Below are positions 1 through 46,411 of a stretch of DNA of 46,411 nucleotides, in pieces. Each line of letters opens with the position of its first letter. Positions within the stretch are counted from its first letter, which is position 1. The notes below the pieces were generated by a model. That model saw only the letters and a list, made by a program, of their open reading frames with translations. It made no database searches and was not told where the DNA came from. The translations under genes were made by a program, and so were the position numbers. The DNA lies in NCBI GenBank assembly GCA_017938215.1, contig JAGBBZ010000019.1:1-46411 (forward strand), in the 5' to 3' direction. This DNA comes from Eubacterium sp. (lineage in GTDB: Bacteria; Bacillota; Clostridia; Lachnospirales; Lachnospiraceae).

Positions 1-87
1 ATTTCGTGTACCTCAAAAGATCCGTTCATCCATGAATACGAGGCCAAAGGGGATGACATAGACAATCAGAACAAATGTAATTTTTGA
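1..87 (+). CDS. C-terminal fragment of an unidentified protein (partial)
   Basis: Frame 1 is open from the window edge to a TGA at 85-87, giving 28 residues of hydrophilic tail ending in NKCNF. There is too little to name a family. It is followed directly by the probable IS66 tnpA stub, so it may belong to an interrupted gene, or the frame may simply be open by chance. Confidence 0.25.
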   Translation: MSCTSKDPFIHEYEAKGDDIDNQNKCNF

Positions 88-146
88 AAAAGTGAGAAAA
101 AACGAGTTAACAACAGAAAAACTAAGATTATTATGGGAGGTCCAAC

Positions 147-314
147 ATGGATAAGATTACTCATGAGGTTCGCTTAGCGAACTGGAAAAACATTATTGAG
201 CAATGCAACAACTTAGCGGCGTTACTTTATAGGGGAGCGGATGGTTTGATGTTTACATTATTTTTAAGAGATGACGGGTATTGTCTCACAATCTGGTCAT
301 ATATTTTATTTTGA
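147..314 (+). pseudogene. IS66-family TnpA-like accessory protein, 5' remnant
   Basis: An ATG at 147 follows GGGAGG at 135-140. The first ~22 residues (MDKITHEVRLANWKNIIEQC and two more) resemble from memory the N-terminus of the short TnpA accessory proteins of clostridial IS66-family elements. After residue 22 the usual continuation toward a YYYW motif is lost, and unrelated sequence runs to a TGA at 312-314. The remaining IS66 genes (tnpB and the large tnpC transposase) are absent. I read it as a decayed left end. The family call rests on a short match and was not searched. Confidence 0.5.
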
Positions 315-386
315 AACTGGATATTTCTATAACACCACGCATAGTATATCATATGCATTGCAGTAATCGTGCAGGAGAAGATGAAA

Positions 387-1235
387 ATGAAAAAAATTGC
401 GTTGATCAATGATTTGTCTGGTTTCGGGAAATGCTCCCTCACGGCGGCGATTCCGGTTATCTCTGTGATGGGGATACAGGCGTGTCCGCTTCCTACGGCA
501 GTGTTGTCGTCGCAGACTGGATTTAAAGAATATTTCTGTGATGATTTCACGGACCGAATGAAGGATATCACTGACCAGTGGAAAAAATTGGATGTGAATT
601 TTGATGGGATTTACTCCGGATATTTGGCGGATTCCCTACAGATCGAAAAGGTGCTATACTTTTTAGAGCAGTTTCAGAAGAAAGATACATTGTATCTGGC
701 GGATCCGGTTATGGCAGATCATGGGAAGCCATACGGTATGTTTACCGAAAAATTTCTGCAGGGCATGAAAGTGCTGACGCGGAAGGCAAATGTGTTGACA
801 CCGAATTTGACAGAGCTGTGCTTGCTGGCAGACGAGGATTATGAAAAAATGATCGGACATTGTCAGGAGGAAGATTACATCGCAAGAATTCAAAGTGTAA
901 GTGAAAAACTTCTGGCTAAGGCAGAAGGGAAGCAGACCATCGTGGTAACTGGTATTCTACGAAAAAAGACAGGGCAGGAGTACGTTGGTAATCTTGCTGT
1001 TTCGGCAGAAGAAAGTTTTCATATTGAGAATCCATATACAGGAATGGGATTTTCGGGAACAGGAGATTTGTTTGCATCGGTTATTTGTGGTTCGCTGGTA
1101 AAGGGGTTGTCCATACGTGAGGCGATGGAAAAAGCGACATACTTTTTACAAGAAGCGATAGAGGAGGCCTCCAAGGAAAACGTCTCACCGTGCCATGGAG
1201 TGCATTTTGAAAAATATTTGTCTCGATTGTTATAG
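387..1235 (+). CDS. pyridoxamine/pyridoxal kinase, PfkB/ribokinase superfamily
   Basis: ATP-dependent phosphorylation of B6 vitamers to pyridoxal or pyridoxamine 5'-phosphate in the cytoplasm. The protein is 282 residues, normal for PdxK/PdxY-type kinases. The N-terminus runs INDLSGFGKCSLT, as expected for this family, and a GTGD motif near residue 225 carries the catalytic aspartate of ribokinase-like folds. Three starts are possible in frame: GTG 369, ATG 381 and ATG 387. ATG 387 is best spaced (9 nt) from AGGAG at 373-377. The gene is followed 10 nt later by an ECF S component, which supports a B6 salvage unit of uptake plus trapping by phosphorylation. No clear promoter was identified in the 70 bases upstream. 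Confidence 0.88.
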   Translation: MKKIALINDLSGFGKCSLTAAIPVISVMGIQACPLPTAVLSSQTGFKEYFCDDFTDRMKDITDQWKKLDVNFDGIYSGYLADSLQIEKVLYFLEQFQKKDTLYLADPVMADHGKPYGMFTEKFLQGMKVLTRKANVLTPNLTELCLLADEDYEKMIGHCQEEDYIARIQSVSEKLLAKAEGKQTIVVTGILRKKTGQEYVGNLAVSAEESFHIENPYTGMGFSGTGDLFASVICGSLVKGLSIREAMEKATYFLQEAIEEASKENVSPCHGVHFEKYLSRLL

Positions 1236-1245
1236 GAGGATTGTT

Positions 1246-1797
1246 ATGCGTACACAGACAGTAGCAAAAGTAGGGAATAGAAAAGAGACAGCAAAGGACT
1301 CCAACGTTCGATATCTTGCCATGACGGGAATTATGGCAGCGTTGATTACCGTTATGACAGCGTACATTTGCCACGTCCCAGTAGGTGTAAATGGTGGCTA
1401 TATTCACTTTGGTGATTCCTTGATTTATCTTGCGGCCACATTACTTCCCACCCCATACGCCTTGGCGGCAGCGGCGATCGGCGGTGGTATGGCGGATTTG
1501 CTGACAGCACCCATGTGGGCACCGGCTACGATTATCATAAAGATGTTAATTACGATACCATTTACCAATAAATCCACGAAGATTGTCACAACCCGCAATG
1601 TGATTGCCACAGTGATAGCGTACTTTATTTCGGGATTTGGTTATTTCTTGGCTGGATATCTTTTGACGGGAACATGGTCCGTATTGTTGGTGTCCATGTC
1701 TCAGAGTTTGATACAGTCCAGTGGTAGCGCAGTCTTTTTTGTTATATTAGGAAGGGCCTTAGATAAGGCGCAAGTGAAAAATAAGTTTTTTAAGTAA
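1246..1797 (+). CDS. ECF transporter S component, probably for a B6 vitamer
   Basis: An integral membrane protein of 183 residues with about six hydrophobic segments, the size and layout of the substrate-binding S subunit of energy-coupling-factor transporters. The stretch around YIHFGDSLIYLAA and the small-residue block AAAAIGGGMADLL are typical of this family. S components bind the vitamin and share ATPase and EcfT subunits encoded elsewhere, none of which lie here. ATG 1246 follows AGGAGGA at 1234-1240. Its position 10 nt after the pyridoxamine kinase gene suggests a B6 vitamer as cargo (PdxU-like). That substrate is inferred from context, not from a sequence motif. Confidence 0.8.
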   Translation: MRTQTVAKVGNRKETAKDSNVRYLAMTGIMAALITVMTAYICHVPVGVNGGYIHFGDSLIYLAATLLPTPYALAAAAIGGGMADLLTAPMWAPATIIIKMLITIPFTNKSTKIVTTRNVIATVIAYFISGFGYFLAGYLLTGTWSVLLVSMSQSLIQSSGSAVFFVILGRALDKAQVKNKFFK

Positions 1798-1811
1798 GAG
1801 AGGAGAAAATC

Positions 1812-2408
1812 ATGGCAGACATTTTATACACATATAAAAATCAGGTATATGCAAACATTACGAATCGTTGCGACTGCAATTGTCAGTTTTGTATTCGTTC
1901 CCACAGGGATAGCGTAGGTGAAGCAGAGAATCTGTGGTTTACAAAAGAGCCTACACTAGAGGAAATCAAAGCGGCTATGGATGCCTTTGACTTTACTGGA
2001 TATGATGAGCTGGTATACTGTGGCTATGGAGAGCCTACTTGTGCGTTGGAAAATCTTCTTGTTACTGCAGCTTATGCCAAAGAAAAATATGGTATCAAGG
2101 TACGCTTGAATACAAATGGTTTGGCAAATTTATACCACAAGCGAAATATCATACCAGAGCTTGCGAAAGTGGTGGATCGGGTGTCCATTAGCTTGAACGC
2201 GCCGACTGCTGAGAGGTACCAAGAGGTTACAAGACCGCAGTTTGAGAATGCATTTCCAGCGATGTTGGAATTTGCTTCCTTGGCAAATGAAGTATTTGAG
2301 CATACCCAACTTTCCATTGTGGATGTGCTTTCGGAAGAGGATATCAAAGCATGTCAGAAGATCGCCGATGATCGTGGGATTTATTTGAAGATTCGAAAGT
2401 TTTCATAA
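1812..2408 (+). CDS. small radical SAM protein (TatD-associated type, TIGR04038-like)
   Basis: 198 residues. The 4Fe-4S/SAM motif CxxxCxxC is formed by Cys20, Cys24 and Cys27 in NRCDCNCQFC, after a short strand YANITN. A GEPT segment near residue 75 matches the SAM amino-group contact (GGE-like) of the family. The protein is much shorter than most radical SAM enzymes, as in the group usually found beside or fused to TatD nuclease genes, but no TatD lies in this window. It is the third gene of the B6-type operon (14 nt gap, GAGGAGA upstream) and is closed by the terminator at 2435-2470. Its substrate is unknown. Confidence 0.75.
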   Translation: MADILYTYKNQVYANITNRCDCNCQFCIRSHRDSVGEAENLWFTKEPTLEEIKAAMDAFDFTGYDELVYCGYGEPTCALENLLVTAAYAKEKYGIKVRLNTNGLANLYHKRNIIPELAKVVDRVSISLNAPTAERYQEVTRPQFENAFPAMLEFASLANEVFEHTQLSIVDVLSEEDIKACQKIADDRGIYLKIRKFS

Positions 2409-2434
2409 GAATGTGAATGATATAAGATATGAGA

Positions 2435-2470
2435 GGCTGATGCAATTGATTGGTTGCGTCAGTCTTTCTT
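2435..2470 (+). terminator. Rho-independent terminator of the B6-type operon
   Basis: Arms 2435-2445 and 2453-2463 pair over about 11 bp with G-U pairs, a 7-base loop and a T-rich tail TCTTTCTTT. The right arm also holds the likely -35 box of the next gene. Confidence 0.8.
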
Positions 2471-2481
2471 TATGTTATAAT
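2453..2481 (+). promoter_or_regulatory. sigma-A type promoter for the HD-domain gene
   Basis: TTGCGT at 2453-2458 and TATAAT at 2476-2481 are separated by 17 bp, and a TG two bases upstream makes an extended -10. The -35 lies inside the right arm of the preceding terminator. Confidence 0.7.
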
Positions 2482-2521
2482 AGAAACATATTATTTGTGG
2501 AGAAAAGAAGGGAGAAATACG

Positions 2522-3178
2522 ATGACTTACGAAGAAATAAAAACCAATCCAGAAGTTCTGGCATTTATGAAAAAAGGAAATGAAAATCTAGGGACGCTGG
2601 GGTACACCGACCATTCTGAGGCGCATTGTGGTCTGGTGGCAGAACAAGCAGGGCGAATATTGGAAACCTTTGGTTACTCGGAGCATGAAGTGGAATTGGC
2701 AAAGATCGCAGGATTTCTTCATGATATCGGAAATGGAGTAAACCGCAAGCACCATGCAGAATACGGTTCACTTCTTGCCAACGATATTTTGCGGCAGACA
2801 GATATTTCGTTGGAAGATCGCGTGCAGATCGTGTCAGCCATTGCCAACCACGATGAGTCCACGGGAACGGCAGTGGATGTGGTGTCAGCAGCGCTAATTA
2901 TCGCGGACAAGACCGATGTTCGTCGAAATCGTGTGCGAACGAAAGATAAGTCCAAGTTTGACATCCATGACCGTGTGAATTATGCGGTAGAAGGGGCGAA
3001 TTTGAAAATTGATATGGAGAAAAAGGTTATTGCATTGAATCTGCAGATAGATGAAGATATCTGTACCATGTATGACTACTTTGAAATCTTCCTGGGACGT
3101 ATGGTGATGTGTCGTCGTGCAGCGGAGGTGTTTGGCGCGAAGTTTAAGCTGAGTGCCAATGGAAGCAAGGTGCTGTAG
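2522..3178 (+). CDS. HD-domain phosphohydrolase
   Basis: 218 residues. The metal-binding HD signature is complete: His35, the His67-Asp68 pair in FLHDIG, His77/His78 and a distal His110-Asp111 in ANHDES. The family hydrolyses phosphate esters, often of nucleotides, with divalent metals. The natural substrate is not evident, and no partner domain such as RelA or PDE is attached. ATG 2522 follows GAAGGGAGAAA with good spacing. A longer in-frame start at 2450 would lie inside the terminator and promoter and is unlikely. The gene is probably monocistronic, with a separate weak -10 (TATAAT 3243-3248) preceding the next gene. Confidence 0.8.
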   Translation: MTYEEIKTNPEVLAFMKKGNENLGTLGYTDHSEAHCGLVAEQAGRILETFGYSEHEVELAKIAGFLHDIGNGVNRKHHAEYGSLLANDILRQTDISLEDRVQIVSAIANHDESTGTAVDVVSAALIIADKTDVRRNRVRTKDKSKFDIHDRVNYAVEGANLKIDMEKKVIALNLQIDEDICTMYDYFEIFLGRMVMCRRAAEVFGAKFKLSANGSKVL

Positions 3179-3283
3179 AGGACAGCGCAAAAAATGAGTA
3201 ATATTCAGCCATAACAGATTAGAAAGATTTTTTTAGGAAATATATAATGGGGAAAATGCTTACATTTAGAAAGGGAGATGGAA

Positions 3284-4465
3284 ATGGATAATTTTAATTT
3301 TTACAGTCCTACGGAATTTGTATTCGGTAAGGGAAAAGAAAATGAGTGTGGAGAATATGTGAAAAAATACGGCGGAAGTCGCGTATTGATTCATTATGGT
3401 TCTGGCTCGGCTGAGCGCTCCGGCCTTTTGGACCGAGTAAAGGCGTCATTGGAAAACAGCGGCATTTCTTATGTGACTTTGGGTGGTGTGCAACCAAATC
3501 CAAGAGACACTCTTATCTATGAAGGAATCAAAATTTGTCGTGAGGAAAATGTGGATTTCATTCTTTCGGTGGGCGGTGGTTCTTGTATCGATTCCTCCAA
3601 AGGAATTGCCTTGGGTGTGCCATACGACGGCGATTTTTGGGATTTCTACGGAACGGGAAAACCAGTGGAGAAAGCGTTGCCAATCGGTACCGTGCTTACC
3701 ATTGCGGCAGCAGGAAGCGAGGGCTCCGGTGCATCGGTGGTGACGAAAGAAGAGGGAATGCTGAAGCGAGATGTGGGTTCGGATTTGTTGCGTCCGCGCT
3801 TTTCTGTGTTGAATCCGGAATTAACTCAGACATTGCCGGCGTATCAGACCGCTTGCGGTGCTACGGATATTATGGCACATGTATTTGAACGATATTTTAC
3901 CAATACAAAAGAGGTGGAGATTACCGATCGACTTTGTGAGGCGATTTTGGTGACCATGATCAAAGAGACGCCACGAGTAATCGAAGATCCGAACAACTAT
4001 GAGGCGCGCGCCAATATTATGTGGGCAGGAACGGTGGCTCATAACGATATTGTCGGTGTGGGAAGAAGTCAGGATTGGAACAGCCACGGCATCGAGCATG
4101 AGCTTTCCGGCCTGTACGACTGTGCTCATGGTGCTGGACTTGCTGTTATTATGCCGGCGTGGATGGAGTTTGTATACAAGCATGATGTGATGCGATTTGC
4201 TCAGATGGCAGTGCGTGTGTGGGGATGTCAGATGAACTTTGAGTGTCCGGAAGAAACCGCGAAAAAAGGTATCGCATGTTTCCGTAAATTCTTACATGAA
4301 ATCGGTATGCCAATTAACTTTGAAGAACTAGGTGCCAAGGAAGAGGATATCCCGGTTCTTGTGGAGAAATTTGGTCTGGGGGATGGCAAGACAGGTGGAT
4401 TCGTCTCCCTTTCCTCGGAGGATGTAGCGAAGATTTATGGCATCGCGGCAAAGGCTGAGATGTAG
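3284..4465 (+). CDS. iron-containing alcohol dehydrogenase (butanol dehydrogenase type)
   Basis: 393 residues, typical for group III Fe-dependent alcohol dehydrogenases such as YqhD/BdhA, which reduce aldehydes with NAD(P)H. The nucleotide-binding GGGS is at 97-100. The four metal ligands are visible as Asp195, His199, His268 and His282, the last two in HGIEHELSG and CAHGAGLA. ATG 3284 is preferred to ATG 3278 because AAGGGAG at 3271-3277 gives 6 nt spacing only for the later start. The next two genes follow within 12 nt and by overlap, so the dehydrogenase heads a three-gene oxidoreductase operon. Substrate range cannot be read from the sequence. A fermentative aldehyde role is the usual expectation. 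Confidence 0.88.
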   Translation: MDNFNFYSPTEFVFGKGKENECGEYVKKYGGSRVLIHYGSGSAERSGLLDRVKASLENSGISYVTLGGVQPNPRDTLIYEGIKICREENVDFILSVGGGSCIDSSKGIALGVPYDGDFWDFYGTGKPVEKALPIGTVLTIAAAGSEGSGASVVTKEEGMLKRDVGSDLLRPRFSVLNPELTQTLPAYQTACGATDIMAHVFERYFTNTKEVEITDRLCEAILVTMIKETPRVIEDPNNYEARANIMWAGTVAHNDIVGVGRSQDWNSHGIEHELSGLYDCAHGAGLAVIMPAWMEFVYKHDVMRFAQMAVRVWGCQMNFECPEETAKKGIACFRKFLHEIGMPINFEELGAKEEDIPVLVEKFGLGDGKTGGFVSLSSEDVAKIYGIAAKAEM

Positions 4466-4477
4466 GAGGAGGGTATT

Positions 4478-5500
4478 TTGAAGGTACTTATTATCGGTGG
4501 AACGGGGACGATAAGCACAGCAGTAACTCGTCTCTTGGCAAAAACAAAGCATGAAGTGGTATTATTGAATCGTGGGTCAAAAAGGGAAGAAGTTCCTGAA
4601 AATGTATCCATTATTCCGTGTGATATCAATAACGAGACCGACGCGGTGGCTGCGTTAGATGGTATGCGTTTTGATGTTGTGTGCGAGTTTATCGGATTTG
4701 AAGTGGGGCAATTGGAGCGGGACTATCGACTTTTTGCCGGTAAGACGAAGCAGTTTATCTATATTAGTTCTGCGTCGGCGTATCAAAAACCCCTTTCGGA
4801 TTACAAGGTGACTGAGGGGACGCCGTTGGCGAATCCCCATTGGGAGTATTCCAGAAACAAAATTGCCTGTGAGGAATTTTTGATGAAGATGTATCGGGAA
4901 AATGGATTCCCGGTGACAATCGTGCGGCCAAGTCATACCTATGATCATCGTTCGGTACCGTTAGGGGTACACGGAGACAAGGGAAGCTGGCAAGTGCTGA
5001 AACGAATGCTGGAAGGAAAGCCAGTGATTATCCATGGCGATGGTACTTCCTTGTGGACCGTGACTCACAACAGCGATTTTGCCAAAGCCTTTGTGGGCTT
5101 GATGGGAAATGTTCATGCCATCGGCGAGACCTATCACATTACATCGGATGAGACATTGACTTGGAATCAGATTTATAAAATTGTGGCAGATTGCCTTGGG
5201 GTGGAACTAAAACCGTATTACGTGCCATCGGATTTCCTGTCGGCTCTTGGAAAATATGACTTTGAGGGAAGTTTGATTGGGGACAAGGCAAGTTCGGTTG
5301 TGTTTGACAATTCCAAGATCAAACGTGCTGTTCCGGGTTACGTGGCGACGGTGCGATTTGATACAGGGGCTCGGGAAACCATCGAGTACATCTTGCAACA
5401 CGAAGAATGTCAGGTGGAAGACGCTGAATTTGACCAGTGGTGTGATTGCGTGATCGCAGCGATGGAAAAAGCGAAGCAGGAGGTTTTGAACCATGGTTGA
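4478..5500 (+). CDS. NAD-dependent epimerase/dehydratase family protein (extended SDR)
   Basis: 340 residues. An N-terminal Rossmann motif GGTGTIS at 7-13 and the catalytic Tyr124-x3-Lys128 (YSRNK) with a preceding serine run (YISSAS) place it among extended short-chain dehydrogenases. The GGTGTIS variant resembles CSP41-like and related nucleotide-sugar epimerase-like proteins. A TTG at 4478 is the start, set by AGGAGGAGGG 7-8 nt upstream. No earlier ATG lies in frame after the previous stop. The 12 nt gap to the alcohol dehydrogenase and an 8-base overlap with the next gene indicate co-transcription and coupled translation. The substrate is unknown. Confidence 0.8.
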   Translation: MKVLIIGGTGTISTAVTRLLAKTKHEVVLLNRGSKREEVPENVSIIPCDINNETDAVAALDGMRFDVVCEFIGFEVGQLERDYRLFAGKTKQFIYISSASAYQKPLSDYKVTEGTPLANPHWEYSRNKIACEEFLMKMYRENGFPVTIVRPSHTYDHRSVPLGVHGDKGSWQVLKRMLEGKPVIIHGDGTSLWTVTHNSDFAKAFVGLMGNVHAIGETYHITSDETLTWNQIYKIVADCLGVELKPYYVPSDFLSALGKYDFEGSLIGDKASSVVFDNSKIKRAVPGYVATVRFDTGARETIEYILQHEECQVEDAEFDQWCDCVIAAMEKAKQEVLNHG

Positions 5501-6239
5501 TGTGAAGGGAAGATGGGCATTGATTACCGGTGCTAGCAGAGGTATCGGCTACCAGGCGGCGAAGTTTATGGCGCAGCAAGGATGCAATCTGGTGCTTCAC
5601 AGCCGGGAAGAAAGCCACTGCCACAAGGTGTTACAGGAAGTGCAGGAAATGGGCGTGGAGGCATATGTTGTATCGGCGGAACTTTCGGAAGCTGTCGAAG
5701 TAGAAAAAATGCTGGCTTTTATCGATGAGAAAGGAACCATCATCGACATTGTATTAAATAATGCAGGAGTTCAAGTGGCATATCGAGATGAGTATTTACA
5801 AACGCCGATGTCGGACTATGACCTAAGTTTCCGAATTAATACCATGGCACCGATGATGATATGCTATCACTATTTGCCCAAAATGGTAGAGCGGGGATTT
5901 GGCCGAATTGTGAATACTTCCAGTGGAATTATGTTGGATCCGCAGCAGGCGGGATACTCTGCCAGCAAAGCAGCCTTGGATAAAGTGACCATTGATCTTG
6001 GTTCCAAATACGAAGGAACCGATGTGATGATTAATCTGGCAGACCCGGGCTGGTGTCGCACGGATCTTGGCAGCGAGAAGGCACCCAATGCACCAGAGAG
6101 CGCCATACCGGGAGTGGTTGTAGGCGTATTTGTGGACGATAAGAAATCAGGACGATGGTTTGCTGCGTCGGATTTTCATGGTCTTTCTATCGAAGAGGCG
6201 GTGGAGAAGGCAGAGAAAGAGATAAAAAGTCCGTATTAA
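5493..6239 (+). CDS. classical SDR oxidoreductase (FabG-like)
   Basis: 248 residues with all classical SDR marks: GASRGIG at 13-19, NNAG at 89-92, Ser143/144, Tyr155 and Lys159 (YSASK). It is an NAD(P)H-dependent carbonyl or alcohol oxidoreductase. Similarity to FabG is at superfamily level only, and no fatty-acid synthesis genes are near. The ATG overlaps the upstream gene by 8 bases, with its ribosome site (AGGAGG) inside that gene's end. It ends the operon before the terminator at 6247. Confidence 0.82.
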   Translation: MVDVKGRWALITGASRGIGYQAAKFMAQQGCNLVLHSREESHCHKVLQEVQEMGVEAYVVSAELSEAVEVEKMLAFIDEKGTIIDIVLNNAGVQVAYRDEYLQTPMSDYDLSFRINTMAPMMICYHYLPKMVERGFGRIVNTSSGIMLDPQQAGYSASKAALDKVTIDLGSKYEGTDVMINLADPGWCRTDLGSEKAPNAPESAIPGVVVGVFVDDKKSGRWFAASDFHGLSIEEAVEKAEKEIKSPY

Positions 6240-6246
6240 GAAATAA

Positions 6247-6296
6247 GAGACTATGGAAATTGAGAAATATGTCTCGATTCCCATAGTCTCCTTTGC
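6247..6296. terminator. bidirectional terminator between convergent genes
   Basis: A long hairpin pairs 6247-6265 with 6272-6290 with one mismatch and a 6-base loop. TTT follows on the plus side, and on the minus side a T-rich stretch lies where the SDR gene ends. It serves the SDR operon and the minus-strand AraC-APH gene. Confidence 0.8.
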
Positions 6297-6306
6297 TAGT
6301 GTGGAT

Positions 6307-7605
6307 CTACTCCATGCGGAGCTGGTCAAAGTGTTCCACAATCCATTTTGTCATTTTAATGTTGGTTTCAAAAATATCCTTGTATTTGTCCTGCTCAGCG
6401 AACCATGCCACGCTTACAAGCTGGTTCGAAAGTATGACGTACGGAATTGCGGTACGTTCATCCTGACTTAATGTTGCGACACTGTCGTAACCATAGATGA
6501 TGTTTTGATAAATCTCAATCCATTGTTCCAATTTGTCCGCATTACCCTCAGAAAAACTCTCGGACAAAATAGCAGTTGCTGCGTAGCATGGGTCAAAGAT
6601 TCGAAGATTTCGCTCAGACAATTCAAAATCAATAAAGCCCCATTTGTCCTTGTTTAAGATAATGTTTCCCGGATTTGGATCACGATGAATGATCTGCGTT
6701 GGCAATGTTTCAAAGCGTTTGCCGAAATTGTCTGTGTAATCCTTGCAAAGTTCGTCGGAAAGGCCAAGTAGTTCCTTGGTTTTTGGGATTGCCCAATTCA
6801 CAACGCTTTCGTAAAGATTGGTATCGTTTACAAGGGCATCCGCATTTTTAAGTGCTTCATGAAGCTGGCCGATGATTTCACCCACAAATCTTGCCTTAGT
6901 TTTGTAATCACCTTCGTACATATCGCGTGTTACGATTTCGCTACCTTCCAAGCGATTGGTGAGGCAAAAATATAGTTCGCCATCATGGATATAGTCTTCA
7001 TTATCCGTCGTTTTAATCGGTGTAGCTGCGTATAATCCTACATTTTCTAGAGATTTTGAAAGCTGAATGTGATTGGTAAGCTTTCCTAAGTTGGCTGTAA
7101 ATTTAATGATAAATTCATCACCAACGTAATATGCGTTGTCGTTTCGGTTTCCGCTACCCTTGTAATAGACATCGGAAATTGACTCATTTTCCAAGTTCCA
7201 GTGTTTCAAAATCTCTGCAATTTTTTTATGTGATAACATAATATGTTCCTCCTCTAATAAATGAATTTGATAGGGTTTTTTGACATTGTAATGTTTTAAA
7301 AATGCCGAAGGGGTACAACCAAATTCCCTCTTGAACGCCCGATAAAAACCTGCGTAGGTGTCAAAGCCATATTCCAATGCTACATCAACCATTTTGCGTC
7401 CGCAGCGAATCTCATAAATTGCGTGAATTAACTTCCGGTGAGTGATGTATTGGAAAACAGGCATCCCGGTGGCGGATTGAAATAATCGATAATAATGAAA
7501 GAGCGAAAATCCTGCCATGTCGGATAACTCCTGCGCTGCTATTTCTGTTTTTAAATTGGATTCGATATAATCAATGCTTTCTTGAATGATTTCTCGATTG
7601 TTCAT
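6307..7605 (-). CDS. AraC-type HTH / aminoglycoside phosphotransferase-like fusion protein
   Basis: 432 residues in two parts. Residues 1-108 form a full AraC/XylS DNA-binding unit with two helix-turn-helices (ELSDMAGFSLFHYYRLF and the second around YGFDTYAGFYRAFKREFG). Residues ~123-432 form an APH/choline-kinase-like fold: a probable ATP lysine at Lys168, the Brenner catalytic motif HRDPNPGN at 307-314, and the metal-binding IDFE at 325-328. The kinase core looks intact. Both parts are in one uninterrupted frame with AGAAGG before the ATG. No effector domain other than the kinase-like one is present, so it may sense or modify a small molecule and act on nearby genes. Antibiotic resistance should not be assumed, because APH-fold proteins have many substrates. 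Confidence 0.85.
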   Translation of the reverse strand: MNNREIIQESIDYIESNLKTEIAAQELSDMAGFSLFHYYRLFQSATGMPVFQYITHRKLIHAIYEIRCGRKMVDVALEYGFDTYAGFYRAFKREFGCTPSAFLKHYNVKKPYQIHLLEEEHIMLSHKKIAEILKHWNLENESISDVYYKGSGNRNDNAYYVGDEFIIKFTANLGKLTNHIQLSKSLENVGLYAATPIKTTDNEDYIHDGELYFCLTNRLEGSEIVTRDMYEGDYKTKARFVGEIIGQLHEALKNADALVNDTNLYESVVNWAIPKTKELLGLSDELCKDYTDNFGKRFETLPTQIIHRDPNPGNIILNKDKWGFIDFELSERNLRIFDPCYAATAILSESFSEGNADKLEQWIEIYQNIIYGYDSVATLSQDERTAIPYVILSNQLVSVAWFAEQDKYKDIFETNIKMTKWIVEHFDQLRME

Positions 7606-7741
7606 TTTGGCACCTTCTTTCTGGTTGTTTTGTAGCTACACGTATATCATAACACAAAGTTTGGGAAAAACCTTTCCTATTTTGCTTTATTTATGAGGCA
7701 ATAATTTGCACAAAATTTTGCATACTAATTCATAAAGATAA

Positions 7742-8091
7742 GAAGGAGATGAACGGCCAGATATCGATAGCATCTATATGGCAGTGTGTCAAGCCTATAC
7801 GGGAAGTGGTGGTTGGCCTACCACGATTTTTTTGACGCCGGCTCAAAAGCCCTTTTTTGCTGGAACGTATTTTCCGAAAACCACTCGCTATGGTCATGCT
7901 GGTTTGCTGGAATTGCTTTTGACAATTCAGGAAAAATGGAACCGCCGATGCAAATAACAGTGGTTGTAAAGGATAAAAAAGAGCTGGAAAATCCGACGAA
8001 GGAGTATCCGTTTAAAGGGGATAAGACTACATTTTATGTATGTCAGGGACATGTGTGCAAGCCACCCACCAATGAGCTAGGAGAGGTATGA
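7742..8091 (+). pseudogene. remnant of a YyaL/DUF255 thioredoxin-domain protein gene
   Basis: From 7742 to 7957 one frame reads the conserved early part of YyaL-type proteins: [20 protein letters not shown], then [11 protein letters not shown], then [10 protein letters not shown]. It stops at TAA 7955-7957. A second frame from about 7948 to 8091 reads the extreme C-terminus of the same family, with TTFYVCQGHVC and KPP before the stop. The family protein is about 650-690 residues, so the start with its CxxC thioredoxin site and some 500 internal residues are missing, and the two ends sit in different frames. An intact 101-residue frame starting at 7786 is therefore not a real small gene. A functional copy may exist elsewhere. 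Confidence 0.82.
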
Positions 8092-8110
8092 AACACCGTA
8101 CAATATCTTG

Positions 8111-8139
8111 TGTACAAATGAGATAAAGAAAGGTATAAT
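8111..8139 (+). promoter_or_regulatory. promoter for the small acidic protein gene
   Basis: TATAAT at 8134-8139 is clear. The best -35 at 17 bp spacing is TGTACA at 8111-8116, a partial match. It lies just after the YyaL remnant. Confidence 0.55.
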
Positions 8140-8183
8140 TAGAATAGTTGGGGGAGGATTTTGATAAAAAGGAGAGGATACAT

Positions 8184-8684
8184 ATGTTACGTGCAATTAC
8201 GAAAGCAATTTGCGAAGATAATGATGAGGTAATGCGAGAGGTGGAAAGTTGTCTGGCAGATCCAGAAGGGTATTTCGAAAGTCATCAGAACCAATTTGAC
8301 GAAAGGGGCATCGAGGAGTATGAGGAGATCGAAGAGGAAATCTCATGGCTTGCTATGGTGGATGCCTTAGAAAATAATGGTTATGCCTGTGAGGTGGACT
8401 GGTCAGCAGGGGTGGAAGATTTTCTGTATTTGCTGGGAGAGTTAAAAGGAGTACAGATGAAAGAACTTCCCCTCGATGAAGAGTGGTTTGACGAAGAGGG
8501 AGATGTGTCCGAATGGTGCGAAATCTTGGATGCGAAATGGGCACCAGAAGGCTTTGCGGTGTTAGCAATCGATATCGATAGTGATAGTTATGTATTATTC
8601 CCATATGAGTTGGATCTGGTGGACGAGTTATGTGAAATGGCAGAGGCGATTGATCAGCGGATTGATTTCGGAAAAAATATGTAA
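8184..8684 (+). CDS. small acidic cytoplasmic protein, DUF6630-like
   Basis: 166 residues, strongly acidic (many Asp/Glu, little Lys), with no signal peptide or membrane segment. The segments around LAMVDALENNGYACEVDW and GFAVLAIDIDSDSYVLFPY recall DUF6630 proteins, which have no assigned biochemical role. That match is from memory and moderate. ATG 8184 follows AAAGGAGAGGA at 8168-8178. An upstream in-frame start at 8148 has no better site. It is followed 16 nt later by the aldo/keto reductase and could be its operon partner. The function is unknown. Confidence 0.6.
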   Translation: MLRAITKAICEDNDEVMREVESCLADPEGYFESHQNQFDERGIEEYEEIEEEISWLAMVDALENNGYACEVDWSAGVEDFLYLLGELKGVQMKELPLDEEWFDEEGDVSEWCEILDAKWAPEGFAVLAIDIDSDSYVLFPYELDLVDELCEMAEAIDQRIDFGKNM

Positions 8685-8700
8685 AGGAGAGGTATCAAAA

Positions 8701-9828
8701 ATGGTTACCAAAAAATTTCAAGACATTGAACTTTCTATGTTAGGTATGGGTGCTATGCGCTTGCCGACCGTAGAAGGAGATTACGAGAAAATTGATGAGG
8801 CTGCTACAGCGGAAATGGTGGATTATGCTATGAAGCAGGGAATCAATTACTATGACACAGCGTTTGGCTACCATGGTGGTCAGTCCGAGATTGTCATGGG
8901 AAAGATTCTGAATCAATATCCGCGTGATAGCTATTATTTTGCCACGAAGTTTCCAGGCTATGATTTAAGTAATATGGATAAGGTCGAGGAAATCTTTGAA
9001 AAGCAGTTGGAAAAGACAGGAATGGAATATTTTGATTTTTATTTGTTCCATTGTTTATCGGATCAAAATATCGATGCTTATTTGGATCCGAAATACGGAA
9101 TTTATGATTATCTGATGAAGCAGAAAAAGAACGGTAGAATCAAGCATCTTGGTGTTTCTGTTCACGCGGATTATGATATTTTTAAGCGCTTCTTAGAAGC
9201 TTATGGAGAGGATATCGAATTTTGTCAGTTGCAGATTAATTACGTGGACTGGAAATTCCAAGAGGCGAATAAAAAAGTAGAACTTTTGAAAGAATACGGA
9301 ATTCCGGTATGGGTGATGGAGCCGCTTCGTGGTGGAAAGCTTGCTACAGTGTCAGATGAATACGCAAGTCGTTTGCAGAAACTTCGCCCAGAGGAAAAAG
9401 TTCCTGCGTGGGCATTCCGTTATTTGCAGAGCATCCCAGAGATTACTGTGATTTTGTCCGGAATGTCTAACTTTGAACAGATAAAAGATAACATCGAGAC
9501 ATTTGAGACAAATGAGCCATTAAATGAAACAGAGATGGCTTGTATTTCGGAAATTGCAGACGAGATGATCGAAATGCTTTTGCCGTGTACCTCCTGTCGT
9601 TATTGTACGGAAAAATGTCCGAAAGGATTGGAAATTCCAAGACTGCTGGAATTACATAATGAATACGTATTTTCAGGAAATAAAGAGTCGGCGTTGGAGG
9701 GCGTTATGGCATTAGATGAGGATAAGCGTCCGGATGCCTGCATAGGATGCCGCAGCTGTGAGGGCGTTTGTCCACAGCAGCTGAAAATATCCGAAGCCAT
9801 CAAAGACTTCGCAGAGAAATTGAAATAG
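8701..9828 (+). CDS. aldo/keto reductase with C-terminal 2[4Fe-4S] ferredoxin-like domain
   Basis: 375 residues. The TIM-barrel part carries the aldo/keto reductase tetrad Asp52, Tyr57, Lys83 and His117. A C-terminal module has two cluster motifs: Cys296/299/302/306 (CxxCxxCxxxCP) and Cys347/350/353/357. This architecture is common in strict anaerobes and suggests electron transfer through Fe-S clusters as well as NAD(P)H. The substrate is unknown. ATG 8701 follows AAAGGAGAGG with good spacing; longer in-frame openings overlap the upstream gene. The ECF S component starts 14 nt downstream, so these genes are likely co-transcribed. Confidence 0.88.
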   Translation: MVTKKFQDIELSMLGMGAMRLPTVEGDYEKIDEAATAEMVDYAMKQGINYYDTAFGYHGGQSEIVMGKILNQYPRDSYYFATKFPGYDLSNMDKVEEIFEKQLEKTGMEYFDFYLFHCLSDQNIDAYLDPKYGIYDYLMKQKKNGRIKHLGVSVHADYDIFKRFLEAYGEDIEFCQLQINYVDWKFQEANKKVELLKEYGIPVWVMEPLRGGKLATVSDEYASRLQKLRPEEKVPAWAFRYLQSIPEITVILSGMSNFEQIKDNIETFETNEPLNETEMACISEIADEMIEMLLPCTSCRYCTEKCPKGLEIPRLLELHNEYVFSGNKESALEGVMALDEDKRPDACIGCRSCEGVCPQQLKISEAIKDFAEKLK

Positions 9829-9842
9829 AAAGGAAGGTAATT

Positions 9843-10403
9843 ATGAATCAACGAGTAAGAACCTATTCGGTATCAGAAATTACAACAATGACGAAGTCCA
9901 TTGCCATTCTTTTTGCAGTGGCGACAGCGGTGCTTTTACCACAGGCAGTACACCAGGGAGGAAGGCTGTTTGGCGTAGGAACTGGAATTGGCGAGATGCT
10001 TTTGCCAATGCACTTTTCCATTTTGCTCCTAGGACTTTTGGCGGGACCTTATGCAGGTGCCATCGCCGGATTGGTAGCACCATTGATTAGTTTTGCCCTT
10101 ACCGGAATGCCAACATCCGTCATGCTTCCATATATAACGATTGAACTTTTTTCCTATGGTATGGCAGCTGGTTTGGTAGCAGATACGAAATTGCCTACCG
10201 TGGTAAAAGTGCTGGTAGCTCAGGTGGCAGGAAGAGCTGTTCGTGCTGTATTTATTCTCTTCGGTGTGTATGCGTTGGGAAGCAATGTTCCAGTGGCAAT
10301 CATTTGGACTAGCATCACAGCAGGCATCGTTGGGATTGTGTTGCAGTTGATCTTGTTGCCAATGCTTGTACGTGCTGCAGAAGCAGGAAAGTGGTTGAAA
10401 TAA
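9843..10403 (+). CDS. ECF transporter S component, substrate unknown
   Basis: 186 residues with five to six hydrophobic segments and glycine/alanine-rich turns (LLAGPYAGAIAGLVAP), as in S subunits of energy-coupling-factor transporters. ATG 9843 follows GAAAGGAAGG. It lies between the Fe-S aldo/keto reductase (14 nt gap) and a DUF1893 protein whose ATG touches its stop codon. The shared modules EcfA/EcfT are not in the window. Cargo cannot be named. The neighbouring reductase suggests that the imported compound, or something made from it, is reduced. Confidence 0.75.
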   Translation: MNQRVRTYSVSEITTMTKSIAILFAVATAVLLPQAVHQGGRLFGVGTGIGEMLLPMHFSILLLGLLAGPYAGAIAGLVAPLISFALTGMPTSVMLPYITIELFSYGMAAGLVADTKLPTVVKVLVAQVAGRAVRAVFILFGVYALGSNVPVAIIWTSITAGIVGIVLQLILLPMLVRAAEAGKWLK

Positions 10404-10829
10404 ATGATCGAACAGGCGAAAAAAATCCTTCGAGAAAATCCATACACCTGTGTATTTGTAAAGGATGACTGGTGCTTTACCAGTATCGACCGTGGTGTGG
10501 CTCCGCTTTTGCAATGTCTGGAGCAGAACAATGTCCCGTCAGGTTTTTGTGCGGCGGACAAAGTGGTGGGAAAGGCAGCCGCATTTCTCTATGTGCTTTT
10601 GAAGGTGGACACATTGTACACCGATGTCATCAGCGAGCCGGCGCTAATTGTGTTAAAGAAATATAACATAAAAGTGGAAGCCGGGGAAGTGGTGAAAGCC
10701 ATACGAAATCGTACTGACACCGGATATTGTCCTATGGAGACAGCGGTGTGGGAGATAGACAATCCCGAGGAAGCGTTGGAAGCGATAATAAAACAGCGGG
10801 AGCTTCTGAGGAAAGCACCCGCCGAGTAA
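10404..10829 (+). CDS. DUF1893 protein (TM1506-like, deaminase-like fold)
   Basis: 141 residues matching the DUF1893 family, whose structural member TM1506 has a cytidine-deaminase-like fold. The start ATG follows directly on the TAA of the S component (TAAATG), so translation is probably coupled. Family marks are the opening AKKILRENPYTCVFVK, the segment DKVVGKAAAFLYVLLKV and TGYCPMETAV near residue 108. That last TGxCPME segment looks like a catalytic or metal-binding loop (Cys and Glu), though no activity is established. The tight link to an S component suggests a role in handling the imported compound. Confidence 0.8.
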   Translation: MIEQAKKILRENPYTCVFVKDDWCFTSIDRGVAPLLQCLEQNNVPSGFCAADKVVGKAAAFLYVLLKVDTLYTDVISEPALIVLKKYNIKVEAGEVVKAIRNRTDTGYCPMETAVWEIDNPEEALEAIIKQRELLRKAPAE

Positions 10830-10850
10830 ATGCATGATATGAAATGATTT

Positions 10851-10892
10851 GCCGTCAGGAAAATGCTCTTGGCGGCGCTTTTTATTTCTTTT
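10851..10892 (+). terminator. Rho-independent terminator after the DUF1893 gene
   Basis: Arms 10851-10857 and 10870-10876 pair over 7 bp including a G-U, followed by GCTTTTTATTTCTTTTC. It overlaps the 3' edge of the convergent zinc-ribbon gene. Confidence 0.7.
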
Positions 10893-11643
10893 CTTCGATA
10901 TTACAAAATGTCCATGCATGAAGGTTGATTTCCGTGACCGGGGAACCACAATATTCACAGAACTTGTCGCCCAGGGCTTTGATCGGAGCACCACAGTTTG
11001 GACAGTGGACACCGAGAACCTGCGTAGCTTGATCCTCCACCAGGTCACGATTCTGAACATAAAGTAAATCTACATTAAAACGTGTCTGGTATTTATAATC
11101 CTTGGTTCCCTCGATGATGGATCCGTTGGAATTCGTAATATAGTGATAGCATCCGATGGCAGACTGAAAAGTGATGATACAGCGTCCGTCAGTCTTTCGG
11201 TATTGGCTGATTTCGGTACGGTGAAACTGCACCTGATCAAAGTGTTCGTGTTTTCCTTCATTGGATAACATTTGCAAATGCTGGCGCAATTGCTCTTTCA
11301 ATTCTTCGCCGGCATCGGTAAGACCTGCCATATCCTTTAACGTAATTGCTTGCAGATAACTGGTTAGTACATTGATGGCGCGCTCCTTCATCTCGTCGTA
11401 CTGAAACTCAGGAAAGTCTTTTGTAATCCGAGGCAACATGAGACTTGTCATGGCGGACACGGACTTTGGCGTAGTGGCATATTCCTGTCGCATTTGTTCT
11501 GCTGCCTGAGTGATATTTTCGGTGCCAAATACCTGGAGGGAAAATTCTCTTGTCTTGCGGCGAATGTGTTGGACGCCAACATAGATGGAAATGATGATGG
11601 CAAGAATCAACACCAATATAATGATAAGTGGTATGTATTTCAT
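10882..11643 (-). CDS. membrane-anchored zinc-ribbon protein
   Basis: 253 residues. An N-terminal transmembrane helix (about residues 4-24, very Ile/Leu-rich) leads into a ~150-residue soluble region of unclear family, possibly Tim44-like in layout. A C-terminal zinc ribbon has two pairs of cysteines, CPNCGAP and CEYCGSP, about 15 residues apart. The soluble part and ribbon probably lie in the cytoplasm or just under the membrane. Start at 11643 is chosen because GGAG sits 6 nt upstream; a longer start at 11655 has no such site. Function unknown. Confidence 0.65.
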   Translation of the reverse strand: MKYIPLIIILVLILAIIISIYVGVQHIRRKTREFSLQVFGTENITQAAEQMRQEYATTPKSVSAMTSLMLPRITKDFPEFQYDEMKERAINVLTSYLQAITLKDMAGLTDAGEELKEQLRQHLQMLSNEGKHEHFDQVQFHRTEISQYRKTDGRCIITFQSAIGCYHYITNSNGSIIEGTKDYKYQTRFNVDLLYVQNRDLVEDQATQVLGVHCPNCGAPIKALGDKFCEYCGSPVTEINLHAWTFCNIEEKK

Positions 11644-11800
11644 AGGTATCTCCATTCTTTTTGTATTGTATGGTAAGTTCCATATCTATATTCATTATAA
11701 CGGGGATGGTGGGAAAAGTCCACGCAAATCTTCCTTGTCTTTCTATGTGGTGAATGATAAAATGAGGAAAGAATGGAATGACAGTAGAGAGGGATTGTAA

Positions 11801-12814
11801 ATGAAACGACATATTTTTAAAATGCTGCTGGTTGGAATGGTCATAAGCACAATGCTTGTGGGATGTGGGAAAGAGAAAAAAGACGATGTCAATGTGGAGA
11901 AAACTGAGGTTGGGGACAGTAATACGAACAAAACAGAAGAGGGCAAGGAAGAGATTCAATTTGAGCTGACTCAAGATGGAACATTGACCTTTTCAGGAAG
12001 TGGTATTCTGGATTATGATGATCGTGACATAGGTGATGACACTACCCAAAACAAAGTCAAAAGAATCGTTCTTTCAGAAGGGATAACAGGAACAGTAGAG
12101 GGGGCTTTTGCATGTTTTGATAATGTGGAAAGTATCCAATTACCAAATTCAATGACAAAGATTGGGAAAGATGCGTTTGATGGATGTGATTCTTTAAAAC
12201 ACATTGCATTTGGAGATAGCGTGACAGAAATTGGCGCAAGTGTATTTTCTTCCTGCGATTCATTAGAGAGTATTGTGATTCCGGATACAGTTACAACCAT
12301 AGGGAAGTATGCGTTCTCAAATTGCGAAAATCTGAAAAAAATTGTATTACCGAAATCCTTAAAATCATGGAAAAAGAATGCTACGAAATGGTGTCGGAAA
12401 CTAGATACCGTTGTCAATCGATCCAAGATTTCCTGTAAGCTAGATAATGACAAAGGCTATCGTATATGGAAAGTAAAAGGTAAAAAAGTGACGGCAGTTC
12501 CGAAAGGAAAGACGGCCAAAGCGTCTGGAATACAAGTTCCTATTACGTACAAGTTTCAAGGTGGAGTTCGAAGTGGCTATTTGCCAAGTTCCTATGAGTA
12601 TGGAAAGCGCGTGAAAGTACCTTTGAATGTGAAGAAGAAAGGATATAAAGCGTTGTCTTGGAATTGGCAAGGAAAAGATAGCTATTCTTTTGTGACCTAT
12701 GGAGTGGGTCCGAATGCGAAAAAAGTTATACTTAGACCGAATTGGTTCAAGTATAAGATAACAAATCAAGCGCCTGGGACTGCTCGTGTAAAAATCCGAT
12801 ATTACAATGGCTAG
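11801..12814 (+). CDS. BspA-like leucine-rich-repeat lipoprotein, cut short by in-frame TAG
   Basis: 337 residues to the TAG. A lipoprotein signal peptide ends in LVGCGK with Cys22 as the lipid-bearing residue, so the protein should sit on the outer face of the membrane. After an acidic linker come BspA-type LRR_5 repeats (residues ~85-200, pattern of IxxxAFxxCxxLxxIxLPxS). A basic region of ~80 residues and the first strand(s) of a fibronectin type III domain follow. The TAG at 12812-12814 falls inside that Fn3 domain, and the same frame continues for another 73 codons. ATG 11801 follows GAGAGGG. It is either a recent nonsense mutant or a readthrough case. Confidence 0.82.
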   Translation: MKRHIFKMLLVGMVISTMLVGCGKEKKDDVNVEKTEVGDSNTNKTEEGKEEIQFELTQDGTLTFSGSGILDYDDRDIGDDTTQNKVKRIVLSEGITGTVEGAFACFDNVESIQLPNSMTKIGKDAFDGCDSLKHIAFGDSVTEIGASVFSSCDSLESIVIPDTVTTIGKYAFSNCENLKKIVLPKSLKSWKKNATKWCRKLDTVVNRSKISCKLDNDKGYRIWKVKGKKVTAVPKGKTAKASGIQVPITYKFQGGVRSGYLPSSYEYGKRVKVPLNVKKKGYKALSWNWQGKDSYSFVTYGVGPNAKKVILRPNWFKYKITNQAPGTARVKIRYYNG

Positions 12815-13033
12815 GGTTCTTTTTCGGATTATGAGATAAGATATTCGGAATCCAAGGATATGAAGAATGCGAAAAAGGTATGGATATACAACGCTGGAAA
12901 AGATAATGATACGATCGATATCACAGGTCTTAAGAAAGGAAAGACATATTATTTCCAATTCCGAAGTTATGTAGATGCAGAATCCCTTGCTGAGCCATGG
13001 ATGGGCAAGAGAAAGATAACCATCAAAAAATAA
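12815..13033 (+). pseudogene. in-frame continuation of the LRR lipoprotein beyond TAG (Fn3 C-terminal part)
   Basis: Directly after the TAG the frame stays open to TAA 13031-13033 and encodes the rest of a fibronectin type III domain: SDYEIRYS, then NAKKVWIYNAG, then DTIDITGLKKGKTYYFQFRSY. The fit of both halves into one domain shows that the ancestral gene ran 11801-13033 (about 410 codons). No ribosome site or start codon makes this part a gene of its own. Confidence 0.85.
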
Positions 13034-13036
13034 TAT

Positions 13037-13139
13037 TAAAGGTAACTATTCAGGACCAATGTATGAAATCAATGAATCGTCGTGCTTGCACATAAGAAAT
13101 ATTGATTTCATACAGTAGGGTCTGAATAGTTACCTTTAT
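13037..13139. repeat. ~100 bp imperfect palindrome (MITE- or REP-like)
   Basis: Arms 13037-13073 and 13101-13139 are inverted copies. The outer 16 bases (13038-13053 with 13122-13137) pair perfectly, and an inner block GTATGAAATCAAT also pairs. The loop is about 27 bases. It starts 4 bases after the broken lipoprotein frame ends. No coding capacity. Confidence 0.75.
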
Positions 13140-13150
13140 AGACATTACAC

Positions 13151-13187
13151 AAGGCGAATCGTTGGAGGAAGCGGTTCGCCTTATTTT
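13151..13187 (+). terminator. Rho-independent terminator upstream of the DltABCD-like operon
   Basis: Arms 13151-13161 and 13171-13181 pair over 11 bp (one G-U) with a short loop, followed by ATTTTT. It isolates the surface-modification operon from upstream transcription. Confidence 0.85.
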
Positions 13188-13205
13188 TCTGCAAATTCCC
13201 AAAAG

Positions 13206-13234
13206 TTGCGAATTTCTCCAATCCGTGCTATAAT
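13206..13234 (+). promoter_or_regulatory. promoter of the DltABCD-like operon
   Basis: TTGCGA at 13206-13211 and TATAAT at 13229-13234 are 17 bp apart, close to the sigma-A consensus. The first gene starts about 40 nt further on. No further strong promoter is seen down to 24341. Confidence 0.7.
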
Positions 13235-13275
13235 AGAACAGATTATGTCTAATAGAATGGAAGGAGAGTACCCTT

Positions 13276-14817
13276 ATGCAGACCAACGTACTCGAATATT
13301 TGGAAGAAACCGTACAGCGATTGCCGGATAAAATGGCATTCGGTGACGATGAGATTCAACTTACATTTCAGGAAGTGTATGCCCGCTCCCGCCAGGTGGC
13401 AAGCGTTCTTGTGAAGAACCAGGCGGCAAAGGAGCCGGTTGTTGTATATATGAAAAAATCACCATGCACACTGACAGCGTTCTTTGGTGTGATTTATGCC
13501 GGATGCTTTTACGTGCCCATTGATGAAGAGATGCCGAGACGACGCATGGAGTTGATTTTGGAAAATACGCAGGCAAAATATATGATTTACGACGAGAGTA
13601 CCGCAGACAAGATTGAGGCACTTAATTTTCAGGGAACTACCATATCCTACGAGGAGTGTTTGCAAGAGGGAATCGATGAGGAAGCCATCGCACTGATTCG
13701 CGACAGTGCATTGGATACGGATCCGATTTATGTGCTATTTACGTCGGGTTCCACTGGCGTGCCAAAGGGCGTGGTGGGACATCATCGAGGCGTTATTGAT
13801 TACATCGAGAGTTTGTCCGATGTGTTAGGCTTTAACGAAGATACCGTATTTGGAAACCAGACGCCACTTTACTTGGATGCTTGCATGAAGGAAGTGTATC
13901 CGACCATGAAGTTCGGAGCATCTACTTGGCTCATTCCAAAAGAAAATTTCATGATACCAGTGAAGCTGGTGGAGTATCTAAATGACCATAAGATCAATAC
14001 CATTTGCTGGGTGGTATCGGCGTTGACCATGATATCGGCTTTTGGCACCTTTGATGTGGTGAAGCCGGAGCATTTGCACACCATTGCTTTTGGTAGCGAA
14101 GTGTTCCCGATCAAGCAGTTTAATTTGTGGAAAACCACATTGCCGGAAGCGAAGTTTACCAATCTGTACGGTCCGACAGAAGCCACCGGCATGAGCTGTT
14201 ATTATCATGCGGACCGATTGTTTGAAGAAAAAGAAGTGATTCCCATCGGCCAGCCATTTCACAATACGGAGATTTTTTTGCTGGATGAAAATGGCAAGGA
14301 AGCGGTGTATGGCGAACCGGGAGAGATTTGCATCAAAGGAACTTGCCTAACTCATGGGTATTACAATAACCCGGAGAAGACAGCGGAGGCATTTACTCAA
14401 AATCCATTGAATCCGTATTATCCGGAGAGGATTTACCGGACAGGAGATCTGGGGTACTATGGCGAAGGGGGACATTTGTATTTTGCTTCCCGTAAGGATT
14501 ACCAGATCAAACATATGGGACACCGCATCGAACTTGGTGAGATTGATGCCGATGTGGCGTTGATAGAAGGCGTGAAAACCTGCTGTTGCATTTACATAAA
14601 AGAAAATAGCAAAATCGTTCTGTTTTACGTGGGAGACGTGGACAAGAAGGAATTGACGGTGGCGCTGAAGGAGCGGTTGCCACGGTACATGATACCAAAT
14701 GCCATTGTGCAGTTGGAGACATTGCCACTGACCACCAATGGAAAAATGGACCGATTGAAAATGCAGGAAATCTATATGGAACAGAAAAAAAGTAGAAGAA
14801 AGAGAGGAGAAAAATAA
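13276..14817 (+). CDS. DltA-like amino acid adenylation enzyme
   Basis: 513 residues, the length of DltA. It should activate an amino acid with ATP and load it onto the carrier protein encoded next. Seen in order: the P-loop SGSTGVPKG at ~157-165, YGPTEAT at 298-304, the YRTGD hinge segment near 395, and the C-terminal catalytic lysine at ~490 in TTNGKMDR. It is not a textbook DltA. The selectivity region is WVVSALTMIS near residue 245, without the cysteine that lies there in characterised D-alanine-specific DltA proteins. The amino acid is therefore uncertain, although D-alanine remains the default. ATG 13276 follows AAGGAGAG. The stop codon overlaps the next start by one base. Confidence 0.82.
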   Translation: MQTNVLEYLEETVQRLPDKMAFGDDEIQLTFQEVYARSRQVASVLVKNQAAKEPVVVYMKKSPCTLTAFFGVIYAGCFYVPIDEEMPRRRMELILENTQAKYMIYDESTADKIEALNFQGTTISYEECLQEGIDEEAIALIRDSALDTDPIYVLFTSGSTGVPKGVVGHHRGVIDYIESLSDVLGFNEDTVFGNQTPLYLDACMKEVYPTMKFGASTWLIPKENFMIPVKLVEYLNDHKINTICWVVSALTMISAFGTFDVVKPEHLHTIAFGSEVFPIKQFNLWKTTLPEAKFTNLYGPTEATGMSCYYHADRLFEEKEVIPIGQPFHNTEIFLLDENGKEAVYGEPGEICIKGTCLTHGYYNNPEKTAEAFTQNPLNPYYPERIYRTGDLGYYGEGGHLYFASRKDYQIKHMGHRIELGEIDADVALIEGVKTCCCIYIKENSKIVLFYVGDVDKKELTVALKERLPRYMIPNAIVQLETLPLTTNGKMDRLKMQEIYMEQKKSRRKRGEK

Positions 14818-15062
14818 TGGATTTTGAAGAAATCAAAGAAGGCATATTAGACATTTTGGAGGAGCTTCATGCCGATGTGGATTATGAAGCAGAAGAGGCG
14901 CTTGTGGATGACAAGATTTTGGATTCCTTCGACTTGGTGACGTTAGTAACAGAGCTTGGCGAGGAATTTGACGTGGAGATTACTGCTAAGGACTTTGTGG
15001 CAGAAAACTTTAATTCCGTAGAGTGTTTGTCAAATATGATCGCTCGTCTTATGGACGAATAA
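14817..15062 (+). CDS. DltC-like carrier protein
   Basis: 81 residues, acidic, with the phosphopantetheine attachment site Ser37 in ILDSFDLV. It would carry the activated amino acid as a thioester to the membrane enzyme. The ATG overlaps the adenylation gene's stop (TAATG), and GAGAGGAG lies just upstream, so the two are made together. The tail pattern (VEITAKDFVAENFNSVECL) is of the DltC/acyl-carrier type. A general acyl carrier protein is possible, but the context argues for a dedicated carrier. Confidence 0.82.
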   Translation: MDFEEIKEGILDILEELHADVDYEAEEALVDDKILDSFDLVTLVTELGEEFDVEITAKDFVAENFNSVECLSNMIARLMDE

Positions 15063-15077
15063 TTTGGAGGAACCGAC

Positions 15078-16679
15078 GTGTTTACATCATATGGATTTGT
15101 TGGCTTTTTGCTGGCGGTATTTGTGCTGTATTACATCTTGCCGAAGCGGTTTCAGTGGGGGCTATTGCTTATTGCAAACTTCGCCTTTTACTACACCGCA
15201 GGGAAGATTTATCCCCTGTTTATCCTTGCCACAGCGTTGACCGTGTATGTGGCGGGGCGCTTGATGGGACGACAGGATGAGGTGCTGGCAGCCTACAACG
15301 AAAAGATAAAAAATGGTGAGATGAAAAAGCCTTCCAGAGAGGAAAAGAAGGCATACAAGAAGCAAATCAACGCAAAGAAAAAGCGTGTGATGCTGCTTTG
15401 TCTCTTTTTCAATCTCGGGATTTTGGCGGTATTAAAATATACAAACTTTGTGATTCAAAATGTGAATTCTGTCATGGAGATGGCGGGAAAAGACGGATTT
15501 TCGTACATGGATCTGGTGTTGCCAATGGGAATTTCCTTCTACACCTTTCAGGCAGTGGGATACCTTTTGGATGTGTATTGGAACAAATGTGAGCCACAGA
15601 AAAATGTGTTCAAGTTTTTGCTGTTTGTTTCCTTTTTCCCGCAGTTGATTCAGGGACCGATCAGCCGTTACAGCGATTTGTCCAAGACGTTATACGAGAA
15701 ACATTCTTTTGACTGGAAGCAGGTTCGTTTTGGTTTGGAACGAATTCTGTGGGGATATTTTAAGAAGCTTGTGGTGGCGGACCGCATCAGTGCGGCGGTG
15801 GTTGCGTTGATGGGAGATCCGGAGTATTATACCGGTGCATTCGTTATCGTTGGAATGCTGTTTTACGCCATTCAGTTGTATGCAGACTTTACGGGAGGAA
15901 TCGATATCACCATCGGTATCGCGCAGGTCTTTGGCATTCGACTGGAAGAAAACTTTATCCGCCCATTTTTCTCGAAGAACATTGCTGAGTATTGGCGCAG
16001 ATGGCACATTACTATGGGAACGTGGTTCCGTGATTATGTATTTTACCCATTCAGCATCAGTCGGCCATTGAAAAATATCACCACCTTTTGTAAAAAGCAT
16101 TTTGGCATGACGGTGGCGCGCCGGGCAGCCGTTTACATATCTTCAGTCATCGTTTGGTTGGCAACGGGTATTTGGCATGGCGCCGCATGGAACTTCGTGG
16201 CATGGGGATTGACAAACGGTGTTATTATATTGATTTCCGAGGAATTGACACCGCTGTATGAACGATTCCACAAGGCATTTCCAACGTTGACAGCCAGTAC
16301 CTTTTATCGGGGATTTCAGGTGATTCGTACCTTTTCCTTGATGTGCTGCATCCGTCTCTTTGATAACTATGGAAGTGTGCGCATTACGTGCAAGCAATTT
16401 GTTCGCATGTTTACCCGATTTGATCTCAGTGCCGTGACGAAGCAGGAGTTTCTGGATCTGGGACTTGGGATGAAAGATTATGCCATCGTGGCAATGGGTG
16501 TATTGCTGATGTTTGTCGTGAGTATGTGGGGCAGAAATGGCAGTGTTCGGGAGAAGATATCCCGCAAACCATACATCATCCGATATGGCATTTATGTGTT
16601 GCTGTTTTTTGCGGTATTGCTTCTCGGCAATTACGGTGTAGGATTTGACGCCCAGCAATTTATATATAATCAGTTTTAA
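15078..16679 (+). CDS. MBOAT family O-acyltransferase (DltB/AlgI-like)
   Basis: 533 residues with about ten membrane segments. MBOAT marks are YWRRWHIT (RRWH at 307-310) followed by WFRDYVFYP, and the active-site His367 in TGIWHGAAWN. It would take the acyl or aminoacyl group from the carrier protein and pass it across the membrane. The motifs and length are closer to AlgI/PatA-type MBOATs than to ~400-residue DltB, and a lysine-rich cytoplasmic insert lies at ~75-103. GTG 15078 is the start, 7 nt after GGAGG at 15066-15070. The gap to the carrier gene is 15 nt. Confidence 0.85.
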   Translation: MFTSYGFVGFLLAVFVLYYILPKRFQWGLLLIANFAFYYTAGKIYPLFILATALTVYVAGRLMGRQDEVLAAYNEKIKNGEMKKPSREEKKAYKKQINAKKKRVMLLCLFFNLGILAVLKYTNFVIQNVNSVMEMAGKDGFSYMDLVLPMGISFYTFQAVGYLLDVYWNKCEPQKNVFKFLLFVSFFPQLIQGPISRYSDLSKTLYEKHSFDWKQVRFGLERILWGYFKKLVVADRISAAVVALMGDPEYYTGAFVIVGMLFYAIQLYADFTGGIDITIGIAQVFGIRLEENFIRPFFSKNIAEYWRRWHITMGTWFRDYVFYPFSISRPLKNITTFCKKHFGMTVARRAAVYISSVIVWLATGIWHGAAWNFVAWGLTNGVIILISEELTPLYERFHKAFPTLTASTFYRGFQVIRTFSLMCCIRLFDNYGSVRITCKQFVRMFTRFDLSAVTKQEFLDLGLGMKDYAIVAMGVLLMFVVSMWGRNGSVREKISRKPYIIRYGIYVLLFFAVLLLGNYGVGFDAQQFIYNQF

Positions 16680-16696
16680 AAGTAAGGTTGAGGTAT

Positions 16697-17875
16697 ATGA
16701 AACAAGTAAAAAGATGGATCACAGCTCTTTGTTCCGTGGCGGTGGTAGTGGTTTTGTTCTTTGGTTTACAACGCTTGGTGGAGCCAAAGTACACGGATAT
16801 TCTGGAAGGGAATTTTACAGCAGAGTATTATGAAGAAACCACAGATCACGATGTCATCATGGTAGGAGACTGTGAGGTTTATGAAAACTTTGATCCGATG
16901 TATCTGTGGAAGAACTATGGGATTACCAGTTACATAAGGGGAAATGCCCAGCAGCTGACGTGGCAGTCCTACTATATGTTGGAAGATACATTGCGAAAAG
17001 AGAAGCCGAAGGTGGTTCTTTACAACATTCAAGCGTTGACGCATGGGGAGCCACAGCGAGAAGAATACAATCGCATGACGTTGGATGGCATGGAGTGGTC
17101 CAAGACGAAGGTGGATGCCATACAGGCCTCCATGTGCGAAGGCGAAAAAATGTTGGACTATGTGTTTCCGTTGTTGCGATATCATCAGCGAATTTTGGAG
17201 CTGAATAAGGATGACTTCACCTATTATCGCACACCGAGAAAGGTGACACACAACGGATATTATATGCGAATTGACGTGCTTCCGGTAAGTGAGTCCGATG
17301 TGGCAGATCCAACTTGGCTTCTGGGGGAAGAGGAAGAACCGGAGCCGGAGGAAATCATTGACGATCCGTGGGGCGACATCGAAGGGGCGGACGAAGAACT
17401 GGGGGAGGATGCCCAGATTCCGCAATTGGCAAAGGACGAGGGTGAGCCATTTGGCCAGTATCCACTGGAATATTTGGATAAAATCCGTGAGCTCTGTGCG
17501 GAAAATGACATTCAGCTTATCCTGATCAAGGCACCGAGTTTGGCACCACAATGGTACGAGTCCGACAATGAACAGGTGGTGGCATATGCGAACAAGCATA
17601 ATTTGCCATATATCAATTTTTATGAATTGCTGGAGGAGACCGGCATCGATTATGAAACAGATACCTACGACGGTGGACTTCATATGAATTTGAATGGAGC
17701 CCAGAAGCTGTCTGAGTATATCGGAAACGTTTTGACGGAGCAGTATGGCGTGGCAGATCATCGAGACGATCCGAAACTGTCTGCGGTATACGCGGAAAAA
17801 CTGAAGTTTTACGAAGAGATGAAGAAAAAGCAACAGGAAGAACTGGACAAATACGGAGAAATTAGAAATTATTAG
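16697..17875 (+). CDS. SGNH/DltD-like exported membrane-anchored protein
   Basis: 392 residues with one N-terminal transmembrane anchor (~7-25) and an extracellular body. It occupies the DltD position and should act on the transferred group outside the cell. The SGNH block I reads VGDCEVYENF, with Cys59 where hydrolases and DltD carry the nucleophilic serine. The distal acid/histidine block is DGGLH with Asp325 and His329. An acidic insert lies at ~213-245 (runs of Glu/Asp). From memory, relatives in Lachnospiraceae also carry the GDCE variant, so it may be a family trait rather than damage. ATG 16697 is favoured over TTG 16688 by codon and spacing from AAGG. Confidence 0.75.
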   Translation: MKQVKRWITALCSVAVVVVLFFGLQRLVEPKYTDILEGNFTAEYYEETTDHDVIMVGDCEVYENFDPMYLWKNYGITSYIRGNAQQLTWQSYYMLEDTLRKEKPKVVLYNIQALTHGEPQREEYNRMTLDGMEWSKTKVDAIQASMCEGEKMLDYVFPLLRYHQRILELNKDDFTYYRTPRKVTHNGYYMRIDVLPVSESDVADPTWLLGEEEEPEPEEIIDDPWGDIEGADEELGEDAQIPQLAKDEGEPFGQYPLEYLDKIRELCAENDIQLILIKAPSLAPQWYESDNEQVVAYANKHNLPYINFYELLEETGIDYETDTYDGGLHMNLNGAQKLSEYIGNVLTEQYGVADHRDDPKLSAVYAEKLKFYEEMKKKQQEELDKYGEIRNY

Positions 17876-17887
17876 GAGGAATTTGAA

Positions 17888-18382
17888 ATGAAGACAACAA
17901 AATTATGGAGAGCGATTGCAACAGCATTGACATTGGCACTTCTCGTATGTGCCACAGCGACACCGGCGGAAGCGGCAAAAGCAAAAGGTTATTTGTTTAA
18001 GTACAAAGGCGTGACGGTAGGCATGCACAGTCCTGCGAAGAAATTGTTGAAAAAGGCGGGAAAACCATTGGCGACAAAGGTGACAAAAAGCTGTGCATAC
18101 AAGGGAAAAGACCGTACCTACAAATACAAAGATTTTATTTTGTACACCTATTCTCACACAGATAAGGGCGCAGAGTACATCAATGGAATTACATTCTTGA
18201 CAAATAAGGTGTCTACCAAAGAAGGCATTAAGCAGGGAAGCACGGTAGCTCAGATGAATAAGAAATACAAAAAAGGAAAAGAGAAATTCGGTATCTATAC
18301 ATTTAAAAAAGCAAAATGTAAGTTGCAAATCGAGGTGACGGACGATGCAGTAACAAACATTCGATACGTTGGTACAAAGTAA
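17888..18382 (+). CDS. small secreted basic protein of unknown function
   Basis: 164 residues. A clear signal peptide ends near AEAAKA (residues 1-~30). The mature part is lysine-rich (GVTVGMHSPAKKLLKKAGKP) with no recognised catalytic motif and two cysteines that could form a disulfide. Its repeating GxT/KKAGKP style suggests a beta-rich fold. AGGAGG precedes ATG 17888, 12 nt after the SGNH gene, so it is part of the surface-modification operon and probably acts at the cell wall. I do not recognise the family. Confidence 0.75.
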   Translation: MKTTKLWRAIATALTLALLVCATATPAEAAKAKGYLFKYKGVTVGMHSPAKKLLKKAGKPLATKVTKSCAYKGKDRTYKYKDFILYTYSHTDKGAEYINGITFLTNKVSTKEGIKQGSTVAQMNKKYKKGKEKFGIYTFKKAKCKLQIEVTDDAVTNIRYVGTK

Positions 18383-18407
18383 TTCGCGAATAGGAAGAAG
18401 GTAGAGT

Positions 18408-19652
18408 ATGCGAAAAGGAATCATTGCGGCAGCTCTCGTGGTGCTGAGTCTGGCAGTGGGGTGCCAGACGGAGCCGGCAGAGGCAGCGAAAAAGTCAAAG
18501 AAAAACAAACCGAATCTGACGGTGTCTTACTCAAAAGTTAAGCTTGTAAATGTGAAAATGCAAGTAGGAGAAAATGGCTCGATGAAATATCAGGCAGCAG
18601 TGAAAAATACGGCGACCAAAGGAACCATTAAAAAGATCGAGTATACATATTCGATTCAGGTGAAGCAGTTGGCGCCGGCGGTGGAAACCGGGCAAGTGAC
18701 GGAGACGCTGGTGCCAAAGACAGTGAAGCTTGTGGTGAAAAATATCAAGCCTGGAAAGACGTCGAAGGTTGTGAATTGTGAGGGGGATGCCTCGGGAAAT
18801 GTGGCGGCGATGAAGCTTCAGAAGGTTTGTCTTTATGCCGGAACCGGGCTCTATACCTATGATGCCACCACGGGAAAAGGAACTGTGAGTTGGGGGACAA
18901 AGGACAAAAAAGCACCGGTTATTAGCGGTCTGGTTGGGAAAAAGAGTTATTATCAAGGCGATATTCGCTGGACGTGCTATACCGATAGGAAGAAAAACTA
19001 TGACTTTGATCAATTTGTCACAGTAACCGATAACCGAGATAGCAAGGTAAAGTTAAGTGTTGATACCAGTAAGATTAACTGGGAAAAAGAAGGTATTTAC
19101 AAGGTTTATTATTCTGCTACGGACAAAGCCGGAAATACAGCATCTGCCTGGGCGAAGGTGCAAGTGCTACAGCCTGGGACTGCGGAGCAGGTGGCAGATA
19201 GTGTGCTGAAAAGCATCATCGGCAAGGGGTGGTCCGATGAGAAAAAAGCAAGGGCCATTTACAAATATGTGCGGGGACGTTGTTCCTATGTGGATAATGG
19301 AACTCACGGAGATTGGAGAAAGTCGGCATTAAATGGTATTCGTTATCAGTCTGGGGATTGTTTTACCTATTACTCGGTGGCACGTATTCTTTTGTCAAGA
19401 GCGGGAGTGCCCAATATTATGGTGACTCGATATCCATCTTACGAAGGCTACCGCCATTGGTGGAGTCTTGTGTATGTGAGAGGTGGTTGGTATCATCTGG
19501 ATACGACACCACGTAAGCAAAAAGAGGACTTTTGTCTGTTGACGGACAAGCAGGTGTGGGGATTTTCCACCAGCACCTTCCGATTCCAGACTGGGCGATA
19601 TATCAAGCGAGCGACGAAGAAAATTAGTCCAAGTCCGAAACCAAAGAAATAA
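18408..19652 (+). CDS. exported transglutaminase-like protein with Ig-like domains
   Basis: 414 residues. The signal peptide could be cleaved after AEA (~26) or, less likely, as a lipoprotein at Cys19 (AVGCQ). Residues ~35-150 form a beta domain of FxLYD-like character. Residues ~168-254 form a DUF5011/HYR-like Ig domain (KAPVISGL to TASAWAKVQV). Residues ~260-385 form a transglutaminase-like core with the triad Cys318 (SGDCFTYY), His350 (RHWWSLV) and Asp365 (HLDTT). Such exported papain-fold domains cut or cross-link peptides or cell-wall components. It sits 25 nt after the small secreted protein in the DltABCD-like operon. Confidence 0.85.
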   Translation: MRKGIIAAALVVLSLAVGCQTEPAEAAKKSKKNKPNLTVSYSKVKLVNVKMQVGENGSMKYQAAVKNTATKGTIKKIEYTYSIQVKQLAPAVETGQVTETLVPKTVKLVVKNIKPGKTSKVVNCEGDASGNVAAMKLQKVCLYAGTGLYTYDATTGKGTVSWGTKDKKAPVISGLVGKKSYYQGDIRWTCYTDRKKNYDFDQFVTVTDNRDSKVKLSVDTSKINWEKEGIYKVYYSATDKAGNTASAWAKVQVLQPGTAEQVADSVLKSIIGKGWSDEKKARAIYKYVRGRCSYVDNGTHGDWRKSALNGIRYQSGDCFTYYSVARILLSRAGVPNIMVTRYPSYEGYRHWWSLVYVRGGWYHLDTTPRKQKEDFCLLTDKQVWGFSTSTFRFQTGRYIKRATKKISPSPKPKK

Positions 19653-19667
19653 GGGATGGAGATTGTG

Positions 19668-20384
19668 ATGAAAACGATAGGAATAATTGGTGGTCTGGGA
19701 CCCATGGCTACAGTGCAATATTTGGAAATGGTTACGAAGATGACGGATGTAACGAGGGATCAAGAGCATCCGAGACTTTTGTTGACGAGCATCCCCGATA
19801 CCCCAGACCGAACGGAATTTATCCTCGGAAAAAGTAATGAGAGTCCATTGCCGCATATGGTACGGGCAGGGCGACAGCTGGCAGAAATGGGAGCGGATTT
19901 TGTCACAATTCCATGTGTGACCGCACAGTATTTTTATGAAGAACTGGTGGACGCTTTGCCGGTGCCGGTGATTTCTCTTTGTGGAAACGTGGCAGAGGAT
20001 GTGGCGGCAAAAGGAATTCGGAAAGTGGGGCTTCTTGCTACCAGTGGAACCATAGAAAGTAAGGTGCTGGAGCAGGAGTTTGCCAAAGCAGGTGTGGAGG
20101 CTATGGTACCGGAAGCGGCAGAGCAGGAACTTGTCATGACAGTGATTTACGATCAGATAAAGAAAGGGACTTCTGTGAATTGGAATATGGTGAATCAGGT
20201 TCGCGATTCATTGTTGGACCGTGGGGCGGAAAAATTAATCCTCGGTTGTACGGAATTGTCTCTTTTGAAGAAAGAAAAGGAATTGGGTTCACAGTATGTG
20301 GATGTGTTGGAAGTGCTAGCGCAGAAAACAGTGCTTGCCAGTGGGGCGGCATTGCTGAAGGAGTATGTTGAAATCGTCAGATAA
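19668..20384 (+). CDS. aspartate/glutamate racemase family protein
   Basis: 238 residues. The family opening IGIIGGLGPMAT and both catalytic cysteines are present: Cys83 in TIPCVTA and Cys194 in LGCTEL. The usual asparagine after the first cysteine (CNTA) is valine here, which may alter substrate or rate. The enzymes invert Asp, Glu or related amino acids without cofactor. ATG 19668 has GGAG 6 nt upstream; an ATG at 19656 is too close to its site. The gene lies 15 nt after the transglutaminase-like gene and 13 nt before the LuxR-type regulator. A racemase inside a DltABCD-like operon could supply a D-amino acid for activation, which is inference. Confidence 0.85.
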   Translation: MKTIGIIGGLGPMATVQYLEMVTKMTDVTRDQEHPRLLLTSIPDTPDRTEFILGKSNESPLPHMVRAGRQLAEMGADFVTIPCVTAQYFYEELVDALPVPVISLCGNVAEDVAAKGIRKVGLLATSGTIESKVLEQEFAKAGVEAMVPEAAEQELVMTVIYDQIKKGTSVNWNMVNQVRDSLLDRGAEKLILGCTELSLLKKEKELGSQYVDVLEVLAQKTVLASGAALLKEYVEIVR

Positions 20385-20397
20385 TGGAGGGATTGCA

Positions 20398-22743
20398 TTG
20401 GAAGAAACATATATACGACCACAGGCGGCTTACAAAAAAATGAAGGCTGCTCAAAGTATTTTTCGGACGGTTTACATTTATGGGTTGTCCGGGTGCGGCA
20501 AGACAGCATTTGTTAGGGAGTATCTGGGGCGTAGAAAGCACTTGTATTTTTCGACTGATGAAATTGTGGGGGAAGAACTGGAGATTCCACTTGGCGACAA
20601 AAAAACAATTGTAGTGATTGATGAGATTCAATTTGCTCAGATTGATACGCTTCGGGAAAAAATCAAGCAATTGACGGAAAGAACAGACATCTGGCTGATT
20701 TTGATTGGAAGAAGTCCGGTTCCAAATTGGTTGATGTCAGCATATTTGAAGCAAGTTTTCATGATTATTGATGAAAATGATTTGTATTTTACAGAGGAAA
20801 TGCTTCTTGACTATTTGGAGTGTTGGAATCTTCGGATTGATGCGGAGATGGTGACGACGATTTTGCGCCAAACCTATGGAAATGCATTGGCATTGCGAAT
20901 GATTGCAGTGGAACTTGCGCGAGGAGTAACATGCACGACTGAGAATTTGACCTATTTGCGATATGCCTTTTGGGATTATATGGATGAGCATGTGTTTGAA
21001 CAATGGGATATGGAGCTTAGCGAATTTGTGATGCAAATCTCTATTGTGGATCGTTTTGATCTTCATTTGGCAGAAATGATCAGTGGTCAGAGTGATGTGG
21101 AACATTTGTTACATCAAGTAAAAGAGATTGGGAATTTTCTCAGTGAACGAGATGGAATGTTTGAACTTTTTGTGGATGTGCGACTCAGCATGAGACGACG
21201 TCTTGTGAAATGTTATACCAAAGAAAAAAGAAACAATCTATATTATAATGCAGGTCTCTATTATGAAATGTCTGCCATGGTTCCGGAGGCATTGGAAATG
21301 TACGAGATGTGCGGCGATCGGAATCGAATTTCCGGTTTGTTGAGTACCAATGCAAGAAAGAATCCTGCAATTGGTCACTTTTATCAGCTGAAAAGATACT
21401 ATCTGTCACTGCCGGAAGAGACTATTATGGAAAATGTGGAACTGATGGTGGGAATGTGTATGTTGCAATCTTTACTTTTGAATCCGGAGGAAAGTGAGCG
21501 GTGGTATGACTGTTTGAGAGAATATGAAGAACGAGAGACGGGAAGCCGTAAGCGTTCTGCTCGCAGTTGGATTGCGTATCTGGATATCGCGGTTCCTCAT
21601 CGTGGCAGTCAGAATTTGAAAGATATCATTAAAAATACGAGTAGACTTTTGCTAAATCGGAAGGTGATTTTGCCAGAGTTTTCTGTAACTAGTAATATGC
21701 CATCTCTTATTAATGGTGGAAAGGATTTTTGTGAATGGACCAAGCGGGATAAGGAGTTGGCAGATAGCATCGGGAAAGCGACAGAGGCTGTTGTGGGAAG
21801 ATTTGGTAAAGGGCTTGTAGACCTTGCATTGGCGGAAAGTTATTTGGAAAAAGGAATGAATAATTATGAGGTGTCGGTTCTTGCGGGAAGGGGAAGGATG
21901 CAAGCAGAGTCTGGCGGTAAAATGGAACTGTGTTTTGTGGGAGTTCACATTTTGGCATGGCTTCACACGTTGACATCTCATGTGTCGGAAGCCCGGGAAT
22001 TGGTGGATAATTTTTACCAGAAAGCAGAGAAGGAAGAGCAGTACCAGTTATTAAGCAATATACGCACATTGCAATTCCGTCTGGCTCTATATGGTGACAA
22101 CAATGATATGATGGAGCAGTGGGGGTTGGAAGCGCCGGAAGAAGAGCAGGATTTCTTTGTGTTGGATCGTTACCGCTACTTGGCGAAAGTACGACTGTAC
22201 TTGCAGCAAGGGAAATATGAGAAGGCAATTACGCTTTTGCATCGTGTACAATATTATGCGGACGTTATGAAACGTACTTATATTCAGATGGAATGTTTGC
22301 TTTTGCTGGCGATTGCAGAGTTCCGAATTGGAAATGAGTTGTGGAAAGAAATGATGCAAAAATGTATCACTTGGGCGGAGGAGTATCACTTCGTAAGACT
22401 GATTTCTCGAGAAGGGGCAGCGGTTTTGGAACTCTTGAAAAAAGAGGAGTGGGAAGTGACAAATAAAGAATTCTGGAAGCAGGTATTAGCGGAGACAGAA
22501 CAAATGGCACTGGCTTATCCGTCTTATCTAAAGGCATGGGAAGAAAGCGAAGGTTCCATAAAAGGAAATGCCTTGAAAATTCTACGATTGCAGGCGGACG
22601 GTATGTCCAATGCTGAAATTGCGGAGTACCTTAGCATTACAGAAAGTACGGTAAAATACCACAGCCGAAGAACGTATAAAGCTTTGGGCGTCAGCAAAAA
22701 AATGGATGCTGTGCTGGAAGCGAAAAAAAGGAAATTAATATAG
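20398..22743 (+). CDS. large ATPase-LuxR transcriptional regulator (MalT/LAL-like)
   Basis: 781 residues. A P-loop GLSGCGKT at 29-36 and a Walker-B-like VVIDEIQF near residue 81 form a STAND/AAA-type ATPase. A long helical, TPR-like region follows (~300-690). A C-terminal LuxR helix-turn-helix occupies the last ~60 residues (ILRLQADGMSNAEIAEYLSI then ESTVKYH). It should bind DNA in response to a ligand held by the ATPase and repeat region. TTG 20398 is proposed as start, 6 nt after GGAGGG at 20386-20391. The upstream ATG at 20365 lies inside the racemase gene with no ribosome site. It is probably co-transcribed with the surface-modification genes and may regulate them. Confidence 0.85.
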   Translation: MEETYIRPQAAYKKMKAAQSIFRTVYIYGLSGCGKTAFVREYLGRRKHLYFSTDEIVGEELEIPLGDKKTIVVIDEIQFAQIDTLREKIKQLTERTDIWLILIGRSPVPNWLMSAYLKQVFMIIDENDLYFTEEMLLDYLECWNLRIDAEMVTTILRQTYGNALALRMIAVELARGVTCTTENLTYLRYAFWDYMDEHVFEQWDMELSEFVMQISIVDRFDLHLAEMISGQSDVEHLLHQVKEIGNFLSERDGMFELFVDVRLSMRRRLVKCYTKEKRNNLYYNAGLYYEMSAMVPEALEMYEMCGDRNRISGLLSTNARKNPAIGHFYQLKRYYLSLPEETIMENVELMVGMCMLQSLLLNPEESERWYDCLREYEERETGSRKRSARSWIAYLDIAVPHRGSQNLKDIIKNTSRLLLNRKVILPEFSVTSNMPSLINGGKDFCEWTKRDKELADSIGKATEAVVGRFGKGLVDLALAESYLEKGMNNYEVSVLAGRGRMQAESGGKMELCFVGVHILAWLHTLTSHVSEARELVDNFYQKAEKEEQYQLLSNIRTLQFRLALYGDNNDMMEQWGLEAPEEEQDFFVLDRYRYLAKVRLYLQQGKYEKAITLLHRVQYYADVMKRTYIQMECLLLLAIAEFRIGNELWKEMMQKCITWAEEYHFVRLISREGAAVLELLKKEEWEVTNKEFWKQVLAETEQMALAYPSYLKAWEESEGSIKGNALKILRLQADGMSNAEIAEYLSITESTVKYHSRRTYKALGVSKKMDAVLEAKKRKLI

Positions 22744-22756
22744 GAGGAAATGCGAC

Positions 22757-23122
22757 ATGGGAAGTACAATTTTTGTTGTGGATGATGATGAAATGATTTT
22801 GCGCCAGGCCGAATTTATTCTGGGGCGTGAAGGATTTGTAGTAGAAAAATATGAATCTGGTCCACGATGTTTGATTGCCCTAAAAGAGAAAAAACCAGAT
22901 CTGATTCTTTTAGACATCGAGATGATTCCAATGGACGGAATCGCTACCCTATGCGAAATCCGAGGAATGCAATCTGTGGCAGATGTTCCTGTTATGTTTA
23001 TTACTTCTTCTCTGGATTCTGAGCGGGAAAAAGACGCCAGTGGTTTGGGAGCGGTAGATTATGTTATTAAGCCGTTCATTCCAAAAGATTTGGTGGATCG
23101 TGTGAAAAATATAGTGACATAG
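22757..23122 (+). CDS. stand-alone response regulator receiver protein (CheY-like)
   Basis: 121 residues, a single receiver domain without output domain. The acidic pocket is at Asp10/Asp11, the phospho-acceptor at Asp53 (LLDIEM), the switch Thr/Ser at ~83-85 and Lys105 in VIKPF. AGGAGG precedes ATG 22757, 13 nt after the LuxR-type gene. No histidine kinase lies in the window, so its kinase and target must be elsewhere, or it may act on the adjacent ATPase-LuxR protein. Confidence 0.88.
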   Translation: MGSTIFVVDDDEMILRQAEFILGREGFVVEKYESGPRCLIALKEKKPDLILLDIEMIPMDGIATLCEIRGMQSVADVPVMFITSSLDSEREKDASGLGAVDYVIKPFIPKDLVDRVKNIVT

Positions 23123-23183
23123 AAAATTCATGTATAAAATTCGTTCTTTTTGCGCAAAATGGTGGCAGAAAGGACGATTTTTT

Positions 23184-24341
23184 ATGTTGGTAATAAATGG
23201 AATGATATGGACCATGGCAGGGAAACCTGTGGAACATGGATATGTACGCTGGAATGAAGGGAAAATTACAGAGATCGGAAACATGAAGGAGTTGGGAAGC
23301 GAGCCGTTTGAGAGCGAACGAGTACTAGATGCTCATGGTGGCTGGGTAATGCCAGGGCTGATTGATGCTCATTGTCATGTGGGAATTGCGGAAGAAAAAT
23401 GGGGAACGATTGGTGACGATTGCAACGAAATGACAACGCCTATTACGCCGCATCTTCGCGGTTTGGATGGAATAAATCCAATGGATCCGGCGTTTCACGA
23501 TGCCATTATGGCGGGCGTGACGTCTCTGATGACGGGGCCCGGAAGCTCGAACCCCGTAGGTGGTCAGTCGGTCTTTCTGAAAGTGCAAGGACGATGTGTG
23601 GATAACATGATTGTGAAGGCGCCTGCAGCGATGAAGGTGGCATTTGGCGAAAATCCCAAAGTGAATTATGGAAATAAAGATGCCATGCCGGGAACTCGTA
23701 TGGCGGTTGCTGCTATGATTCGGGAACAATTGTACCAAGCGTGTCAGTATCAGGAAGATAAGTCTGTGGGAAAACTAGAAAAAACGGATTTTCGTATGGA
23801 ATGCTGGCTTCCGGTGTTGCGAAAGAAAATTCCATTGAAGGCTCATGCGCATCGAGCCGATGACATTTTAACTGCGATTCGTATTGCGAAAGAGTTTGAT
23901 GTGAGGTTAACGTTAGATCATTGTACGGAAGGGCATTTGATCGCAGAAGAGATTTTGCGCTCGGGATTTCCGGCTATCGTGGGACCGGATCTTACCGCTC
24001 GGTCCAAATTGGAAGTACAAAACATGAGTTTCAAGACAGCGGGAGTTTTGGCAAAAGCGGGTGTGAAGGTGGCAGTCATGACAGATCATCCGGTATCTTT
24101 GATTCGGTACCTTCCGCTTTGTGCCGGACTTTGTGTGAAACAAGGATTGCCGATGGAGGAAGGCCTGAAAGCGATTACTATCCATGCGGCGGAAATATGT
24201 GGTGTCGCTGACCGTGTGGGTTCCTTAGAGGTTGGCAAAGATGCCGATATTGCCGTGTTTACGGGGAATCCGATGGAAACCTTTACGAGAACTCTCGCTA
24301 CCGTTGTGGATGGGGAGGTTGTGTATGAAGAGAAACTATGA
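23184..24341 (+). CDS. amidohydrolase family protein
   Basis: 385 residues, with the imidazolonepropionase/dihydroorotase-like layout: a small beta domain, then GLIDAHCHVG with metal ligands His63 and His65, further histidines in KAHAHR and LTLDHCTEGH, and an aspartate in MTDHP. It hydrolyses C-N bonds of a ring or amide using a metal. The substrate is unclear; an exact family such as adenine deaminase is not indicated. ATG 23184 follows AAAGGA with 9 nt spacing, 61 nt after the receiver gene. An earlier ATG at 23130 has no ribosome site. The stop codon falls in the left arm of the inverted repeat at 24336-24468. Confidence 0.82.
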   Translation: MLVINGMIWTMAGKPVEHGYVRWNEGKITEIGNMKELGSEPFESERVLDAHGGWVMPGLIDAHCHVGIAEEKWGTIGDDCNEMTTPITPHLRGLDGINPMDPAFHDAIMAGVTSLMTGPGSSNPVGGQSVFLKVQGRCVDNMIVKAPAAMKVAFGENPKVNYGNKDAMPGTRMAVAAMIREQLYQACQYQEDKSVGKLEKTDFRMECWLPVLRKKIPLKAHAHRADDILTAIRIAKEFDVRLTLDHCTEGHLIAEEILRSGFPAIVGPDLTARSKLEVQNMSFKTAGVLAKAGVKVAVMTDHPVSLIRYLPLCAGLCVKQGLPMEEGLKAITIHAAEICGVADRVGSLEVGKDADIAVFTGNPMETFTRTLATVVDGEVVYEEKL

Positions 24342-24468
24342 GGTGGCGGACTCAGAAACGGTCGCAATCTTACAATAAATCTTCATTCTTATCGAAAAAT
24401 AGAACCGTTTTATCGCATAAAACTCAATATTTATGAATCGCACTGTTTCTAGCTCCGCCACCTCATAG
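24336..24468. repeat. 133 bp element with 27 bp terminal inverted repeats
   Basis: Arms 24336-24362 and 24442-24468 pair, with the outer 15 bases identical and the rest imperfect, around a ~79-base AT-rich centre without coding capacity. The left arm covers the stop codon of the amidohydrolase. There is no T tail, so it is not a simple terminator. A MITE or a structured 3' end is possible. Confidence 0.65.
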
Positions 24469-24645
24469 GTCTAGTGCACTTACAATGGTAGGCAAATTGC
24501 TGTGATGGAGCCACATTCCAACTTTGTCGACGAATACCGATAGAAGGCTCGAACGTGGCGATATACAAGTTATAAAAATTTTACTTACGAAAAATTTTTG
24601 ATTTTGCTAAAATATTAGTAAGATTAAAAATTTAGGAGGTAGAAT
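24469..24645 (+). other. non-coding region upstream of carD-like gene
   Basis: No gene is seen. A weak inverted repeat pairs GCCACATTC (24510-24518) with GAACGTGGC (24551-24559) with one mismatch. The last 70 bases are very AT-rich and contain a possible -10 (TAAAAT 24608-24613), but no convincing -35. AGGAGG at 24634-24639 serves the next gene. Confidence 0.4.
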
Positions 24646-25158
24646 ATGAGGTACGAGATTGGCGAATATGTTGTATATGGAAACAATGGTATCTGTCAGG
24701 TTCAGGATATTGCAAATCCGGGATTTTCCGGCGTGGACAAAGAAAAAATGTATTATGTTCTGGAGCCGCTTAACACAAAAGGAAGCCGTATTTATTCGCC
24801 GGTGGATAATTCCAAGGTAATGATGCGCTCGGTGATGGATGAAGAGCAGGCGGAAAAGCTCATTGAAGAAATTCCGTTAATTGAAGAACTTTGGATTACG
24901 AATGATAAGATGAGAGAAGAACGTTACAAAGAAGCGATGGTGACAGGAGAACCTGTGGAGTGGGTAAAAATCATCAAGACCTTGTACCTGCGGGGGAAAG
25001 ATAGAGAGCGTCAGGGAAAGAAAATAACAGCTACGGATGAACGCTATTTGAAACAAGCAGAGGATAGCTTGTACGGTGAACTTGGATTTGCGTTGGGAAA
25101 AGAGAAAGCGGAGATGGAGAGTTACATTACGGATCGCATTCGCAGACAGAAAATTTGA
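24646..25158 (+). CDS. CarD family transcriptional regulator
   Basis: 170 residues. The N-terminal ~60 residues form the CarD/RNA-polymerase-interacting Tudor-like domain (EIGEYVVYGNNGICQV, then YYVLEP). The rest is a helical, charged DNA-binding domain. CarD-type proteins bind the polymerase beta subunit and stabilise or modulate open complexes, often at rRNA and stress genes. ATG 24646 follows AGGAGGT. It appears monocistronic, with its own upstream region and a new promoter at 25179 downstream. Confidence 0.88.
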   Translation: MRYEIGEYVVYGNNGICQVQDIANPGFSGVDKEKMYYVLEPLNTKGSRIYSPVDNSKVMMRSVMDEEQAEKLIEEIPLIEELWITNDKMREERYKEAMVTGEPVEWVKIIKTLYLRGKDRERQGKKITATDERYLKQAEDSLYGELGFALGKEKAEMESYITDRIRRQKI

Positions 25159-25178
25159 TAAGAAATTTCAAAATCAGG

Positions 25179-25207
25179 TTGACTTAAAGAGCGTCTTTTG
25201 GTATATT
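25179..25207 (+). promoter_or_regulatory. promoter of the riboswitch-controlled transcript
   Basis: TTGACT at 25179-25184 and TATATT at 25202-25207 with 17 bp spacing. Transcription would begin near 25214, just before the aptamer. Confidence 0.75.
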
Positions 25208-25210
25208 GAA

Positions 25211-25322
25211 CTCAGATAAAGGGGAGTAGCTGGCACGAAAGTGTTTGCGAAGCCGTCAGTACGAGGAGTGACATCGATATAGATGAAACAAATCCGGTTC
25301 GTAACCAAGCAGCGAGACTTTT
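25211..25322 (+). ncRNA. yybP-ykoY manganese riboswitch aptamer
   Basis: The conserved 5' block AAAGGGGAGTAGC is at 25218-25230, a middle block GCCGTCAGTACGA at 25252-25264, and the 3' block CAAGCAGCGAGACTTT closes P1 around 25307-25322. This matches the yybP-ykoY family from memory. The family binds Mn2+ and controls metal exporters and other cation transporters. The 3' block is also the left arm of a strong terminator, so ligand binding should prevent termination and switch on the downstream antiporter. Confidence 0.75.
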
Positions 25323-25363
25323 GTTGTAATTTTTGTGTTGCAACAAAAGACCTCGCTTTTTTT
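25311..25363 (+). terminator. riboswitch expression-platform terminator
   Basis: AGCGAGACTTTTGTTG (25311-25326) pairs with GCAACAAAAGACCTCGCT (25340-25357) and is followed by a run of seven T. The left arm overlaps the 3' aptamer strand, giving mutually exclusive folds. Confidence 0.85.
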
Positions 25364-25451
25364 ATGGAAATGAACGAAAGTAAGAAATACATAGAGAACA
25401 CCGAGTGTTGCAATACGAAGGAAACCATTTACAGAAAAGGAGAAAAGAGTT

Positions 25452-26381
25452 ATGGGTATGGTACTTCAGGTAGTATTGTTGGCAGTCGGTTTTTTGATGC
25501 TTGTAAAAGGAGCTGACTACTTTGTGGAAGGGGCTGCAGGAATTGCCGATAAGTTTGGAATTCCTCAGTTGGTAATTGGTCTTACGATTGTGGCAATGGG
25601 AACCAGTGCGCCGGAAGCAGCAGTAAGTATTACAGCTGCATTGAAAGGGAACGCAGGGATTACCATTGGAAATGTAGTGGGAAGTAACATTTTCAATGTA
25701 TTTGTCATTCTCGGAATTACTGCTTGCATTATTGCGACAGCAGTGGCAGATTCCACCATTAAAATTGAACTTCCATTTATGGTTGGTATTACATTGGTTC
25801 TTGCTGCGCTTGGAATGAGTGGAGAAAATGTAAACCTTTGGGAAGGAATTATTCTATTGGTGCTTTTTGTGGCATATCTTACATATTTGTTTGTGATGGC
25901 GATGAAACAGCGTCAAGATGTGGAAGAGGAAGAAGAGCAGCGGCCATTGTGGAAATTGATTCTGTTTGCTGTTCTTGGTCTTGCTGTTGTTGTATGGGGA
26001 AGTGACATTACGGTAGATGCTGCGGTAAATATCGCAGGACGCATCGGTATCAGTCAGCGTGTCATTGGTCTTACGATTGTGGCAGCGGGAACTTCTTTGC
26101 CAGAGCTTGTGACATCCATCTCGGCAGCACGTAAAGGAAAAGCCGATATTGCCATTGGTAATATCGTAGGAAGTAACATTTTTAATATCTTGTTTGTTGT
26201 AGGATTGAGTGCATTGATTATTCCGGTTGGTTTTGAACCAGCATTTCTCTGGGATACATTGATTGCGGCAGCGACAGGAGTGATTTTGTTCTTCTGTGTC
26301 ATTCGTCAGAAAAAGCTGACCAGAGTAGGTGGTATCGTATTGCTTCTAGGTTATGCGGCATATTTTGTATACTTGATGTAA
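25452..26381 (+). CDS. CaCA-type cation antiporter (calcium/sodium, YrbG-like)
   Basis: 309 residues with about ten membrane segments in two homologous halves. Each half carries the CaCA alpha-repeat signature: GTSAPE with GNVVGSNIFN (~residue 75), and GTSLPE with GNIVGSNIFN (~residue 235). These exchangers move Ca2+ or related divalent ions against Na+ or H+. The Mn2+ riboswitch ahead of it suggests that this member exports or balances manganese, which is inference from the leader. ATG 25452 follows AAAAGGAGAAAAG. The pyruvate kinase gene follows after 54 nt without a clear terminator. Confidence 0.9.
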   Translation: MGMVLQVVLLAVGFLMLVKGADYFVEGAAGIADKFGIPQLVIGLTIVAMGTSAPEAAVSITAALKGNAGITIGNVVGSNIFNVFVILGITACIIATAVADSTIKIELPFMVGITLVLAALGMSGENVNLWEGIILLVLFVAYLTYLFVMAMKQRQDVEEEEEQRPLWKLILFAVLGLAVVVWGSDITVDAAVNIAGRIGISQRVIGLTIVAAGTSLPELVTSISAARKGKADIAIGNIVGSNIFNILFVVGLSALIIPVGFEPAFLWDTLIAAATGVILFFCVIRQKKLTRVGGIVLLLGYAAYFVYLM

Positions 26382-26435
26382 AATCAGGGAAGAGTGAAAG
26401 TGTAAAGATAGAATAAAGGGAAAGGGTAGAAGAAA

Positions 26436-27851
26436 ATGCGTAAAACAAAAATTGTATGTACAATGGGCCCGGCGACAGAGCGGGATGGTATCCTGGCTGG
26501 CCTGATTCGGGAAGGAATGAATGTTGCCAGATTTAACTTTTCACATGGAGATCATGAAGAGCACAAAGGTCGCATGGATATGCTGAAACGCTTGCGTCAG
26601 GAGTATGGGAAACCGGTGGCGATGCTTTTGGATACCAAGGGACCGGAGATTCGAACGGGTGTCTTTGAAGATGGAAAAGTGGTGGTTGAATCTGGACAGC
26701 AGTTTACACTGACATGTCGAGATGTCATTGGAAATTCTACCATGGCATCGGTGACATATTCGAAGTTGTACGAAGATGAGAAGCCGGGAAATCGTATATT
26801 GATCGACGATGGTCTGATTGAACTGGTAGTAAAGGAAGTGTGCGGAGAGGATATCATCTGTGAAGTGGTAAATGGTGGTACGATTTCGAATCATAAAGGT
26901 GTGAACGTACCCAATGTACATTTAAATCTTCCGTACATGAGCGAGAAAGATAAATCCGATATTTTGTTTGGAATAGAGCAGGATATTGATTTTGTGGCTG
27001 CTTCTTTTACCCGAACTGCGGATGATGTGCGTCAAGTGCGTCGCTTGTTGGATGAAAATGGTGGCGAGGATATTAACATTATTGCCAAGATTGAAAATGC
27101 AGAAGGTGTGGAAAACATTGATGCCATTATTCGCGAAGCGGACGGTATCATGATTGCCCGTGGTGACATGGGAGTGGAGGTGCCGGATGAAGAGGTTCCG
27201 ATTATCCAAAAGATGATCATTAAGAAAGTGTATGAGGCTGGGAAACAGGTTATCACAGCGACGCAAATGCTGGATTCTATGATGAAGAATCCACGCCCAA
27301 CAAGAGCAGAGACGGCAGATGTGGCAAATGCGATTTACGATGGAACCAGTGCCATCATGCTTTCGGGCGAAACGGCAGCAGGAAAATATCCCATTGAAGC
27401 GTTGCAAACCATGGTTCGTATTGCAGAGCGCACGGAGAAAGACATTGATTATCGCAAGAGATTCTTCATCCACGAGAGGAAAGCGAATCCGGACATTACG
27501 GATGCCATCAGCCATGCGACATGTACCACGGCCCATGACCTCAGTGCCCGGGCGATTATCACTGTTACGAAGTCAGGACGTTCCGCTCGGATGATTTCTA
27601 GATATCGTCCGTACTGTGACATCATCGGATGTGCGATTTCGGAGAAGGTTACTCGTCAGCTCAACATGTCCTGGGGCGTGACACCAGTGCGATTGGAAGA
27701 GAAGAACGAAGTGTTCGAACTGTTTGATTATGCTACGGAGGCTTGCTTGGAAGAAGGACTTGTGCATAAGGGGGATGTGGCGGTATTTACTTCGGGAGTT
27801 CCGGTGGGGATTTCTGGCACAACAAATATGATAAAAGTACAAATTATATAG
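26436..27851 (+). CDS. pyk: pyruvate kinase
   Basis: 471 residues, the standard short form without the C-terminal PEP-utiliser-like domain found in many Bacillus-type enzymes. Marks in order are KIVCTMGPA at the N-terminus, LDTKGPEIRTG (~64-74), the catalytic KIEN segment around residue 217 with downstream MIARGDMGVE, and ATQMLDSM (~272-279). It makes ATP and pyruvate from PEP and ADP in the last glycolytic step and needs Mg2+ or Mn2+ plus K+. ATG 26436 is preceded by AAAGGGTAGAAG. With a 54 nt gap after the riboswitch-led antiporter gene and no terminator between, it may be read from the same promoter. Confidence 0.95.
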   Translation: MRKTKIVCTMGPATERDGILAGLIREGMNVARFNFSHGDHEEHKGRMDMLKRLRQEYGKPVAMLLDTKGPEIRTGVFEDGKVVVESGQQFTLTCRDVIGNSTMASVTYSKLYEDEKPGNRILIDDGLIELVVKEVCGEDIICEVVNGGTISNHKGVNVPNVHLNLPYMSEKDKSDILFGIEQDIDFVAASFTRTADDVRQVRRLLDENGGEDINIIAKIENAEGVENIDAIIREADGIMIARGDMGVEVPDEEVPIIQKMIIKKVYEAGKQVITATQMLDSMMKNPRPTRAETADVANAIYDGTSAIMLSGETAAGKYPIEALQTMVRIAERTEKDIDYRKRFFIHERKANPDITDAISHATCTTAHDLSARAIITVTKSGRSARMISRYRPYCDIIGCAISEKVTRQLNMSWGVTPVRLEEKNEVFELFDYATEACLEEGLVHKGDVAVFTSGVPVGISGTTNMIKVQII

Positions 27852-27856
27852 AAGCT

Positions 27857-27908
27857 AAGGCGCAAAGAGACGGTTGTGAATATCACGCTTGACATTTGCG
27901 CCTTGTTT
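27857..27908 (+). terminator. terminator after pyk, overlapping the pckA promoter
   Basis: AAGGCGCAAA at 27857-27866 and TTTGCGCCTT at 27895-27904 are a perfect 10 bp inverted repeat with a 28-base interval, followed by GTTTTGG. The tail is modest. Confidence 0.6.
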
Positions 27909-27918
27909 TGGTTATAAT
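27889..27918 (+). promoter_or_regulatory. pckA promoter
   Basis: A consensus TTGACA at 27889-27894 and TATAAT at 27913-27918 with 18 bp spacing. The right arm of the preceding hairpin lies between the two boxes. A 100-nt leader follows, with small hairpins and no recognised riboswitch. Confidence 0.85.
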
Positions 27919-28026
27919 TAAACTCGGGTGACGATTTGATTTGAGTAAAGCAATCGTTGTATATCCAAGGTAATACCGCGAAACAATCGCGAAACGAATA
28001 AAATGAATTCAGGAGGTAATTTTTTC

Positions 28027-29718
28027 ATGGCAACAAAGGCGAATTACAAATTAGATGAAATTGGCGCTGGTAAAGTTGGTTTTTCCAAAACACGTGCAAT
28101 CATCGAAGCAGGATTTTATGGTAACAATGTAGTAAAGGTTAATACTTTGAAAGAGGCATATAACCTTGCTAAAAATTCACCAGGAACAATCGTAACAGAT
28201 ATGCCTGTATACAGAGGAGAAGAGTTTGGTCTTGACGCAGACGCTAAAGTATTGCTTTTCAATGACGGTGCGGTTACAGGACGTTATGCTGGTGCTCGTC
28301 GTATCAAAGGTGAGCCGGGCGTAGATGCTGGTAAATTGGATAAAGTAGTTATGGACGCTATGTACAAAACACGTAACCGTAAATTGTACCATGCAACTGT
28401 ATACGTAGGTCTTGACCCAGAGTTCATGGTAAAAGCACACCTTTTGATTCCAGAAGGCGAAGAGAACATCATGTACAACTGGATGCTCAACTTCCAGTAC
28501 ATGTCTGATGAGTACGTAAAAATGTATAAAGACTCTAAGGCTGTTGGTGACGGAAAAGAAGCAGATATCTATATCTTCTCTGACCCACAGTGGGTACCTA
28601 CACCAAGTCCTGACGTTGATTACAGCTGCTTGAGTGACGATTTGACACTCTGCTATTTCGATACAAACGAGAACTGTGCTGCAATCCTTGGTATGAAATA
28701 CTTCGGAGAACACAAGAAAGGTACACTTACAATGGCTTGGGCAATCGCTAACCGCAATGGTTACGCTTCTTGCCACGGTGGACAGAAAGAGTACACGCTT
28801 GCTGACGGTTCTAAGTATGTAGCTTCCGTATTCGGTCTTTCCGGATCCGGTAAATCTACATTGACACACGCAAAACATGATGGAAAATATGGCGTAACAG
28901 TTCTTCATGATGATGCGTTCATCATCAACACAGATACATGTTCTTCCATCGCTCTTGAGCCTACTTACTTCGATAAGACAGCAGATTACCCTACAGGATG
29001 TCCTGACAACCAGTATCTGCTTACTGCTCAGAACTGTTCTGCAACAATGGACGAGGATGGAAAAATCCAGCTTGTTACAGAAGATATCCGTAATGGTAAC
29101 GGACGTGCGATTAAATCTAAGCTTTGGTCTCCAAACCGCGTAGATAAGATTGAGGCACCTGTAAACTCCATTATCTGGATCATGAAGGACCCAACCATTC
29201 CACCAGTAGTTAAGTTGAAAGGTTCTGCTCTTGCTTCCGTAATGGGTGCTACTCTTGCAACAAAGACATCTACTGCAGAGCGTGTAGCTGCAGGAACAGA
29301 TATGAACGCACTTCGTATCGTACCTTATGCAAACCCATTCAGAACTTACCCACTCGTAAATGATTATGAGAAGTTCAAAAAGCTTGTAGAAGAGAAGAAC
29401 GTAGATTGCTACATCGTTAACACAGGTGATTTCATGGGCAAGAAAGTTCAGCCTAAGGATACACTCGGAATTCTCGAAGCAATCGTAGAAGGCAAAGCTG
29501 AGTTCAAACAGTGGGGACCTTTCGAAGATATCGAGATTATGGATTGGGAAGGATTTGTTCCTAACCTTGATGATGCGGAGTACAAAGCTGCTCTTAAGAG
29601 CGCGATGGAAAACCGTGTAGATGCAGTAGAAGGATTTGCTACAGCAAAAGATGGTTATGACAAACTTCCAGATGAGGCACTTGAGGCTGTTAAGAAGCTT
29701 GTTGCAGCATTGAGCTAA
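28027..29718 (+). CDS. pckA: phosphoenolpyruvate carboxykinase (ATP)
   Basis: 563 residues. The kinase P-loop GLSGSGKST is at ~270-278 and the metal-binding LHDDAF at ~293-298, both diagnostic for ATP-dependent PEPCK. The enzyme interconverts oxaloacetate + ATP and PEP + CO2 + ADP and depends on Mn2+/Mg2+. In fermentative anaerobes it often runs toward oxaloacetate. It is a little longer than the ~530-540 usual. ATG 28027 follows AGGAGG at 28010-28015; an upstream in-frame ATG at 28003 precedes that site and is rejected. Codon choice (many GTA, ACA, CGT) and the near-consensus promoter suggest high expression. It sits next to pyk, so both PEP-node enzymes are adjacent but separately promoted. 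Confidence 0.95.
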   Translation: MATKANYKLDEIGAGKVGFSKTRAIIEAGFYGNNVVKVNTLKEAYNLAKNSPGTIVTDMPVYRGEEFGLDADAKVLLFNDGAVTGRYAGARRIKGEPGVDAGKLDKVVMDAMYKTRNRKLYHATVYVGLDPEFMVKAHLLIPEGEENIMYNWMLNFQYMSDEYVKMYKDSKAVGDGKEADIYIFSDPQWVPTPSPDVDYSCLSDDLTLCYFDTNENCAAILGMKYFGEHKKGTLTMAWAIANRNGYASCHGGQKEYTLADGSKYVASVFGLSGSGKSTLTHAKHDGKYGVTVLHDDAFIINTDTCSSIALEPTYFDKTADYPTGCPDNQYLLTAQNCSATMDEDGKIQLVTEDIRNGNGRAIKSKLWSPNRVDKIEAPVNSIIWIMKDPTIPPVVKLKGSALASVMGATLATKTSTAERVAAGTDMNALRIVPYANPFRTYPLVNDYEKFKKLVEEKNVDCYIVNTGDFMGKKVQPKDTLGILEAIVEGKAEFKQWGPFEDIEIMDWEGFVPNLDDAEYKAALKSAMENRVDAVEGFATAKDGYDKLPDEALEAVKKLVAALS

Positions 29719-29760
29719 GCGGAAAACATACGCTGAAATTATATTAATCATAGAAATAAC

Positions 29761-29804
29761 AAGGAGTCGTTTTTGGGCATTGCTCGAAAATGACTCCTTT
29801 TTGA
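29761..29804 (+). terminator. pckA terminator
   Basis: AAGGAGTC at 29761-29768 pairs with GACTCCTT at 29792-29799, extended by four T-A pairs across one mismatch, and is followed by TTTTT. Confidence 0.9.
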
Positions 29805-29913
29805 ATGGTGAAAACGACGTAAAAACGCTGGTTTTGGGGATGGTATAAGTTTTTGGTTATGTTAATATAAGCAAAAACTAATAGGCAAAAAGTAAAATAA
29901 GGATTGAAAGTTG

Positions 29914-29941
29914 TTGACATATATTATAAAATTTTTATAAA
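29914..29941 (+). promoter_or_regulatory. promoter of the first choice-of-anchor-A-like gene
   Basis: TTGACA at 29914-29919 and TATAAA at 29936-29941 (16 bp spacing) lie in an AT-rich leader. The same leader, slightly changed, recurs ahead of the paralog at 32039-32069. Confidence 0.6.
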
Positions 29942-29976
29942 AACTATTAACAAAATCTATAAAGGAGAGAAAAAAT

Positions 29977-31920
29977 ATGAACGCACAGAGGAAGCGTAAA
30001 ACGGTATTTGTCCTGGCAGTGGTGTTGCTATGCTCTGTAGTCGGGATGATATCCGCTACTGCGAAGGCCGCAACCACATATCCGCATTCATATACCATTC
30101 GCAATTTTTTGAGTGATTATCAGTATGTTGTGAAGGGCGATATGACATTGGAGAACCATACAGTGGGTGGCGTCGTGGCTGGTGGCAATGTGAGTTTGTC
30201 TACATTTGGTGAAGCGATGGTGATGCCGAGCTACGGGAAGAATGTTACAAAAGTTGTAGATTTAAACGCCACGAAGTATGATGGGATTCCGGCAGGGTAT
30301 GCAAGTAATACATTTTACTATCAGACCATGGTGGATGGAGCAGTTCCTGGATATTTGACGGGCAGCTTTGTGCAGGGAGAATTTTTGAAGGTTAATGAGG
30401 CTTTTGACTCCTTGTACAGTGAATCGGAACAGATGGCTTTGACAGCGACGGGGACTCCGGAAAAAATCGGAAATACCATTACGGTGGATTTTTCCAAGGC
30501 GGACAACTACAAGTTGGATGCTTCCTTGCTTACGAAAGGTGGAAATGATGTGGTCAATATCATTGGCATCCATTCCGCAGACGATTTTACTAGAAAGGAA
30601 TATCGCATTTCTTTTACTGGAATCAATGACAGCACACTATTTTTTGACAATATGTGGACCTCTAGTAGTTCTTACGACTACTTTGTACGCTTCACTTTGA
30701 ATGGGAATCCGTTTGAACAAGTAATGAAGCAGATTAGCACAGAGAATTATGCAGGTGGTCAGTACGTAAACGCAGGATTGAAGTTTATCATCAACCTTCC
30801 GGATGCAAAGAGATTGACAACCAATGGACTTAGCGGACATCTTGTGGCACCGAGAGCGGATTTGACCATAGATGGCGGAGCCTTGGAGGGCGGTATTATT
30901 GCAGAACGTGTAAATGCCAATGTGCAGGCACATTTCTATCCGTATTATCCGGTAGGCAGTCCGAGGGACAATACGCCAGCAGATAAAAGTTTGCAGATTA
31001 TTGAGACGAATGTGGATAAGACGGAAGTGCTTGTAAACCAGACGGCGATCGTGGATACCATAAAGGATCAGGATGGTAATTTGGTAATTGTAAACATGGA
31101 AAATGCAGATTTTCAATGGCAGGTGAAGGACCCTGTAACAGGGCAATGGAGTGATATTCCAGGGGCGGTGACACCAGAGTTTGTGCCAGGAGCTGATTTG
31201 GATGGCAGAGAAATTCGGTGTCGAGTAACAGGGAAAAATGGTTACACCGGAGTGGTGTATGACAACAGCGTGGTTTGTTCATTTTCTTCCAAAGGTGGAA
31301 TTTCGAAAAGTGGAAAAAATTCAACGTCAAAAAATAATAACAAATCTGTTGAATTAAAGATTCCAACGATTGTAATGAAAAAGGTCATGGGGCCGAAGAT
31401 GAAGTTCAAAATCAAATTGCTGAACTTAAAGGGCGCGAAAGTTTCTTGCGAATCGACGAATACAAAAATCGCTACGATTAGCAAGAAGGGGCTTATGAAG
31501 GCGAAGAAAAAGACTGGAAAGTGTAGGCTGACGATTAATGTAACAAAAGGAAAGCATCGAATTCAGTACCGAGTAAATCTCGTGGTTCGGAAGAATTGCA
31601 AAAAGAACTACAGTCTTTACAAGTACAAGACAAATTACAAACATCCAAGCGTGAGCCTTTATAAACTCGTGCCAAAGAATAAAACCTACAAAATCAAATT
31701 AAAGCACGTGGATAAGAAAGCAAAGGTTGTATACAAGAGCAGCAACAAAAAAGTTGCCACAGTTAACAAAAACGGAAAAGTAATACCAAAGAGAAATGGA
31801 CGTGCCGATGTAACGATTACAGTTGCACAAAATGGCGTAAAATATCGTTATTTTGTAGTGGTGCGAGTGACGGAAACCGATAAAGAATCCAATACATCTT
31901 ACCTAAAGGTGATCAAATAA
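29977..31920 (+). CDS. secreted choice-of-anchor-A-like protein with BIG2 domains
   Basis: 647 residues. The signal peptide ends near AKAATT (~32). Residues ~38-335 resemble the choice-of-anchor A (CAA) domain: a beta-helix-like region with GGVVAGGNVSL, FGEAMVMPSYG, and LSGHLVAPRADLTI with a GGALEGGIIA turn. Residues ~345-435 form an Ig-like module (NADFQWQVKD, IRCRVTGKNGYTGVV). The C-terminal ~190 residues hold two lysine-rich BIG2 domains starting at IPTIVMKKVMGPKMKFK and ending SNTSYLKVIK. No LPXTG or hydrophobic tail is present, so the basic BIG2 pair may be the wall-binding part. AAAGGAGAG precedes ATG 29977. It is paralogous to the next gene and simpler in its centre. Confidence 0.75.
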   Translation: MNAQRKRKTVFVLAVVLLCSVVGMISATAKAATTYPHSYTIRNFLSDYQYVVKGDMTLENHTVGGVVAGGNVSLSTFGEAMVMPSYGKNVTKVVDLNATKYDGIPAGYASNTFYYQTMVDGAVPGYLTGSFVQGEFLKVNEAFDSLYSESEQMALTATGTPEKIGNTITVDFSKADNYKLDASLLTKGGNDVVNIIGIHSADDFTRKEYRISFTGINDSTLFFDNMWTSSSSYDYFVRFTLNGNPFEQVMKQISTENYAGGQYVNAGLKFIINLPDAKRLTTNGLSGHLVAPRADLTIDGGALEGGIIAERVNANVQAHFYPYYPVGSPRDNTPADKSLQIIETNVDKTEVLVNQTAIVDTIKDQDGNLVIVNMENADFQWQVKDPVTGQWSDIPGAVTPEFVPGADLDGREIRCRVTGKNGYTGVVYDNSVVCSFSSKGGISKSGKNSTSKNNNKSVELKIPTIVMKKVMGPKMKFKIKLLNLKGAKVSCESTNTKIATISKKGLMKAKKKTGKCRLTINVTKGKHRIQYRVNLVVRKNCKKNYSLYKYKTNYKHPSVSLYKLVPKNKTYKIKLKHVDKKAKVVYKSSNKKVATVNKNGKVIPKRNGRADVTITVAQNGVKYRYFVVVRVTETDKESNTSYLKVIK

Positions 31921-32038
31921 AGATGTCTGGAAGGTGCAAAAAATGAAGATTTTATAACGACTATAACGATTTCGTTATTCAACAAAGACAAAAAATGAGC
32001 AGGATTTGCAAAAATTAACTGTAAATTTTTGTTGCATG
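31921..32038 (+). other. intergenic region with a perfect short hairpin
   Basis: ATAACGA (31963-31969) and TCGTTAT (31972-31978) form a perfect hairpin without a T tail, a poor terminator at best. No gene is seen. The promoter-like leader of the second paralog follows. Confidence 0.4.
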
Positions 32039-32069
32039 TTGTCGATATATATTATAAAATTTTTCTAAA
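32039..32069 (+). promoter_or_regulatory. duplicated leader/promoter of the second CAA-like gene
   Basis: TTGTCG at 32039-32044 and an AT-rich -10 region (TCTAAA 32064-32069) stand in a block that matches the leader at 29914-29972, including the ATATATTATAAAATTTTT core and the final AAAGGAGAGAAAAA. It is weaker by consensus than the first copy. Confidence 0.45.
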
Positions 32070-32105
32070 ATCATTTAACAAATTCTGTAAAGGAGAGAAA
32101 AACTT

Positions 32106-35100
32106 ATGAAATCAGGTCGAAGTCACAATCGTTCCCTTGTGAAACGTGTTATGGCAGTTGCATTAGCGGTAGCTATGCTTTGCTCGGTAATTGGTGTTGT
32201 GCCAGTTCCCGTAGAAGCAGCAAGTGGGACATACCCATACGCATACACGATTCGGAACTTCTTGAGTGATTACCAGTACGTTGCGAAAGGAGATATGGTT
32301 TTACAGAACCATACCGTAGGAGGAGTTGTTTCAGGCGGAAATGTTACATTAGGAAGCTTTGGTGAGGCAATGGTGATGCCAAGCTACGCAAAACATATTG
32401 TAAAAACAGGTAACTTAAATGCAACAAAGTACGAAGGAGTACCTTCCGGATACGAAAGCAACACATTTTACTATCAGACAATGGCAGATGGTGCGATTCC
32501 GGACTATCTGGAGAGTAACTTTATAAAAGGTGAGTATGTAAAAGTAAATGACGCTTTTTCGAGTCTCTATAGCGAGTCAACAAAGATGGCGCAGGATGCA
32601 GAGGCTACCCCATCAAAAAGCGGAGATACACTGGTAGTGGATTTGTCAAAAGCAGACAGCTACAGAATTGATGCGTCCCTTCTTACGAAAGGTGGAAGTA
32701 ATAAAGTAAACATCATTGGTGTAGATTCTGTGGACGAATTTATCGATCATGAATATAGCATCTCTTTTGCGGGAATTGGAAACAATAGTTTGTTCCTCGA
32801 CTATGTGTGGGGATCCAATAGTGGATTCGACTATTATGTACATATCTTGTTCAATGGAAATAAGTTTGAACAGGAAATGAAAAAAATCAGCACGGATAAC
32901 TATGCGGGAAGTCAGTTTGTGAATTCTGGCATGAAGTTCATCACGAATGTTCCGGATGCGACGGAAGTAACAGCAAATGGTTTGAGTGGACATTTGGTAG
33001 CACCAAAAGCAGATCTTACGATTACCGGTGGTGGATTTGAAGGTGGTATCATCGCTGGAAGTGTCGAAGCGAATGTAGAAGGACATTTTTATCCATATTA
33101 CAAAGTAGGCAGTGCTCGTTCTTCTGGTTCAGTGGATGGACCAGTGTTGGATGAAATTGGAGGAACCATTATCATTCAGCAGAGAGAATGTAGCACATTG
33201 AAAAATGATTTGAGTTATGATTATGCAGTTCAACCAGGTACTGAGGTGTATTTGAAATCCTTGGACGAAAACGATAGTATTTACTATTATATTGACACGA
33301 CAGGAAGTGCTACAGCACTTAGTGAGGATGAGTTGGACCAGAAGACATTTACGGCTTATGATCCAAGTAACCCTCCTGTATTGACAGCAGAGAAGACGGT
33401 TATTTATGAAAAAGTAGTGGATGATAAGGATGAGGAGCGTTACGTATATGTAAACTCGGAAGCGCTTGTTGTAAAAGCAGCGCAGGAAATTGTAGAAACC
33501 AACATTGATTTGGATACCGTATATGTGGGAGAGACACTTGAAATTGTGCAGATCAAGGATGACGATGGAGATTATATTATCGTAAGTCCTGAAAATGCAG
33601 ACTTCCAGTGGCAGAAAAAGGATGATCATGGAAATTGGGTAAATATTCCGGGGGCGGACGGATATACATTTACTCCGGATGAAACGTTGGAAGCTACCGA
33701 GGTTCGTTGTGTTGTAACAGGAACGAATGGTTATACGGGAGAGGCAAGCGATACAAGTATTGTACGTGCATTGCCACCGGTACAGGAAGATTGTACAGAT
33801 ACAACCATTACGATTGAAGCGGAGGAAGGCTTCGAGTATCAGATTGTAGATAAGAATGGCAATGTGGTTCAGGAGTGGACGACGGACGGCGATTCTGAGG
33901 ATGGTGATAATCAGCCAGGTACAATTACTTATGAAGGTTTGACTCCATCTACTGAGTATGACGTAGTGAAACGGAAAGTGGATACGCCAGAGACAGAAAG
34001 TCGTGAGACTGAGGTTCGAACAATTACGACGATTGTAAAGGCAGAGCTTTTCCCTGAGGTTGCTACCGTGGGAGGAACGGTTACTCTTACTAGCATCGAG
34101 GATGTAAATGGGGAGCAGGTTCCGGTAAATTATGAAAATGCAACATATCAGTGGCAGGTAAAGGATGACAATGGGAACTGGAAGGATATCCCTGGGGCTA
34201 CCGCGATTACATTGACTCCGGGTGACGAATGTGAAGGAAAAGAAATTCGTTGTCATGTAACGGGAATCAATTCGTATACAGGAGATGCATATGCGGAAGG
34301 CCTTGTGAAGGCACAGCCGCCTGTAAAAGAACAAATCACAGATACAACCATCACCATCGAAGCGGAAGATGGATTTGAGTACGAGTTGCGCGATCCGAAC
34401 GGAAATGTTGTTAAACCATGGACGGAGCCAGAGGGTGAGGAGACGATTACATTTGATGGCCTTACTCCAGATACGGAGTACGAAGTTGTAAAACGTACAC
34501 CAGATGTTCCAGCGACAGAAAGTGATCCAACAAGCGTTGCAACCAGCAAACCAGGTGAGGCTCTTGGTGGTAAAATCATCATTCAAGATGTAGAGTGTGA
34601 TGTGAAAAAAGATACATTCAGTTATGATTATGCGGTTCAGCCAGGTACGGAAGTGACACTTGAGGCGTTGGATAGCAAAGATACCATTTATTATTACTTT
34701 GATACAACAGGAAGTACAACGGCATTGAGCGATGCAGAGCTGGATGGAAAATCCTTTACATTGTACGATTCGAATAATAAACCAGTGCTTTCTGCAGGAA
34801 AGACAATTGTATATGAGAAGGTTGTGGATGACAAGGATTCCAACAATTATGTATATGTATCTTCTGAGGCGTTAATTGTAAAACCAGCCAAAGAGATTGT
34901 CTTTACCAATGTGGACAAGACAGCAGTTTTAGTGGAAGACAAAATTGTGGTAGATACCATTGAGGATCAGGACGGAGATTTGATTTTTGTAAGTCCTGAG
35001 AATGCAGACTTCCAGTGGCAGGTATATGATGAGGAGACAAATCAGTGGGTTGATATCGAAGGGGAAACAAGTCCAGAGTTTATTCCGGACGAGTCCCTGG

Positions 35101-36728
35101 AAGGTGATAAAATTCGCTGTGAAGTGACAGGAAAGAACGGTTACACAGGTGTTGTGTACGACGACAGTATTGTGCGTGCATTGCCACCAGTGCAGACGGA
35201 TGCCACAGAGGATAGCATTACCATTGAGGCAGAAGAAGGATTTGAATATCAGATTCTTGATAAAGAAGGTAATGTGATCCAGGATTGGACACAGGATGGA
35301 ACATCCGATGATGCAGATGATACAGAAGGAACCATTACATTTGATGGATTGGATGCAGGTACCGAGTATGATTTGCTGAAACGTAAGAACAATGTTCCAG
35401 AAACACAGAGTATTTTAGGTGTAGGCAGAACCGTAAATGAAATCGTAGCGGCTACCTTGGATCCTGAAGTTTCGAAAGTTGGTCAGACAGTTACATTGAA
35501 TTACATCGAAGATGCAGATGGAAATTCCGTTGAAGTAAATACAACAAATGCAACATATCAGTGGCAGGTGAAAAACGGAAGTGCATGGACGGATGTGGCA
35601 GGTGCCACTGGCATTACATTGGTACCTACAGAAGTCATGGAAGGAAAAGAAATCCGTTGTCAGGTTACAGGAATTAATAATTATACAGGAGATGCGGTAG
35701 CACAGGGTGTTGTGAAAGCATTGGCTCCCGTGGAAGAGGAAAAGACGACAACAAGTATTACCATCGAAGCAGAGGATGGATTTGAGTACGAGCTTCGTGA
35801 TCCGGATGGTAACGTGATTAAGCCATGGACAAAGCCCGATGGAAAGAATACGATTACCTTTGATGGCCTTACTCCGGATACAGAGTATGATGTAGTAAAA
35901 CGTACACCAGGTTTGCCGAGAACAGAAAGTGATCCAACAACGATTCTTACTGTGTCTGCATCTGCGGTACCAACCCCAGGTGTAGGGGCTACCCCAAGAC
36001 CACAGACAACATATGCACCAGGAACGATTATTCCGGCACCGGGAGCAACCTTGCAGCCGAATGCCAGTGCATCCCCAATGCCTACACCAGAAGGAGGCAC
36101 GACAGCATATGTGGATCCGGAAGATCCAACGGCATCTTTTGTGAGAAAGAATTCCATCGAGTTGAATATCCCAACCATCGTAATGAAAAAGGTTATGGGA
36201 CCAAAGATGAAGTTCAAGATCAAACTTTTGAACCAGAAGGGTGCGAAGATTCGCTGTGAATCCAGCAATAAGAAGTTAGCGACAATCAATAAAAAAGGTC
36301 TTGTAAAAACAAAGAAAAAGACTGGAAAATGTAAATTGATCATCAACGTATCCAAGGGACAGAAGAGAATTCAGTACATTGTAAACCTTGTGGTGCGTAA
36401 GAGTTGTAAAAAGAACTACAGTCTTTACAAATATAAGACAAGCTATAAGGCACCAAGTGTAAGTCTTTACAAACTTGTGCCACGTGGCAAGAGCTACAAA
36501 ATCAAGTTGAAACACTTGAATAAGAGTGCAAAAGTAGTTTACAAGAGCAACAACAAGAAGGTGGCGACAGTGAATAAGAAAGGTAAAGTAAAACCGAAGA
36601 AGAACGGTCGCGCAGACGTAACCATTGATGTTACACAAAACGGAATTAAATATCGCTATTTTGTAGTGGTACGTGTAACGGAAAAGGGTGTTGAGTCCAA
36701 TACATCTTACTTGAAAGTTATAAAATAA
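32106..36728 (+). CDS. giant secreted CAA-like protein with tandem-duplicated Ig-like modules
   Basis: 1540 residues. The signal peptide ends near VEAASG (~38). A CAA-like domain at ~40-340 is closely similar to the previous protein. Then come two consecutive ~470-residue units, ~352-820 and ~821-1283, each opening GGxIIIQ with SYDYAVQPGTEV and holding two QWQ-type Ig modules and two ITIEAExGFEY Fn3-like segments. A Pro/Thr/Ala-rich linker (~1285-1340) is followed by the same lysine-rich BIG2 pair, ending SNTSYLKVIK. There is no sortase motif. AAAGGAGAG precedes ATG 32106. Repetition and ~80% DNA match at the ends to its neighbour point to gene duplication, then internal duplication. The likely role is adhesion or surface layer. 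Confidence 0.78.
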   Translation: MKSGRSHNRSLVKRVMAVALAVAMLCSVIGVVPVPVEAASGTYPYAYTIRNFLSDYQYVAKGDMVLQNHTVGGVVSGGNVTLGSFGEAMVMPSYAKHIVKTGNLNATKYEGVPSGYESNTFYYQTMADGAIPDYLESNFIKGEYVKVNDAFSSLYSESTKMAQDAEATPSKSGDTLVVDLSKADSYRIDASLLTKGGSNKVNIIGVDSVDEFIDHEYSISFAGIGNNSLFLDYVWGSNSGFDYYVHILFNGNKFEQEMKKISTDNYAGSQFVNSGMKFITNVPDATEVTANGLSGHLVAPKADLTITGGGFEGGIIAGSVEANVEGHFYPYYKVGSARSSGSVDGPVLDEIGGTIIIQQRECSTLKNDLSYDYAVQPGTEVYLKSLDENDSIYYYIDTTGSATALSEDELDQKTFTAYDPSNPPVLTAEKTVIYEKVVDDKDEERYVYVNSEALVVKAAQEIVETNIDLDTVYVGETLEIVQIKDDDGDYIIVSPENADFQWQKKDDHGNWVNIPGADGYTFTPDETLEATEVRCVVTGTNGYTGEASDTSIVRALPPVQEDCTDTTITIEAEEGFEYQIVDKNGNVVQEWTTDGDSEDGDNQPGTITYEGLTPSTEYDVVKRKVDTPETESRETEVRTITTIVKAELFPEVATVGGTVTLTSIEDVNGEQVPVNYENATYQWQVKDDNGNWKDIPGATAITLTPGDECEGKEIRCHVTGINSYTGDAYAEGLVKAQPPVKEQITDTTITIEAEDGFEYELRDPNGNVVKPWTEPEGEETITFDGLTPDTEYEVVKRTPDVPATESDPTSVATSKPGEALGGKIIIQDVECDVKKDTFSYDYAVQPGTEVTLEALDSKDTIYYYFDTTGSTTALSDAELDGKSFTLYDSNNKPVLSAGKTIVYEKVVDDKDSNNYVYVSSEALIVKPAKEIVFTNVDKTAVLVEDKIVVDTIEDQDGDLIFVSPENADFQWQVYDEETNQWVDIEGETSPEFIPDESLEGDKIRCEVTGKNGYTGVVYDDSIVRALPPVQTDATEDSITIEAEEGFEYQILDKEGNVIQDWTQDGTSDDADDTEGTITFDGLDAGTEYDLLKRKNNVPETQSILGVGRTVNEIVAATLDPEVSKVGQTVTLNYIEDADGNSVEVNTTNATYQWQVKNGSAWTDVAGATGITLVPTEVMEGKEIRCQVTGINNYTGDAVAQGVVKALAPVEEEKTTTSITIEAEDGFEYELRDPDGNVIKPWTKPDGKNTITFDGLTPDTEYDVVKRTPGLPRTESDPTTILTVSASAVPTPGVGATPRPQTTYAPGTIIPAPGATLQPNASASPMPTPEGGTTAYVDPEDPTASFVRKNSIELNIPTIVMKKVMGPKMKFKIKLLNQKGAKIRCESSNKKLATINKKGLVKTKKKTGKCKLIINVSKGQKRIQYIVNLVVRKSCKKNYSLYKYKTSYKAPSVSLYKLVPRGKSYKIKLKHLNKSAKVVYKSNNKKVATVNKKGKVKPKKNGRADVTIDVTQNGIKYRYFVVVRVTEKGVESNTSYLKVIK

Positions 36729-36754
36729 GAGGATGGAAACATAGATGCAGAAAG

Positions 36755-36803
36755 GAATCTGAATCTGAGGGGAAGAGATTTCCCTTTGGATTTGGATTCT
36801 TTT
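36755..36803 (+). terminator. terminator after the CAA-like gene pair
   Basis: 36755-36774 pairs with 36779-36799 through a long stem with G-U pairs, followed by TTTTCG. The right arm contains the -35 box of the next promoter. Confidence 0.7.
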
Positions 36804-36820
36804 CGTATTTGTGTTATAAT
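36792..36820 (+). promoter_or_regulatory. promoter of the BIG2 gene pair
   Basis: TTGGAT at 36792-36797 and an extended -10 TGTTATAAT (TATAAT 36815-36820) with 17 bp spacing. Confidence 0.7.
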
Positions 36821-36865
36821 GCTGATGGTATTAGTAATGAAGCATGAAAAGAAAGGGAATGAATT

Positions 36866-38791
36866 ATGCGAAAGGTAAAACAAGTAATCGGAACATTGCT
36901 TTCAGCCGGTTTGGTGGTGGGAATGGTGGTGGCGCCGTCCTCTACGGCAGAAGCGGCGAAAAAGGGAAAGGCTGTAAAAGTAAAGGCACCATATACCCAA
37001 AATGCGTACATAGCGAAAGGAAAAAAGGTAAAGCTATCGGTTGGTGAAAAGGTGACGTTTCAGTCGAAAAACAAGAAGGTTGCTACGGTATCGAAAAAAG
37101 GAATTGTGGCAGCAAAGAAGGTAGGAAAAACGAAAATTGTTGTAAAAGCAAAGAAAAATAAAAAGAAGAAAGCAACCATCACAGTTCGTGTCATGAAGTG
37201 TGCAGTGAAAAAAGTGTCGCTGAAGCAGAAAAATATTTCTTTGCAAGTGGGAACGACGGCATCTTTGAAAGCAACAGTGAAAGCGAAAAAAGGTGCCAGT
37301 AAGCGGCTTTATTGGAAATCGTCCAATGCTTCTGTGGCCAGCGTTTCGGGAAAAGGTGTGGTGACGGGAAAGAAAGTAGGAACGGCAACCATTACGGTAC
37401 AAGCAACGGATGGAAGTAAGAAAAAAGCGACATGTAAGGTGCGTGTGACAGAGAATGCTGCAAATGCGCGTCCGACACCAATGCCAACGGACGATATTGT
37501 TGGAATGACGGTTATGAACAAATGCGCGCTGACCTTTGCTTTGGCAAGACCTCATACGTTGAGTGAGTCCGATATTAAGATTCAAAAACGTTCCCTGGCA
37601 TACGGGGAATACCGGGTAACATTGGACGTGGATACGGTATATAGCACGGATGGTCAAAATTATACGGTGGTACTTTCCGAAAAGATGGAAGTGAGCCAGG
37701 GAGAATTTGTGAAACTAACCATTCCGTCGTTAGAAGGGCTGAAAGAAAAAGAAGTGATGTATTTGGAGCCGGCAGGAGTATATTCGGATGAAAACGTATA
37801 TCGCGGAACCGTGGGAGAAAAGAATCGGTGGACGATGGGATTTCATAACAACATCGGGTATTCGCAATATGCTGTAACTGGTCTTCCGGAAGGGTTTACC
37901 TATGAGGATCAATCTGGTTCGATTCGCATAAGCGGAACGCCTACTCAAGTGGGGATTCATGAAGCGAAGCTTACGGCCACCGATGAGTATGGGAATACGT
38001 ATGTCGAGAAAATCATTTTCTGTTTCGGAGATGCGTCTCACTTGGTGGCATATTCTACTGGTGGAAGCAACTGTATATTGGGGCGGAGCGGGAATTATGT
38101 ATCCGGTTCTGTGATGGTTTCCGGTGGAAGTGGTGCGTATAACTATGAGGTGCAATCCGCGGCGGGAAATTTTACCGTAAGCGGAGATGGATGGCTTCGA
38201 GGTACGCCGGATATGCCGGGAGAATATGTGGTGAATGTTTTGGTGACGGATGCGAACAATCCTGCCCTTACGACGACGACAACGGCAACATTCCGAATGG
38301 AAGAAGGCGTGGAAGTGACGGGAATTGTAAGAGATGCCGTGGGAAATCCGGTGACGAATTCGGTTCGCGTTTCTTTCCAAAGCAGCGATGCGACCGTTCC
38401 GAATCCAGTCAGTGTTACAACACATTGTGATGAGGAAGGAAAATATTCGGTTGTTTTGCCGAGAGGGACCTATGATGTTCGTGTCAATGATGGACAGGAG
38501 ATTGCTACGATTGTTTCCTTCGATCGAATGATCACAATATCCCAAGCGATGGATTTTACATTGCCGCTTTATCAGGTAACGCTTGTGAATCCACAGGGAG
38601 AAAGTTTTGGCGGTCATGTGTGTTGGAATGTGACACAGATCGGAACAGAGAAAAAGTCCCTTGGTTGGGGAGATAAAATATACTTGAGACCGGGAAATTA
38701 TGAGGTGGTTACTCGAGATGAGCCATACCAGAAAGCATCGTTTACAGTAGGAACAGAAGCTTTGCGAGTGGTGGTATCTGCGGAACAATAA
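36866..38791 (+). CDS. secreted BIG2/Ig-domain surface protein A
   Basis: 641 residues. The signal peptide ends near AEAAKK (~31). Two very lysine-rich BIG2 domains fill ~40-195 (KVATVSKKGIVAAKKVGKTKIVV and its repeat with GVVTGKKVGTATITV). After a short Thr/Pro linker comes a ~100-residue domain around NKCALTFALARPHTL. Two putative Ig modules follow (He_PIG-like GLPEGFTYE... ISGTPTQVGIHEAKLTATD near 350-390, and another near 400-470). A carboxypeptidase-regulatory-like domain (VTGIVRDAVGNPV, GTYDVRV) lies at ~475-550. No LPXTG or C-terminal anchor. The ATG at 36866 follows AAAGAAAGGGAAT. The next gene starts 14 nt later and encodes a paralog. Confidence 0.78.
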   Translation: MRKVKQVIGTLLSAGLVVGMVVAPSSTAEAAKKGKAVKVKAPYTQNAYIAKGKKVKLSVGEKVTFQSKNKKVATVSKKGIVAAKKVGKTKIVVKAKKNKKKKATITVRVMKCAVKKVSLKQKNISLQVGTTASLKATVKAKKGASKRLYWKSSNASVASVSGKGVVTGKKVGTATITVQATDGSKKKATCKVRVTENAANARPTPMPTDDIVGMTVMNKCALTFALARPHTLSESDIKIQKRSLAYGEYRVTLDVDTVYSTDGQNYTVVLSEKMEVSQGEFVKLTIPSLEGLKEKEVMYLEPAGVYSDENVYRGTVGEKNRWTMGFHNNIGYSQYAVTGLPEGFTYEDQSGSIRISGTPTQVGIHEAKLTATDEYGNTYVEKIIFCFGDASHLVAYSTGGSNCILGRSGNYVSGSVMVSGGSGAYNYEVQSAAGNFTVSGDGWLRGTPDMPGEYVVNVLVTDANNPALTTTTTATFRMEEGVEVTGIVRDAVGNPVTNSVRVSFQSSDATVPNPVSVTTHCDEEGKYSVVLPRGTYDVRVNDGQEIATIVSFDRMITISQAMDFTLPLYQVTLVNPQGESFGGHVCWNVTQIGTEKKSLGWGDKIYLRPGNYEVVTRDEPYQKASFTVGTEALRVVVSAEQ

Positions 38792-38805
38792 AGGGGGATA
38801 AAAGG

Positions 38806-41100
38806 ATGAAACGACAGATTATGCGTGGAATGATGGCGATGACAATGCTTTTCGCGATGGCAAGCATAGGAAGTGCGGCGGAGACAGAGGCAGCAAAAGT
38901 AAAGGCGCCTTATACAAAGCAGGCGTACATTGCTAAGGGAAAGAAGATTCGCCTTACAGCAAATAAAAAAGTGACGTTTTCTATAAAAAATAAGTCCATT
39001 GCGACGGTAACAAAAAAGGGAGTTGTAACGGCAAAAAAAGTAGGAAAAACGAAAATTGTTGTCACGGAACAGAAAAATAAGAAGAAAAAAACAGTTCTCT
39101 CGGTTCGTGTCGTAAAGGCGGCAGTAAAGAAGGTGACGTTGAAAAAGAAAGCGGTGTCATTGGATGCCGGGAAGCAAATGGCATTGAAGGTGACGGTAAA
39201 GGCGAAAAAGGGAGCCAGCAAACGGCTACATTGGACGTCTTCGAAGCCGGCTGTGGCGTCTGTGAGTAAGAAAGGAATTGTGACAGCAAAACGTGCTGGA
39301 AATGCAGTTGTTACGGTGAAAGCTGCGGATGGAAGCGGAAAGAAGGCAACTTGCAAGGTGACAGTAAAGGGAAATCTCAATGGTTTGGTACCGGGTGTGA
39401 AACCGATTACACCGACGGATTCTTCCTTGAAAGTGACGGAGATGACGATAAGAAATCCATATTCTTTGACATTTTCCTTGAGTCGTCCGTATGCGCTGGA
39501 TCTGAATGCTGTTGTTGTGAAACGAAAAGTGCTTTCTGGGGCGGAATACCAAGATACCTTGGATATCGACACGCTCCAAACCGCAGATAAGATTCATTAT
39601 ACGGTAACTTTGGCAGGGAATAACAGCATCCAAGAAAGCGAATATGTGAAGTTGGAAATCAATGGATTGTCCCAGAACGGTACAATGGAACAGCAATTCA
39701 AACCAACCCCACATCGTTATGTGTACGAGGGAATCTACACAGGTACAGTAGGAGAGTTTGTGGAAATTTACTTGAGTGACGGAAATCAAATCGGATATAT
39801 GGATGCAACGGTAACCGGGCTTCCGGATGGACTGTCCTGGAGTAATAATGGGAGCCGAATTCGAATTATTGGAAATCCGACCCGAGCGGGAGTTTATTTG
39901 GCGCAAGTGCAGGCTGTGGATGAAGCGGGAAATAAGTTTGACAAAACGTATCATTTCTGCATTGGTTCGCCGGAAGTGATTGTGGCATCTGCCACAAAAA
40001 CTTATGGAATTGTGGAAAAAAGAGGAAGTGCATCCTATCAGACGAATCTATTTGCCGCAGGTGGAAGTGGAGAATACACGTATGAACTGCTGGATGCCAA
40101 GGGCGGAATCGTTGTGGACGCGGAGTCCGGTGCGGTATCCATGTCGACGGAAGATGTGGGAGAATATTATGCCAAAGTAAAGGTGTCAGATCGCATGGAT
40201 CCGTCCAAATTTGCAGAGGTTTTGGTGGAGTTTTCCATTGCCCAAGGATTGGTATTGGAAGGAACTGTGAAGGATGCAGAAGGAAATACCATTACCGATA
40301 CGACGGATATAATGGTGGACTTTGATTTGCATGAAACGGACAATCGGTATTATGAAGGGGCTTATAAGTACTACAGCATTGCTTCCAATGGAGTATTTCG
40401 AGCAATTCTTCCGGCGGGAACCTATGATATCCTTACCCGAACGGATTACGCGGGGGGAGGAGTGTACGTGTATGATTATGTGCTCAGCCAAGAGAAGCAA
40501 GAGACAACGATTGCATTGCCGGTGTATCGTGTGGAGCTGTGCACTCAGGGACAAGACGAGTTGCTTAAGGATGTTGCCTGGGGAAATGCGGAGAATATAT
40601 TGATTGGCTATGATAAGATTTTGTATTTGAAGAAGGGGCGTCATACCTTACAAGGCAGTTGGTATGGTTTCATGAATTGGAAAACGCATGGAAAAGCCAC
40701 ATTCGAAATTGTGGATAAGGGAGTCAAGGTGAATTTGGACGTGACAGTAGAAGAAGGGGAGATGACATCGTTGTCTCTGGCAGAACCGGGAACCATTAAC
40801 GTTTCGGCCACCACGACGAAACATGGATATTTTTCCTTCACACCAACAGAAACCGGTGTGTATCGAATTTATTCGGCGATTCCGAAGGAAGCCGGATACA
40901 ACAATACACAAGGGGTGCTGTACAATTCTCAACGAACGCTTTTGGATTCAAACGATTACAATTACAATCATCCGATTGAAGGGAATCAGTTTATGATGGA
41001 AACTTCGTTGACCGCAGGGGAAACGTACTACATTGGAGCAAGATATTGTTACAGTAGTAGCAGTGACATGATTCCAGTGGTGGTAGAAAAGGTACAGTAG
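38806..41100 (+). CDS. secreted BIG2/Ig-domain surface protein B with C-terminal beta domain
   Basis: 764 residues. The signal peptide ends near TEAAKV (~30). It is collinear with the upstream paralog through two lysine-rich BIG2 domains (~35-190), the NPYSLTFSLSRPY domain, the He_PIG-like module (GLPDGLSWSNNGSRI, IGNPTRAGVY) and the regulatory-like domain (LEGTVKDAEGNTI). It adds a ~100-residue C-terminal domain beginning SATTTKHGYFSFTPTETGVYRIY and ending near YYIGARY, like pre-peptidase C-terminal (PPC) domains. AAGGGGG lies 8 nt before ATG 38806. It is likely co-transcribed with protein A and wall-associated through basic BIG2 domains. Confidence 0.78.
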   Translation: MKRQIMRGMMAMTMLFAMASIGSAAETEAAKVKAPYTKQAYIAKGKKIRLTANKKVTFSIKNKSIATVTKKGVVTAKKVGKTKIVVTEQKNKKKKTVLSVRVVKAAVKKVTLKKKAVSLDAGKQMALKVTVKAKKGASKRLHWTSSKPAVASVSKKGIVTAKRAGNAVVTVKAADGSGKKATCKVTVKGNLNGLVPGVKPITPTDSSLKVTEMTIRNPYSLTFSLSRPYALDLNAVVVKRKVLSGAEYQDTLDIDTLQTADKIHYTVTLAGNNSIQESEYVKLEINGLSQNGTMEQQFKPTPHRYVYEGIYTGTVGEFVEIYLSDGNQIGYMDATVTGLPDGLSWSNNGSRIRIIGNPTRAGVYLAQVQAVDEAGNKFDKTYHFCIGSPEVIVASATKTYGIVEKRGSASYQTNLFAAGGSGEYTYELLDAKGGIVVDAESGAVSMSTEDVGEYYAKVKVSDRMDPSKFAEVLVEFSIAQGLVLEGTVKDAEGNTITDTTDIMVDFDLHETDNRYYEGAYKYYSIASNGVFRAILPAGTYDILTRTDYAGGGVYVYDYVLSQEKQETTIALPVYRVELCTQGQDELLKDVAWGNAENILIGYDKILYLKKGRHTLQGSWYGFMNWKTHGKATFEIVDKGVKVNLDVTVEEGEMTSLSLAEPGTINVSATTTKHGYFSFTPTETGVYRIYSAIPKEAGYNNTQGVLYNSQRTLLDSNDYNYNHPIEGNQFMMETSLTAGETYYIGARYCYSSSSDMIPVVVEKVQ

Positions 41101-41169
41101 GATGCAATGGAAATGTGACAATGTCACGGGAGTGAAGGTGCTGATGGGCAGATTTTTACAAATTAATGC

Positions 41170-41199
41170 TTGACAAACAAAGATCACACGCGTTATACT
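41170..41199 (+). promoter_or_regulatory. rpsL-rpsG-fusA operon promoter
   Basis: TTGACA at 41170-41175 and TATACT at 41194-41199 with 18 bp spacing, ~80 nt before rpsL. Confidence 0.8.
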
Positions 41200-41227
41200 G
41201 ATATAGCATGCGTTCGTGTGGTCTTTT
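41182..41227 (+). terminator. terminator after the BIG2 genes, overlapping the rpsL promoter
   Basis: GATCACACG (41182-41190) pairs with CGTGTGGTC (41215-41223) over 9 bp with one G-U, followed by TTTT. The -10 box lies in the loop. RNA started at the rpsL promoter has only the right arm, so the hairpin acts only on incoming transcription. Confidence 0.65.
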
Positions 41228-41284
41228 GTTATATCAAAATATCCCCGAAAGCAGCGATAAATAAACTACAGGAGGTGAAAATTA

Positions 41285-41704
41285 ATGCCAACTTTTAACC
41301 AATTAGTAAAACAGGGTAGAAAGTCCGTTGCGAAGAAATCAAATTCTCCAGCGCTTCAGTACACCTACAACTCTTTGAGAAAGAAATCTACAGAGAATGC
41401 TTCTCCACAGAAGCGTGGTGTATGTACTGTTGTTCGTACTGCTACACCTAAAAAGCCTAACTCAGCGCTTCGTAAGATTGCCAGAGTTCGTCTTTCGAAT
41501 GGTATCGAAGTAACAAGTTATATTCCAGGTGAAGGTCACAACCTTCAGGAGCATAGCGTTGTTATGATTCGTGGAGGAAGAGTAAAAGACCTTCCAGGTA
41601 CACGTTATCATATCATCCGTGGAACACTCGATACAGCAGGTGTTGCAAACAGAAAACAGGCTCGTTCCAAGTATGGTGCGAAGAGACCAAAGGCAGGAAA
41701 ATAA
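41285..41704 (+). CDS. rpsL: 30S ribosomal protein S12
   Basis: 139 residues, normal for S12. It carries the invariant [10 protein letters not shown] segment and the [14 protein letters not shown]-type segment where streptomycin-resistance changes arise (here [12 protein letters not shown]). It forms part of the 30S decoding centre. AGGAGGT precedes ATG 41285. It heads the rpsL-rpsG-fusA run, with 180 bases before rpsG. Confidence 0.97.
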
Positions 41705-42355
<651 letters not shown>

Positions 42356-42404
42356 TCGCGACGGCAATGTGCATAAGACGATATTAATATAGGAGGAAAA
42401 AACC

Positions 42405-44525
42405 TTGGCTGGAAGAGAATATCCATTAGAGCGTACCAGAAATATTGGTATTATGGCTCATATCGATGCCGGTAAGACGACTCTTACAGAGCGTATTCTT
42501 TACTACACCGGTGTTAACTATAAAATTGGTGATACTCATGACGGTAATGCTACCATGGACTGGATGGAGCAGGAGCAGGAAAGAGGTATCACAATCACTT
42601 CCGCGGCGACAACATGTCATTGGACTTTGGAAGATCACCACAAGCCAAAAGCAGGTGCATTGGAGCATCGTATCAACATCATCGATACTCCAGGACACGT
42701 AGACTTCACAGTAGAAGTTGAGCGTTCCCTTCGTGTACTTGACGGAGCTGTTGGTGTATTCGATGCCAAAGCTGGTGTTGAGCCACAGTCTGAGAACGTA
42801 TGGCGTCAGGCGGATACTTACAATGTACCACGTATGGCATTCATCAATAAGATGGATAAAATGGGTGCAGATTTCTTTAACTCGGTTCAGACGATTGTTG
42901 ACCGTTTGGGCAAAAATGCGATCCCAGTTCAGATTCCAATCGGAAAAGAAGACGATTTCGTTGGATTGATCGATTTGTTTGAAATGGAAGCATACTATTA
43001 CAAAGATGACAAGGGCGAAGACATCGAGATCACAGCAATTCCTGATGATTTGAAGGATCTTGCAGATGAGTGGCATGAGAATCTCGTAGAGAAGATTTGT
43101 GACTTGGATGAAGACTTGATGATGATGTACCTTGAGGGTGAAGAACCATCCGTAGAAGAACTCAAGAAGGCTCTTCGTAAAGGAACCATTGCTTGTGAAG
43201 CAGTTCCTGTATACTGTGGTTCTGCATACAAGAACAAAGGTGTTCAGAAACTTTTGGACGGTGTTCTTGAGTACATGCCAGCACCAACAGACATTCCAGA
43301 CATTACTGGTGTGGATGAGGAAGGTAACGAAGTTACTCGTAAATCTTCTGACGACGAACCATTCTCTGCATTGGCATTTAAGATCATGTCAGACCCATTC
43401 GTAGGTAAACTTGCATTCTTCCGTGTATATTCCGGTACATTGAACTCTGGTTCTTATGTATTGAATGCAACAAAGCAGAAGAAAGAGCGTGTAGGACGTA
43501 TCCTTCAGATGCATGCGAATAAACGTAGCGAGTTGGATAAGGTATATTCCGGAGACATCGCTGCAGCAGTAGGTTTCAAATTGACAACAACTGGTGATAC
43601 AATCTGTGACGAAAAGAGTCCTGTTATTCTTGAGTCCATGGAATTCCCAGAACCAGTTATCGAGTTGGCAATCGAGCCTAAGACAAAGAATGATCAGGGT
43701 AAAATGGGTGAGGCACTCTCCAAATTGGCAGAGGAGGACCCAACTTTCCGTGCTCATACAGATTCTGAGACAGGTCAGACAATCATCGCTGGTATGGGTG
43801 AGCTTCACTTGGAAGTTATCGTAGACCGTTTGCTTCGTGAGTTCAACGTAGAGGCAAATGTAGGTGCTCCACAGGTTGCTTACAAAGAAACATTTACAAC
43901 AGCGGTTGATATCGACAGCAAATATGCAAAACAGTCTGGTGGTCGTGGTCAGTACGGTCACTGTAAAGTTAAATTCGAGCCTATGGATCCAAACGGTGAA
44001 GAGACATTCAAGTTTGAGTCCACAGTAGTCGGTGGTGCAATTCCTAAGGAATACATTCCAGCGGTTGGCGCAGGTATCGAAGAAGCTGCACAGGCTGGTA
44101 TTCTTGGTGGATTCCCTGTACTTGGTGTACATGCTACAGTATGGGATGGTTCTTACCATGAAGTCGACTCCAGTGAGATGGCATTCCACATCGCTGGTTC
44201 CATGGCATTCAAGGATGCTATGAAGAAAGGTAACGCAGTACTCTTAGAGCCTATCATGAAGGTTGAGGTAACAATGCCTGAGGAGTACATGGGAGACGTT
44301 ATCGGAAGTCTTAATGCAAAACGTGGACAGATCGAAGGTATGGATGACCTCGGCGGTGGTAAGATCGTAAGAGCATTCGTTCCATTGGCAGAAATGTTCG
44401 GTTACTCCACAGAGCTTCGTTCTGCAACTCAGGGACGTGGTAACTACTCCATGTTCTTCGAGAAATATGCACAGTGTCCAAAGAACGTACAGGACAAAGT
44501 GCTTGCAGCAAAAGGCGACAACTAA
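42405..44525 (+). CDS. fusA: elongation factor G
   Basis: 706 residues, full length for EF-G. GTPase motifs are AHIDAGKTT (G1, ~18-26), RGITITSAA (G2), DTPGHVDF (G3) and NKMDKMGAD (G4), followed by domains II-V. It drives tRNA-mRNA translocation with GTP. TTG 42405 is the start, set by AGGAGG at 42391-42396 and by homology of the N-terminus ([21 protein letters not shown]). Codon usage is strongly biased, as expected for high expression. Confidence 0.98.
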
Positions 44526-44747
44526 TTTATAACAATTCCACAGATATCTGGCGTCTGGCGATGCTTGGCGCCAGGGTCTGAGTGAAAAATGTCGAATCGG
44601 GTTGATTTGACATATAAAAGCTGATAACTTTTGTGAATTAGGGATTGATTTTTTTGGAAATATCCCCTATAATAAAGTCATATTGGCGCAAATAGAGCAA
44701 AATTTCTAAAACAAAAATAAAAAATAATGTTAGGAGGACGTTTAGAA
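44526..44747 (+). promoter_or_regulatory. fusA-tuf spacer with tuf promoter
   Basis: A weak hairpin (CTGGCG 44550-44555 with CGCCAG 44568-44573) has no T tail. A good promoter follows: TTGATT at 44645-44650 and TATAAT at 44668-44673, 17 bp apart. This lets tuf be made independently of the str genes. AGGAGG lies at 44732-44737. Confidence 0.7.
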
Positions 44748-45935
44748 ATGGCTAAGGAAAAGTATGTAAGAACGAAACCACATTGTAACATCGGTACAAT
44801 TGGACACGTAGACCACGGTAAAACAACATTGACAGCTGCTATCACAGCTACACTTGCTGCAAGAGTAGAGGGTAACGCTGCTGTAGATTTCGCAAATATC
44901 GATAAAGCTCCAGAAGAGCGTGAAAGAGGTATCACAATCTCTACTGCACACGTTGAGTATGAGACAGACAACAGACACTACGCTCACGTAGACTGCCCAG
45001 GACATGCTGACTACGTTAAGAACATGATCACTGGTGCTGCTCAGATGGATGGAGCTATCCTTGTAGTAGCTGCTACTGACGGTGTTATGGCTCAGACAAA
45101 AGAGCACATCCTTCTTTCCCGTCAGGTAGGTGTACCTTACATCATCGTATTCATGAACAAATGTGATATGGTAGATGACGAAGAGCTTCTTGAGCTTGTA
45201 GAGATGGAGATCACAGAGATCCTTGAAGAGTATGAGTTCACAGATTGCCCAATCATCAAAGGTTCCGCACTTGGTGCTTTGGAAGATCCAAGCAGCAAAT
45301 GGGGAGACGCTATCATGGAGCTTATGGCTACAGTTGACGAGTACATTCCAGATCCACAGCGTGATACAGACAAACCATTTATCATGCCTGTAGAGGACGT
45401 ATTCTCTATCACAGGTCGTGGTACTGTTGCTACAGGACGTGTTGAGGCTGGTACACTTCACCTCAATGACGAAGTAGAAATCGTTGGTATCAAAGAAGAG
45501 AGCCGTAAAGTAGTTGTAACTGGTATCGAGATGTTCCACAAAGAGTTGGAAGAGGCTCAGGCTGGAGACAACGCTGGTGTACTTCTTCGTGGTGTTCAGA
45601 AGACTGAGATCGAAAGAGGTCAGGTTCTTTCTCAGCCAGGTTCTATCCAGTGTCACACAAAGTTCACAGCACAGGTTTACGTATTGACTAAGGACGAGGG
45701 TGGACGTCATACTCCATTCTTCAACAACTATCGTCCACAGTTCTACTTCCGTACAACTGACGTAACAGGTGTTATCGAGCTTCCAGCTGGTACAGAGATG
45801 TGCATGCCTGGTGATAACGTAGAGATGACAATCGAATTGATCCACCCAATCGCTATGGATCAGGGTCTTACATTCGCTATCCGTGAAGGTGGTAGAACAG
45901 TAGGATCAGGTCGTGTTGCTACAATCATCGAGTAA
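44748..45935 (+). CDS. tuf: elongation factor Tu
   Basis: 395 residues, standard EF-Tu. GTPase motifs are GHVDHGKTT (~19-27), RGITIST (effector loop), DCPGHADY and NKCDM. It delivers aminoacyl-tRNA to the ribosome. ATG 44748 follows AGGAGGACGTTTAGAA; an in-frame ATG at 44727 precedes the ribosome site and is rejected. Codon bias is extreme. It has its own promoter and two downstream terminators. Confidence 0.98.
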
Positions 45936-45979
45936 TCTACACGTTAGCTTTGAACTAAGCGCATAAAACATGTAATATA

Positions 45980-46016
45980 CAGCCACTGCAAGCCTTGCTT
46001 GTATGTGGCTGTTTTT
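45980..46016 (+). terminator. tuf terminator
   Basis: CAGCCAC (45980-45986) pairs with GTGGCTG (46005-46011), with an inner TGCAAG/CTTGTA stem, followed by TTTTT. Confidence 0.9.
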
Positions 46017-46095
46017 ACGTGTTTATAGGCATTCAGCGAATGCCGTGAACGAGGAAATGCGAAGCATTTTCGAGGTGCGCTTAGCTCAATTTAGA

Positions 46096-46125
46096 GGCTT
46101 TCCGAGAAATCGGGAAGCCCTTTTT
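46096..46125 (+). terminator. second terminator downstream of tuf
   Basis: GGCTTTCCGA (46096-46105) pairs with TCGGGAAGCC (46110-46119) over 10 bp around a 4-base loop GAAA, followed by CTTTTT. Confidence 0.9.
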
Positions 46126-46168
46126 GCGTCTTGAAAAAAGTGGAAAGAATAGCGAAAAATAGGGTAGG

Positions 46169-46190
46169 CGGTGCCAAAACGGTGCCAAAA
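46169..46190 (+). repeat. two tandem copies of an 11 bp sequence
   Basis: CGGTGCCAAAA occurs twice back to back at 46169-46179 and 46180-46190, in a spacer with no gene. Confidence 0.7.
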
Positions 46191-46194
46191 ATAA

Positions 46195-46233
46195 AAACTC
46201 CAGCGAATTTAGATATTCACTGGAGCTATTTTT
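46195..46233. terminator. bidirectional terminator at the end of the minus-strand edge gene
   Basis: CTCCAGCGAAT (46198-46208) pairs with ATTCACTGGAG (46215-46225) with one mismatch. The plus side is followed by CTATTTTTTT and the minus side by a T run. Confidence 0.8.
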
Positions 46234-46236
46234 TTA

Positions 46237-46411
46237 CTATCCTTTAATCTGTTTTACCTGTTCTGCTCTTTCTGCATCCTTATGATACTGCAGCTTAAAT
46301 TGTATCGTTTCCACAACCTCTTTCCGGGCTTCATCATCTAACTGATAAAAGGATGTAAGTAGATTATCCACATCCGGCATACTGTTTTTGCCAAATAGGT
46401 GCATAAGAGGA
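46237..46411 (-). CDS. small protein of unknown function (possibly partial)
   Basis: A minus-strand frame ends at TAG 46237-46239 and is open to the window edge. ATG at 46404 would give 55 residues; the gene may extend further beyond 46411. The product is helical, charged and without membrane segment (LLTSFYQLDDEARKEVVETI). It ends just before a good terminator, which supports it as a real gene. I do not recognise the family; a short regulator is conceivable. Confidence 0.5.
   Translation of the reverse strand, partial: PLMHLFGKNSMPDVDNLLTSFYQLDDEARKEVVETIQFKLQYHKDAERAEQVKQIKG

Follow-up and report, generated by a model that had tools for sequence, protein, structure and literature searches.

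The window analysed here, a stretch of 46,411 nucleotides from a Eubacterium sp. of the Lachnospiraceae (contig JAGBBZ010000019.1), carries ten packed genes, and only the first seven of them form a conserved unit. They encode a stand-alone amino-acid adenylation enzyme (A), a carrier protein (ACP), an MBOAT acyltransferase, an SGNH-type acyltransferase with cysteine as nucleophile, a small secreted protein, an exported transglutaminase-like protein (TG) and an aspartate-racemase-family enzyme (RAC). The unit would be an MBOAT-SGNH export system that depends on a carrier protein and acts on an acidic amino acid, D-aspartate being the likeliest, a reading to which we give about an even chance.

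Gene layout and recurrence

Open reading frames, profile matches and gap readings bear out the first-pass annotation of ten packed genes of given types on the plus strand (Table 1). The first two genes overlap, the following gaps are 15, 17, 12, 25 and 3 nt, RAC overlaps the regulator gene, and the last two gaps are 13 and 61 nt; with a second ATG the TG-RAC gap becomes 15 nt, and with an upstream ATG the receiver-amidohydrolase gap becomes 7 nt. The annotated promoter is present as a consensus match, downstream of a hairpin that may be the end of an upstream transcript. The claim of no internal terminator also agrees with the scan, since no plus-strand terminator-like site lies between the ten genes and the three found inside them (15097, 19448 and 19956) fall in coding sequence. 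Promoter-like sites number 33 against 30.5 expected and terminator-like sites 10 against 10.7, so that, taken overall, the scan cannot discriminate. An Rfam search and a tRNA scan gave no matches.

Table 1. Features of the ten-gene stretch and the region ahead of it, in window positions
Feature	Position	Strand	Remarks
Terminator-like hairpin	13151..13182	+	13 pairs, then ATTTTT; consensus match only
Sigma-70-like promoter, extended -10	13206..13234	+	TTGCGA-17-TATAAT, 10/12 matches, TG ahead of second hexamer; consensus match only
A, stand-alone adenylation enzyme (AMP-binding)	13276..14817	+	TIGR01733 328.8 over 317.4; pocket D201 A202 K205
ACP, acyl/aminoacyl carrier protein (PP-binding)	14817..15062	+	attachment Ser37
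MBOAT acyltransferase	15078..16679	+	C-terminal acyl-shuttle motif FIYNQF; His310, His367
SGNH-type acyltransferase	16697 (or 16688)..17875	+	cysteine nucleophile GDC59E, Asp325, His329; Pfam match weak only, 24.7 under 32.9
Small secreted basic protein	17888..18382	+	no family; Cys69
TG, exported Ig-like + transglutaminase-like enzyme	18408..19652	+	PF01841 1.8e-11 (44.7 over 23), PF16403 1.2e-6; Cys318, His350, Asp365
RAC, aspartate-racemase-family enzyme (Asp_Glu_race)	19656..20384	+	TIGR00035 217.4 over 93.1; Cys87, Cys198, Arg52, Lys169
ATPase/MalT-like LuxR regulator	20365..22743	+	co-directional; outside conserved unit, 0/108 related loci
Single-domain receiver protein	22757..23122	+	outside conserved unit; 6/108 related loci, common domain
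Amidohydrolase	23184 (ORF open from 23130 too)..24341	+	outside conserved unit; 0/108 related loci

The best evidence for one unit is the conservation of the linkage: the order TG, RAC, A, ACP, MBOAT, SGNH and small lipoprotein recurs across Clostridia in unrelated surroundings. Among 43 related loci selected by their MBOAT, from the best 80 of 566 candidates, the small protein, TG and RAC stand beside the core at 35, 35 and 25 loci, and at 41, 45 and 28 of 50 loci selected by their SGNH protein. None of the three occurs at 37 control loci around other MBOATs, which come from the same best 80, have identities of at most 36% (L077, L079, L081-L115) and a median length of 14 kb, against 18-20 kb in the related sets (15 kb in the genus set). 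The 483 gaps between adjacent cluster genes at 93 related loci have a median of 15 nt, and 391 of them are 60 nt or shorter. The MBOAT-selected (L036-L080), class (L173-L222) and genus (L128-L142) sets overlap, and the SGNH tails of L036 and L128 are identical, as are those of L063 and L205, so the rows are not all independent; some loci are cut by contig ends, which lowers the gene counts. A sample of 393 genomes from across the class yielded the SGNH protein in 51; this tally counts the genome from which the window comes and also L222, an outgroup of the Ser type. The A gene is present at 38 of the 50 class loci read. The coupling of the small protein, TG and racemase to a Dlt-like core, proposed by the first-pass annotation, is thus recurrent; of the genes after SGNH, linkage holds for genes 5 to 7 and fails for genes 8 to 10.

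Motifs of the transfer and export proteins

The two features of the MBOAT-SGNH acyl-transfer class, active histidines and an FxYxxF shuttle, are both present. His310 is kept in all 96 MBOAT rows and His367 in 95, while a C-terminal FxYxxF-type tail ends 92 of 94. The classic Ser-His-Asp triad of SGNH partners is replaced by a thiol variant with Cys as nucleophile (100 of 102 rows), accompanied by His329 in all 102 and Asp325 in 101. The two exceptions to Cys are the outgroup L222 and L139, a locus without A, ACP, TG and small protein, whose MBOAT has also lost His367 and the tail. Lower-scoring homologous SGNH proteins carry Ser (L077, L079 and L222 by column count, L224 and L225 in alignments), and in these alignments almost every member of the clade shows the Ser-to-Cys switch and none of the Ser relatives does. 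The best match of the SGNH profile among solved structures is an anti-sigma factor with an E-value of 0.045, and no Cys-type SGNH transferase was found in open-licence papers. In L065 (11593-13260) the SGNH frame reads into the small protein; a functional fusion was rejected because an internal signal-peptide-like stretch and a lipobox are seen by eye, and such a fusion would place the small protein on the wrong side, which makes a lost stop or a sequence error likelier.

The small protein keeps Cys69 in 87 of 87 rows. By pattern, a lipobox-like cysteine is present in 27 of 34 rows, so most homologs look like lipoproteins, and the window's own protein has none; a search of solved structures with its profile gave a best E-value of 0.37, most matches covering the signal-peptide part only. 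TG belongs to the transglutaminase-like superfamily, and its Cys-His-Asp triad is intact in all 86 rows with data, one further row being gapped. The attachment Ser37 of ACP is kept in 94 of 94 rows.

Substrate pocket and racemase

Lys205 lines the pocket of 82 of 85 A proteins, and Asp, Ala and Lys occur together in 81, so most members should have a substrate of one class. The lysine is missing from all eight further adenylation proteins inspected in the genus, a count that leaves out two low-scoring acyl-CoA-ligase-like rows (L002, L003). By analogy with NRPS codes, in which a Glu code has Lys at GrsA position 239, Lys205 may be a contact of an acidic side chain, and the pocket suggests an acidic substrate; no paper supporting this pocket rule was found among open-licence papers. 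At least four pocket types exist among the members. Most genus members without RAC have FCGE, which is presumably DltA-like (an alignment search for DltA to map the pocket returned LgrA instead), and L137 and L138 have a different A, located after SGNH, with a DNS-L pocket and no Lys.

The best solved relative of RAC is the aspartate racemase 1jfl (184 bits), and Cys87, Cys198, Arg52 and Lys169, which align with 82, 194, 48 and 164 of 1jfl, are kept in 55 of 55 rows. On the cysteate-racemase CuyB model NF052483, too, RAC scores just above the cut-off (191.6 against 190); other RACs score 169.2 (L134), 197.1 (L048) and 193.1 (L208). D-aspartate appears a likelier substrate of the system than D-glutamate.

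The genomes compared suggest that pocket type follows the presence of the racemase, with exceptions. Within the genus, RAC was found in five of the 39 genomes, all with a GS..GM pocket, and is missing from eight members with another pocket, G029 included. Among 48 genomes with a readable A gene (L222 left out, RAC limit 150 bits), it is found in 34 of 38 with the GS..GM pocket and in 2 of 10 with others. The pocket is present without RAC in L207, L210 and L211 (none at E 1e-20) and in L183 (a partial 107-bit match), and RAC accompanies other pockets in L206 (in the locus) and L173 (208 bits, elsewhere in the genome). At the locus itself RAC is also missing from nine MBOAT-selected loci that share the GS..GM pocket or have DAP in place of DAC (L037, L042, L044, L045, L054, L059, L060, L069, L070). 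On a quick tree the association amounts to about 4-5 independent changes, of which about two are informative and concordant, so that a phylogenetic sign test gives no significance.

Two loci contain further enzymes. L208 has an asparagine synthase gene (TIGR01536, 443 over 267) between SGNH and RAC; such genes are present at 1 of 110 related loci and near 2 of 37 control MBOATs. In L058 (5086-8127) one ORF joins a pyridoxal-phosphate decarboxylase/racemase-like domain, in place of RAC, to a transmembrane-like stretch (by eye) and the Ig and TG domains, and this fusion is plausible as a functional gene.

Predicted pathway, rival readings and known systems

In the predicted pathway RAC would convert L-Asp to D-Asp in the cytosol, and A would adenylate it and load it on the Ser37-phosphopantetheine of ACP. 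MBOAT would move the amino acid across the membrane and attach it to the tyrosine in the tail at its C-terminus, from which Cys59 of SGNH may take it as a thioester, against the serine ester of Dlt and Pat systems, and transfer it to a surface acceptor. The small Cys protein and TG could act at or after this final transfer. Amines are the preferred partners of a thioester and of a TG, so the product is likelier to be an amide or isopeptide, on a peptidoglycan peptide or a surface protein, than a teichoic-acid ester. A bolder form, in which clostridia use the unit on the outer side of the membrane to build or cross-link their envelope with D-Asp, the cysteine SGNH being an aminoacyl ligase (thioester to amine) and TG and the Cys lipoprotein completing or anchoring the bond, is rather unlikely. 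It would yield surface amide bonds from D-Asp with neither an ATP-grasp ligase nor tRNA.

An ordinary Dlt pathway, in which D-alanine is esterified to teichoic acid or another polymer and TG and the racemase are passengers, is improbable. The order of A, carrier, MBOAT and SGNH is identical, A matches DltA models at 282-292 bits, and the FCGE pocket of most members without RAC would fit it. However, A scores 281.6 on the DltA model TIGR01734 (cut-off 559.85), ACP 41.1 on the DltC model NF003464 (68) and MBOAT 160.4 on the DltB model (375); no genome among the 39 of the genus has a DltA above cut-off, the cluster holds no DltX, MBOAT bears a shuttle tail, SGNH has Cys for Ser, the pocket has Lys, and TG and the small protein recur at related loci and at none of the controls. 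That the substrate is another amino acid (D-Glu, cysteate or an L-amino acid), or varies by member with the racemase confined to one subgroup, is a minority possibility which the diversity of pockets, the A of L137 and L138, the many loci without RAC, the PLP-enzyme domain of L058 and the bare pass of the cysteate-racemase model favour, against the Asp, Ala and Lys shared by nearly all pockets and the closeness of RAC to aspartate racemase.

SGNH-Cys, the small protein and TG might instead be a core for processing or cross-linking surface proteins, with the aminoacyl module as one of several feeders, which we consider doubtful. In seven genomes of family f39, genus g60, SGNH-Cys and the small protein stand with as many as six TG genes and no A, ACP or MBOAT adjoins them, and the core may therefore do something wider; a GT2 glycosyltransferase is present in all seven and GT87 is seen in L212. 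In the family to which the window belongs, three genomes combine TG, MBOAT (broken in L217), SGNH and the small protein, and neither A nor ACP lies in the stretch read; a YkuD L,D-transpeptidase is an additional gene in five genus members. Against this, other MBOATs elsewhere in the seven g60 genomes (best 35-37% identical) could serve in trans, and most loci have the six- or seven-gene set with short median gaps, as do most of five other g60 genomes (L180, L185, L191, L194, L206) for the set itself. One pathway of all ten genes under its own control, to which the first-pass annotation had assigned the LuxR regulator, receiver and amidohydrolase, is very improbable and was rejected: the genes share a strand and short gaps in the window, but the LuxR-like and amidohydrolase genes do not recur at the 108 related loci, the receiver domain found at a few of them is a common one, and L038, the nearest relative with all seven genes, has leucyl-tRNA synthetase after its RAC.

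If the D-aspartate export reading is true, some of the Clostridia use an acidic D-amino acid to decorate or cross-link their surface. The natural serine-to-cysteine switch in an SGNH transferase would be a testable case of an ester-forming transferase possibly turned amide-forming. No report of this gene set, or of an acidic D-amino-acid surface route, was found in open-licence papers. According to excerpts of PMC4155827, the sensitivity of L. lactis to lysozyme and nisin changes with the state of its D-Asp bridge.

Among known systems, the Asp/Glu racemase family (1jfl) shares with RAC both Cys and the residues matching Arg48 and Lys164, whereas RAC rows mostly have PC[VIM]T for PCNT, and racemase activity is predicted. 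The RacD-AslA-AsnH pathway for the D-aspartate cross-bridge of lactic acid bacteria likewise has an aspartate racemase in one operon with a D-Asp-using enzyme, and asparagine synthase occurs here in one locus, L208. Excerpts of PMC4155827 describe D-Asp from RacD as amidated in L. lactis by the asparagine synthase AsnH, and AslA as an ATP-grasp ligase that works on cytoplasmic precursors, while here adenylation would activate the amino acid and its transfer is expected to take place outside the membrane.

The first-pass description of an operon extending DltABCD is inexact, in view of the model scores and the differing SGNH, MBOAT and pocket features, and the cluster appears to be a cousin of the teichoic-acid D-alanine system and not a copy. 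It resembles DltABCD(X) in its stand-alone adenylation enzyme, carrier protein, two-histidine MBOAT (His289 and His336 are the active-site histidines of DltB, according to excerpts of PMC11035591) and SGNH partner; it differs in the MBOAT-fused tail in place of a DltX, for which gaps of at most 17 nt from A to SGNH leave no room as a separate gene, in Cys for Ser, in the Lys pocket and in its linkage to genes for a racemase, a TG and a small Cys protein. PatA/PatB and AlgI-type MBOAT-SGNH O-acetyltransferases use an acyl-CoA donor and no carrier protein, and the shuttle tail carries the acyl group in PatA as DltX does in Dlt, as excerpts of PMC12148441 describe. Here carrier and adenylation enzyme are present and the shuttle motif stands on MBOAT nonetheless, which makes the cluster a hybrid of two known layouts.

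Extent and recurrence of the gene cluster

Ten open reading frames, which lie on a single strand with short spacing, were confirmed by ORF and domain searches of the window. They encode an adenylation enzyme (A), a carrier (ACP), an MBOAT protein, an SGNH protein, a small secreted cysteine protein (small), a transglutaminase-like protein (TG), an aspartate-racemase-family enzyme (RAC), a LuxR-like regulator, a receiver and an amidohydrolase. The sites marked upstream of the first gene are consensus matches only, from a promoter and terminator scan whose totals in the window are no higher than chance. The genome is metagenome-assembled (1.84 Mb) and only 68% complete, so the absence of a gene from it says little. 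Just upstream of the cluster lies a palindromic dispersed repeat with 13 more matching places in the same incomplete genome; it resembles a small mobile repeat without coding capacity. A BspA-type leucine-rich-repeat gene, also upstream, has a start that by eye resembles a lipobox, and two large proteins encoded in the window carry ice-binding-like adhesive and Ig-like domains.

Positions of features in the window and in related loci
Feature	Locus	Position	Remark
Ten-gene cluster	window	13276-24341
Terminator-like hairpin	window	13151-13182	upstream of first gene; consensus match
Promoter-like site	window	13206	upstream of first gene; consensus match
Dispersed repeat	window	13037-13138
BspA-type gene	window	11801-12814
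Large adhesive-like protein	window	29977-31920
Large adhesive-like protein	window	32106-36728
ORF with PLP, Ig and TG domains	L058	5086-8127
YkuD L,D-transpeptidase	L129	6191-7672	Pfam
YkuD L,D-transpeptidase	L130	13482-14975	Pfam
YkuD L,D-transpeptidase	L131	6468-7952	similarity
YkuD L,D-transpeptidase	L132	8198-9736	Pfam
YkuD L,D-transpeptidase	L138	3590-5077	Pfam

MBOAT relatives were taken from genome contigs, and the best 80 of 566 candidates comprised 43 full-family relatives and 37 other MBOATs (at most 36% identity), which serve as controls. Further loci came from genus relatives and, through an SGNH profile, from class relatives, and genes were counted per locus with purpose-built profile models.

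Loci containing each cluster gene
Set	Loci	A	ACP	MBOAT	SGNH	small	TG	RAC
MBOAT-selected (from best 80 of 566)	43	39	40		41	35	35	25
Class	50	38	39	42		41	45	28
Genus (many cut by contig ends)	15	12	13		13	10	8	2
Control (other MBOATs)	37	3	1		3	0	0	0

The first-pass annotation had suggested that the ten genes serve one pathway. Judged by these counts against the controls, the coupling of small, TG and RAC to the Dlt-like core is real and recurrent, while the last three genes are local neighbours, the LuxR-like and amidohydrolase models having no match in any MBOAT-selected, class, genus or control locus. The commonest order in other loci is TG-RAC-A-ACP-MBOAT-SGNH-small; the window and the MBOAT-selected locus L038 have A-ACP-MBOAT-SGNH-small-TG-RAC, and the genes around the cluster vary between loci. 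The SGNH profile matched 51 of 393 genomes and 24 of 219 genera in the class sample. Of 299 genomes sampled across the phylum, 4 passed the 1e-40 limit, namely the window's own genome, one of the same family at full score, and two with low scores of 155 and 144 bits. A typical clostridial cluster also occurs in a record titled Anaerolineaceae (L040), probably through a mis-binned contig or transfer.

Adenylation pocket and racemase

Pocket positions of A were mapped through an LgrA alignment and are given in GrsA numbering. The pocket has Asp-Ala-Lys at 235-236-239 (D201, A202 and K205 in the window protein), kept jointly in 81 of 85 A rows; position 205 is Lys in 82 rows, Arg in one and Leu in two, which belong to a different A. 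Lys at 239 is presumably the mark of Glu-activating domains, a code for which no supporting paper was found in the open-licence literature. A further eight adenylation proteins of the genus, a part of the high scorers, were read, and none has this Lys. RAC is a member of the aspartate racemase family; its Cys87, Cys198, Arg52 and Lys169 are invariant in 55/55 rows and align with residues 82, 194, 48 and 164 of 1jfl.

A genome-wide search of the 39 genus members recovered RAC in 5, precisely those with the pocket type GS..GM. In the other eight members whose A could be read, the pocket is of a different type and RAC is missing; among them is genome G029, whose A and a TG are on another contig. 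Across the genus and class sets, G029 left aside, RAC is present in 34 of 38 GS..GM-type genomes versus 2 of 10 with other pockets. The exceptions are L207, L210, L211 and L183 on one side and L206 and L173 on the other. Because the tree holds few independent changes, the apparent tendency of pocket type to follow RAC is a pattern and not a passed test. Locus L208 has an asparagine synthase inside the cluster, a parallel to lactic acid bacteria, in which AsnH acts on D-Asp according to excerpts of PMC4155827; asparagine-synthase-like genes also lie near 2 of the 37 control MBOATs.

Cysteine nucleophile and cluster variants

Block I of the window SGNH protein reads GDCE, and 100 of the 102 alignment rows have Cys at the nucleophile position. 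Locus L139 has no Cys there, its MBOAT has also lost His367 and the tail, and no A, ACP, small or TG was found in the stretch read, so it looks like a decaying copy. In L222, an A-ACP-MBOAT-SGNH locus, the nucleophile is Ser, and TG and small were looked for there and not found; more distant SGNH relatives (L077, L079, L224, L225) also have Ser. The Ser-to-Cys change thus coincides with the occurrence of TG and small. Thioesters favour acyl transfer to amines, a chemistry known from subtiligase. In small, Cys69 is invariant (87/87 rows). Since laboratory Ser-to-Cys swaps in hydrolases generally abolish function unless other residues are altered too, according to excerpts of PMC6642262, a natural switch across a whole clade is notable.

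YkuD L,D-transpeptidases with a PG_binding_4 peptidoglycan-binding domain are present in five RAC-less genus members, beside TG or inside the cluster (5/110 related loci versus 0/37 controls), a hint that peptidoglycan is involved. In L137 and L138 the cluster is similar except that a different A (DNS-L pocket) follows SGNH, which suggests an exchange of the amino-acid module. In L058, which has no RAC within the locus, one ORF runs from a fold-III PLP decarboxylase/racemase-like domain through a transmembrane-like stretch to Ig and TG domains. In seven loci of one genus (L212-L216, L218, L219), SGNH-Cys, small and TGs adjoin GT2 glycosyltransferases, with GT87 in L212, and no A, ACP or MBOAT lies alongside; MBOATs occur elsewhere in these genomes (best 35-37% identity). 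A, ACP, MBOAT and SGNH do stand together in five further genomes of this genus, and four of these also carry TG and small.

Proposed route and comparison with known systems

The enzyme types, motifs and gene linkage are established; in the most likely route drawn from them, the substrate, the sequence of transfers, the kind of bond and the acceptor are our reading. RAC would form D-Asp, which A would adenylate and load onto ACP; MBOAT would pass it to its own tail tyrosine outside, the SGNH Cys59 would receive it as a thioester, and an external acceptor would take it from there, with TG and small serving the final step.

The cluster is not Dlt. It had been described as an extension of DltABCD, a description at odds with the DltA, DltB and DltC models, all well below cut-off; DltA exceeds the cut-off in 0 of 39 genus genomes versus 2 of 14 control genomes. 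The window MBOAT ends in FIYNQF, and an FxYxxF-type tail, with one extra residue in a few, is found on 92 of 94 MBOATs scoring >500 bits, the two without it being L076 (cut by a contig end) and L139. No literature on this system was found in open-licence papers, which does not prove it unpublished. According to excerpts of PMC12148441, the donor in Dlt is a carrier protein and the tail is a protein of its own, DltX; systems with the tail on MBOAT are without a carrier protein. The present system combines a carrier, as in Dlt, with a tail fused to MBOAT, as in the second type. The cluster is a variant of the MBOAT-SGNH export systems.
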